45,529 nt of DNA from an uncultured Romboutsia sp. (GTDB lineage: Bacteria > Bacillota > Clostridia > Peptostreptococcales > Peptostreptococcaceae), in NCBI GenBank assembly GCA_904418825.1, contig CAJFPU010000004.1, positions 1-45,529 on the forward strand. The letters run 5' to 3'. The notes under the pieces were generated by a model. That model was not told where the DNA came from. It was given only the letters and a program-made list of their open reading frames with translations, and searched no databases. Positions 1-45,529 of the stretch are shown one piece after another (the first letter of the stretch is position 1; every line of letters starts with the position of its first letter). A program made the translations under genes and the position numbers.

Positions 1-625
1 CCCATGCCATACCAATATTTATTTTAGTAAGATTTATAAGATTACCTATATTTGACGGGATTATAAGTTTAAATAATAGTTGTGATTTAGTAGCGCCAAA
101 GCTTTTTAACATCTTTATTTTTTCTTCATCTACATTTATAAAATAGTTATAAGCTGATAATATAGTAACAACAACTGATATAGTAACAGCAGTAACTACT
201 ATTCCTTCAATTCCAGCACCAGCCCAAACGATTATAATAGGAGCAAGTGCAGTTTTAGGAAGAGCATTTAATACAACTAAGAATGGGTCTAATATTTTTG
301 ATAATTTTTCAGACCACCAAAGAGCTATTGCGATGAGTATACCTAAAACTGTACCTATTACTAATCCAAGTAATGTTTCATATACTGAGATACTAATATG
401 TTTTAGAAGTTCTCCAGTTGATATATATTTTATAAATAGTGTATATATATCAGATGGTTTACTAAATAAAAATGTTTGTATTATCCCATAGTTTGCAAGG
501 ACTTCCCATATAACTAATATTCCAACAAATAATGTTATTTGAATTAATAAAACTTTTATTTTTTCTCTTTTTATGTTTTTTAGATAGTTAGTATATCCTT
601 CTGAGTAGTTATTTTTTGATTTCAT
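1..625 (-). CDS. ABC transporter permease, SsuC/TauC/ThiX type (3' end outside window)
   Basis: The ORF track omits this gene because it runs off the left edge. It starts at ATG 625 with GGAAGGAG about 7 bases upstream and overlaps the end of the ATPase gene by 17 bases, a typical coupled ABC operon. Translation gives a hydrophobic protein with a first membrane segment near residues 23-42, further segments, and an EAA-like loop containing KSFGATKSQLLFKLIIP that contacts the ATPase. The family imports sulfonates, nitrate, taurine or thiamin precursors; the substrate cannot be told from this fragment. The element now separates the gene from its original promoter and most of its ATPase, so it is probably silenced, or read only from the recombinase transcript. 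Confidence 0.85.
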   Translation of the reverse strand, partial: MKSKNNYSEGYTNYLKNIKREKIKVLLIQITLFVGILVIWEVLANYGIIQTFLFSKPSDIYTLFIKYISTGELLKHISISVYETLLGLVIGTVLGILIAIALWWSEKLSKILDPFLVVLNALPKTALAPIIIVWAGAGIEGIVVTAVTISVVVTILSAYNYFINVDEEKIKMLKSFGATKSQLLFKLIIPSNIGNLINLTKINIGMAW

Positions 626-797
626 AAGAATCCAACTCCTTCCATAGTATGTCAAAGTAGTCCTGAAATTGTGGAACCTTACGAACTTTTAGCGGTGTTT
701 TTTCTCCTTCTGTTATAAGGTTTATTTTATGAAAACTTTTTACAGAAGCTGGTCTTCTTGATAATACTAAAATTCTATCACTCATAGAGATCGCTTC
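609..797 (-). pseudogene. 3' fragment of the interrupted ABC-transporter ATPase
   Basis: This is the C-terminal part of the ATPase whose N-terminal part is at 40861-40293. From the junction it reads EAISMSDRILVLSRRPASVK, the standard D-loop/H-loop distal region of nitrate/sulfonate-type ATPases, and ends at 609. The ORF-track version begins at 824 with MGRTSIEMV, but those first residues are element sequence and not part of the original protein. Alone it lacks Walker A, signature and Walker B motifs and cannot work as an ATPase. Confidence 0.93.
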
Positions 798-821
798 TAC
801 CATCTCTATAGAAGTGCGACC
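772..821 (-). other. attL of the serine-recombinase element
   Basis: Minus-strand core GA lies at 797-796. The element-side arm contains GTCGCACTTCTATAGA, 7 bases from the core. The other end of the element carries the mirror arm TCTATAAAAGTGCTAC, also exactly 7 bases from its core. This dyad symmetry around a GA dinucleotide is what a large-serine-recombinase attP should look like, and GA is also the known crossover dinucleotide of the clostridial TnpX/TndX recombinases. The host-side arm encodes the ATPase residues EAISMSD. Confidence 0.88.
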
Positions 822-2418
822 CATCAGACAATGAAACTAAATCATCCATCTTAGCACCCATATAAACAATACTAAGATTACCAGAAGCATCATCCCAGAC
901 AATAGAATCAACAATAGTAGATAACAACAACCTCTTATCATCTAAACTAGCATCATCAACCTCATAATTAAACTTCTTTAAATTACTAACAATAATATCT
1001 AAATTAAGACTAGCACTATTAATATCAACACTACTAGACTCTAACTCACTAACTTTACTCTTTAAAGAATCAATCTCACCATTCAAGCTCTCAATCTGAG
1101 AAATGATATACTCAGAAGCAACACTACCAGTATTTTTCGCAAGCTCCATAACTAAATTACCAATAAGCTTTTCTTTCTCAGAAATACTATTTTTAAATAA
1201 ATCAATTTCAGACCTAACATCACTAAAAACAGTATCAACCTTAGCTTTATTACTATTAAAAGCATTTATAACTGATTCTATATTACAGTTTTTAATTTTA
1301 TCTATAACTAAGTTTTCAACTAAAGGACCATTAAGGTTCTTACAGTTACAACCTTCAACACCAAGAGATCTTTTAGTACCACATACATAGTAGTATTTTA
1401 AATCCTCGTCATTTCTTTTACCCTTATACATAATTCTCATATTAGCACCACATTTATGGCATTTTAAAAGTCCAGATAAAAGAGCAGTTTTTCCAGTTGA
1501 TATTCTAGGAATTTTATCTTTATTTTCATTTAATATACTTTGTACTTCAAGCCAAACATCAGGTTCAATAACTCCATGGTGCTTTGCTATAGCTGCTATT
1601 GAATTAGATGTATTTTTTGCATATGTAAGTATTCCACATTGGCCATCTGGCACACCTACAACTTCCATACCAAGACTTCTAAGGTAATCTAATATATCTT
1701 CATTAGCTTTTACATATGCTGGATTTCTAAGTATACCAGATAATGAGCTAGGATCGAATTTACCACCACGAGGACCTTTTATTCCATTATGATAAACATA
1801 TTTATATAGTTGAGATAATGACCTAAGCTCTAGGTATTTATTAAATATTAATTTTACAATTTCCATTTGCTCATCATTTACTTCAAGTTGATACATACTT
1901 CTTTCTTTCAGATTTTCATCTAAGAATGATATTTTTTTACTAGTAAATCCATGAGGTGTTTTACCACCAAGCCATCTTCCAGAACGGGCAAGTTCATACA
2001 TATTATCTTTTATACGTTCTGCTATTGTTTCTCTTTCAAGTTGTGCAAAGACACTTGATATAAACATCATAGCTCTTCCCATTGGAGTTGATGTGTCAAA
2101 TTGTTCTTTGATAGATATAAATGATATTTCTAGTTTGTTTAACTTTTCTATTAGAGTAGAGAAGTCAGATACATTTCTTGATATTCTATCTAATCTATAG
2201 CAAACAAGGCAATCAAATTTCTTGTCCTTGGCATCTTGCATCATTTTCTTAAATTGTGGTCTATCTATATTACCACCACTAAAACCTTCATCTTCGTATA
2301 TTAAGAATTCTTTTATACCTATAGATTTTGAGTAATCCATACATAGTTGGATTTGGTTTTCTATAGAGTCTCCTTTTCCAGTAAATTTTGATTTTCTTGA
2401 ATAAATTGCAGCCTTCAT
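778..2418 (-). CDS. Large serine recombinase (integrase/excisionase); gene spans attL
   Basis: Site-specific recombinase that would integrate and excise the element through a 5'-phosphoserine link. The N-terminal resolvase domain (about 1-150) has the catalytic Ser in AIYSRKS near residue 8 and the arginine-rich CYRLDRISRN segment. A recombinase domain follows, then a zinc ribbon (CHKCGANM ... CGTKRSLGVEGCNC, about 315-365) and a long coiled coil (about 385-475). The start ATG at 2418 is preceded by AGGGAGG. Residues up to 541 are element-encoded; the last five (SDLYE) and the stop come from the host ATPase gene read in another frame. In the circular form the frame stays open through attP into the HTH frame at 40292-39768, giving a predicted 715-residue protein. 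Regulation by integration state is inference. Confidence 0.95.
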   Translation of the reverse strand: MKAAIYSRKSKFTGKGDSIENQIQLCMDYSKSIGIKEFLIYEDEGFSGGNIDRPQFKKMMQDAKDKKFDCLVCYRLDRISRNVSDFSTLIEKLNKLEISFISIKEQFDTSTPMGRAMMFISSVFAQLERETIAERIKDNMYELARSGRWLGGKTPHGFTSKKISFLDENLKERSMYQLEVNDEQMEIVKLIFNKYLELRSLSQLYKYVYHNGIKGPRGGKFDPSSLSGILRNPAYVKANEDILDYLRSLGMEVVGVPDGQCGILTYAKNTSNSIAAIAKHHGVIEPDVWLEVQSILNENKDKIPRISTGKTALLSGLLKCHKCGANMRIMYKGKRNDEDLKYYYVCGTKRSLGVEGCNCKNLNGPLVENLVIDKIKNCNIESVINAFNSNKAKVDTVFSDVRSEIDLFKNSISEKEKLIGNLVMELAKNTGSVASEYIISQIESLNGEIDSLKSKVSELESSSVDINSASLNLDIIVSNLKKFNYEVDDASLDDKRLLLSTIVDSIVWDDASGNLSIVYMGAKMDDLVSLSDGSHFYRDGRSDLYE

Positions 2419-2524
2419 AAGTCAAACCTCCCTAAGGTTTTATATTAAAAATACCCTTAAATATAGTATTTCCAATATGTAAACACATTACTTATATTTC
2501 AAAAAGTAAAATCTGTATATAAAA

Positions 2525-2582
2525 ATATATGATGCAAATAGAAAATTAATTTTATTTAATGTATCTAAATTGCATCATATAT
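2525..2582 (-). terminator. Inverted repeat, probable terminator of the ImmA/repressor transcript
   Basis: Perfect 13-base arms ATATATGATGCAA / TTGCATCATATAT separated by 32 bases, just after the ImmA stop on the minus strand and followed on that strand by a T-rich run (TTTTTATATA). It would shield the recombinase gene from repressor-operon readthrough. The long loop makes it weaker than usual. Confidence 0.5.
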
Positions 2583-2593
2583 AAGTTACTTTA

Positions 2594-3139
2594 TTAAAGT
2601 CCATGATATCTATAATAATCTTGATAATCTTGGTATGAGCTGTAATCATAATATTCTTGAAAATTTTCACTACATTCATAATCACTATTATCAATATTAA
2701 GATTACTAATTTTAAGCTTAAGTAATTCAACTGAAACACACTCTTTTCTAGCTATATCATATATAGACTCTCCAGGATATTTATCTAAGATATCATCTTC
2801 TAATAAGAATTCTGCAGCAAAAAGATTTGCTTCATTTTCATATCTTGTTAGAGACAGTGGATCAGTTCTTTTTAATTCAAATGTATCTACATCAGGATGC
2901 ATTATAGAATGTCCAAGTTCATGAGTGTAAGTTAGCCTTTTTTCAAAAAAACTTAGACCTGTGTTTATATAAATAAATTGAGTCCCCAAAAACTTTTTAT
3001 AAGCACCTTTAGATACAGATTTTTCATCTAGATAACATAGTACTATATTTCTTTTCTTAATAATCTCTAGTGGGCTATCATCACCGTAAATTATTTTTAA
3101 TCGTCTAACTATTTCTTTTATTCTTGCACCTCTAGACAA
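2594..3139 (-). CDS. ImmA/IrrE-type metallopeptidase
   Basis: Zinc-peptidase-like protein with the HExxH motif in TYTHELGHSIMHP (about residues 91-103) and a later glutamate-rich helix (YENEANLFAAEFLL), the usual ImmA/IrrE/DUF955 arrangement. In ICEBs1 and related elements ImmA cleaves the partner XRE repressor to induce the element, and here the CI-like repressor lies directly upstream on the same strand, which fits. The C-terminal tail is unusually rich in Tyr and Asp (YQDYQDYYRYHGL). The start at 3139 sits after a GGGGAGATAT sequence. Role as anti-repressor protease is inferred from family and position. Confidence 0.88.
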   Translation of the reverse strand: MSRGARIKEIVRRLKIIYGDDSPLEIIKKRNIVLCYLDEKSVSKGAYKKFLGTQFIYINTGLSFFEKRLTYTHELGHSIMHPDVDTFELKRTDPLSLTRYENEANLFAAEFLLEDDILDKYPGESIYDIARKECVSVELLKLKISNLNIDNSDYECSENFQEYYDYSSYQDYQDYYRYHGL

Positions 3140-3167
3140 TATATATCTCCCCTTTTATAATGTATAT

Positions 3168-3581
3168 TTATTTTTTGTCCCTTTTTTTCTTTTGTTCTTC
3201 TAGAGCTAAAAGCATACCCATTCTCATTGCTTGTAACATACTATCTATAGCTTCTTGAGTAGCTGGTTCACCGTCAAACATTACAGTACCAGTTGTGAAT
3301 TTTTCTTTAGCTGCTTCATATATTGCTTCAAATTCTTCATCTGATTTATCAGCTAAAGAGTTATTTTGAATTTCCATTTCGTCAGTTAAACCTAATAGGT
3401 AATCTGTAGATACTTTTAGTGCATCTGCTATTTGAACAAGAGCTTGAGCTTTAGGTTCTCTTATATCATTTTCATATCTAGATAAACTACCTTCTGGAAT
3501 ATTAGCCTTTAATGCTAATTCTTTTTGGTTCATGTTCATGTAACGCCTAGCTTTAGATATTCTATATCCTATAGTTTCCAA
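3168..3581 (-). CDS. CI-like XRE repressor of the element
   Basis: XRE/HTH_3 DNA-binding domain at the N terminus (ISKARRYMNMNQKELALKAN, then IPEGSLSRYENDIREP), followed by an acidic linker and a short C-terminal region. I place the start at a TTG (3581) preceded by AAAGGAGGGG at good spacing. The ATG of the track ORF lies 108 bases upstream without a ribosome binding site, and the preceding residues look like untranslated leader. The gene faces the Cro-like gene across a 318-base region with mirror-image operators. Likely keeps the early operon off and is the substrate of the ImmA-like protease downstream. Confidence 0.9.
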   Translation of the reverse strand: METIGYRISKARRYMNMNQKELALKANIPEGSLSRYENDIREPKAQALVQIADALKVSTDYLLGLTDEMEIQNNSLADKSDEEFEAIYEAAKEKFTTGTVMFDGEPATQEAIDSMLQAMRMGMLLALEEQKKKRDKK

Positions 3582-3704
3582 TATAAACCCCTCCTTTGAT
3601 TTATATTTATTGTGTAACACAGATAAAATCACTTGTAATAATGGTAAATTTCTATGTGTAAAAATATTTTTAAAAAAATTATTTTGCAATAATTTGGTAA
3701 TAAA

Positions 3705-3733
3705 ATAGTAACATAATATTACAGAAAAGTAAA
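3705..3733 (-). promoter_or_regulatory. Repressor promoter overlapping operator
   Basis: On the minus strand TTTACT (3733-3728), a 17-base spacer and TACTAT (3710-3705). The operator-like TAACATAATATTAC (3709-3722) overlaps the -10 and spacer, consistent with autoregulation. Confidence 0.6.
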
Positions 3734-3805
3734 TAAAATTATAAAAAGTGTAATTAAAAATACTAAAAACTTACACTTATTTAAAAATAATTGTAAAAAG
3801 TGCAA

Positions 3806-3834
3806 TTGACAATGGTAAAAAATAGTAATATTAT
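3806..3834 (+). promoter_or_regulatory. Early (Cro-side) promoter overlapping operator
   Basis: Consensus TTGACA, exactly 17 bases, then TATTAT. The -10 lies within GTAATATTATGTAA, an inverted near-copy of the operator over the repressor promoter. Two further similar boxes, AAAAAGTGTAATT (about 3747) and AAAAAGTGCAATT (about 3794), lie between the promoters as a direct repeat. This is a lambda-like divergent switch. Confidence 0.8.
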
Positions 3835-3899
3835 GTAATTGTAAAAACGGTAAGAAAAATAAGAACAACATAAATAAAATAAGTATAAGGGGGAAGGAA

Positions 3900-4133
3900 A
3901 TGGAACTTAGGGAACTTAAAGCAAAAAGAATTTTAAATGGATTAACACAAGAGCAACTTGCTAAAAAAATAGGTATAAATACTAAAAGTTACAATATGAA
4001 AGAAAATGGAAAAAATAAGTTTTCATTAGAAGAAGCTGCTAAGGTAAGTGAGGTTTTAAAGCTTAGCCTAAATGAAGTTAATAATATTTTTTTACAAATA
4101 AAGTTACCAAAGGGTAATAAATTTAGGAGGTAG
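3900..4133 (+). CDS. Cro-like XRE regulator
   Basis: A 77-residue single-domain XRE protein (ILNGLTQEQLAKKIGINTKS, then SLEEAAKVSEVLKL), close to the size of Cro-type regulators. It follows the consensus early promoter and has GGGGGAAGG before its ATG. It is the first gene of the rightward operon and is followed after 5 bases by the antirepressor gene. Likely counteracts the CI-like repressor at the shared operators. Confidence 0.85.
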   Translation: MELRELKAKRILNGLTQEQLAKKIGINTKSYNMKENGKNKFSLEEAAKVSEVLKLSLNEVNNIFLQIKLPKGNKFRR

Positions 4134-4138
4134 GTATT

Positions 4139-4945
4139 ATGGCTTTATTAAAGAGATTTGAAAATGCTGAGTTTGGTCAATTAAGTGTAATTGTAAAAGA
4201 CGGCAAAGAATATATGGATGGAATACATGTAGCAACTATGTTAGGGTACTTAAACCCAAGGGATGCAATAGTTAGACATTGTACAGAGGCCGGTGTCGTA
4301 TTTCACGACACAGGGGTAGTAACTGGTAAAAAAGCTGATGGTAGTGATTCTATACAATATTTCAAAAGAAAATATATAAATGAGGGTAATGTATATAGAC
4401 TAATTATGAAATCAAAGTTACCAAGTGCTCAAAGGTTTGAAAAATGGGTTATGGAAGAAGTTCTACCTAATATACGAAAACATGGTGCATATATGAATGA
4501 GGATGTAATAAATCAAACTTTAGAAAATCCAGATTTCTTAATTGAGTTGGCAATGAAGCTAAAAGAAGAAAAGGAAAGAAAGAGATTAGCTGAAGAAAAA
4601 GCTAAAATGCTAGAAAATACAATAGCTATGGATAAACCATACACAGATTTTGGCAAGAGTTTGGCAACTTGTGAAGATGCAATAACTATAGGTCAATTTG
4701 CTAAAATTCTAAGCAATAATGACATAGAGGTAGGTAGAAATAGGCTATTTAGTTGGTTTAGAGATAATGGATACCTTATAAAAAGTGGAAAGGATAAAAA
4801 TATACCTAAGCAAAGCTATATTAAGCAAGGACTGTTTACAGTTGAAGAAAGAGTAGTTAGAACACTTGAGGGAGAAGTTATTTCAACTACGACTTTAATT
4901 ACTGGTAAGGGGCAATTATACTTCATGGATAAGTTCAGCTTTTAA
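4139..4945 (+). CDS. Phage antirepressor (BRO-N plus KilAC/ANT domains)
   Basis: N-terminal BRO-N domain (about 1-115; GIHVATMLGYLNPRDAIVRH, then KWVMEEVLPNIRKHGAYM), a charged helical linker (KEEKERKRLAEEKAK) and a C-terminal KilAC/ANT domain (about 165-265; ITIGQFAKILSNNDIEVGRN, LFSWFRDNGYL). This two-domain layout is the common phage antirepressor. The ribosome binding site AGGAGG is 7 bases upstream. Such proteins bind or titrate the repressor during induction; that function here is by family and position. Confidence 0.9.
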   Translation: MALLKRFENAEFGQLSVIVKDGKEYMDGIHVATMLGYLNPRDAIVRHCTEAGVVFHDTGVVTGKKADGSDSIQYFKRKYINEGNVYRLIMKSKLPSAQRFEKWVMEEVLPNIRKHGAYMNEDVINQTLENPDFLIELAMKLKEEKERKRLAEEKAKMLENTIAMDKPYTDFGKSLATCEDAITIGQFAKILSNNDIEVGRNRLFSWFRDNGYLIKSGKDKNIPKQSYIKQGLFTVEERVVRTLEGEVISTTTLITGKGQLYFMDKFSF

Positions 4946-5014
4946 TAAAAGTTGTATCAATACAAGCTCTTAATTTCATAGATTAGTATAACAACTTTAT
5001 ATAGGGGGCTTATT

Positions 5015-5191
5015 ATGGAGATTAAAGTTATTGAGGTTTTTCCTACAGATACAGAAAAGCTTAATAATATAGAGATGGCTAAAGCTAAATGGTTTATTAA
5101 TATTTTAAGGAAGAAGTATCCAGAGGAAGCTTTGGAGGAAGCATTTAAAAAGTTAGAATCAAACTTAAAGAGCAGTGAAGCAAAGGCTTAG
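5015..5191 (+). CDS. Small acidic/basic phage protein, 58 aa, unknown function
   Basis: Too short for the ORF track. ATG at 5015 preceded by AGGGGGC; reads MEIKVIEVFPTDTEKLNNIE and ends in an amphipathic lysine/glutamate-rich helix. It sits in the early operon between antirepressor and YqaJ genes with correct spacing and codon use like its neighbours. No family recognised. Confidence 0.65.
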   Translation: MEIKVIEVFPTDTEKLNNIEMAKAKWFINILRKKYPEEALEEAFKKLESNLKSSEAKA

Positions 5192-5235
5192 TATTTTTAA
5201 TAATAAATATTACAAATGAGATAGGGGAGAAACAA

Positions 5236-6219
5236 ATGAGAAAATACTTAGATGCATGCATAGTTTATGAAACTAAAGATATGAGCAAAGAACAGTGGTT
5301 AGAAGCTAGAAAATGTGGAATTGGTGGAAGTGATGCAGCAAGTGTACTTGGACTTAATCCATATAAAAGTTCAGTAAGTGTATATATTGAGAAGGTTGAT
5401 TATATACATGGAGTTAGTATGTCAGAGAAAAATATTAATGGATGCAAAAAAGACAGTTCTAATGAAGAAGTAAATTATAGGATGGAGTTAGGGAATAAGT
5501 TAGAGGATTTTGTTGCTAATGAATTTAGTTTAAAAACAGGTCTAAAAGTTAGAAATGTAAATGGAATTCTTAAAAATGATAAGTATCCTTTTGCAATAGC
5601 AAATATTGATAGAGCAGTTGTAGGAGAAAAAGCTTTTTTAGAATGTAAGGTTACAAATAGTTATTCAAAAAAGGTGTGGCAAATGGGAGTGCCAATACAT
5701 TATCAGATACAAGTAAATCATTATATGGCAGTAACAGGAGCAACTCATTGTTATGTTGCAGCTCTTATTGGAAATGAAGAACTTATAATTCATAGGATAG
5801 ATAGAGATGAAGAAATTATAGATGAAATAATGAAGCTTGAAGCTATGTTTTGGGACAAGTGTATATTAGGTGGAGAAATACCTGCTCCAGATGGAAGTCT
5901 TGATTATTCTATTGTTTTACAAGGATTATATAAAGATAGCAAGGATGAAGAATTGATTTTATTTGAGCAGGAAAAGTTGTTAGATAGATATGATGAAATA
6001 ACAGCGATTTATAAAGAAATTGAAGTTGAGAGAAAAAAGATTGAGCAGTATATACAGGTTCAGATGAAGGAATATGAAGTTGGCTTTATTGGTGATAGAA
6101 GGATTACTTGGAAAAAACAAAGTAGAAATACTATAGATACTAAAAAGTTAAAGAAAGAATATCCAGAGATAGCAGCAGAGTGTATGAAAACTACTACCTC
6201 TAGAGTATTTAGATTATAA
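5236..6219 (+). CDS. YqaJ-type phage exonuclease
   Basis: YqaJ/lambda-exonuclease-like nuclease of the PD-(D/E)xK fold. Visible motifs are GIGGSDAASVLGLNPYKS at about residues 28-45, the metal-binding D...ExK pair (ANIDRAVVGEKAFLECKVTN, about 122-143) and QIQVNHYMAVTG, where Gln lies in the helix typical of the family. A C-terminal coiled-coil segment follows. It is directly upstream of RecT (with one convergent small gene between), so the two likely form an exonuclease/annealing pair for recombination and replication of the element. Confidence 0.88.
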   Translation: MRKYLDACIVYETKDMSKEQWLEARKCGIGGSDAASVLGLNPYKSSVSVYIEKVDYIHGVSMSEKNINGCKKDSSNEEVNYRMELGNKLEDFVANEFSLKTGLKVRNVNGILKNDKYPFAIANIDRAVVGEKAFLECKVTNSYSKKVWQMGVPIHYQIQVNHYMAVTGATHCYVAALIGNEELIIHRIDRDEEIIDEIMKLEAMFWDKCILGGEIPAPDGSLDYSIVLQGLYKDSKDEELILFEQEKLLDRYDEITAIYKEIEVERKKIEQYIQVQMKEYEVGFIGDRRITWKKQSRNTIDTKKLKKEYPEIAAECMKTTTSRVFRL

Positions 6220-6469
6220 TATAATCAATAATTAAAATTAAAGCTAGTAGAATAAATAGTATAGAACATGATGTCAACATAGTATTGATTTTTCTAGATT
6301 GCTTAAATTCAACAATAGCTTTATATATATCAGGTATCCATGCAATTAAAATGCCAGCAAGTAATAAAGGTGTACCAACATAGAATATGCTTAGAAATAT
6401 AAGTAATAATCCAATTAAAGCAAATATGTTAGATCTATTTTTAGATAATGAAAAAAACTTTTTAAACAT
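6209..6469 (-). CDS. Small membrane protein, convergent between YqaJ and RecT genes
   Basis: An 86-residue protein with membrane-spanning stretches at about 15-32 (IFALIGLLLIFLSIFYVG), 33-48 and 68-86. I choose ATG 6469 (MFKKFFSLSK) because TTGGAGGTTGTT precedes it; the track start at 6481 lacks one. It is the only leftward gene within the rightward early operon and its end overlaps the YqaJ stop by 11 bases. This is the position of a 'moron' expressed from the integrated state. Superinfection exclusion would be a guess. Confidence 0.7.
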   Translation of the reverse strand: MFKKFFSLSKNRSNIFALIGLLLIFLSIFYVGTPLLLAGILIAWIPDIYKAIVEFKQSRKINTMLTSCSILFILLALILIIDYIII

Positions 6470-6553
6470 AACAACCTCCAATAGTATTGTATAGGTATTA
6501 TTGTAGGTTTAAATGTTTGAAAATTCAATAATTTTTTAAAGGGGAGAAATATA

Positions 6554-7348
6554 ATGACGAATTTAAAGAAAGCTTTACAAACTAATGAAGCTAAGGGAAA
6601 AGGTGTAACTGTAAGTCCAAGTTATGCTATGAAACAATTAATGATAAAGATGAAAAATGAAATACAAGTAGCTCTTCCAAGTCAACTAGCTAGTGAAAGA
6701 TTTCAAAGAGTAGCACTTACTGCTTTTAACTCAAATCCAAAACTTCAAACTTGTGATCCAATGACTTTTATAGCTGCTATGATGCAGTCAGCTCAACTTG
6801 GACTTGAGCCAAACACACCACTAGGACTTGCCTATTTAATACCATACAAAGTTAAAGGAATAGATAAGGTACAGTTTCAAATAGGGTATAAAGGACTTTT
6901 AGAACTTGCACATAGAAGTGGTAAGATAAAGACCTTATATGCTCATGAAGTTAGGGCAAATGATGAGTTTGATATAGATTATGGACTAGAACAAAAGCTT
7001 ACACATAAGCCATTACTTGTTGGTGATAGAGGTGAAGTTATAGGATATTATGCAGTTTATCATTTAGAGCCAAGTGGATATAGTTTTGTATTTATGACTA
7101 AAGATGAAGTAATGGAGCATGGCAAAAAGTATTCTAAGAGTTTTGAAGGTGGAATATGGGAGAAAGAATTTGATTCTATGGCAAAGAAAACTGTTATAAA
7201 GAAGTTACTTAAATATGCACCACTAAGTATTGAAATGCAAAAGGCAGTTGCTTTTGATGAAAGTGTAAAAAATAGTATTGATAGTGACATGTTATTGGTT
7301 GAATCTATAGATACAGATGAAAGTTTGATACTTGATAGGAATATATAA
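6554..7348 (+). CDS. recT: RecT single-strand annealing protein
   Basis: RecT family, 264 residues, the normal length. Family features include RFQRVALTAFNSNPKLQTCDP near residue 45, MMQSAQLGLEPNTPLG and AYLIPYKVKGIDKVQFQIGYKGLLEL (about 95-120), and the MAKKTVIKKLLKYAPLS segment near 210-226. Ribosome binding site AGGGGAG. It anneals complementary strands resected by an exonuclease, here probably the YqaJ protein encoded just upstream. Confidence 0.96.
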   Translation: MTNLKKALQTNEAKGKGVTVSPSYAMKQLMIKMKNEIQVALPSQLASERFQRVALTAFNSNPKLQTCDPMTFIAAMMQSAQLGLEPNTPLGLAYLIPYKVKGIDKVQFQIGYKGLLELAHRSGKIKTLYAHEVRANDEFDIDYGLEQKLTHKPLLVGDRGEVIGYYAVYHLEPSGYSFVFMTKDEVMEHGKKYSKSFEGGIWEKEFDSMAKKTVIKKLLKYAPLSIEMQKAVAFDESVKNSIDSDMLLVESIDTDESLILDRNI

Positions 7349-7392
7349 GTTGTGACTTATAGGTTCAAAAAATTTAATAGGGGGAAGTGCTA

Positions 7393-8325
7393 ATGGCTGT
7401 ATATAGGCATATTCATATTAATTACTGGCAAGATGGTTTTGTTTTAGATTTAACTCCAGAGGAAAAATATTTCTATATTTATCTTATGACTAATTCTAAG
7501 ACAAGCCAATGTGGAATATATGAGCTTCATAGAAGAATTATAGAAACTGAAACAGGATACAACAGAGAAACTGTTGAGAAGCTATTAAATAGATTTGGTG
7601 AGTATGAAAAAATAGTTTATTGTGAAGAAACACAGGAGATATTTCTAAAGAATTGGATTAAGCATAATAAAGTTGTAAGTCCTAAGGTGAAGAAATGTAT
7701 AGAAAAAGAACTTTCTAATATTAAGAGTAAAGAGCTTATAAATTTGTTTTTAAACGAATGTGATAGGTATGGATACAGTATTGATACTAGTAATATAAAT
7801 TTTGATATGGGTATTGATAGGGTATCTATACCCACACCTATAGTAGATTATACTTTGGAGTATGACTATGGGGAAAAAGAAAAACAAAAAGAAAAAGAAA
7901 AAAAAGAAGAAAAACAAAAAGAAAAAGAAGCTTTTAATAATGTAGGTATGTTTAAAAAATTATATGAACAAAATATTGGTCTTGTAAATGGAGTAGCTGC
8001 TGAGTGGTTAATAGATATATCTGAAACTATAGATTGTGAAATGTTTAAAAGAGCTATAGAGATTGCTACTGATAGAGGAAAGTGCAATAAAGGATATGTA
8101 GCAGGGATTATAAAGCAGTGGTTAGATAATAACATTAGAAGTTATGAAGATTTAAAAGCTTATGAAATAGGGGTTAAGAACAGGAGAGAAGAAAGTGGAG
8201 AGTATAGCCAATATAAATATGCCAATACAAATGAAAGAGAGAATGAAGATATTATATACAGAGCTCCAAGCAAAGAACAACTTGAAGAAATCAGAAATCT
8301 TATCGGACAATCAAGTAACATATAG
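7393..8325 (+). CDS. DnaD-like phage replication initiator
   Basis: The N-terminal winged-helix half (YRHIHINYWQDGFVLDLTPE, MTNSKTSQCGIYELHRRII) and the C-terminal DnaD/DnaB2-like half (about 190-260; GLVNGVAAEWLIDISETID, GYVAGIIKQWLDNNI) are joined by a lysine/glutamate linker. The linker is encoded by a run of AAAGAAAAAC-like repeats at 7868-7930, a likely slippage-prone tract. I take ATG 7393 (GGGGGA 8 bases upstream) over the GTG at 7387. It precedes and overlaps the DnaC-like gene, the usual initiator/loader order. A decayed copy of this gene lies outside the element at 41026-41537. Confidence 0.85.
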   Translation: MAVYRHIHINYWQDGFVLDLTPEEKYFYIYLMTNSKTSQCGIYELHRRIIETETGYNRETVEKLLNRFGEYEKIVYCEETQEIFLKNWIKHNKVVSPKVKKCIEKELSNIKSKELINLFLNECDRYGYSIDTSNINFDMGIDRVSIPTPIVDYTLEYDYGEKEKQKEKEKKEEKQKEKEAFNNVGMFKKLYEQNIGLVNGVAAEWLIDISETIDCEMFKRAIEIATDRGKCNKGYVAGIIKQWLDNNIRSYEDLKAYEIGVKNRREESGEYSQYKYANTNERENEDIIYRAPSKEQLEEIRNLIGQSSNI

Positions 8326-8998
8326 TGAGGAATATAAATGCTATAAGTGTAGGGATATGACTTTTATACTAATAGATAATGAAGCAGTTCCTTGTGAATG
8401 TAGGCAAGTAAGACAAGCTGAAGAGATTTTAAAGAAAAGTGGAATAAGTGAAGAATTTAGAAATAAAAGATTTAATAATTTCAACTATACAATAGAAAAT
8501 CAAATTTATGAGGCTTATAAAGAAGCCTACATGTATGCAAAAAATTTTAAAAGTTTAGAAAAAGAAAGATGTAATTCTATAATGTTTATGGGACAAGTTG
8601 GGGCTGGAAAGTCCCATCTTTCTCTAGCTATTGCTAATGAGCTTATGGAGGATGGGGTAGGTGTAGTTTATATGAGTTATAGGGAGGTTATTACAAGGCT
8701 TAAGCAGAATATTATGGATGAGGTTTATTATCATAGAGTTATGGGCAAGTACAAAAATGCAAGAGTGATTTTAATAGATGATTTATTTAAAGGTAAGGTA
8801 ACTGAAAGTGATATAAATATTATGTTTGAACTTTTGAATTTTAGGTATTTTAATAAGTTACCTGTTATTGTTAGTTGTGAGATGGATGTTGCTAGAATTT
8901 TAAGTGTTGATGAGGCTATTGGAAGTAGGCTTGTAGAGATGTGTAAGTGTGTTGAAGTTAAAGGAAAAAAATTAAATTATAGAATGTATGGAAAATAA
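8231..8998 (+). CDS. DnaC/DnaI-like helicase loader ATPase
   Basis: AAA+ loader. It has an N-terminal cysteine cluster (CYKCRDM ... VPCECRQ), as in phage DnaC/DnaI proteins, then Walker A MGQVGAGKSHLSLAIANEL, Walker B RVILIDDLFKG and a sensor region (LPVIVSCEMDV). It overlaps the DnaD-like gene by about 95 bases. The start is uncertain: the track GTG at 8195 and ATGs at 8231 and 8243 are all possible, and none has a strong ribosome binding site, suggesting translational coupling. It loads the replicative helicase at the element origin. Confidence 0.9.
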   Translation: MKERMKILYTELQAKNNLKKSEILSDNQVTYSEEYKCYKCRDMTFILIDNEAVPCECRQVRQAEEILKKSGISEEFRNKRFNNFNYTIENQIYEAYKEAYMYAKNFKSLEKERCNSIMFMGQVGAGKSHLSLAIANELMEDGVGVVYMSYREVITRLKQNIMDEVYYHRVMGKYKNARVILIDDLFKGKVTESDINIMFELLNFRYFNKLPVIVSCEMDVARILSVDEAIGSRLVEMCKCVEVKGKKLNYRMYGK

Positions 8999-9012
8999 GA
9001 GGGGATTGGTAA

Positions 9013-10014
9013 ATGAAGAAATACACTAATGATGAATTACTAAGGATGGATGCAGTTGAGGTTTATAAATTGAGATTAGATAGAAAGATTCATAGATTTC
9101 CAAGTGGTTTTTGGCAACTGCCAGAAGGTAAAGAAAATGCAAAAAAATGTGTTAGATATCTTTTAGAGGAAGTATTAGAATATAAAAGTGATGAAAGTAT
9201 AAAGAAAAATTTTGGTTCTAATACATTGGAAAAAAATTGTTTAGGTGGAATGTTATCTTCTGAAATTTTTAATTATAGTCCATTTGAAGTTTTAGACAAT
9301 GCATATAAAGGAAGATTTAAACCTTGGCAGTTATCACAATGTCCTGTATATTATTGGAAAGAAAAAGAAAATAGAGATTATGCTTTAAAATATTTGTTTG
9401 AAGAAGTAATAAATATAGAAGATGATGATTTTGTAGAAAGATATGATGTTAATTTATTTATTGAAAATGATTTATTTGGACTATTGAAGAATTATTTTGA
9501 TGGAAGTCCTTATAAGGTATTGGATTATTATTTTGAAGGCAAAATAAAGCCTTGGCATTTAAAGCAAGGTCCAAAGAATTATTTTAAAAGTAAAGAAAAT
9601 AGAATTAATGCTGTTAAATGGTTAATTGAAGAAGAGCTTAAATGGAGTGAAGAGGATGTTATAAAAGGATGGTGTAATGAATTATTACATAAGCATGGAA
9701 TTGATTGGGCTCTTAGATATATAGATGGAAATAGTCATTATTATCTTTTGGATGAAGCTTATCCTGGTATTTATAAACCTTGGCTTGTTTGTAGTGGAGT
9801 AGATGGATTTTGGGAAGAAAAAGAAAACAGAGTTTGGGCAGTTAAATGGTTAGTTGAGGATGTTTTAGGATTTACTAAAGAAGAGTGTTTTTATAAATTA
9901 AAGGCTAAACATTTTATCAAAAATAAACTTAGTGGTTTGTATCGCTATTGGTATAAAGGTGATGTAGATGCAATTATTTCAGATGTTTATCCAGATATGA
10001 TGAGTTTTAGGTGA
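9013..10014 (+). CDS. Tandem-repeat protein (four ~75-aa repeats), unknown function
   Basis: A 333-residue protein built of about four imperfect repeats of 75-80 residues. Each contains a KENR..A.KWL-like helix (KENRDYALKYLFEE, KENRINAVKWLIEE, KENRVWAVKWLVED) and ends in a short KPW.L..GP-like turn (FKPWQLSQCP, IKPWHLKQGP, YKPWLVCSG). It resembles clostridial repeat proteins annotated as DUF4046, but that match is from memory. It is the last gene of the early operon, 14 bases after dnaC-like and before a terminator. Rich in Trp, Tyr and Lys. A protein- or nucleic-acid-binding scaffold is possible; no enzyme motif is visible. Confidence 0.75.
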   Translation: MKKYTNDELLRMDAVEVYKLRLDRKIHRFPSGFWQLPEGKENAKKCVRYLLEEVLEYKSDESIKKNFGSNTLEKNCLGGMLSSEIFNYSPFEVLDNAYKGRFKPWQLSQCPVYYWKEKENRDYALKYLFEEVINIEDDDFVERYDVNLFIENDLFGLLKNYFDGSPYKVLDYYFEGKIKPWHLKQGPKNYFKSKENRINAVKWLIEEELKWSEEDVIKGWCNELLHKHGIDWALRYIDGNSHYYLLDEAYPGIYKPWLVCSGVDGFWEEKENRVWAVKWLVEDVLGFTKEECFYKLKAKHFIKNKLSGLYRYWYKGDVDAIISDVYPDMMSFR

Positions 10015-10033
10015 ATGAGATAAATATATTATG

Positions 10034-10062
10034 ACCACCTAAGTAATTTAGGTGGTATTTTT
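10034..10062 (+). terminator. Terminator of the early operon
   Basis: Stem ACCACCTAA / TTAGGTGGT with a short loop followed by ATTTTTTG, 20 bases after the repeat-protein stop. Confidence 0.85.
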
Positions 10063-10183
10063 TGAATAACAACTTATTAATTGTATTATGTTAATTAAGA
10101 AATTTAGAAAATAAGGATTTATATGGAGAAGTTGTAATAAAATTTTAGGCTCTGTTAGCTTACTTCGTGATAATTATAATAAA

Positions 10184-10232
10184 AAACAACCATACCTTAG
10201 TATTTATTGAAATCACTAAGGTATGGTTGTTT
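10184..10232. terminator. Bidirectional terminator
   Basis: Perfect 18-base arms AAACAACCATACCTTAGT / ACTAAGGTATGGTTGTTT around a 13-base loop, with A/T runs on both sides. It lies downstream of the GDPD gene just inside the left end of the transposon-like unit. Confidence 0.85.
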
Positions 10233-10325
10233 AATTTGTTTTAAGTAGTTCGTATTATATTAAAATTGTTCACTAATAATCCTTCAAAGCTTACTTTTTT
10301 ACTTTTTAAGTATTTACCTAATAAG

Positions 10326-11300
10326 TTATTGTTTACTAGATTCTTTAATTGAACTTATTTTATCAATTCTATTTGTCCAAATATAACCACAATAACCTTT
10401 TGGTATATCTTTTAGACTTTCTTCATCGTCAAATCCTTCTGACCACTTTCCATTTCCATCTACAATAACAACTTTTGTATTTACATTTTCCATCCTTTGT
10501 ACAAATTTATTAGGCCATCCCCATAATACTTTTGCATACATCAAAGGTATATGAAGCTCCATATTATGTATTTCTTTTGGTATATATCCAGTCCACCCTA
10601 ATAACTCATACTTAATTAATGCTTTCTTTAAAAGGCTTTTAGAAAGAATTCTTATATCACTACTTTGCTTTCTTAAATACATTAATCCATCATCATTTTC
10701 ATATACAGTTATTTGAGATAATCTTTCCTCTGGCATATCTTTCAAATATTCCCATAGTATCTTACCTGTTTCTAAATTTCCATTTTTCATATGTATTAGC
10801 AGTTCTTTATCTTTAAAAGTTTCTAATACTTCACCAAGCTCTGGCATCATACCTACACCCTTACCTCTAAAAGGATATGTTTTTCCACCATCAGCTGTGT
10901 ACCCGTATCCAATATCTAATTTTTTTAGTTCTTCCATGGTATAATCAGATATATTACCCTTACCATCTGTTCTATATCCTAACTCAAAGTCATGAAAAAC
11001 TGCTAACTTTTTATCTTTAGTCAATTGTATATCTAACTCTACTATATCAGCTCCGTATTCAAAAGCTGCCTTCATGGATTCAATTGTATTTTCTAAGTAT
11101 TCATGCTCAGGTTCATATATAATTTCTGCTGTATTAGTGTCCCATTCAACCTTAGAAATATCAAATGTTTGAGCTAATCCTCTATGAGCTAATAATTTAG
11201 GCATTGTATTTTCATTTTTTATAAATATAGAAGTGTTGTTTACCCATATAAATGCTATTAATGTCATTATAAATATAATTCTTTTGTTTTTCTTAATCAT
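10326..11300 (-). CDS. Membrane-anchored glycerophosphodiester phosphodiesterase
   Basis: GDPD family enzyme, splitting glycerophosphodiesters into glycerol-3-phosphate and an alcohol. An N-terminal hydrophobic signal/anchor (IIFIMTLIAFIWVN, residues 8-21) places it outside the membrane. Catalytic features are LLAHRGLAQT near residue 36, ENTIESMKAAFEYGADIVEL (Glu/Asn then the metal-binding Glu-x-Asp) and the FHD of KKLAVFHDFELGYRTDGKG. The usual late KxE is replaced by a less typical LIHMKNGN. It follows the M56 gene with 2 bases between and probably shares its BlaI-controlled promoter. Teichoic-acid or lipid turnover products are plausible substrates. Confidence 0.88.
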   Translation of the reverse strand: MIKKNKRIIFIMTLIAFIWVNNTSIFIKNENTMPKLLAHRGLAQTFDISKVEWDTNTAEIIYEPEHEYLENTIESMKAAFEYGADIVELDIQLTKDKKLAVFHDFELGYRTDGKGNISDYTMEELKKLDIGYGYTADGGKTYPFRGKGVGMMPELGEVLETFKDKELLIHMKNGNLETGKILWEYLKDMPEERLSQITVYENDDGLMYLRKQSSDIRILSKSLLKKALIKYELLGWTGYIPKEIHNMELHIPLMYAKVLWGWPNKFVQRMENVNTKVVIVDGNGKWSEGFDDEESLKDIPKGYCGYIWTNRIDKISSIKESSKQ

Positions 11301-11302
11301 AT

Positions 11303-12850
11303 TTAGCTACATTCCTCCATATTAGATTTATTAATTTTATCTATTATAACTTTAGCTTTTCTCTCATTATTTTCTTTTTTGTCAACAAGATCATATTCTT
11401 TTGGATTATCTAAAATAGATATTAATTTAGCAGATTCTTCTTTAGTTAATTCTAAAGGTGTCTTGTTAAAATAAAATTGTGCTGCATCTTTTATTCCTAT
11501 TATATTTCTTCCAAAATATATAACATTAAGATAAGCTTCTATTATTTCATCTTTGCTATAATTTTTTTCTAATTGAATTGCTGAGTATAATTGTGTACGC
11601 TTTTTTTCTAGTACATTAATATTGTTATAATCACATACATTTTTTATTAATTGCATAGTTATTGTAGATGCACCTTGTGTATCTTTTTTTAATATTAAAT
11701 TATTTATACTAGATCTTGCTATTGATATTAAATCTACACCGTTATGATAATAAAATTTTTGGTCCTGACTTAAAACAACAGCTTTTATAATAAATGGTGA
11801 TATATTATCTATATCAATCCATCTTTCTTGTCTATTCTCTTCTAATGATTTCAAATTGATTTGTACTATATTCTTATTAGAATCACTAATAGTCAAAAAT
11901 AAAACACTAAAAAAAATAACAATAGTAGCACTTTTAGCTATAAATTTAGTTTTTTTGTATTTTAATACCCTTTTGATTCGTTTTTTTACATTACTTTCTC
12001 CAAATGCAATTGTTGATGCTGCTATTATATTACTTTTATCTACTGTAAAGCTTAACAAGGCTTCTGCATATTTTTTTTTGAACTTTCCTTTTGTAATCTG
12101 CATTACTTTTTCATCACAAGCTCTTTCCATATCAGTATGATATAATACAAGAGCTATCCATACTATGGGATTGAACCAATGTAAACAAGCTATAAAAATA
12201 GATATTAGTTTAATAAGATTATCTTTTCTTTTTATATGTACTACTTCATGTAAAAGTACTGCTTTTAAGATATCCTTATTTTTGTCTTTTGTAATATAAG
12301 TTGGTATTATAATTTTAGGGTTAAATACACCGCATACTACTGGTGTATCAATCCATTCTACAGTATAAATTCTTATATTTTTACCATTTAATAATTCTAT
12401 AATATTAGCTGTTTCTTTTGTATTATATCTAATAGCTTCTTTAAATTTATTAATGCTAAGTATATAGCTAGTGCTAAGTACTATGATTAAAGCAATAGTT
12501 ATCATTATCCAAATTATCGGAATCAAATTGTTATCAACTTGAGTACCATTACTTACTATGTCATGATTCAACTTATAATAATTTTCTAATTGTATGTTTT
12601 TATTTGAATTTTTGTAAATAATTTGCATATCATTTATACTTGGTAAATAATTAAACATACTTAATTCACTTGCAAAAGTAATTGGTACAATTAATCTAAC
12701 CAATAATAAACTCCACAGTGAATAACTAAAAAAGGCTGACAATTTTTTACCTAATATCAACCTTATTAGCATAATTAACAGCGCAACAAAAGTTGATAAA
12801 AAACTCATATATAATACTATATAAAATATAATACTTATTCCTTTATTCAT
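11303..12850 (-). CDS. BlaR1-like M56 peptidase fused to a catalytically dead GT51 (transglycosylase) domain
   Basis: Residues 1-320 are a BlaR1/MecR1-type M56 metalloprotease with four membrane segments (about 5-33, 40-60, 110-132, 305-321), zinc motif HEVVH (201-205) and ERACDE (242-247). In BlaR1 the following extracellular sensor is a penicillin-binding domain; here it is a glycosyltransferase-51 domain (about 340-490) with QGASTITMQLIKN and YSKDEIIEAYLNVIYFG. The catalytic Glu of motif I (xEDxxFxxH) is Gln362 (SQDQKFYYH) and the second Glu, in motif III, is Gln420. So this looks like a sensor that binds lipid II or a transglycosylase inhibitor and signals cleavage of the BlaI-like repressor. 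The start ATG at 12850 overlaps the BlaI gene end; the TTG at 12859 is an alternative. The function is inferred. Confidence 0.87.
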   Translation of the reverse strand: MNKGISIIFYIVLYMSFLSTFVALLIMLIRLILGKKLSAFFSYSLWSLLLVRLIVPITFASELSMFNYLPSINDMQIIYKNSNKNIQLENYYKLNHDIVSNGTQVDNNLIPIIWIMITIALIIVLSTSYILSINKFKEAIRYNTKETANIIELLNGKNIRIYTVEWIDTPVVCGVFNPKIIIPTYITKDKNKDILKAVLLHEVVHIKRKDNLIKLISIFIACLHWFNPIVWIALVLYHTDMERACDEKVMQITKGKFKKKYAEALLSFTVDKSNIIAASTIAFGESNVKKRIKRVLKYKKTKFIAKSATIVIFFSVLFLTISDSNKNIVQINLKSLEENRQERWIDIDNISPFIIKAVVLSQDQKFYYHNGVDLISIARSSINNLILKKDTQGASTITMQLIKNVCDYNNINVLEKKRTQLYSAIQLEKNYSKDEIIEAYLNVIYFGRNIIGIKDAAQFYFNKTPLELTKEESAKLISILDNPKEYDLVDKKENNERKAKVIIDKINKSNMEECS

Positions 12851-13211
12851 CTTTATCAATATACTCTTCTATCATATTTGCTAATTCTTTAGCTTCTTTT
12901 TTTGAAATTTTGTTTTTGTTTAAAAATGATGCTAAAAACATTTTTATTGAACCACCATATATTTTACCTAAAATTTCATCCCCCTTAGTCTGTTGCACTT
13001 CTTCTCTTTCTACTAAATAAGAAACAACTGCATTTTCATTTTTCAATATTCCTCTTTGGGATAATCTTCTTAATACAGTGTATGTAGTTGATTTTTTCCA
13101 ACCTAAACTAGCTTCGACGATTCTTACCAACTCCGTAGAATTAATTGGAGCATTATCCCAAATTAAATTCATAAACTTCATTTCTGAATCTGATAATTTT
13201 ATTTCTATCAT
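12843..13211 (-). CDS. BlaI/MecI-family repressor
   Basis: A 122-residue winged-helix repressor, full length for the family: SDSEMKFMNLIWDNAPINST, then SLGWKKSTTYTVLRRLSQRG recognition helix and wing, and a C-terminal dimer region (LASFLNKNKISKKEAKEL). First gene of a three-gene leftward operon with the M56-GT51 sensor and GDPD. In the bla/mec model the activated M56 protease causes cleavage of this repressor; the usual cleavage site in the C-terminal region is not identifiable with certainty. Start ATG with AGGAGG 7 bases upstream. Confidence 0.93.
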   Translation of the reverse strand: MIEIKLSDSEMKFMNLIWDNAPINSTELVRIVEASLGWKKSTTYTVLRRLSQRGILKNENAVVSYLVEREEVQQTKGDEILGKIYGGSIKMFLASFLNKNKISKKEAKELANMIEEYIDKDE

Positions 13212-13228
13212 ATTTTCCTCCTTAGGCC

Positions 13229-13278
13229 TACTATTGTAGATCTGAAATTAGTTTACAATAGTAGACCATTTATGTCAA
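13229..13278 (-). promoter_or_regulatory. BlaI-operon promoter with two operator boxes
   Basis: Minus-strand TTGACA (13278-13273), 17-base spacer, TAAACT (13255-13250). Two inverted copies of the box TACTATTGTA / TACAATAGTA lie at 13229-13238 and 13254-13263, one in the spacer/-10 and one near the transcription start. They resemble the TACA-n-n-TGTA boxes of BlaI/MecI, so the operon should be autorepressed. Confidence 0.82.
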
Positions 13279-13591
13279 GTTGCAAGTACCTTGTTTTATA
13301 TACAAAAAAGGACTATAGATTAATCTCTATAATCCTCTTTACTATCTACTCACTCCTCTAATTCATTGTAATATTTTTCATTTCCGTTTTTTTAAAAAGT
13401 AGTATATAGTTAAAAGTATATAAATGACGTTAATAATTTGAAATTTAAATAAATATCTAATATCGCTTGGTATATTATTTTTAAGCTATGTTAGATAATT
13501 ATTTGATATTTTTAACATACTTTAATTCACAATATATAACAATTACGAACTTAATTATATTATATATGATTAATCACGAAGTTAGATAACA
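13279..13591. other. Gene-free right arm of the transposon-like unit
   Basis: No ORF with a credible start. A hairpin (GGACTATAGA / TCTATAATCC, about 13310-13335) with T's on its minus-strand side lies just upstream of the BlaI promoter and may insulate it. The remainder is AT-rich sequence with no trace of a transposase that I can recognise. Confidence 0.5.
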
Positions 13592-13616
13592 GAGCCAAAT
13601 TTTAATATAAGTAAGA

Positions 13617-13659
13617 ATTAAACCATCACTTAGCTTATATATCTAATTGATGGTTTAAT
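13617..13659. terminator. Hairpin after the YvrJ gene
   Basis: Twelve-base arms ATTAAACCATCA / TGATGGTTTAAT; probable terminator of the leftward YvrJ transcript, just outside the transposon-like unit. Confidence 0.6.
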
Positions 13660-13669
13660 CCATAAAAAA

Positions 13670-13816
13670 TTATCTCATGCTAATGATATTTTTAGATAAT
13701 TCATTAATACTATCAGATAGAGTTTGTAGCTTACCTTCAATCCTTACAAGTAAATACATACTAAGGGCTATAGGAAAGCCTACAGAAGCTATCAGAGTTT
13801 GTAAATCTGAATTCAT
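13670..13816 (-). CDS. YvrJ-family small membrane protein, 48 aa
   Basis: Too short for the ORF track. ATG at 13816 with AAAGGATG upstream; translation begins MNSDLQTLIASVGFPIALSM, the family hallmark SVGFPIA followed by a single membrane segment and a coiled polar tail (EGKLQTLSDSINELSK). YvrJ proteins occur next to DUF1659 and DUF2922 genes in Firmicutes, exactly as here. Function unknown; phage-holin-like (BhlA-type) topology has been suggested for relatives. Confidence 0.85.
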   Translation of the reverse strand: MNSDLQTLIASVGFPIALSMYLLVRIEGKLQTLSDSINELSKNIISMR

Positions 13817-13850
13817 AAATACACATCCTTTCAATAAATTTAGATACTAG

Positions 13851-13877
13851 AAAAGCTATGCCTAAAGCATAGCTTTT
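13851..13877. terminator. Small hairpin between DUF2922 and YvrJ genes
   Basis: AAAAGCTATGC / GCATAGCTTTT with a 5-base loop, placed just after the DUF2922 stop. It may be a terminator or processing site; the T-run after it on the minus strand is short. Confidence 0.5.
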
Positions 13878-13882
13878 AATTT

Positions 13883-14110
13883 TTATAACACTAAGTCATA
13901 AGGTGTAGTATCTGTAACAACAACTTTAGCATCAACAGCTTGTACTATATCATCACCATTTGGAGCAAATATATTTTTAGCAATTACTAAATCCATAGCT
14001 GCTTTTATCTCTGATTCTGAAATATCGTCTCTAGGATCATCAACTACTAAAGATACTTTTTTATCTCCATCAGTTTTAAAAGTCATTACAAGTCTTTTAG
14101 TTTGTTCCAT
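13883..14110 (-). CDS. DUF2922 family protein
   Basis: A 75-residue protein reading TKRLVMTFKTDGDKKVSLVV, then DPRDDISESEIKAAMDLVIA, and ending VVTDTTPYDLVL, the standard DUF2922 pattern. It lies in the conserved trio DUF1659-DUF2922-YvrJ. Ribosome binding site AAGGAGG. Function unknown; compact beta-rich fold expected. Confidence 0.88.
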   Translation of the reverse strand: MEQTKRLVMTFKTDGDKKVSLVVDDPRDDISESEIKAAMDLVIAKNIFAPNGDDIVQAVDAKVVVTDTTPYDLVL

Positions 14111-14185
14111 GTTTATACCTCCTTAAATTTAATAATTTTGAGCAACGGACGAAGTCGTTGGCGACATGAACGAAGCGAATTTTTA

Positions 14186-14401
14186 CTAAACTAGAGTAGT
14201 ATTGTCTATCTTAGCTACTTCAATAGTTTGGTATTCTTGAAGTTCCATTAGAGCTTCTGCAACATCATATACATTTTGAGCAGATGCATCATGTTTTACA
14301 TATGAGAAGGTTTTGCTTCTAACCTTTGTTTTACCATCTACCATTCCTAAATCTAATTTTATTCTTAGGCTTGATGGATTTTGCATTTCAGTAACAGCCA
14401 T
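14186..14401 (-). CDS. DUF1659 family protein
   Basis: A 71-residue protein (SLRIKLDLGMVDGKTKVRSK, then FSYVKHDASAQNVYDVAEAL) matching the DUF1659 pattern. First gene of the trio with DUF2922 and YvrJ. It is followed by a GC-richer hairpin segment (GCAACGGACGAAGTCGTTGG, about 14150-14170) before DUF2922, which may tune expression between them. Function unknown. Confidence 0.88.
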   Translation of the reverse strand: MAVTEMQNPSSLRIKLDLGMVDGKTKVRSKTFSYVKHDASAQNVYDVAEALMELQEYQTIEVAKIDNTTLV

Positions 14402-14512
14402 ATAGCCACCTCCATTTATTTATTTGAAGAGTAATCTCTTCTTGTTATTAAGTATAAAAATAGATGGTTTTGAGATATATTAAAGTTTTTGAATAAAATA
14501 TTTTATAAAGAA

Positions 14513-15169
14513 TTAAATTATATAAGCGTTATTAAAGCCTTTGGATATAGCTGTGTTTTTTAATTGAATAGCATCATTTTTATCTTTGAATTCACCTATA
14601 CAAACTCTATAAAAGATTCCATCATCAACTATAGATTTATTTACAAATGAAAGTATTGATTTTGATATACTATCTGATATGTCTTTTATATATTTATCAG
14701 ATTTTAGTGAAGCTTCTACTGATGAGTTAGATATAAAGTCTATTTCTATTAATAGTGCTGGCATTTTAGTTTTTCTTAGTACTGAGAATGATTTTGAAAT
14801 TTTTACTCCACGATTAGGTGTATTTATTGCTTTTGATAGGTTAGAGCAGATATCTTTTGATAGTGTATATAGTTTACTTTTTTCATCATATACCCATACT
14901 TCAACTCCTTTAGCGGATTTATTAGTTGATGAGTTCATGTGTATACTTATAAAGTAGTCACAGTTTTCTTTGTTTGCTTTTGAGCTTCTATAATCTAGTG
15001 AGTAGTATTTGTCATCTTCTCGTGTGGTTATTACTTTTTCAAATGCTTGTTCAAGATTGTTTTTTATTAGCATTCCTATTTTTAATACTGTGTCGCTTTC
15101 TTTTGTGTTATTTAAAGAGAGTGCTCCAGGATCTTTTCCTCCATGTCCAAAGTCTAGATACCATTTCAT
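14513..15169 (-). CDS. N-acetylmuramoyl-L-alanine amidase (Amidase_3) with partial SPOR-like tail
   Basis: Zinc amidase cutting the MurNAc-L-Ala bond of peptidoglycan. Zinc ligands are His in LDFGHGGKDPGA (about residue 9), Glu in NNTKESD (about 24) and His in FISIHMNSS (about 77); the catalytic Glu is in PALLIEIDFIS (about 142). The C-terminal 40 residues (YRVCIGEFKDKNDAIQLKNT) resemble a single SPOR-type half repeat, apparently short. No signal peptide, like phage or mother-cell lysins. Upstream of the DUF1659 trio on the same strand, so it may act as the endolysin of a former lysis block. Confidence 0.9.
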   Translation of the reverse strand: MKWYLDFGHGGKDPGALSLNNTKESDTVLKIGMLIKNNLEQAFEKVITTREDDKYYSLDYRSSKANKENCDYFISIHMNSSTNKSAKGVEVWVYDEKSKLYTLSKDICSNLSKAINTPNRGVKISKSFSVLRKTKMPALLIEIDFISNSSVEASLKSDKYIKDISDSISKSILSFVNKSIVDDGIFYRVCIGEFKDKNDAIQLKNTAISKGFNNAYII

Positions 15170-15326
15170 GATTACTACCTCCTAATATTATTTAGTAAAT
15201 TTGATTTTTATAATAATTTAGTCTATAGTTGTTTAAATGGTATATTAAAAGATTTTATAAATTTAGTAGGATGATTTTATTTTGATATAGAATATATAGT
15301 TATAATGTTTTTGAGGGGGGATTTTA

Positions 15327-15581
15327 GTGTTAGATAGTTTAACTAGGGATGATCTACCTGATGGTGTTATGGATATTGTTGATAGTATAGGGATTGATGC
15401 TTTTAAGGATTTGGTAAGGTTAGCTGGTGGAAGTAATTTGTATATTCCTAATGAGGCAAGTCTTGTTAAGTCTTTTAGGAATAAGAAGATTAGGGAAAGT
15501 TTTGATGGTGATTATAAGGCGATTTCTAGGAAGTTTGGGATTAGTGAAGCTCAGGTTAGAAATATTGTTAATGTTAAGTGA
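15327..15581 (+). CDS. Mor-like transcription activator family protein, 84 aa
   Basis: Begins at GTG with GAGGGGGG upstream. The pattern of a short acidic N terminus (DSLTRDDLPDGVMDIVDSIG), then GGSNLYIPNEASLV, KKIRESFDGDYKAISRKFGI and a C-terminal HTH (SEAQVRNIVN) is that of the Mor/C activator family of Mu-like phages found stand-alone in Firmicutes. It is divergent from the amidase block and may activate it. Confidence 0.78.
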   Translation: MLDSLTRDDLPDGVMDIVDSIGIDAFKDLVRLAGGSNLYIPNEASLVKSFRNKKIRESFDGDYKAISRKFGISEAQVRNIVNVK

Positions 15582-15615
15582 GTTGATTTTTTTATGGTGA
15601 GTTGTCTTTATATAC

Positions 15616-15660
15616 AATGTGTTAAATTATTAGTAAGATATCATAATTTAACACATTATT
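15616..15660. terminator. Terminator after the Mor-like gene
   Basis: Perfect 15-base arms AATGTGTTAAATTAT / ATAATTTAACACATT around 12 bases, 35 bases after the Mor-like stop. Confidence 0.75.
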
Positions 15661-15788
15661 TTGCTAAATTAAAAGTAGAATAAATAATATTAAGAATTAA
15701 AAGTAATTAAAGTAGAATAAAATTATTAACAAATTAAATTATAGATGATAAAATAACTATACTGACATTAATAAAAGGGAGAGTAAAA

Positions 15789-16286
15789 ATGAATAATTCA
15801 ACAGTACTAAATATAGAAATAGAAAAGTTTGATTTTATAAATTTCTTAAATGAAATAAGAGAAAATCTAAGTGAAGTAATGGACACATCTTTTATACCAA
15901 TGTATATGAGACAAAGTAGCTCAGATAAAAATATATATGTAGATGTATTTGATGAAAAATTTGAATGTCTATCTACAGAAAGTATATTAGAAGATATAAA
16001 AAATAACGATAGAATTTTATACACATCATTTGTATTAGATAAAGCTATTTGCGAAGAAGAAGGATTTATATGTGGGGATGGAACTAAATTAGATGAAGCT
16101 AATTATGGTGATTTTAGACAAGATAATAGTGGATTTATAATAGAAACTAAAGAAAAAATGATTAAGATAAGAAAAGCTACATATGGCTATATAAATCCAG
16201 TACAAGAAGTAGCTAAGATAGTTGACGATGCAGGTGAATTTGAAGAAATAATAAAAGATTTTATAAAAAGATATATAAAAGAGTAA
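15789..16286 (+). CDS. Unknown 165-aa acidic protein
   Basis: Start ATG with AAAGGGAGAG upstream. Acidic protein with a helical N terminus (FINFLNEIRENLSEVMDTSF) and short beta-like stretches; it has Cys at scattered positions but no metal-binding spacing. I recognise no family. It lies alone between two terminators immediately before the restriction-modification-like pair, at the left edge of the defence zone. A single-gene transcript is likely. Confidence 0.7.
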   Translation: MNNSTVLNIEIEKFDFINFLNEIRENLSEVMDTSFIPMYMRQSSSDKNIYVDVFDEKFECLSTESILEDIKNNDRILYTSFVLDKAICEEEGFICGDGTKLDEANYGDFRQDNSGFIIETKEKMIKIRKATYGYINPVQEVAKIVDDAGEFEEIIKDFIKRYIKE

Positions 16287-16313
16287 CTCTACTTATAGTT
16301 GAAAATACATAAG

Positions 16314-16346
16314 CCTTGCGTATAAATAATAGACGCAAGGTTTTTT
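16314..16346 (+). terminator. Intrinsic terminator
   Basis: CCTTGCGT / ACGCAAGG stem followed by TTTTTT. Confidence 0.9.
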
Positions 16347-16371
16347 GTATTAGAAATACTTATTTTTTATA

Positions 16372-16399
16372 TTGACATCCAACTAGCGTATATTAATAC
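16372..16399 (+). promoter_or_regulatory. Probable promoter of the PLD-helicase/methylase operon
   Basis: TTGACA at 16372-16377, 16-base spacer, TAATAC at 16394-16399, about 95 bases before the helicase start. The only good -35 in this gap. Confidence 0.5.
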
Positions 16400-16494
16400 A
16401 AATATGACAATAATATTTTTTTTAATACTAATAATGTAGTATAATTAAAGTAATAAAAAATAACTATAAAGTAATAAAATTTGAAAGGGAAAAG

Positions 16495-19400
16495 ATGAAT
16501 TATAATGATTTAACATTTTTTACAAATGAAGAGAATAATACACTTCATGATAGATTTAATAAAATACTAAATAACAATGTACAATTTTTTGATGTATTAG
16601 TTGGATATTTTAGAAGTAGTGGATTTTATAAAATGTATGAATCTATGGAAAAGGTTGAAAAAACTAGAATATTAGTAGGACTTAATTTAGATAAAAAATC
16701 TGTAGAAATGATACATACAGCTTATAATGAAATGCAAGTAGACTTTACATCAAATAAGGAAGCTAAAGAACAGTACTCAAAAGAAGTTAATGAAGATATA
16801 GAGACATCGGAAGATAGCAAAGAAGTAGAAATAGGAATAAAGAAGTTTATAGAGTTTGTAAGAACAGGAAAATTAGAAATAAGAGTATATCCACATCATC
16901 CAATTCACGCAAAAGTATATATAATGAGAAAAGATCAAGAAAAATCAGAAGACTTTGGAAAAGTAATAACTGGATCAAGTAATTTTTCTCAAGCTGGACT
17001 ATTAGGACAATTAGAATTTAATGTGGAATTAAAGGACTCAAGAGATGTTAGATTTGCACTTGATAAATTTGAAGACCTATGGAAAGACTCAGTGGATGTA
17101 ACAGATGAGTATATAGAGCAAGCAGAAAATAGTTGGATAAGAGAAGATATAACTCCATATGAATTATTCTTAAAGTGTTTATATGAATATTTTAAAGAAG
17201 AAATAAATCAAGATAAAGTAGATGCTAAAGCACTTGGATTACCACCAGGATTTATGAAACTTCAATATCAATTACATGCAGTAACAAGAGCAGAAAAGAT
17301 AATTAGTACATATAATGGTGTATTTATATCAGATGTAGTGGGTCTTGGTAAAACATATATAGGTGCGATGTTAGCAAAAAGATTAAGGGGAAGAAAGCTT
17401 ATAATATGTCCACCAGTTCTTAAAGAAAACTGGGAAAGGGTTTTATGGGAGTTTGATGTATCTGCAAAAGTTGAATCCTTAGGTAAACTGGATTCTATAT
17501 TAAAAATGGATGCAGATTCATATGATTATGTATTTATAGATGAAGCACATAGATTTAGAAATGATGATAATGATACATATGCAAAGTTACATGAAATATG
17601 TAATGGGAAAAAAGTAGTATTAATATCAGCTACACCACAAAATAACTATATTAGTGATATTGCTAATCAAATATACTTATTTCAAAATAGGAAGAACTCT
17701 AATATAATACCAAATCAGAAAGATTTAGAGGGATTCTTTAAAAAATTAGAAAAAAAATTAAAAAAATATGACAAAGGAACACCAGAATATTTAGAAGTAT
17801 CTAAAGAAGTATCAACTGAGATAAGAGAAAAGGTACTTAATCATATTATGGTAAGAAGAACTAGAAAAGAAATTATAAAATATTACGATAAAGATTTAAA
17901 GTCACAAGGGTTAACATTCCCAACATTGAATACACCTGAAAAAATAGTGTATGAGTTTGATAATCAGATAGAAGTAGTATTTAATAAAACCTTAGATACA
18001 ATAAAAGTTCTTTCTTATTCAAGATACAAAACATTAACATACTTAAATGAAGTTCCCCCTAAATATAAGTCCTTATTAACAGGTCAACAAAATATGGGTG
18101 GATTTATGAAAGGTATATTATTAAAACGATTAGAAAGTAGTTTCTACGCTTTTAATAAGACTCTTGATAGATTTATAGAATCTTATGAAAACTTCATATC
18201 AATGTATAAATCTGGAGTTGTATATGTTAGTAAAAAATATAATGTATATGAACTAATGAATAATGGAGAAGAAGAAAAATTAGATTTTATTGTTGATAAA
18301 GAAGATGCATTTAAGTTTAAATCAGAGGAATTTAATAGCACATTTATAGAAGATTTAGAATTTGATTTATCTAATTTAAAGCGAATAAGACGAATGTGGG
18401 ATCCTATAGAAAATGATCCTAAATTAGATAAATTTATAGATGATTTAAAGAATAATAAACTTCTTAAAAAATCAAAAATACTTATATTTACTGAATCAAA
18501 AGAAACTGCAGAATATTTAAAGAAAAATATAGACATGCATTTTAAAAACCAAACAATACTATTTACTGGTGGTTCTAAAAATAAAGATAGAGATATTATA
18601 CAAGAAAACTTTAATCCTGATGTTTCTAAAACTAACCAGAAAAATGATTTTAGAATATTAGTAACTACAGATATACTAGCAGAAGGTATAAGTTTGCATA
18701 GAGCAAATGTAATAGTAAACTATGATTTACCTTGGAATCCAACTCGAATAATGCAAAGGGTAGGTAGAATAAATCGTGTTGGAACAAAACATGATAATAT
18801 CTATGTATTTAACTTCTTCCCAAGTGCTCAAGTTGGAGAACATATGTCATTAGAAGAGAATATAACTTCTAAAATACAAGCATTCCATGATACATTAGGA
18901 GAGGATTTTAAGTATCTTAGTGAAGATGAAGAGGTTGATACTTATGGTATATTTGGAAAAACTTTATATGATAAGCTTAATAGTAAAGAAAGTTTAGAAG
19001 AAGAAGACTTTGAAGAAGATTCAACTCTTAAATATTTAAAAATAATAAGAGATTTAAGGGATGAGGATGAAGCTTTATTTATTAAAATAAAGAGTTATCC
19101 TAGAAAAATAAGAAGTGCTAAGTACTTAGATAAAGATGGAACACTCACTTTCTTTAGAAATGGATATATTAAGAGATTCTTTATATCAGATGAAACTGTT
19201 TCAAGAGAAATGACATTCTTAGATGCAATGAAGCTTATGGAGTCAGATAAAGAAGAGAGATGTCATAAGATAAGTAATAATTATTATAAAAACTTAGAAC
19301 AAAATAAAAAAGAACTTATAAAAATTTTACAAGAGGAAAGTATGGATATATCACCAATTAGAAAAGAAGGTAAGAGTCATGATAAGACTATAATAAAAAC

Positions 19401-19665
19401 TCTTAAAGCCTTAAATACATATCCAAAGTTTACAGATAATGAAATAAGTAAAATACATAAATTAATGGATTTATTTGAAGATGGAGCTATACCATCAGTC
19501 ATAGGTAAAGAAATTGTAAAGATGATAAAAGGTATAGGAGATCCTATAGAAATATTTAATACAATATGGGATTTAGTGCCAGATTCATATATTAAGAATT
19601 CAGAGATTAAAGAAGAAATACAAGATTATAACACAGAAGTCGTATTATCTTTAGATTTATTGTAA
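16495..19665 (+). CDS. PLD-nuclease / SNF2-type helicase fusion (defence)
   Basis: N-terminal phospholipase-D-like domain (1-210) with HAKVYIM (138) and GSSNFSQAG (160), the HxK...GSxN signature of PLD nucleases. A superfamily-2 helicase follows: motif I SDVVGLGKTYIG (279-290), motif II DEAH (349-352), motif III SATPQNN, and motif VI MQRVGRINRVGT (about 755). A long C-terminal domain is of unknown type. The next gene, 12 bases on, encodes an Eco57I-like adenine methylase, so together they look like an ATP-dependent restriction-modification system. The pairing recalls DISARM (PLD, SNF2 helicase, adenine methylase) but with PLD and helicase in one chain and without drmA/drmB. Start ATG with AAAGGGAAA. 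Confidence 0.9.
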   Translation: MNYNDLTFFTNEENNTLHDRFNKILNNNVQFFDVLVGYFRSSGFYKMYESMEKVEKTRILVGLNLDKKSVEMIHTAYNEMQVDFTSNKEAKEQYSKEVNEDIETSEDSKEVEIGIKKFIEFVRTGKLEIRVYPHHPIHAKVYIMRKDQEKSEDFGKVITGSSNFSQAGLLGQLEFNVELKDSRDVRFALDKFEDLWKDSVDVTDEYIEQAENSWIREDITPYELFLKCLYEYFKEEINQDKVDAKALGLPPGFMKLQYQLHAVTRAEKIISTYNGVFISDVVGLGKTYIGAMLAKRLRGRKLIICPPVLKENWERVLWEFDVSAKVESLGKLDSILKMDADSYDYVFIDEAHRFRNDDNDTYAKLHEICNGKKVVLISATPQNNYISDIANQIYLFQNRKNSNIIPNQKDLEGFFKKLEKKLKKYDKGTPEYLEVSKEVSTEIREKVLNHIMVRRTRKEIIKYYDKDLKSQGLTFPTLNTPEKIVYEFDNQIEVVFNKTLDTIKVLSYSRYKTLTYLNEVPPKYKSLLTGQQNMGGFMKGILLKRLESSFYAFNKTLDRFIESYENFISMYKSGVVYVSKKYNVYELMNNGEEEKLDFIVDKEDAFKFKSEEFNSTFIEDLEFDLSNLKRIRRMWDPIENDPKLDKFIDDLKNNKLLKKSKILIFTESKETAEYLKKNIDMHFKNQTILFTGGSKNKDRDIIQENFNPDVSKTNQKNDFRILVTTDILAEGISLHRANVIVNYDLPWNPTRIMQRVGRINRVGTKHDNIYVFNFFPSAQVGEHMSLEENITSKIQAFHDTLGEDFKYLSEDEEVDTYGIFGKTLYDKLNSKESLEEEDFEEDSTLKYLKIIRDLRDEDEALFIKIKSYPRKIRSAKYLDKDGTLTFFRNGYIKRFFISDETVSREMTFLDAMKLMESDKEERCHKISNNYYKNLEQNKKELIKILQEESMDISPIRKEGKSHDKTIIKTLKALNTYPKFTDNEISKIHKLMDLFEDGAIPSVIGKEIVKMIKGIGDPIEIFNTIWDLVPDSYIKNSEIKEEIQDYNTEVVLSLDLL

Positions 19666-19677
19666 AGGAGATAAATT

Positions 19678-22600
19678 ATGGACAATAAAGATACTATGCT
19701 AAATGAAATATTTAATGAAATGAAAATGTTTGATGAAACTAAATTTTCTAAATTTATTATAAATCTATTAAATTTAGAATCAAAAGATAGAATAAATTCA
19801 ATAGCACAAAAAGAAGATGAAGGTATATATGAAAACTATATAGACTATGTTAAAGATATAGGTAAATATAGAGATGAAAATAGAAAAATAATATTAGCAT
19901 CTATAGTTAAATTAAAGAATTCACCAGAAAAGGCTAGAACTATGCAGAGAAACTTCATAGCTAAGCATTTAAAAGATACAGGTGCAGATGCAGCAGTTGT
20001 AGCACTATATTCAGAAAATACAGATATATGGAGAATATCATTTGTTAAATTAGATTATACATTTGATGTAAATAAGATAACAGGGAACTTACAAACAACA
20101 GAAACTATAACTCCAGCTAAGAGATACTCTTATTTAATTGAACCAAAATTAAGAAACCATACAGCTCAAGAACAACTTAAAAATCTATTATTTGATGACT
20201 CGAAAAAACCATCAGTAGAAGATATAGAAAATGTATTTAGTGTAGAGGTTGTTACTGATGAATTCTTTAAAATGTATAAAGATAAGTATCTAGACCTTAA
20301 AGAATTCTTAGAAACAAATAATGAATTTATAGAAGAAGCTAATAGATTAATGGTAGAAGTAAACGAATTTTCAGAAGAATTTGCTAAAAAGCTTATGGGA
20401 CAAGTTTCATTTTTATATTTCCTACAGAAGAAAGGGTGGCTTGGAGTTCCAATTGTACCATTTGGGCCAGTAGATAGAAATGAGTTTAATCTATTAAAAT
20501 CAAAAGAAAATGAAGATGTTAAAGAAATTATGGACAAGGTGTTTAACCCATCTAATGTAGATAAATCTAAAATGGAATTAGATAGAAAAGCATTAAATGA
20601 TTTATCTAATACAGAAGCTGATTGGTTATCAAATGTATTTAAAGGGAATCCAAAATATGATAAACAATGGGGAGATGGAACAAAAGTATTTATAAGAAGT
20701 TTATTTAATAGCTATAGTAAAAACAATAAAGAAGGAAACTTTTTTAATTCATATTTAGAGCCATTATTCTATGAAGCCTTAAATGAAAGAAGAGGACCTA
20801 ATGAGTACTATAAGAGGTTTAACTGTAAAATACCATTTTTAAATGGAGGATTATTTGAGCCTATTTATAAATATGAGTGGAAAAAAACTAATATAGAAAT
20901 ACCGGATGAATTTTTCTCCAATGATGAGAATACTGGATTACTAGATTTCTTTGATATGTATAACTTTACAATGAATGAAGATGAACCACTTGAAAAAGAG
21001 GTAGCAGTAGATCCAGAAATGCTAGGAAAAATATTTGAGAATTTATTAGATGTAAAAGAAAGAAAATCTAAAGGTGCATTTTATACACCTAGAGAAATAG
21101 TTCATTATATGTGTCAAGAATGTTTAATAAATTACTTAAATAAAGAAACTAATATAGATACTACATCATTAGAAGTTCTTATAAAATACGGAGAAGTAAT
21201 AAAAGACGTTGACTTAAATATAAGAGATAAAAAAGATTATAAAATGCCGAAGTTTATAATCGATAATTTAGAAATTATAGATAAAGCATTAGAAAATGTA
21301 ACAGTAGCAGATCCATCTGTTGGATCAGGAGCATTTCCCTTAGGTATGTTAAATGAAATAGTCAAAGCAAGAAGTATTATTGTTGAATACATGACAAAAG
21401 ATTTAGATAAGTGGGAAAAAGAAGATTTCATAAGGAACAATAAGAAAAGCTTATATGACTTAAAGAAAAATGCTATGAAGAGATCTATATTTGCAGTAGA
21501 TATAGAACCTAGTGCCGTTGACATAACAAAATTAAGACTATGGCTATCACTAGTTGTAGATGCTGATATTAGGACTATAAATACACTACCAAATTTAGAT
21601 TATAATATAATGGTTGGAAATTCACTTATAGAAGAGTTCAATGGAATAAAGCTATTTGATGAAGAGCTTCTTAAAGAAAGACCTAAAAGAAAGAAAAAAG
21701 AAATAAGTAATCAAATATCTATGAATATACAAGGAAGTGAAGCTAATATAGGAATAGAGCAAGAATATCAATTACTTGAAGATATTCAAAGGTTACAAAG
21801 TGAATTATTTGATACAAAGGAAAATAGTGAAAAAGTAAGAATAAAAAAAGATATAGAGGATAAAGAATGGGACTTAATAGAGTATAAGCTAAATAGAGAA
21901 AAAGGACTTTTATTTAAAGACATAGAGGAATTAAAGAAGCAAAAAAAATCAAATAGAAGACCGTATTTCTTATGGAAGCTAGAGTTTTCTAAGATATTTA
22001 AGGAAAAAGGAGGATTTGACATAGTTATAGGCAATCCTCCATATATAGATTCAGAAGATATGATGAAGTATATACCTGAAGTGAGGGAATATTGTAAGAG
22101 AAAATACAATAGTGCTAAAGGTAATTGGGATATATTTATAATATTTATAGAGTTAGGACTAAGATTATTAAGACAAAATGGTAATATGTCATATATAGTT
22201 CCAAATAAATTAATTGGAGCTAAGTATAGTGAAGCACTAAGGGCGTATATTGGTAAATATTCAGTAAAAGAGTTAAGAGACTACTCTAGTGTAGATGTTT
22301 TTAAGGAAGCTGATGTATATCCTGTTGTATTTAGAGTTGAAAAATCAAATGAAAAGAATGATATTCATATAAATATTATGGAAAATAAAGAAGAAGTTAA
22401 AAGTAAAATTATAATTAATAAAGATATGTTTTATAGAGATATTTATTGGGATAGATATTTTGTAGATGATAAAATAAAGATAGATGTAATTGAAAAAATG
22501 ATAAAGTTTGATACTTTAGAAAAAATAGCTAAAGTTAAAGGTGCTGCTACTGTTGGAGAAGCTTATGAAATAAAAGATGTATTAGTTGATATATGCAATT

Positions 22601-23187
22601 TTAATTATAATGAAATGAAAAAATTTATAAATACAGGAAGTATAGATAGATATATTTCTTTATGGGGCATAAAAAATACAAAATATATCAAAGATAATTA
22701 TCTAAAGCCATCTATTTCTAATGAAGATATATATAAGATCAATAAAGTAAGATATGATGAAAGTAAAAGTACAAAGATTATTGTAGGTGGAATGAATAAA
22801 GAGTTAGAGTGTTATCTAGATGAAAAAGGAGAATACTTAGCAGGTAAGTCAACAAGTATAATTTATGATTGTGAGCTAGACTTAAGATATATAATAGGAA
22901 TACTAAATAGCAAGTTAATGACATTTTACTATAGACAATACTTTAGTTCATTATCTTTATCTGGAGGTTACTTAAGAATAGGGCCTCCACAAATAAAAGA
23001 ATTACCGATAGCATTTGATGAAAAAATTTATAAAGCTTTAATTAAAGAAGTTGAGAACATTATTGAGAGTTATGAAAGAAATGATTTATTAAATATAGAA
23101 GAGTGTGAGAAGAATATAAATAACTATGTATATAAATTATACAATATATCTGATGCAGAGATTAATGTAATTGAAGGGATATCATAA
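19678..23187 (+). CDS. Eco57I/PglX-like N6-adenine DNA methyltransferase with built-in specificity region
   Basis: Large methylase of 1169 residues. The N-terminal 450 residues have no recognised nuclease motif. The methylase core has KGAFYTPREIVHYM (about 465), SAM-binding motif VADPSVGSGAFPLG (about 540) and catalytic NPPY (NPPYIDSED, about 785), giving N6-methyladenine. A charged coiled insert (about 690-760) lies between motifs I and IV. The C-terminal third (SLSLSGGYLRIGPPQIKELP) resembles TaqI/type IIG target-recognition domains, so no separate S subunit is needed. Ribosome binding site AAGGAG. Probably methylates host DNA while the PLD-helicase attacks unmodified DNA. Confidence 0.9.
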   Translation: MDNKDTMLNEIFNEMKMFDETKFSKFIINLLNLESKDRINSIAQKEDEGIYENYIDYVKDIGKYRDENRKIILASIVKLKNSPEKARTMQRNFIAKHLKDTGADAAVVALYSENTDIWRISFVKLDYTFDVNKITGNLQTTETITPAKRYSYLIEPKLRNHTAQEQLKNLLFDDSKKPSVEDIENVFSVEVVTDEFFKMYKDKYLDLKEFLETNNEFIEEANRLMVEVNEFSEEFAKKLMGQVSFLYFLQKKGWLGVPIVPFGPVDRNEFNLLKSKENEDVKEIMDKVFNPSNVDKSKMELDRKALNDLSNTEADWLSNVFKGNPKYDKQWGDGTKVFIRSLFNSYSKNNKEGNFFNSYLEPLFYEALNERRGPNEYYKRFNCKIPFLNGGLFEPIYKYEWKKTNIEIPDEFFSNDENTGLLDFFDMYNFTMNEDEPLEKEVAVDPEMLGKIFENLLDVKERKSKGAFYTPREIVHYMCQECLINYLNKETNIDTTSLEVLIKYGEVIKDVDLNIRDKKDYKMPKFIIDNLEIIDKALENVTVADPSVGSGAFPLGMLNEIVKARSIIVEYMTKDLDKWEKEDFIRNNKKSLYDLKKNAMKRSIFAVDIEPSAVDITKLRLWLSLVVDADIRTINTLPNLDYNIMVGNSLIEEFNGIKLFDEELLKERPKRKKKEISNQISMNIQGSEANIGIEQEYQLLEDIQRLQSELFDTKENSEKVRIKKDIEDKEWDLIEYKLNREKGLLFKDIEELKKQKKSNRRPYFLWKLEFSKIFKEKGGFDIVIGNPPYIDSEDMMKYIPEVREYCKRKYNSAKGNWDIFIIFIELGLRLLRQNGNMSYIVPNKLIGAKYSEALRAYIGKYSVKELRDYSSVDVFKEADVYPVVFRVEKSNEKNDIHINIMENKEEVKSKIIINKDMFYRDIYWDRYFVDDKIKIDVIEKMIKFDTLEKIAKVKGAATVGEAYEIKDVLVDICNFNYNEMKKFINTGSIDRYISLWGIKNTKYIKDNYLKPSISNEDIYKINKVRYDESKSTKIIVGGMNKELECYLDEKGEYLAGKSTSIIYDCELDLRYIIGILNSKLMTFYYRQYFSSLSLSGGYLRIGPPQIKELPIAFDEKIYKALIKEVENIIESYERNDLLNIEECEKNINNYVYKLYNISDAEINVIEGIS

Positions 23188-23249
23188 GGAGTTTTAGTTT
23201 ATTGAAGAATATAAAATAAGCTAAATGAAATTATAACTAGAGAGAACTC

Positions 23250-23297
23250 AAAAGTGTAAGTATTAATTATTAAAGTTAAAACTTGCACTTTTGTTTT
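23250..23297 (+). terminator. Terminator after the methylase gene
   Basis: AAAAGTGTAAG / CTTGCACTTTT stem (one G-T pair) followed by GTTTT; separates the operon from the next gene. Confidence 0.65.
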
Positions 23298-23316
23298 AAT
23301 AATTAGGGGTGTCAGA

Positions 23317-24039
23317 ATGAAACTGGGAGATTTAATTAAAAAATCAGGATATATTATAGAATCTGATTTAGATTATAATCTAATGCAATTTATATTAAAT
23401 TTAGATTTAAAAGTGGATATAGTTAAAACTGAAAATATAGAAGTTAAATGCAATAAAAGAAAGTATAACAAAACTTTTTTAGACAAACTATGTAAATATA
23501 AAAAGGGAGATCCAGAAAGAGACTTTATACTTAATATCTTAGAAAATAACTCAAAATATAGCTCATATAAGTATACATATTTAGAGTGGGTTAATTTTAA
23601 TATAAAAGATTATACTAAAGAAATAATCCAATCTTTATCAGATGTATCAGATATAGACATTTATGAAATTACAGATGGAGAAGTAAGTGAGTATGATATT
23701 ATAAATGGAATTGAAGATATTAATAAAATGATAGATGTATTTAAGGAAAAGGTACTTCCACCTGTTGAACTAGATGCAGTATATGAAGAATTTAGCGATA
23801 TATTTGAAAAGATAGTAGGAGAAAAAAGAGGTTTTTTAAGGGATAGAGTTGGTAAATGGCATAAGTTTGGACAAGATTCATATAGAGATGCAGAGTTATT
23901 AGGTATTAAATATCCTTCGCTTGGAGAAGCTATGCAGGATGAAGAACTTATGGAATGTTTTGTTAGTCACTTAATGTATGGAGTAGATGAATATTTGCAT
24001 GATTATAATGAAAAAGAAATAATTAATGGATGGTACTAG
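23317..24039 (+). CDS. Unknown 240-aa protein next to the R-M-like pair
   Basis: Start ATG with AGGGGTGTC upstream, 20 bases after the terminator hairpin. Largely alpha-helical by sequence, acidic, with no catalytic motif I can name. The segment WHKFGQDSYRDAELLGIKYP near residue 190 is the most distinctive. Because it lies between the methylase and other defence genes it may be an accessory of the system or an independent gene. Confidence 0.7.
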   Translation: MKLGDLIKKSGYIIESDLDYNLMQFILNLDLKVDIVKTENIEVKCNKRKYNKTFLDKLCKYKKGDPERDFILNILENNSKYSSYKYTYLEWVNFNIKDYTKEIIQSLSDVSDIDIYEITDGEVSEYDIINGIEDINKMIDVFKEKVLPPVELDAVYEEFSDIFEKIVGEKRGFLRDRVGKWHKFGQDSYRDAELLGIKYPSLGEAMQDEELMECFVSHLMYGVDEYLHDYNEKEIINGWY

Positions 24040-24109
24040 AGAAGAGTATAGATATATTTATAATGTATGATTTCATGTACTTTTATAATGTATGCAGAAA
24101 TTGTATAGA

Positions 24110-24283
24110 AATATGTAAAAATGTAAGTATAAATGTCCTTCTAATTCTATAAATAATTACTTATATTATAGATAACATCATAAGGAGGACCCAAATAGGC
24201 AATGTATATAGGAAGGTATTTAAAGAAAAAAGAGAAGTAAAAGGATATACCTGGAGTTATTATAAGATGATTAGAAAAAATTA
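24110..24283 (+). pseudogene. Decayed leader and N terminus of a second TPR-type XRE regulator
   Basis: This stretch aligns with 27020-27200, the leader and start of the XRE-TPR gene. Shared pieces are ATAAATGTCC, AAATAATTA, the AAGGAGG ribosome binding site and the start codon region (ATGTATATAGGAAGGTATTT against ATGCATATAGGGAAATACTT). After about 80 coding bases the frame is broken by stops and the match fades. Only the leader and first HTH helices remain. The copy lies beside the NERD helicase gene. Confidence 0.8.
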
Positions 24284-24313
24284 ACTTAAAGTTATTCAAC
24301 TATAGTTTAATCT

Positions 24314-24346
24314 CATAGATTGTAGCAAAAAATGCTACAATCTATG
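24314..24346. terminator. Bidirectional hairpin after the NERD-helicase gene
   Basis: Perfect 13-base arms CATAGATTGTAGC / GCTACAATCTATG with a 7-base loop. Confidence 0.75.
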
Positions 24347-24363
24347 ATGACCTTATTTTCATT

Positions 24364-26043
24364 TTAGTGCGCTTTAAGCATATATAATATTTCTTGAGCA
24401 CGAGTGCAACCAACGTATTTTAATTGATCAGTCTTAATATTTTTCACAAAAAAATCTTTATCTATTAGAAATACTAATTTAAATTCTAGTCCTTTAACTG
24501 TATGAACTGTATAAACTTTATTATAGTCAATAATACAATTCTTACATTTTTTGATTTTATCTTTAAGATCTTCTACAACTTTATTTTGAGCTGTTAATAT
24601 TGCATAATTGTCATCTATATCTAATTTTCTCAATTCATTATCTATAAAATTGATTATGCTATTATAATTAATTCTTTTTTTAGTAACATCAATACCAGTA
24701 ACATTTAAAAACTCAATATTTCTATAGCAATCATAATAGTCAGAAGTATTGATTTCTGAATTCAGAAAATCAGAGAAGGTCAACTGATTACATTTAGATA
24801 AATCACATTCATCATATGAAAATTGAGCAATATTCTTAGTATTTCTATAATTTTTATAAAGAGTATCAACTTGTTTTACTATACCTTCTAATGAATAATT
24901 ATTCCCATAAATATTTTGAATAGCATCTAATGCTATTATAAAATGACTTAATTCTGGATTTTTTAAAAGAGATTTCACTAATATTAATTCTTCTTTTTTA
25001 AAGTCTTGAACTTCATCAATAAAAATAGCCTTATATTTAGGACACTTAGAACTAGATAAAATACGATTTTTAAGTAGATTTATATTACTTATATCATTTA
25101 AATTACCTATATCAAAATTAAGATTAGTTATATGAGATAGGTTAATTAAAAAAGATGATTTTGTGCTTACATGAATATTCTTGTGTAACTTTAAATCATC
25201 ATATATATAATCTTTTAATTTATTAGTATGTGTTAAAAATAATATTTCTTCATCTTTATTCTGATCTGCAAAATAATGTGCACGAGATTTTAGTAAAACA
25301 GTTTTACCACTTCCGGAAACTCCTCTAAGTAGTATTTGGCTATTGTTATGCCATTTTTCTACTTTTTCTCTTTGATTGTTATATAGGCTAGCAAGTAGAT
25401 TAGAAAAACTGTGTTCAAATTTTATTTCATTAACTATAAATTTATATATATTACATATTACTTCATTAGTTAAATATTTAGTAGTTTTATACGTAAAGCA
25501 ATTTTTTATTATTGTATCTAAATCATCATAATTATTGGACATTTTAAGGTTATTTATATCTTCTAAAAATAAATAATCTGTACTTAAATGTTTAGATTCA
25601 TCAAAACCTTTTGATATAAAATCTTTTTTACTTATATTTGGAAAGACTACGACTCTGTCCCATCTTATATTTAGTTTCTTGAACTCTGAATTAAAATTTA
25701 ACGTATTAATTAAGTATCTAGAATAATCCTTAGCTTGTCTATATGGATTTGTTTCTACATCTTTATCTATTAATAAAATGCCACTATCATGTGAAAATTT
25801 TTTCATATAACCAATATTCCAATCTTTAATTTCCACAACTAGTACTCCATACTTACTTATAATAACAAAATCTGGATTATATTCTTTACTATCATTATAT
25901 TCACATTTTACAGCGTTTAATTCTGTGTCATATAAAGCTATGTAATCATCATTTAAATATTTAGATAATATTTGATAAAAAGTATATTCACCCTTTTGCA
26001 TATTACAAAGATTATCTAAATTTTCAGGATATATTTTGCCCAT
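24364..26043 (-). CDS. NERD nuclease domain plus UvrD/Rep-type helicase (defence candidate)
   Basis: The N-terminal NERD (nuclease-related) domain shows the D...ExK-like core NPDFVIISKYGVLVVEIKDW at residues 56-75. After about residue 230 comes a superfamily-1 helicase: Walker A LRGVSGSGKTVLLKSRA, motif II AIFIDEVQDF (DEVQ), and C-terminal motifs VYTVHTVKGLEFKLVFLID and LKYVGCTRAQEIL. The helicase is short, with the 2B region reduced. NERD-helicase fusions are frequent in defence islands and act on foreign DNA. The gene is transcribed against the neighbouring defence genes. Start ATG with AGGGGGATTAT upstream. Confidence 0.9.
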   Translation of the reverse strand: MGKIYPENLDNLCNMQKGEYTFYQILSKYLNDDYIALYDTELNAVKCEYNDSKEYNPDFVIISKYGVLVVEIKDWNIGYMKKFSHDSGILLIDKDVETNPYRQAKDYSRYLINTLNFNSEFKKLNIRWDRVVVFPNISKKDFISKGFDESKHLSTDYLFLEDINNLKMSNNYDDLDTIIKNCFTYKTTKYLTNEVICNIYKFIVNEIKFEHSFSNLLASLYNNQREKVEKWHNNSQILLRGVSGSGKTVLLKSRAHYFADQNKDEEILFLTHTNKLKDYIYDDLKLHKNIHVSTKSSFLINLSHITNLNFDIGNLNDISNINLLKNRILSSSKCPKYKAIFIDEVQDFKKEELILVKSLLKNPELSHFIIALDAIQNIYGNNYSLEGIVKQVDTLYKNYRNTKNIAQFSYDECDLSKCNQLTFSDFLNSEINTSDYYDCYRNIEFLNVTGIDVTKKRINYNSIINFIDNELRKLDIDDNYAILTAQNKVVEDLKDKIKKCKNCIIDYNKVYTVHTVKGLEFKLVFLIDKDFFVKNIKTDQLKYVGCTRAQEILYMLKAH

Positions 26044-26290
26044 ATATTATAATCCCCCTATAAAATATAAATCTATCTAAATTATATGAGTGATAACTAT
26101 AATAAATAACAATAATTATATATAATATAATATTTCACAAATATAGCTTCAAAAACTTTATCATATATCTTTTTCAACATTCATTTAAAATATACTTCAA
26201 ATAAGAAAAACTTAAATTAAAGATGAGATAATAAAAATTGAATTTTAGCTAATTGACATAACTTAAATATTTAAGAATACTTGAAGAAGT
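26044..26290. other. Divergent AT-rich intergenic region
   Basis: Lies between the leftward NERD-helicase gene and the rightward zinc-ribbon gene. Very AT-rich; no ORF, no convincing single promoter by eye. Confidence 0.5.
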
Positions 26291-26335
26291 TTCCTAATAT
26301 AAATTTAGTCTGGGGTATTAAATTTATATTAGGAA
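26291..26335 (+). promoter_or_regulatory. 17-bp perfect inverted repeat directly before a ribosome binding site
   Basis: TTCCTAATATAAATTTA and its exact complement enclose an 11-base loop and end 2 bases before the GGGGGA ribosome binding site of the zinc-ribbon gene. There is no T-run, so it is unlikely to be a simple terminator. An operator or a translation-controlling RNA hairpin fits better. Confidence 0.6.
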
Positions 26336-26350
26336 TGGGGGAAGTATTAT

Positions 26351-26800
26351 ATGAGTAAGTGCAATATATGTGATGATGAAAAAAATCATTTAGTAAAAGA
26401 ACCATTGGATAAAAAAAAATTTAACAAGCATTTTGATGAATTTAGTAATTATCTAAATCATCAAGAAGCAAGAACAAAGGCATTAGAATTAGTAGGATAT
26501 AAATGGGTAAGATGTAGTAGATGCGAAAAAAATAGAATAGATTACGAAAATATAGATACTATATTTCCTGTAGAAGTATCAAAAAACACAAAGTGTAGAA
26601 AATGTAATAATGATTATAAATGTAGTGTAATTATAAATATGGAAGATATCATAGATAGTTCAACATATGAAAGAAATATGGGTACAGAAGTACAGTTTAA
26701 TTATGAGAAGATTGTAGATTGTAAGTTTTGCTGCAATGAAATACTATTAGAAGGTACAATTGTAGAATATCCTGTAGGAGCTCTAAATTACGTTGATTAA
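26351..26800 (+). CDS. Zinc-ribbon protein, 149 aa, unknown function
   Basis: Four Cys-x2-Cys knuckles, CNIC (4-7), CSRC (about 56-59), CRKC (about 80-83) and CKFC (about 123-126), predict two zinc-binding ribbons separated by helical segments. No catalytic motif. It sits between two defence-type genes under a striking inverted repeat. DNA- or RNA-binding adaptor is a guess. Start ATG with TGGGGGAAG upstream. Confidence 0.75.
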   Translation: MSKCNICDDEKNHLVKEPLDKKKFNKHFDEFSNYLNHQEARTKALELVGYKWVRCSRCEKNRIDYENIDTIFPVEVSKNTKCRKCNNDYKCSVIINMEDIIDSSTYERNMGTEVQFNYEKIVDCKFCCNEILLEGTIVEYPVGALNYVD

Positions 26801-26896
26801 ATTTCTTTTTGGTGTTTATTTGTTGTGTTTTTTAATAATATAAATATAATATAAAAAGTTAACTTATACTTCATAAAATTTAATGATTATAAAGTA

Positions 26897-26961
26897 AAGC
26901 TGCATTTTAATTCATATTACATAGAAGTTTTTAACTATGATATGAGCTAAAATGTAGCTTT
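26897..26961. repeat. Hairpin repeat, copy 1
   Basis: Imperfect inverted repeat with arms AAGCTGCATTTTAATTCATA and ATATGAGCTAAAATGTAGCTT. The right arm and loop-proximal CTATGATATGAGCTAAAATG are identical to copy 2 at 30225-30284. Lies downstream of the zinc-ribbon gene and could end its transcript. Confidence 0.75.
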
Positions 26962-27031
26962 ATTTATATACTACTTATATATGAGTTAATACATTCCGAT
27001 AAATTGTAAAAAAATACATAAAAAATGTAAA

Positions 27032-27050
27032 AATGTCCGTATAAATGTCC
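27032..27050 (+). promoter_or_regulatory. Direct repeat AATGTCC, candidate regulator site
   Basis: AATGTCC occurs twice, 12 bases apart, about 65 bases before the XRE-TPR gene. One copy and the spacer are kept in the decayed leader at 24110. A possible autoregulatory binding site. Confidence 0.4.
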
Positions 27051-27114
27051 TGTTAATTTAACAAATAATTATTTATACTAAAGATACAACATCACAAGGA
27101 GGGCAAAATAGTCA

Positions 27115-28662
27115 ATGCATATAGGGAAATACTTAAAGAAAAAACGAAAAGAAAAGGGATATAGTCAAGAAAGACTAGCAGAATTAGTAGGAGTAGTGGC
27201 AAAAACCATTGCACGTATAGAAAATAATCCATCGCCAAAATCAAACAAAACATTTGAAGGAATATGCAATGTATTGAATATTCTATTATCTGATGATAAA
27301 AATATAAAAGAATTAGAATTTAACAAAAACGTAGATTATTTAAAACCATCTGAAATATTATCAAAACTAAAATTAGAAAATTCACAGGAATTATATTTTG
27401 AGATAGATAATAAATTGACTGATGCATATAGATTAGCCAAAGAAGGAAATTATAAAGAGGCTTTAGATATATACTTAGCTTTTTCAGTTATACTTCCAAA
27501 AGAGTACATATACATAGCATGTGCTAATATGTACTACATGTTAAATAATTATAATAGCGCAATAGAATATAGCGAAAAAGCATTAGTAATAAATGAAAAA
27601 AGTTATGAAGCACTAACAATAAAAGGGATAAGTTATGGAGTATTAAAAGATTATAATAGCTCAATAGATGTATTACTTAAAGCATTAGAAGTTAATAAAA
27701 CCTATGAGGTATATTATAATATAGGCGTTGCATATCATATGACAGAAAAAATAAATGAAGCAATAAGTTACTATGATAAATGTATAGAAATAAATCCTTA
27801 TTTTGAAAGCGCACATTTAAATATTGGGATATGCTACTTTGCAAAGATAAATTTAGAAAAATCATTATATCATCTTAATAAAGCTATAAAATTAAATCCA
27901 AATATGTATCAGGCATACGCAAGATTAGGAGAACACTATAGATTTATAAGTGAGGATGATAAAGCTATAATGTATTTTAAGAAATGCTTAGAGTTAGATA
28001 AAACAAATAAGCAAGCGCTATTTGGTATTAGTATGAGCTTAATAGCACTAGGAGAAATACATGAAGCAATAATATATTTTGGAGAATTATTTAGATTGTA
28101 TTTAAAAGATTATATTGATATAAATAAAGAATTTGGACGTGACTATGTGGTAGTTGATATTGGATATAAAAAGACACAGATTATTACATACGAATATTAC
28201 GGTGATTACATTATATTATCAATTAAAGGACAATCATATAAAGTAAATTTAAGTACAGATAATGGTTTTGTTTTAATTGGAGCTTTACCAATTTCAGATG
28301 GTATAAGTACAATGTTATATCCAACACTAGGCAAGGTATTTAAAAATAAAAAGGAGTTTAATGATGCTATAGAGCAAATAAAATCATCAGTTAAGTTGAT
28401 GCAATATTTTGATAAACCGATACATATAAATTTTGAACGGGAAATCAGTGCAAATATAATAGAAAGAAAAAAAGATGTATTTATGGAAATTATATTTGCT
28501 AATAAATATAGTATTATTGGAATAACTGATACTAAAGGAGAAGGATTTAAAACTTTTATTAAATTATTCAAAAAATACGGCCAATTTAGAGTTCATTTAG
28601 AGTTTGAGAATGAAGTATTTATTATTGATGCATTAAAAAATATCAATTTAAACTTAATATAA
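27115..28662 (+). CDS. XRE regulator with TPR repeats (RRNPP-like)
   Basis: N-terminal HTH (YLKKKRKEKGYSQERLAELV, residues 6-25, continuing to about 60), then at least six TPR units between about 95 and 360 (for example ALDIYLAFSVILPKEYIYIA, AISYYDKCIEINPYFESAHL, AIMYFKKCLELDKTNKQALF), and a C-terminal beta-rich domain of about 160 residues. HTH plus TPR is the layout of RRNPP regulators (Rgg, PlcR, PrgX, AimR) that respond to short peptides. No peptide gene is evident immediately downstream. Ribosome binding site AGGAGGG. It lies at the centre of the defence zone and may control it; peptide control is inference. Confidence 0.85.
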   Translation: MHIGKYLKKKRKEKGYSQERLAELVGVVAKTIARIENNPSPKSNKTFEGICNVLNILLSDDKNIKELEFNKNVDYLKPSEILSKLKLENSQELYFEIDNKLTDAYRLAKEGNYKEALDIYLAFSVILPKEYIYIACANMYYMLNNYNSAIEYSEKALVINEKSYEALTIKGISYGVLKDYNSSIDVLLKALEVNKTYEVYYNIGVAYHMTEKINEAISYYDKCIEINPYFESAHLNIGICYFAKINLEKSLYHLNKAIKLNPNMYQAYARLGEHYRFISEDDKAIMYFKKCLELDKTNKQALFGISMSLIALGEIHEAIIYFGELFRLYLKDYIDINKEFGRDYVVVDIGYKKTQIITYEYYGDYIILSIKGQSYKVNLSTDNGFVLIGALPISDGISTMLYPTLGKVFKNKKEFNDAIEQIKSSVKLMQYFDKPIHINFEREISANIIERKKDVFMEIIFANKYSIIGITDTKGEGFKTFIKLFKKYGQFRVHLEFENEVFIIDALKNINLNLI

Positions 28663-28725
28663 TTTATAATCAAATAGTTAGAATTACTTTGTAATTTAGG
28701 TTTAGATAAAAGGGGATTGTAAATA

Positions 28726-28989
28726 GTGAATAAAACAATAGGTTCAAGGATACAAAAAATAAGAATAAAGAAAAACTTAACAATAAGAGAACTATGCAAT
28801 TTAACTAAAATAGATGAAGTATCACTGTCTACATATGAAAGTGGAATAATAGAGCCAAGTGTTAGAGAAATAGCAATAATATCAAGAGTATTAAATGTAA
28901 CATCAGATTATATATTAGGACGTATAGATGAAGAAACAAATGATTTATATATACTAAATAGATATAAATATTATAATATAAATAGTTAA
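28726..28989 (+). CDS. Small XRE transcriptional regulator
   Basis: An 87-residue single HTH protein (IQKIRIKKNLTIRELCNLTK, then SLSTYESGIIEPSVREIAII), ending in a short polar tail. Start GTG at 28726 with AAAAGGGGA upstream. It follows the TPR regulator by 63 bases and may be co-transcribed; it lies just upstream of the MntA/HepT locus. Confidence 0.85.
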   Translation: MNKTIGSRIQKIRIKKNLTIRELCNLTKIDEVSLSTYESGIIEPSVREIAIISRVLNVTSDYILGRIDEETNDLYILNRYKYYNINS

Positions 28990-29068
28990 TAAAATAATAA
29001 AAATAACTTTATCGGATAGTGTAAAAATCATTTAATAGTGAATTGTTTTAACTATATATAAAATGTGG

Positions 29069-29172
29069 TATAATAAATTAGATAGTAAGCAAATAATTGA
29101 AGTTGCCACTAGGGATTATATAAAAGTAAATATTAAGAGCTCTGGAAACTTTATAAGACCAGAGCCTTTTTA
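29069..29172 (+). ncRNA. Short terminated transcript upstream of mntA (candidate attenuator or sRNA)
   Basis: A perfect -10 box TATAAT (29069-29074, weak -35) is followed after about 60 bases by an intrinsic terminator GCTCTGG / CCAGAGC plus CTTTTTAG (29139-29170), 40 bases before mntA. RNA polymerase starting here would make a roughly 90-nt RNA unless it reads through into the toxin-antitoxin genes. No known riboswitch core is recognised in it. Confidence 0.45.
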
Positions 29173-29212
29173 GTACTATAAATTTTATAAATATATAAGA
29201 GGTGATTTAGAG

Positions 29213-29593
29213 ATGAGAAATATATCACAGGAAACTAAAGACTCAATAGTAAATATATTTCCTAAAGAAAATACTCTAGCAATTATAATATTTGGTAGTT
29301 TTGGTACAGACAGAGCAACCTATAATAGTGATATAGATATAGCATGGATACCAACTAAAAAAGTACCGATTACAGAACTTGCAGTTAAAACTCAATCTCT
29401 AAGAAATGTATTAGATATTGATGTGGATTTAAAAATTGTTACAGATAATTATACAGTAGAACTTAGAAAAAATATATTCGAAGGTGATATCATATATCAA
29501 TCTAAAGAGTTTCAAGATTATCTAAATAATTTTTATATTGAAAATAGTGATGTTATAGATATATTAAACTGGAGGGATATGCATGGTAGTTAA
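29213..29593 (+). CDS. mntA: MntA-type nucleotidyltransferase antitoxin
   Basis: Minimal nucleotidyltransferase of 126 residues. The GS-x10-D-x-D signature is intact (GSFGTDRATYNSDIDI) at about residues 24-39. In characterised HepT/MntA systems the antitoxin inactivates the HEPN RNase toxin by adding AMP units to a tyrosine near its active site. The gene overlaps hepT by 11 bases, a coupled operon in the antitoxin-first order. Ribosome binding site AAGAGGTG. Confidence 0.93.
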   Translation: MRNISQETKDSIVNIFPKENTLAIIIFGSFGTDRATYNSDIDIAWIPTKKVPITELAVKTQSLRNVLDIDVDLKIVTDNYTVELRKNIFEGDIIYQSKEFQDYLNNFYIENSDVIDILNWRDMHGS

Positions 29594-30017
29594 AAATAAA
29601 TTAGCTTGGAGTTCTATAGAAGCTGTAAATAGAGATTTTGGATCATGTTTATATGATTTACAAAACTTTAAAATGTTATATAACAAAGAGGATATGCCAC
29701 CTTTATGGGAGAGATATATTAAGGAAGGTTTTAAAAATTATATGGTTTCTTTCTTGGAATTAACAAAAGCTATGCTATATTATAAGACTATTGATTTAAA
29801 TATAAAATCTAAGAATTTTTATGATTATCTTTTGGCGTGTGAGTATCATAACTTATTGCCTAAAAATTCTGCAATAGTTATAGAAACACTTCGTAAGTTA
29901 AGAAATGATGATTCACATGGTTATGATATACCTGAGTTTGAAGAAATGTATGAGCTGTTTACAGAAAATGAAGATGTGTTTGTTAGTATAAGAAATAGTT
30001 GTAATAGTAATTTATAA
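29583..30017 (+). CDS. hepT: HepT-type HEPN RNase toxin
   Basis: A 144-residue alpha-helical HEPN protein. The catalytic R-x4-H-x-Y motif is complete (RNDDSHGY, about residues 104-111); the Tyr is the residue AMP-modified by MntA in the studied systems. Ribosome binding site GGAGG within the end of mntA. Toxin plus antitoxin may stabilise the element or act in abortive defence. Confidence 0.93.
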   Translation: MVVKNKLAWSSIEAVNRDFGSCLYDLQNFKMLYNKEDMPPLWERYIKEGFKNYMVSFLELTKAMLYYKTIDLNIKSKNFYDYLLACEYHNLLPKNSAIVIETLRKLRNDDSHGYDIPEFEEMYELFTENEDVFVSIRNSCNSNL

Positions 30018-30589
30018 TAGATTAGAAAAAGATTTAATAAATAGTATGTTAATTAAATTAATCTAGTAATTGGATTAGTAGATATTAAAATTTTAAAGTT
30101 ATATAATATGATATACATAGTATAATATGTACTGGGATCTGCTTCGCATAAATTAACCTTCGGTTATTCAGCCCCGGTATGGTGAAAACTTACACTTCGT
30201 AAAAACTAAGACATACAAGGTGATGCTACATTTTAGCTCATATTACATAGGAAAAATTGACTATGATATGAGCTAAAATGTAGCTTTATTTGTGTGCTAA
30301 CTATTTACTACATTTCAGCTTTCACCATACTCCCACCGCGCTCTCTGCTCCCCCACCTCCTATCCCTTATATATTAATTAGGGAATTAAAAAATACATTG
30401 AATGAGTTATTATATATAGTATTAATTTATGCTCTTCAATGGTTTTAATTTAGTATCTTCTATTAATTGACAGTTAAATAACAAGATGCTACCATTTATG
30501 ATGATAAAGAATATAATTGTACTTGTATCATTAGAATTAGTACTAAGATATTAACTTGAGTATTAATTTTAACCTAAAATCTTTGATAT
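30018..30589. other. 572-base gene-free region with nested inverted repeats
   Basis: Contains the hairpin repeat copy 2 (30225-30284). Around it lies an outer inverted pair GTATGGTGAAA (about 30178) / TTTCACCATAC (about 30322). GC-richer islands (CCTTCGGTTATTCAGCCCCGG and CCACCGCGCTCTCTGCTCCC) interrupt otherwise AT-rich DNA. No ORF with a credible start. This could be a decayed mobile repeat or a non-coding RNA; nothing identifies it. Confidence 0.5.
30225..30284. repeat. Hairpin repeat, copy 2
   Basis: Near-perfect 24-base arms (GCTACATTTTAGCTCATAT / ATATGAGCTAAAATGTAGC plus ACATAG / CTATG). Shares most of its right arm with copy 1 at 26897. The two copies bracket the XRE-TPR, XRE, mntA and hepT genes. 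Confidence 0.8.
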
Positions 30590-30599
30590 GAAAGGATGT

Positions 30600-30790
30600 G
30601 ATGAACGGAAATCCCGATTATTCGGGCTAAACAGAGGGGGAGCGCCCTGTGTTTTGTAAATAACAGCGATGGGAAGCCGTGTTCCGGCGTGAGAGGAAGC
30701 CATTAAGCTTCGACCGATTTTCCATAGAATCTTTATGATTCTATTATGTTATGGAGAACGTTGCTGTTATTGCCGTTCTCACAGATTTTT
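30600..30790 (+). promoter_or_regulatory. Structured leader RNA with terminator switch upstream of thiW (riboswitch candidate)
   Basis: GC-rich stretch in AT-rich surroundings. Pairings found by eye: outer GAACGG (30603) with CCGTTC (30773); ATAACAGC (30660) with GCTGTTAT (30763); ATGGGAA (30669) with TTTCCAT (30719); hairpins CCCGA/TCGGG, GCCG/CGGC, GAAGC/GCTTC and ATAGAATC/GATTCTAT. A competing hairpin GAGAACG (30754) / CGTTCTC (30774), followed by ATTTTTT, has the form of an intrinsic terminator and uses the same bases as the outer stems. The thiW start is 18 bases on. It is not a TPP, cobalamin, FMN or SAM class that I can recognise. Confidence 0.65.
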
Positions 30791-30808
30791 TGAAAAGGGG
30801 TTTTAGAG

Positions 30809-31327
30809 ATGAATAATAAAACAAAGAAGTTATGTATTGCGAGTATTTTATGTACTGTAGCTATTATTGGGAGTATGTTTTCAATTCCTGTATTTGGTAG
30901 TAAATGTTCTCCAATTCAGCATATGGTAAATATTCTTTGTGCAGTAGCACTAGGACCATGGTATGGTATTGGAGTAGCTTTTACAGCAAGTTTAATACGT
31001 AATATTTTGGGAATAGGAAGTATAATGGCTTTTCCAGGAAGTATGTTTGGTGCATTATTTTGTGGAATTGCATATTGGAAATATAAAAGCATAACTGTTA
31101 CTTTAATTGCTGAAGTTTTAGCAACCTCTATATTAGGAGGATTTAGTGCTTATCCTATTGCAACTTTGATAATGGGTGTTGATGCAGGAAGTATTGCGTA
31201 TTATGGATATATTTTGCCATTTTTTATTTCAACTTTAGGTGGAGCAATTCTATCAGCATTTATTGTTATAAATTTAGAAAAAGCTGGTGGATTGAGTATA
31301 TTTAAAGAATATAGAGAAGTAAAATAA
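30809..31327 (+). CDS. thiW: ThiW, S component of an ECF transporter for a thiamin precursor
   Basis: A 172-residue integral membrane protein with about five to six membrane segments. Recognisable ThiW sequence includes FSIPVFGSKCSPIQHMVNIL and CAVALGPWYGIGVAFTASLI near residues 24-65, then AFPGSMFGALFCGIAYW. ThiW is the substrate-binding subunit thought to take up the thiazole precursor with the shared ECF energising module, which is not encoded here. Ribosome binding site AAAAGGGG. It has its own leader and is separated from thiD by a TPP riboswitch. Confidence 0.93.
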   Translation: MNNKTKKLCIASILCTVAIIGSMFSIPVFGSKCSPIQHMVNILCAVALGPWYGIGVAFTASLIRNILGIGSIMAFPGSMFGALFCGIAYWKYKSITVTLIAEVLATSILGGFSAYPIATLIMGVDAGSIAYYGYILPFFISTLGGAILSAFIVINLEKAGGLSIFKEYREVK

Positions 31328-31399
31328 GTAATTTAGAAAAAAATAATAATTGACTTTAGAATAAAATCTACTATAATTAAATTAAAAATAAATAATTAA

Positions 31400-31481
31400 T
31401 GCTAGGGGTGCCATTGGCTGAGAGGTTATAAACCGACCCTTATTACCTGATCTGGTTAGTACCAGCGTAGGAAAGCAACAA
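31400..31481 (+). promoter_or_regulatory. TPP riboswitch (THI element)
   Basis: Conserved core visible in order: AGGGGTGCC, GGCTGAGA, ACCCTTA, ACCTGATCTGGTTAGTACCA and GCGTAGGAAA. Upstream of thiD and followed at 31541 by an intrinsic terminator, so it should stop transcription of the salvage operon when thiamin pyrophosphate is plentiful. Confidence 0.97.
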
Positions 31482-31540
31482 TAAATATTAATATAATAAT
31501 CTAAGTAATAAAAAGATAATTATAATAAATGTAAATTTGG

Positions 31541-31572
31541 AAGCTATACCTATATCAGGTATAGCTTTTTTA
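31541..31572 (+). terminator. Riboswitch-controlled terminator
   Basis: AAGCTATACC / GGTATAGCTT stem followed by TTTTT, 32 bases before thiD. Confidence 0.92.
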
Positions 31573-31603
31573 TTTGTCAAAATCATTTAAAGGAGTATAA
31601 AAT

Positions 31604-32395
31604 ATGAAAAATTACAAAATACCCACATTAACAATTGCTGGGTCGGATTCATCAGGTGGAGCTGGTATTCAAGCTGACTTAAAAACTTTTTCAGCTATAG
31701 GAACTTATGGAATGAGTGTTATAACAGCTATAACTGCTCAAAATACACAAGGTGTATTTGAGGTAGAGGAACTAAGTTCAAATATAATAAAATCACAGAT
31801 AAAAGTAGTATGTGAGGATATATCACCAAAAGCAATTAAAGTTGGTATGGTATCTTCTCCACAAATTATAAAGGATATAGTAGATACTTTAGACCAATAT
31901 CCTTGTGAATACTTAGTAGTTGACCCAGTTATGATTTCAAAAAGTGGTTACTCATTACTAAGACCAGAGGCAAAACAAAATTTAATAAAATATCTTATAC
32001 CTAAGGCATACATAGTAACACCAAATATTCCAGAGGCAGAAGAAATAACAAATATGAAAATAGAAACTGTTGAAGATATGAAAAAAGCAGGTCAAATAAT
32101 ATTAAATTTAGGTCCAAAGTATGTGCTTATGAAGGGTGGACACTTAAATGGAGATTGTGTAGACATACTTATAGGAAAAGACTTATTTGAAGTTTTTGAA
32201 GGTGAAAGAATAGACAGAAAAAATACTCATGGAACAGGTTGTACAATATCTTCAGCTATAACATCTCATTTAGCATTAGGATATGACATAAAAGAAGCTG
32301 TAAGACTTAGTAAAGAATATATAACAGAAGCTATAAGACATAGTTTTGACATAGGAAAAGGCGTTGGACCAGTACACCATTTTTATAAATTTTAA
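31604..32395 (+). CDS. thiD: HMP / HMP-phosphate kinase ThiD
   Basis: Phosphorylates 4-amino-5-hydroxymethyl-2-methylpyrimidine (HMP) twice to HMP-PP. Ribokinase-fold family of normal length (263 residues). Signatures are TIAGSDSSGGAGIQADLKTF (residues 9-28), VVDPVMISKSG near 107, TPNIPEAEEIT, and the anion-hole NTHGTGCTISSA (about 205-216) with catalytic Cys/Asp region. First gene after the riboswitch; ribosome binding site AAAGGAG. Confidence 0.97.
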   Translation: MKNYKIPTLTIAGSDSSGGAGIQADLKTFSAIGTYGMSVITAITAQNTQGVFEVEELSSNIIKSQIKVVCEDISPKAIKVGMVSSPQIIKDIVDTLDQYPCEYLVVDPVMISKSGYSLLRPEAKQNLIKYLIPKAYIVTPNIPEAEEITNMKIETVEDMKKAGQIILNLGPKYVLMKGGHLNGDCVDILIGKDLFEVFEGERIDRKNTHGTGCTISSAITSHLALGYDIKEAVRLSKEYITEAIRHSFDIGKGVGPVHHFYKF

Positions 32396-32423
32396 AAAAT
32401 AATTGGAATATGGAGGGATTAGT

Positions 32424-33227
32424 ATGGTAAAAATATTTGATTTAATAGATAAGGTTAAAAAGATAAACCCATTAATACTACATTATACAAATAACGTAAC
32501 TATAACAGATTGTGCAAATGCAACTTTAGCAATAGGTGCAAGTCCACTTATGAGTTTTTCCTATGAAGAAGTTGATGATATAGTAAAAGTCTCTAGTGCT
32601 GTTGTAATAAATATAGGGACTATGAATAGTCAAATTTTAGATTTATTTGTTTTAGCAGGAAAGACTGCTAATAAATATAACAAGCCAGTTATACTAGACC
32701 CAGTAGGTGTGTTTGCTACTAAAGCTAGAAGTGAATTTACTAATAAGTTACTTAATGAAGTTAAGTTTGATGTTATTAGAGGTAACATATCAGAAATACA
32801 ATTTTTAGGTGGTTTAGATGTAAATGGAAAGGGTGTAGATTCTTTCGATGATGGAAGTGATTCTACACACATAGTTGAATCTGTTGCGAAAAAACTAGAG
32901 TGTGTAGTTGTAGCATCAGGAAAGATAGACTTAATAAGTGATGGTGAAACTACTTATAAAATACAAAATGGTAGCTCAAAATTAAAGTTTATAACTGGTA
33001 CAGGATGTATGAGTACAAGTTTAATAGGAAGTTTCTTACCATGTGCAGACAATATAATTGACGCAGCTGTTATGGGTACGCTTGCAATGAGTATAAGTGG
33101 AGAAATAGCGGATAAAGAAAATCCAGCAATAGGAACATATAAAACTTTGTTATTTGATAATTTATTCTTATTAAATAAAGAAACTTTAGAAACGTATGCA
33201 AGAGTTGATATTAAAGGTATAAATTAA
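32424..33227 (+). CDS. thiM: Hydroxyethylthiazole kinase ThiM
   Basis: Phosphorylates the thiazole alcohol for thiamin salvage. Family motifs are LHYTNNVTITDCANATLAIG near residue 19, DPVGVFATKARSEF, and ITGTGCMSTSLIGSF (catalytic Cys, about 193-207). I place the start at ATG 32424 because TGGAGGG is correctly spaced; the track ORF adds seven residues without a site. 28 bases after thiD. Confidence 0.97.
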   Translation: MVKIFDLIDKVKKINPLILHYTNNVTITDCANATLAIGASPLMSFSYEEVDDIVKVSSAVVINIGTMNSQILDLFVLAGKTANKYNKPVILDPVGVFATKARSEFTNKLLNEVKFDVIRGNISEIQFLGGLDVNGKGVDSFDDGSDSTHIVESVAKKLECVVVASGKIDLISDGETTYKIQNGSSKLKFITGTGCMSTSLIGSFLPCADNIIDAAVMGTLAMSISGEIADKENPAIGTYKTLLFDNLFLLNKETLETYARVDIKGIN

Positions 33228-33247
33228 CTATTATGGGGGAGAAAGAA

Positions 33248-33910
33248 ATGTTAATTACAGATTATTTATTTGAAAATGTAAAGCCTATATGGGATGCATA
33301 TTTAGAACATGATTTTATAATGGATATGGGAAATGGAAATCTATGCAAGGATAAATTTAAAGATTATTTGATACAAGATTATCTTTATTTAAAAGAGTAT
33401 GCAAAAGTATATGCTATGGCTTTGGTAAAATGTAAAAATATAGAACAAATGAAGTTTTGCCAAAATAGTATAAATGGTATCTTAGAAGATGAAAGTGCAA
33501 CGCATATTTGGTATCTAAAAAACTTTGGAGAGAAAATAGAAGAACTTGAAGACTATAAAATAAAAGAAGCTAATGAAAACTATACAAGTTATATGAAATC
33601 TATAGCTCTTACAGGTGATTTATTAGATACTATGGTAAGTGTTTTACCATGTGCTTGGAGCTATTATTATATAGGTAAAAAATTAAAAGAAACTTATAAA
33701 GAAAATTTAGAAGATAACTTTTATAAAAGCTGGATAGAATCTTATTCCTGTGAAGGTTATGAACAAGTTGCAAGAACTAGTATAGAGTTTGTAAATACAT
33801 TGAGTGAAAATATTGATGAGAATAAAAAAGAAAAATTAAAAGACATATTTACAAAAGCAAGTATTTATGAAATGGAATTTTGGGATATGGCATATGAGGA
33901 GATTAAATAG
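33248..33910 (+). CDS. tenA: TenA aminopyrimidine aminohydrolase
   Basis: Hydrolyses base-degraded thiamin pyrimidine (aminoaminomethyl form) to HMP for salvage. 220 residues. The catalytic Cys is in VLPCAWSYYYIG (about 136) and the late Glu in YEMEFWDMAYE (about 210); D and Y residues of the pocket are present in KDYLIQDYLYLKEYAKVYA. Start at ATG 33248, with GGGGGAG of the ORF-track start serving as the ribosome binding site. Its stop overlaps the GTG start of thiE by one base. Confidence 0.95.
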   Translation: MLITDYLFENVKPIWDAYLEHDFIMDMGNGNLCKDKFKDYLIQDYLYLKEYAKVYAMALVKCKNIEQMKFCQNSINGILEDESATHIWYLKNFGEKIEELEDYKIKEANENYTSYMKSIALTGDLLDTMVSVLPCAWSYYYIGKKLKETYKENLEDNFYKSWIESYSCEGYEQVARTSIEFVNTLSENIDENKKEKLKDIFTKASIYEMEFWDMAYEEIK

Positions 33911-34542
33911 TGATAAATAAAGAGAAATTAAAGAAAGACCTTAAACTATACTTAGTTACAGATTCAGAAATATTAAAAGATAGAGACTTTTATAAATGTA
34001 TAGAAGATGCCATAAAAAGTGGAGTTACTATGGTACAACTTAGAGAGAAAAATACAGATGGTAAAGAGTTTTTAGAAAAGGCAATAAAACTTAGAGAACT
34101 TACTAATAAGTATAATGTTACATTTGTAATTAATGATAGAATAGATATAGCAATGCTTGTAGATGCAGATGGAGTTCATATAGGACAAAGTGATATAGAT
34201 GCAGTTTCTGCAAGAAAGTTACTTGGAGATAATAAAATTATAGGAGTTTCAGCTAGAAACTTACAAGAAGCTAAGATAGCTAAAGAAAATGGTGCAGATT
34301 ACTTAGGTATTGGAGCGATGTTTTCAACTTCAACTAAAAGTGATGCAAAGTTAGTTTCTTTTAATACATTAGAAGAAATTATAAAAGAAGTAAATTTACC
34401 TTTTGTATTAATTGGAGGTATAACTTTAGATAATGTTAAAAAATTAAAACACTTTAAACCTGATGGATATGCTTTAGTATCAGGTATTTTAGGCACAGAT
34501 GATATAAGTAAACGAGTTGAGAAATGGTATGAAAGAATTTAA
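33910..34542 (+). CDS. thiE: Thiamin-phosphate synthase ThiE
   Basis: Joins HMP-PP and thiazole phosphate to thiamin phosphate in a TIM barrel. Motifs are LVTDSEI at the start, VQLREKN, NDRIDIAMLVDADGVHIGQSD, GIGAMFSTSTKSDA and VLIGGITLDN. The usual GPIFPTxTK loop is here GAMFSTSTK, still with the phosphate-binding residues. Start is GTG 33910, translationally coupled to tenA. 210 residues. Confidence 0.96.
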   Translation: MINKEKLKKDLKLYLVTDSEILKDRDFYKCIEDAIKSGVTMVQLREKNTDGKEFLEKAIKLRELTNKYNVTFVINDRIDIAMLVDADGVHIGQSDIDAVSARKLLGDNKIIGVSARNLQEAKIAKENGADYLGIGAMFSTSTKSDAKLVSFNTLEEIIKEVNLPFVLIGGITLDNVKKLKHFKPDGYALVSGILGTDDISKRVEKWYERI

Positions 34543-35170
34543 AGGAGCAATATTTGATTTAGATGGAACTATTATAGATTCTATGGATGTTTGGGAAACT
34601 ATAGATATTAAGTTTTTTGAAAAAAGAAATATTACTATGCCCAATGATTATATAGAAAAAATAAATTCTATGAGTTTTGAAGAAGTGGCTAAATACACAA
34701 TAGAAAGATTTAATTTAAATGAAAGTGTTGATAGTTTAATAAAAGAATGGAATGACATGGCAATTTATGAATATAGCAATAATATTAAATTAAAGCCTAA
34801 TGTAAAAGAGTATTTAGTTAAACTTAAAAAACATGATATAAAGATAGGCTTAGCTACATCTTCACCAAAAGAACTTTATGAACCAGTACTTAAAAATAAT
34901 AAAGTATATGATTATTTTGATACATTCACATCAGTAGATGATGTTAAAAGAGATAAAAACTATCCAGATATATATTTATATACAGCTAAGAAACTAGGTT
35001 TATATCCAAATGAGTGTATTATATTTGAAGATATACTAATAGCTATAAATACGGCTAAAGAATCTAACTTTAAGGCAATTGGTGTTTATGATAAATCATC
35101 ATATAATGATTTAGATAAAATAAAAGTTAAGAGTGATAAGTTTATATATGATTTTAAAGAATTATTATAG
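34529..35170 (+). CDS. HAD-superfamily phosphatase in the thiamin operon
   Basis: A beta-phosphoglucomutase-like HAD hydrolase with motif I FDLDGTIIDSMDV (nucleophile Asp and acid/base Asp), motif II ATSSPKEL and motifs III/IV KRDKNYPDIY ... IIFEDI. A C1-type helical cap lies between. I take ATG 34529 inside thiE (14-base overlap); the TTG at 34517 is less likely. Its place as last gene suggests dephosphorylation of a thiamin-pathway phosphate, but the substrate is unknown. Confidence 0.88.
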   Translation: MKEFKGAIFDLDGTIIDSMDVWETIDIKFFEKRNITMPNDYIEKINSMSFEEVAKYTIERFNLNESVDSLIKEWNDMAIYEYSNNIKLKPNVKEYLVKLKKHDIKIGLATSSPKELYEPVLKNNKVYDYFDTFTSVDDVKRDKNYPDIYLYTAKKLGLYPNECIIFEDILIAINTAKESNFKAIGVYDKSSYNDLDKIKVKSDKFIYDFKELL

Positions 35171-35220
35171 ATGATCATAGAATGATGTTTAATTCACAAT
35201 ATTAATATAATGCAAATTAA

Positions 35221-35260
35221 AATAAAGAGTTATATTTATTCTTATAACTCTTTATTTTTT
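35221..35260 (+). terminator. Terminator of the thiamin operon
   Basis: AATAAAGAGTTATA / TATAACTCTTTATT stem followed by TTTTTATTA, 50 bases after the HAD stop. Confidence 0.88.
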
Positions 35261-36045
35261 ATTATTAAAAATAGATATAATTTAAACATTGTATTAAAAT
35301 ATAGAGTTTTATTATAGTTACATTAATTTTTTTATTATATATATTTAACTTATTATATTACTATTAGATATAGTGGCTATTGTTTATGTAGTAGCTAATG
35401 TATGTACATAAGATTTTAATACTTATGGAGTTTGGCTTCGCCACCGCGCTTTACGTTCCAATCTTTTGAGTAAAAACCACTCAAAGTAGTTCGCCCACAC
35501 GTGGCTCAAAAGGATTTCCACTACAATCCCTAACTCAAAACCATGTTTATATATTTTGTTGAGTTATAAACCTTGATGTGGATTTTAAATATGGAGCGTA
35601 GAGTAGATATAAGTTAAGGCCTTCGGCCGTGCCCCTCTGACTAATCCCAAAAGCACTCACACTATTCGCTACTAACATACTTCGCAAACATCATATTTCA
35701 TATCAAGTTTGCTACGTATCTTAGCCGCTCATTTGTGCTCGTAGCTTCTTTGGAATAGCCATTCACTGCCCTAAGCCCAATGCCCAGTTTCTAGGTTTTA
35801 TTGGGTGCATGAACCTTACTTAATTTATTAAGCCTCCACATTTTCTATAAAATACATATCAATAATTTATAGTGCAAGTCTCCTACTATACATATGAGTC
35901 TATTTACCTGGTGTCGGCAATGTATCTTATTGTTTGGTATACCGCATTGGATAAAATCGTTGCTCCGCTATCCAATGCTGGTGTATATATAGCTTTTAAA
36001 GCAGATATATTAGCATTTAAAATTATATAGGTTATTAAGAATTTA
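35261..36045. other. 785-base gene-free region, partly GC-rich
   Basis: No ORF with a credible start on either strand. From about 35430 to 35830 the composition becomes markedly richer in G and C (for example GCTTCGCCACCGCGC, GGCCTTCGGCCGTGCCCC), unlike all flanking DNA. A perfect hairpin GCATTGGATA / TATCCAATGC lies at 35944-35978. The texture is like that of the gap at 30120-30360. It could be a structured non-coding RNA or debris of another replicon. Confidence 0.5.
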
Positions 36046-36087
36046 AAACATAAAAAGCTCCTAATTAATTAGAAGCTTTTTATGTTT
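36046..36087. terminator. Bidirectional terminator after ardA
   Basis: AAACATAAAAAGCTT-like arms around CCTAATTAATTAG, with A/T runs on both sides, 20 bases beyond the ArdA stop. Confidence 0.8.
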
Positions 36088-36107
36088 GGTATTTTATTTT
36101 ATGATTT

Positions 36108-36626
36108 TTAGTTATTAGAGTAGTAGTATATATTTTCATATTCGTTTTTGGTTATGTTCATTGTCATTTCTAATTTTTTATATAAAGTTTCATAGTCTAT
36201 GCTATATGATATCTCCCAAGGTAGGGCCTCTATTTGGTCAAAGTAGAATTCATATATGAAGTTTTGTGCAAATTCTATATTGTTACTAGCTTCTATTGTA
36301 TATATATTATCTAAATAGTTTTTTAGTGTGTAAGTGTCGGTATTTTTTAAATCTATTCCATAGGCATATTCAAGGTGCTGTATTAAATATTTATTTAAGT
36401 TTAATTCTTGTATAGTGTGGCATATTTCGTTTATTTTTAATGGATTTGTGTATTCATTTATTTCAAATGGCAACTCCCAGTCATGTATTGCGAAGTCGCT
36501 TTGTCCGTTTTGGCTTTGTCTTAGTATTGCATCTTGGATATCATCTTCATCTGTTGGTAGTGGTATCCATTCTCCTTTTAAGTATCCGCTATTATATGCT
36601 TGTAAGTCTGCTATGTATATTTGCAT
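36108..36626 (-). CDS. ardA: ArdA antirestriction protein
   Basis: DNA-mimic inhibitor of type I restriction enzymes. It is small and acidic (172 residues) with the family start IYIADLQAYNSGYLKGEWIP, then LPTDEDDIQDAIL, FAIHDWELPFEINEY and the acidic C-terminal half (YEFYFDQIEALPWEIS). Ribosome binding site AAAGGAGAAAC. Leftward in an otherwise rightward stretch. ArdA usually protects incoming mobile DNA; here it coexists with the element's own restriction-modification-like pair, which is not of type I and so might be spared. Confidence 0.9.
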   Translation of the reverse strand: MQIYIADLQAYNSGYLKGEWIPLPTDEDDIQDAILRQSQNGQSDFAIHDWELPFEINEYTNPLKINEICHTIQELNLNKYLIQHLEYAYGIDLKNTDTYTLKNYLDNIYTIEASNNIEFAQNFIYEFYFDQIEALPWEISYSIDYETLYKKLEMTMNITKNEYENIYYYSNN

Positions 36627-36810
36627 TTTTGTTTCTCCTTTGGTGTTTTATTTTATGTATATAGTTTGTCCTGTTTGCGGGAAAATATGTATGAAAGTAT
36701 TGGAATTAGTAGGTTTTAGGTTTGTTATGATAGTATGGATTTAGTTAAGATAGGTTTAAAAAGTCACGTTTGCGGTAATAGTAGAGGTATGTTTATAAAG
36801 AGGTGATTTT

Positions 36811-37053
36811 ATGGAAAATGATGATTTAAAATATATTGGATCTTGTGGGAGTTTTGAAGGATTATATACTTTTCTTGAGGCAGCTAAGATTTATGGGGTG
36901 GGGGATTCTTGTTTTAGAAAGCAAGTTGCAAGGAAAAAGCTTGTTGAGGGGGTTGATGTTAAGAAGATGGGTACTACTTGGATTATTACGGAGCAGGCTT
37001 TGGTTAGGAATTTTGGGGTGGAGAAGTTATTGAAGTATAAAGATTTGTTATAA
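36811..37053 (+). CDS. Small HTH DNA-binding protein, 80 aa
   Basis: MerR/excisionase-like helix-turn-helix: YTFLEAAKIYGVGDSCFRKQ, then VEGVDVKKMGTTWIITEQAL, in which the HTH is followed by a short wing and a helix. Stand-alone proteins of this kind often regulate or assist recombination directionality in clostridial elements, but nothing ties this one to the recombinase. Ribosome binding site AGAGGTG. Divergent from ardA. Confidence 0.75.
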   Translation: MENDDLKYIGSCGSFEGLYTFLEAAKIYGVGDSCFRKQVARKKLVEGVDVKKMGTTWIITEQALVRNFGVEKLLKYKDLL

Positions 37054-37074
37054 ATTTAAAATATTATGTTAAAG

Positions 37075-37111
37075 TTCGATATATAAATATATAATATAAT
37101 TACATATCGAA
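37075..37111 (+). promoter_or_regulatory. Promoter region of the KAP gene inside an inverted repeat
   Basis: TTCGATAT / ATATCGAA arms flank TATAAT (37095-37100), 23 bases before the KAP start. An operator over the promoter is likely; the HTH protein just upstream is a candidate ligand. Confidence 0.5.
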
Positions 37112-37133
37112 TTTTAGCATATTAGGAGGGGAC

Positions 37134-39710
37134 ATGAAGGAATATTTAAATGAAATTAAAAGTATAAGCAAGATAGGTAGAATATTAGAAGTATCAATTG
37201 TATCAAGTATAATATTAATATTGTTAGATAGAATCAATATAGTTACTAAATTATTTTCTAATAATTTTACAATAGTTATATCTATTTTAGTCTTAGGATA
37301 TATAATATTAAGAATTATGGAACTAAACGTATTTGATTTGTATAAGTTAAACGTTATAAATGATATAGACTTAGTATTAATATATATGCTTTTTACAAGT
37401 ATTATTTTAGTTATAAGCTCTTCAGTTATATTTAATCAATTTACATATAGGTCAGATGTTTGTATATTTATAATATTAATTTTAATTATATTTATATATG
37501 GTAGGAGTAGAATAATTACTAATAATAGAAGAAATTCAGAGAATGATTTATATAATATATATGATCTTAAAGATTTATTTGAAGATAAAATAGATATACA
37601 GAATAAGGCTATATTAATTGATGAAGAAGCTGTAAATTATGATTTACTAGGAAGAGATATATTTATAAATAATTTATATAATACTATAGTAGATAATAAG
37701 GCAAGGAAAAAGTTTGTTATAGCTCTAGAGGGGCATTGGGGAAGTGGTAAAAGTACCATACTAAATATTGTAAAGAATAAACTAGAACCTCATGATGACA
37801 TAATAATTATAGATGATTTTGATCCCTGGAACTATAATGATCAAAGTAGCATGTTTAGAGCTATGTTTGATTCAATATTAAGAGCATCAAAAATAAGATT
37901 TAGCATGTCAGAGTCGAAAAAGTTTATAGATACAATGTGTGAAATGATATTTGATACTAAATATGGAAAGCAAATAAAAATATTAGATTTAAGAAGACAT
38001 GAAAAGTTTAATGAAATAACAAAAAAAAAAAAAATGATTAATGAATATCTTAATAAAAATAAAAAAAATGTTATTTTTATTATTGATAATATAGACAGAG
38101 CAGATAAAGAAAACGTAGGATTATTATTCAAGTTAGTAGGTAGTGTATTAGATTTTGAAAATATAACCTATATACTATCTTATGATGATACTAGAGTTAA
38201 AAATATTATGAGTGATGACTTAAATATTGATTATGATTATCTAAAAAAGATTATTCAACTTGAAGTGAAAGTACCAATTATTAATGATAATATAAAAATT
38301 AATGTGGTGGATAAATGTATTAAAAACTTATTGGCATTATATGGAACAGATAAGAATGAATTATATAAATATAATTCATTAACAAAAGGTATTTCAGATG
38401 TCATTAAGGATATTAGAGATTTAAAAAGATTTTTAAATTCTGTAATAACATTTTGTTATAGAAGTAATCAAAAGTTAAACCCTATAGATACAATAACTAT
38501 AGAAACAATAAAGATGTACAATATAGAGCTATATCAGTCAATTATAGAAAATAAAAGATATTTTATATCTGAAGATAAAATAAAAGATGCGGACCTGTAT
38601 AAAGATGTTTTTATTGGTTCAGATAAATTTAATACAGAGGGAAAAGATTATTTTGATTCTATATTTATTAAAGAAGAAAATAAAAAATTCCTAAATATAT
38701 TGTCAGAAATATTTCCTTATGTTAATAATTATAAAAACGGAAAAAAATTACGGAACCATGGAAATATAATATATCCATATGATAAAAATGAACAAGCTAG
38801 TAGAGTAAAAGAAAAAAGAATATATAGTGCAAAGTTTTTTGATTTATATTTTACTGAATCATCAAATTATTTTACATACATAAATGATCTGGTAGATAAA
38901 TTTATAGATAAAATTAATAATGGCAATTCAATAGAATTGAGAGAGAGTTTTATAAACAGTATACCAAAAGATATTCATAGTGAATTTTTTAATACATTAT
39001 ATTTATTTATAAGTGAAATTAATAAAGATAAATTAATAGATACTTTAAATATATTATTTGAGAATATTAAATATATTGATAATTATAAAGGATTCAGTGA
39101 ATTAAGTGCTAGAAATAGAACTTGTGTAATAATATCTGATATTTTACTTATTATAGATGAAGAAAATCTTGATAACTTTATAGAAAGTGTTAGATTTGAA
39201 TATTCTAAATTACGAATAATTAGCAATATAGATTATTGGATCGATAAAGATAAAGAAGCAGAAGAATCTCACAAAGAAATTGTGTATAATAAATGGAATA
39301 AGATGTATCAAGGAATGTCTTGTAGTATATATGATAATAATATAAGTATATATGAATCCTACTATATGGAATATAATATTTATGGTCTAGCACAAGGTAT
39401 ACAGGGAACTTCAAGAGATATTAAAAATTATATTAAAAAAGTATTAAATGAACAAAATATTATAAGATTTTTGTTTGATATTATGTCTAAATCAACAGGA
39501 ACTAAAGTTACATACTATATAAAATTAGAGTCTATAAATACATTCACTACAGAAGATGAAATAAATTTAATACTTGATAGGAAAGATAGCTATTCTGAAG
39601 ATGAAAAAATTGTACGAGATATTTATAAAATATCTATGGAACATAAGGGCGAAGAATTTATAGATGATGAAAGATTAACATTTGATCAAGATATAGATTT
39701 TAAAATATAA
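37134..39710 (+). CDS. Membrane-anchored KAP-family P-loop NTPase (defence candidate)
   Basis: 858 residues. Four membrane segments occur in the first 123 residues (about 15-33, 44-63, 79-100, 107-123). A KAP NTPase domain follows with Walker A EGHWGSGKST (199-208), the KAP feature DDFDPWNYNDQSSMFRAMFD, and Walker B VIFIIDNIDR (about 315-324). The long acidic C-terminal half (about 450-858) has no recognised domain. KAP NTPases such as PifA-type proteins are linked to phage exclusion, with the N-terminal anchor at the inner membrane. Ribosome binding site AGGAGGGG. Confidence 0.88.
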   Translation: MKEYLNEIKSISKIGRILEVSIVSSIILILLDRINIVTKLFSNNFTIVISILVLGYIILRIMELNVFDLYKLNVINDIDLVLIYMLFTSIILVISSSVIFNQFTYRSDVCIFIILILIIFIYGRSRIITNNRRNSENDLYNIYDLKDLFEDKIDIQNKAILIDEEAVNYDLLGRDIFINNLYNTIVDNKARKKFVIALEGHWGSGKSTILNIVKNKLEPHDDIIIIDDFDPWNYNDQSSMFRAMFDSILRASKIRFSMSESKKFIDTMCEMIFDTKYGKQIKILDLRRHEKFNEITKKKKMINEYLNKNKKNVIFIIDNIDRADKENVGLLFKLVGSVLDFENITYILSYDDTRVKNIMSDDLNIDYDYLKKIIQLEVKVPIINDNIKINVVDKCIKNLLALYGTDKNELYKYNSLTKGISDVIKDIRDLKRFLNSVITFCYRSNQKLNPIDTITIETIKMYNIELYQSIIENKRYFISEDKIKDADLYKDVFIGSDKFNTEGKDYFDSIFIKEENKKFLNILSEIFPYVNNYKNGKKLRNHGNIIYPYDKNEQASRVKEKRIYSAKFFDLYFTESSNYFTYINDLVDKFIDKINNGNSIELRESFINSIPKDIHSEFFNTLYLFISEINKDKLIDTLNILFENIKYIDNYKGFSELSARNRTCVIISDILLIIDEENLDNFIESVRFEYSKLRIISNIDYWIDKDKEAEESHKEIVYNKWNKMYQGMSCSIYDNNISIYESYYMEYNIYGLAQGIQGTSRDIKNYIKKVLNEQNIIRFLFDIMSKSTGTKVTYYIKLESINTFTTEDEINLILDRKDSYSEDEKIVRDIYKISMEHKGEEFIDDERLTFDQDIDFKI

Positions 39711-39715
39711 TTTAT

Positions 39716-39758
39716 AATAGAGTGTGTATAATTATAAATGGTGCACACTCTATTTATA
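39716..39758. terminator. Bidirectional terminator between KAP gene and HTH extension
   Basis: AATAGAGTGTG / CACACTCTATT stem followed by TATATTT on the plus strand. It serves the KAP gene and, from the other side, the recombinase-HTH frame that ends at 39768. Confidence 0.8.
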
Positions 39759-39767
39759 TTTAATTGG

Positions 39768-40292
39768 TTATATTAAATTATATTTTTCCAAATTATTTTT
39801 AATCTTTTCATATAAACTTACTCTAACAATACCACCATTAAACCAATATCTAAATAAACCACGAGAGATTCCAAGTTTATTAGCTGCTACTTCTAGAGTA
39901 TAATTATTTTCTTTTATCCATAATTTAAGCTTATCCAAAAATTTATCAAAGTTATATATGAGTTTTGTATAACCTTCAATACATAGGTATTCTATATCAA
40001 ATTTAGATGCGAGTAGATTAAGTACTTCCTTAGTAGGATAATATCTATTACACTCATAACCACTTATAATAGAATTTGTAACATTGCATAGCTTAGCAAC
40101 TTCAGGAATAGATAATCCTAACTCGATACGAGACTTTCTAAGTCTATCTCCAAATGTATCTTCTTTAAACTTAGGAGATAAGCTTATATCTACAGAATCA
40201 ATGTCTTTTAGTTCATGAGTGATAGTTGTATCTAACTTAGGTAAATCTACAATAGTATTATCTTCTAAAGTAGCACTTTTATAGATAGCGCA
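39768..40292 (-). CDS. Start-less two-HTH reading frame: predicted C-terminal extension of the recombinase in circular form
   Basis: Missed by the ORF track because it has no ATG, GTG or TTG before codon 119. From the attR core it is open for 174 codons. It encodes one XRE HTH (FGDRLRKSRIELGLSIPEVA, residues 48-67, then CNVTNSIISGYE) and a second HTH (IKENNYTLEVAANKLGISRG, 126-145, then LFRYWFNGG). When attL and attR recombine, recombinase codon 541 (AGA) is followed in frame by this sequence. In the integrated state the frame upstream is host ATPase DNA in another phase with no start, so it should be silent. Coding character is clear; the fusion is predicted from sequence, and its role (autoregulation or directionality) is inference. 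Confidence 0.85.
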   Translation of the reverse strand, partial: CAIYKSATLEDNTIVDLPKLDTTITHELKDIDSVDISLSPKFKEDTFGDRLRKSRIELGLSIPEVAKLCNVTNSIISGYECNRYYPTKEVLNLLASKFDIEYLCIEGYTKLIYNFDKFLDKLKLWIKENNYTLEVAANKLGISRGLFRYWFNGGIVRVSLYEKIKNNLEKYNLI

Positions 40293-40861
40293 TCTGAAAT
40301 ATCGTGCGTTACGAGAATTGCAGATTTACCTTCATTTTTAATTATTCTATAAACATCATCACTAACTAAAATCCTTGTCTGATAATCAAGTGCTGAGAAT
40401 GGTTCATCAAGTAAAAGTATATCAGGATCTACCGCAAGTGTACGGATAAGTGCAACTCTTTGTCTCATACCACCTGATAACTCTTTAGGATACATATTTC
40501 TAAAATCCCATAAATCATAAGTTTTTAATAGTCTTTCAACTCTTTTCATTGCTTCATCAGTTTTTTGATTTTGGATTTCAAGACCAATAGTTATATTGTC
40601 CATAATATTTCTCCAATCTAGTAAGTGATCTTTTTGAAACATGTATCCAATTTTTCCATTTATAATTACATCTCCACTAGTAGGTTTTAAAAGATTAGTT
40701 AGTATGTTTAGTATTGTTGATTTTCCAGAACCACTAGGACCAAGAAGAGTTAATATTTCCCCTTCAATTAAGTTAAAGGTTATGTTTTTTAAGACTTCAA
40801 GCTCTCCATCTTTGGTATAAAATGTTTGAGAAAGGTCTGAAATTTTGACCATTTCTTTCAT
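40265..40861 (-). pseudogene. 5' fragment of the interrupted ABC-transporter ATPase
   Basis: SsuB/TauB/ThiZ-type nucleotide-binding protein. Walker A GPSGSGKST, Q-loop MFQKDHLLDWRN, signature LSGGMRQRVALIRTL, Walker B ILLLDEPFSALD and H-loop LVTHDIS are all present. Host sequence ends at 40293; the last residues before the stop (ALSIKVLL) are element-encoded. I place the start at ATG 40861 (GGGGGTGACTAAT upstream); the track ORF's 22 extra residues are untranslated leader. Rejoined to 797-609 it gives 251 residues, the family norm. Loss of the C-terminal quarter probably inactivates it. Confidence 0.93.
40269..40318 (-). other. attR of the serine-recombinase element
   Basis: Minus-strand core GA at 40294-40293. 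Element-side arm TGCGCTATCTATAAAAG mirrors the attL arm at the same distance from the core. Host-side arm encodes THDIS of the ATPase. Confidence 0.88.
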
Positions 40862-41025
40862 ATTAGTCACCCCCAAGAAGTTTTTGGTATATATTATTGT
40901 ATTAATTTGAGGAGGGATTTGTACCATTTTTTAAAATTTAATGTGTAAAATATACTATACAATGGGTAAATGGTATAAGAGCTATTTTTTTAGGCGAGGT
41001 CGTGTTTTATAACGTGGGGGTATAA
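40862..41025. other. Upstream region of the ABC operon
   Basis: Leader and presumed leftward promoter of the ATPase gene; TTTACC with a 17-base spacer to TACACA (about 40970-40942) is the best but weak candidate. No TPP riboswitch core is present, so thiamin control of this transporter is not supported by the leader. Confidence 0.4.
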
Positions 41026-41537
41026 ATCTCCATAGTAAAAATATTTCTATATTTACTTTATGACAAATTTTAAGACAAGCTAATATATAATTTATGAGAC
41101 TCATAGAAGGATTATAGAAACTTAAATAGGTTATAACATAGAAACTGTTAAATCTATTTTAGAAATATTTAAAGACAGTTTATGTTAGGAAAAAATCATT
41201 ATATTAGATAAAGCATAGCAAGATTGTAAGAATTAATGTAAAAAAAGTGTATAGAAAAAGAGCTTTTAAATGTTAAGAGTAGATAAGTTATAGAATTATT
41301 TCAACTTTGAGAACCTCTATGGGGAAAAAGAAAAATATAAAGAAAATAATTCTAGGTATGTTGATAAAAAATCTTTTTAATGAAAAGCTTAAATAATATA
41401 AGTAAGTTTAAAGCTTTGTATGATCAAGATGTATGACTTATAAATATAATTGTTGGATAGTTGTTAATAGATATTTTATAAAGTATTGATTATGAAATGT
41501 TTAAAATGACTATAGAAATTGATAATGATAAAGGTAA
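41026..41537 (+). pseudogene. Decayed copy of the element's DnaD-like gene, in host flank
   Basis: Aligns with 7470-8065 of the DnaD-like gene. Matching runs include AAAAATATTTCTATATTTA, ATTATAGAAACT, GAAACTGTTAA/G, TGTATAGAAAAAGAGCTTT-like and GAAATGTTTAAAA. Many stops (for example after TTATGAGACTC and AGAAACT) and internal deletions, including the lysine-rich linker region, show that it is dead. It lies outside attR, upstream of the ABC ATPase gene, so it was left by a different, older element. Confidence 0.85.
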
Positions 41538-41921
41538 TACTCAACTTAGTATAGATATTGATTTAACTAGTACAACGTTCTATGTTAATATAAAGTTAAA
41601 ATAAAAAATGATAATAATATAAAATTTAAATAAAATATTCGTATTTGTATGTACTATAATAAGGTATTTAATTAAATTTTAAAAAAAATTATTGATATAT
41701 ACTAAATAGATAAAAAAACTATATTTAAAAAAATAAAGAATATAAAGTCTAAAAAATACCACTAATTTATATAAAATGAATTAAAAATACAATAGAATTG
41801 AAAAAAAATAATAAAATAGTATACATTATTTGTAAAAATATGTTATTATATAAAAAACATAAATACGAACTATTTAAATATGTTCGGAAATGTTTAAAAA
41901 AATACTTGGGGGAAAAATATA
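41538..41921. other. AT-rich region before the nucleotidase gene
   Basis: About 380 bases, extremely AT-rich, with no credible ORF (the track ORF 41798-42043 overlaps the nucleotidase start in another frame). It should hold the nucleotidase promoter; no single box stands out. Confidence 0.5.
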
Positions 41922-44900
41922 ATGATAAAGAGAAATGGACAACGTATAGCAGCCATAGCTATGACAGTAGCATTAATGGGACAAAATGTATCACCAATTT
42001 TTTCATTAGAAAGCTTAAAGGGCATAGAAACTGTAACAAGTGAAAATGAAGCTAAAGCAGAAGAACTTGCACCGCAAGATCAATATGAAGAAACTGAAAA
42101 ATCTGAATTAGAAGAAACAGAATTTGAAGAATCATCAGAAACTGAAATTGAAAAATCAGAGACTGAAGAAATAAAATCTAAAGAAGTACAAGCTATTGAA
42201 GAAGCAGCTGATAAAACAAATACTGATAAAGCAACAATAGACTTTAAAGTATTAGCAACAAGTGATTTACATGCAAACTTAATGAACTATGATTACTATA
42301 CTGGTTCAGAAACAAATAATTCAGGGTTAGTTAAGGCTGCAACAGTTATAAAAGAACAAAAAGAACAAGCTAATAAATCAAAAAAATCATCAGTAGATAA
42401 TGTATTATTAGTAGATAATGGAGATACAATACAAGGAACTCCGCTAGCTAACTTATATGCTATAAAACAACCAGTAAAACCTGGTCAAAAATATCCAGTA
42501 TATGAAGCCTTAGAATCTTTAGGATATGATATGACAACTATAGGTAACCATGAAGTTAACTATGGTATGGATTTTATAAAGCAAATAACAGCTGCAAACA
42601 CTAGTATGGGAATGGTTTGTGCAAATCTTAAAGATGCTAAATCTGGAAAGTTAGTATTTGATCCATACAAAATATTAACTGAAAAAGTTGTAGACTCTAA
42701 TGGACAAGAAAGAGAGTTAAAAATAGGTATAACTGGAGTTGTTCCAACACAAATTTTAAACTGGGACAAAGTTATATTAAATGGTGAAGTGGCAGTTGAT
42801 GAAATGGATGAAGCTGTAAAAAAATATACTAAAGAAATGAAAGATAATGGTGCTGATATAGTTGTTGTACTTGCTCATACAGGATATGGTGATAAAACAA
42901 CAAATGTAACAGGTGCAGAAAATGCAGGATATGCATTATCTATGATAGAAGATGTAGACGTAGTTGTTGGTGGACACGTACACAAAAGTGAAAAATACAA
43001 TGTTCAAAAAGATAATGGAGATATAACTCAATATGTTCAACCACTTAATAATGGTAAAGAGGTTGGGGTAGTTGACCTTAAAATAGATGTAACAGAAGAA
43101 AATGGTAAAGTTACATATAAAATAAATGACTCAGAAAGTAAAATAAATAACGTAAGTACAAAAGATAAAAAAAATGATGAAGCAACAGAAGCTGTTGTTA
43201 AAGAATATCACAAAGCTACAGATGCATATGTAAATGAAAAATCAGGAGAAGTTACAAAAGACTTAAATAGTTTCTTTACATTAGTAGCAGATGATCCATC
43301 AGTACAAATAGTATCTGATGCACAAAAAGCTTATGTTGAAAAATTAATAAAAGATAATGATCCAAGTTTAGCTAAGTATGCTGACCTTCCAATATTATCA
43401 GCAGCAGCTCCATTTAAAGCAGGAAGCAGTGCGGACAATTATGTTGATATAAAAGCAGGAGGTCTTGCTATAAGAGACTTATCTAACTTATATAAATATG
43501 ATAATACAGTATCAGTTATAAAATTAACTGGTTCAGATGTAAAAGAATGGTTAGAGTTCTGTGCTAATATGTTTAATACAATAAATCCTAACTCAACTAA
43601 AGAGCAAGACTTAATAAACAGAGATTTCCCTACATTCAACTTTGACGTATTAGATGGAGTTGAATATGAAATAGATGTAACTAAAGCTCCTAAGTATGAT
43701 AAAAATGGACAAGTAATAAATCCTAATTCTTCAAGAATATACAACTTAACTTATAATGGACAACCTATAGACTTAGACCAAGAATTCTTAATAGCTACTA
43801 ATAACTATAGAGCTGGTGGAAATAGCTTCCCATGGCAAGGTAGACAAGAAATAGTTTATAATAGTACAGATGAAAGTAGAGATGTATTAAAGCAATATAT
43901 AGAAGATGCTGGAAGATTAGAGCCAAGCGTAGATAACAACTGGAAATTTAAAGCTGTAAATACAAATGCTAAAGTATACTTTACTTCTCATGAAAATGGA
44001 GCAAATTACTTAGCAAACTATCCTGCAATATCAACAGAAAAAGAAGTAGCAGGAGATAGATTATACAAATATTACTATGATTTATCAAACACTCAAGAAA
44101 AAGAAGAGTCAAATAAAATAACAATATTACATACAAACGATACTCATGGTAGATTAAAAGCTGATAGTAAAGTAATAGGTATAGATACTGTTGCTGCAAT
44201 AAAAAATAATACTAAAAACTCAATATTAATTGATGCAGGGGATACTATACACGGTTTACCATTTGTAACATTAAGTAAAGGTCAAGATGCAGTTGATTTA
44301 TTAAATGCAGCTGGATATGAATATATAGTTCCTGGTAACCATGACTTTAACTATGGATACTCAAGATTAATGGAATTATTTAAAAATAGTGTAACATTAA
44401 AAAGCGGTGAAAATAAACTTAGATTATTAGCTTCTAATATAAATAAAGATGGAAAATCTGTGTTTGAAGCTAATCACATAAAAGAAATGGAAGTTAACGG
44501 AAAAACTGTTAAAGTTGGATTCTTTGGTATAGCTACACAAGAAACAGCTTACAAAACTAATCCAAACAATGTTAAAGGGATAGAATTTACTAGTCCAGTA
44601 GATGCAGCTAAAGAACAAGTTGAAGAGTTAGAAAAACAAGGTGCAGATGTAATAGTAGCTTTATCACATGTTGGTACTGATGAAAGTAGTGATCCTACAG
44701 CATATGATGTTATAAAAGCTGTTGATGGTATAGATGTATATGTTGATGGACACAGTCATACAACATTTAAAAATGGTGAAAAAGTAAATGATACTTTATT
44801 AGTAAGTACAGGAGAATATTTATCAAACCTTGGTAAAGTTGAAATAGAATTAGATGAAAATAATGAAGTAGTAAATGCTACTGCAAGCCTTATAACTAAA

Positions 44901-45529
44901 GAAGAAGCTTCAAAAGTAACTCCAGATGCAAAAGTTGCTGCTAAAATAGCTGAAATAGATAAAGCACAAGGTGAAGTATTATCTGAAGTAATAGGAAAAA
45001 ATACTATAGAATTAGATGGAGAAAGAAACAGCGTAAGATTTGGAGAAACAAACTTAGGGAACTTAATAACTGATGCTATGATGGATGAAACTGGTGCAGA
45101 CTTAGCTATAACAAATGGTGGTGGAATCCGTGCTAGTATAAAAGTAGGAGATATCACAAAAGGTGATATAGTAAGTGTTTTACCATTTGGTAACTTTGTA
45201 GTTACAAAACAACTTACAGGAGCTCAAATAAAAGAAGTTCTTGAATTTGGTGTAAGAAGCTATGGAGAATCTTTAGGTGGATTCCCACATGTAGCAGGTA
45301 TAAAATTTGTAGTAGATCCAAGCAAGCCAGTTGGAGATAGAATAATATCTTTAACTATAAATGGTGAAGCTTTAGATATGAACAAAACTTATACAGTAGC
45401 AACAAATGACTTTACTGCAGCAGGTGGAGATGATTACCCATGCTTTGCTGATGTTCCAACAATAAACGAATACTCTTCATTAGAAGAAATATTAGCAAAC
45501 TTTATAAAAACTTTAGGAACTGTTAGCTA
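41922..45529 (+). CDS. Secreted bifunctional 2',3'-cyclic-nucleotidase / 5'-nucleotidase (3' end outside window)
   Basis: The ORF track omits this gene because it runs off the right edge. Start ATG 41922 with TTGGGGGA upstream; more than 1200 codons. Signal peptide (MIKRNGQRIAAIAMTVALMG), then an acidic Glu/Ser-rich spacer. The first metallophosphatase domain has VLATSDLHANLM, DNGDTIQGTPL, IGNHEVNYGMDF and GGHVHKSE, followed by its 5'-nucleotidase C domain. The second metallophosphatase domain has ILHTNDTHGRL, DAGDTIHGLPF, PGNHDFNYG and DGHSHTTF, with a second C domain (NGGGIRASI, TNDFTAAGGDDYP). This is the YfkN/CpdB-UshA double architecture, for extracellular nucleotide scavenging. Host gene, not element. 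Confidence 0.94.
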   Translation, partial: MIKRNGQRIAAIAMTVALMGQNVSPIFSLESLKGIETVTSENEAKAEELAPQDQYEETEKSELEETEFEESSETEIEKSETEEIKSKEVQAIEEAADKTNTDKATIDFKVLATSDLHANLMNYDYYTGSETNNSGLVKAATVIKEQKEQANKSKKSSVDNVLLVDNGDTIQGTPLANLYAIKQPVKPGQKYPVYEALESLGYDMTTIGNHEVNYGMDFIKQITAANTSMGMVCANLKDAKSGKLVFDPYKILTEKVVDSNGQERELKIGITGVVPTQILNWDKVILNGEVAVDEMDEAVKKYTKEMKDNGADIVVVLAHTGYGDKTTNVTGAENAGYALSMIEDVDVVVGGHVHKSEKYNVQKDNGDITQYVQPLNNGKEVGVVDLKIDVTEENGKVTYKINDSESKINNVSTKDKKNDEATEAVVKEYHKATDAYVNEKSGEVTKDLNSFFTLVADDPSVQIVSDAQKAYVEKLIKDNDPSLAKYADLPILSAAAPFKAGSSADNYVDIKAGGLAIRDLSNLYKYDNTVSVIKLTGSDVKEWLEFCANMFNTINPNSTKEQDLINRDFPTFNFDVLDGVEYEIDVTKAPKYDKNGQVINPNSSRIYNLTYNGQPIDLDQEFLIATNNYRAGGNSFPWQGRQEIVYNSTDESRDVLKQYIEDAGRLEPSVDNNWKFKAVNTNAKVYFTSHENGANYLANYPAISTEKEVAGDRLYKYYYDLSNTQEKEESNKITILHTNDTHGRLKADSKVIGIDTVAAIKNNTKNSILIDAGDTIHGLPFVTLSKGQDAVDLLNAAGYEYIVPGNHDFNYGYSRLMELFKNSVTLKSGENKLRLLASNINKDGKSVFEANHIKEMEVNGKTVKVGFFGIATQETAYKTNPNNVKGIEFTSPVDAAKEQVEELEKQGADVIVALSHVGTDESSDPTAYDVIKAVDGIDVYVDGHSHTTFKNGEKVNDTLLVSTGEYLSNLGKVEIELDENNEVVNATASLITKEEASKVTPDAKVAAKIAEIDKAQGEVLSEVIGKNTIELDGERNSVRFGETNLGNLITDAMMDETGADLAITNGGGIRASIKVGDITKGDIVSVLPFGNFVVTKQLTGAQIKEVLEFGVRSYGESLGGFPHVAGIKFVVDPSKPVGDRIISLTINGEALDMNKTYTVATNDFTAAGGDDYPCFADVPTINEYSSLEEILANFIKTLGTVS

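Follow-up and report, generated by a model that had tools for sequence, protein, structure and literature searches.

What does a ruined replication gene record when it lies in host DNA immediately outside the right attachment site of an integrated element? The question is raised by a stretch of 45,529 nucleotides from an uncultured Romboutsia sp. (contig CAJFPU010000004.1), which we call the window. It carries an element at approximately 796-40295, with a large serine recombinase (LSR) at its left end and a reading frame with a helix-turn-helix motif (HTH) at its right end. A sequence-only reading of the window had pointed to a stop-riddled copy of the element's DnaD-like gene in the host flank, on the same strand as the element's copy, and had proposed that an older related element decayed there and that the locus is a recurrent insertion site. 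The features on which our analysis draws are collected in Table 1.

Table 1. Features of the window, with the evidence for each. Positions are counted from the first nucleotide of the window.
Feature	Position	Strand	Evidence
ABC ATPase, 3' piece	609-798	-	1-798 is 91% identical to the intact ATPase/permease of R. timonensis (G003)
Large serine recombinase, abutting attL	778-2418	-	Pfam Resolvase, Recombinase and Zn_ribbon_recom; C. difficile relatives at the same ATPase
attL half-site GCTTCTACCATCTCTATAGAAGTGCG, core TCT at 796-798	793-818		Alignment with the intact ATPase of G003
Intact DnaD-like gene of the present element (312 aa)	7387-8325	+	PHROG 6251 and 1701, Pfam DnaB_2
HTH reading frame (HTHr), right end of the element	39762-40295	-	39762-40934 is 81.6% identical to the attR-like scar of G003; translation
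attR half-site GTAGCACTTTTATAGATAGCGCATCT, core TCT at 40293-40295	40270-40295		Identical 25-base half-site in G001 (L057:9053)
ABC ATPase, 5' piece (5'A), ATG at 40859-40861	40296-40861	-	40281-40934 is 86-90% identical to intact ATPase genes of G001-G003
Variable interval from the ATPase upstream region to the host flank, the fossil its sole recognisable content	40935-41622		Comparison with R. timonensis; no other phage relics
DnaD-like replication pseudogene (phage), codons ~23-231 (the fossil)	41026-41537	+	blastn and tblastn to 7387-8325, frameshift-aware alignment, codon-position test
Host flank with surface nucleotidase gene	41676-45529	+	94% identity to the R. timonensis sequence next to this ATPase array

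The present element has the organisation of an LSR element. Its recombinase stands at one end, its target, the ATPase gene of a NitT/TauT-type ABC importer, is split once at a TCT core, and the half-sites of its joined ends (GTAGCACTTTTATAGATAGCGCATCT followed by ACCATCTCTATAGAAGTGCG) form a dyad as expected of an LSR attP. In another genome (G023), relatives of the LSR and of the HTH frame are adjacent, in the order expected for an unintegrated form. The exact type-1 half-site, the type found at attR of the window, was absent from viral contigs. When the ends are joined at the att core, the LSR reads in frame through attP into the HTH frame as a single open frame of 716 amino acids. Integration would split this frame into an LSR with the host-encoded tail SDLYE and an HTH frame that has no obvious start codon. 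Such a fusion is not universal, since in G023 the two genes adjoin in different frames.

The element also carries cargo. A thiamine salvage cluster at 30809-35170 has, by sequence, thiW, thiD, thiM, tenA and thiE, with a TPP riboswitch at 31394-31490. Its counterpart in R. timonensis (C5:1164559-1167056) is 80% identical, and no match was found in G001 or G002. The split transporter was considered as a thiamine-precursor importer, and this was dropped because no family model reached the cut-off and no TPP riboswitch lies beside the transporter. A MntA-like/HEPN-type gene pair (28983-30065) has a copy in G001 (C1:1382138-1383186) at 97.4% identity and another in R. timonensis at 93.6%, the latter placed outside the attR-like scar and not within an element. 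Defence-like genes at 16495-26043 and 37134-39710 include a PLD/SNF2 helicase, a type IIG restriction-modification gene, NERD-UvrD and a PifA-like protein. A match to Rfam Flavo-1 at 35438-35539 (- strand), in an unexpected host, scored 43.6, barely above the gathering score of 42.

The fossil matches the element's DnaD gene in two blastn segments on the same strand, at element positions 7454-7749 (73% DNA identity, E 6.9e-43) and 7866-8081 (70%, E 2.9e-22). A search of the host genome (83.5% complete, 177 contigs) returned the fossil, the element's copy, one weak match of 44 bp and nothing further. In a frameshift-aware alignment the fossil scored 175 against its best relative (G010), while 12 Markov-shuffled controls scored 44 or less. 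In the first stretch of this alignment, 87 codons align at 68% amino-acid identity and are broken by 4 stops and 2 frameshifts; the second stretch, aligned to R. weinsteinii contig G004_C103, has 3 stops and 1 frameshift. The protein motifs KYFYIYFMTN and KKCIEKELLNVKSR are nevertheless preserved. The second blastn match is partly A-rich, as it might be if the similarity were due to chance or to low-complexity matching in AT-rich DNA, but the E values, the shuffled controls and the two motifs refute this explanation, whose probability we regard as negligible.

Similarity to the DnaD family is thus significant, and the open reading frame is not intact. With 7 in-frame stops, 3 frameshifts and both ends of the 312-codon gene absent, the fossil is a pseudogene and not a working member of the family. 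Its divergence is nearly even over the three codon positions, both against the element's copy (0.26/0.23/0.28) and against G010 (0.27/0.22/0.34), unlike that between the two intact genes (G010 against the element's copy, 0.18/0.12/0.35). Purifying selection has therefore been lost, and the relaxed constraint is as expected for a pseudogene. What lies outside attR is a DnaD-like replication gene in neutral decay, and the sequence-only reading had its coordinates, strand and decay right.

The name DnaD-like was also well chosen, as the element's copy matches PHROG 6251 'replisome organizer' (E 9e-64), PHROG 1701 'DnaD-like helicase loader' (E 5e-35) and Pfam DnaB_2. Its neighbours are recE, recT and a DnaC-like gene. 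Matches to the fossil were found in 36 of 99 related genomes, the strong ones being intact DnaD-like genes. At all 14 loci inspected with their flanks, the intact homologues stand in phage replication modules, beside RecE, RecT, DnaC, Ant or LSR genes, so the fossil does not derive from a host gene. An intact host gene in relatives, the outcome that would have overturned the sequence-only reading, was looked for and not found; in particular, the orthologous flank of R. timonensis has no intact copy. The flank DNA had no match in phage and plasmid collections.

From which element did the fossil come? By DNA, no sequence matches it better than the element's own DnaD gene (74% over 478 columns). 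By protein, it is nearer to G010, G045 and G004_C141 (66-68%) than to the element's copy (62%). FastTree placed it at the base of a clade of G004, G010, G020 and G045. The placement by IQ-TREE was weakly supported, and grouping with the element's copy was not rejected (AU p = 0.31), so we claim no parent for it. The DNA match and the AU test would both suit a fossil derived from the present element's own lineage, by duplication or by aberrant excision and reinsertion at this place. We consider such an origin improbable: the protein comparison points to other relatives, and 26% DNA divergence and the loss of both ends need long decay, while the att sites and genes of the element are intact. The same divergence, together with the phage-module homologues, bears out the earlier proposal that an older related element decayed here. 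The fossil is probably all that is left of an older integrative element, derived from a phage and broadly similar in kind to the present one.

Further traces of that older element were sought in the flank, as the sequence-only reading had suggested, and neither other relics nor a second att-like site came to light. Searches of 40935-41675 by blastx and blastn gave no phage relic besides DnaD. For a second att half-site in 40940-41922, the best match had 10-11 mismatches, the same as in shuffled sequences. Since neither an att site nor an LSR relic lies beside the fossil in that interval, we can only infer that its parent was one of the LSR elements of this ATPase. Upstream of the ATPase start, homology runs out at about -72 to -91; the first base of the fossil is at -165. 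In R. timonensis, the interval adjoining the ATPase is occupied by approximately 6 kb of other genes where the window has the fossil.

The relatives show that LSR elements of Peptostreptococcaceae repeatedly target the ABC ATPase gene. The LSR of the present element is directed to one codon region (aa ~188-194) of this NitT/TauT-type ATPase gene. In R. timonensis, G001 and G002, all of the same genus, the ATPase is intact and 6-21 kb upstream of it lies an attR-like scar in which an HTH frame is joined to 5'A (the array region was masked in G002 and in part of G003). A scar of this kind lies beside an intact ATPase in G029, and G014 has a scar with its ATPase broken off at the contig end. There are two scars in G001. 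The inner scar carries a type-2 half-site (GTTGCACTTTGCAACATATAGC), and the outer, which is degraded, carries a type-1 half-site that equals the attR half-site of the window in 25 of 25 bases. Scars of different origin at one target, the mark of tandem accretion, are thus found together in the genome of G001 and not within the window. G001 also has a full attP-like type-2 dyad (GTTGCACTTTGTAAGATAGAGCTTCTGCTTTGTGTTCTAAAGTGC, L057:12022), about 0.3 kb upstream of the inner 5'A scar.

C. difficile genomes have an LSR 78-79% identical to that of the window between the ATPase halves. In genus g17, to which they belong (L086-L093), all eight genomes with a strong match have one LSR copy, and six of the eight copies have one or two in-frame TAG codons. 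These codons suggest that the insertion there may be old and decaying. Interruptions of the ATPase at aa ~172-188 also occur in Tepidibacter, Sporanaerobium and Clostridia MAGs (L150, L151, L157, L164, L174), and no relative of the window's LSR was detected at them. On contig C103 of R. weinsteinii (G004), a RecE-RecT-DnaD-DnaC element terminates in an HTH frame and an ATPase 5' piece. Phage phiCD27 reportedly integrates in an ABC-transporter ATPase gene. We found no description of the present ATPase as a recurrent LSR target in the open literature.

Replication modules and scars accumulate upstream of the ATPase in other genomes, in the orientation of the fossil throughout. We surveyed up to 19 kb upstream of the ATPase in 23 genomes and the downstream side in 19 of these. 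Replication modules or their relics lie upstream in R. lituseburensis (G009), G029, Peptostreptococcaceae bacterium VA2 (G045), G020 and G030, and every upstream DnaD, DnaC, RecT and RecE is on the strand that matches the fossil. None was found in the 19 downstream regions. Because the genomes are not fully independent (G009 and G029 are of one genus), the following p values are to be read with that restriction: 5/23 against 0/19 for replication genes alone, which is borderline (p 0.053), 7/23 against 0/19 with scars included (p 0.011), and 9/23 upstream when the scars of G001 and G002 just past 19 kb are added (p 0.002). A divergent RecT in G013 (36%) was left out of the count. These upstream scars and DnaD/DnaC modules or relics, at the same ATPase and in the same orientation, support the recurrent insertion site that had been proposed from the window.

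The parent of the fossil may instead have inserted at a different att site nearby, in the upstream region of the ATPase and not at the ATPase core. In G009, G029 and G045, other genes occupy the 2-9 kb that separate the modules from the ATPase. The module of G009 and G029 is separated from 5'A by 2.2 kb of other genes, so in these two the insertion may have taken place at a neighbouring site. The order in both, however, is module, ATPase 5' piece, intact ATPase, which is what tandem accretion would predict. G020, which is the closest parallel to the window, has two units, 86.7% identical to each other over 481 bp, and each consists of a DnaD relic fused directly to an ATPase relic. A second site was not recognised. 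A separate site is therefore unlikely, and insertion in the ATPase itself remains our preferred reading.

On that reading, the older element would have inserted in the ABC ATPase at the same att core, as the relatives lead us to infer. A later event may have made the ATPase whole again and deleted attL and the integrase from the older element, which, having lost both, would have been unable to excise and would have decayed. The present element would then have inserted in the restored ATPase and left the fossil just outside its attR. Insertion alone cannot give an intact ATPase beside an HTH/5'A scar, since the older unit has neither LSR nor attL on its inner side. One unequal exchange, in which an occupied allele recombines with an empty one (for example on sister chromosomes), could restore 5'A-3'A with its promoter. 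It would keep attR and the element body, and the left arm with the LSR would be replaced by the promoter and the intact ATPase. The rest of the old element would be stranded upstream of the ATPase and decay there. Repeated exchanges would build a one-sided graveyard of decaying elements, of which the fossil would be the last trace.

We put forward tentatively, as a possibility short of an even chance, that selection for the transporter is what grounds the elements in this ATPase, by way of such unequal crossover with an empty allele. The model would account for an intact ATPase next to HTH/5'A scars, for remains confined to one side and one orientation, for the absence of LSRs, and for the fact that it is replication genes from near the left arm that abut the ATPase. 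The two 5'A copies share 191 bp (95.8%) upstream of the start codon in G001 and only about 51 bp in G029. This difference is consistent with varied breakpoints and is not proof of them.

The locus can be read as a record of how phage-derived elements have come to occupy one host gene again and again. The record covers several genera, including that of C. difficile, and holds live sites as well as fossils. It raises the testable question of how the host regains a gene that is repeatedly interrupted, and whether the repair disables the element. In practice, the hotspot can also serve as a guide for finding and delimiting elements in Peptostreptococcaceae.

Like the phage DnaD-like and replisome organizer genes of PHROG 6251 and PHROG 1701, the fossil and its intact relatives belong to one sequence family, but the fossil is inactivated by stops, frameshifts and the loss of both ends. 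Like the skin element in sigK of C. difficile (PMC4430133), the present element is prophage-derived and lies with its site-specific recombinase inside a host gene; the target here is an ABC ATPase, and no evidence pointed to regulated excision. Decayed or 'grounded' prophages, as treated in a review (PMC6379469), likewise lose their integration functions and decay in place, whereas here decay has gone down to a fragment of a single replication gene beside a reused site. Tandem accretion at a shared attachment site has been described for ICEs and IMEs (PMC5704250), and the elements and scars at this ATPase are similarly stacked at one target gene in one orientation. They differ in that an intact target gene stands beside the scars, in that the older units have no attL and integrase, and in that the window retains just one decayed gene.
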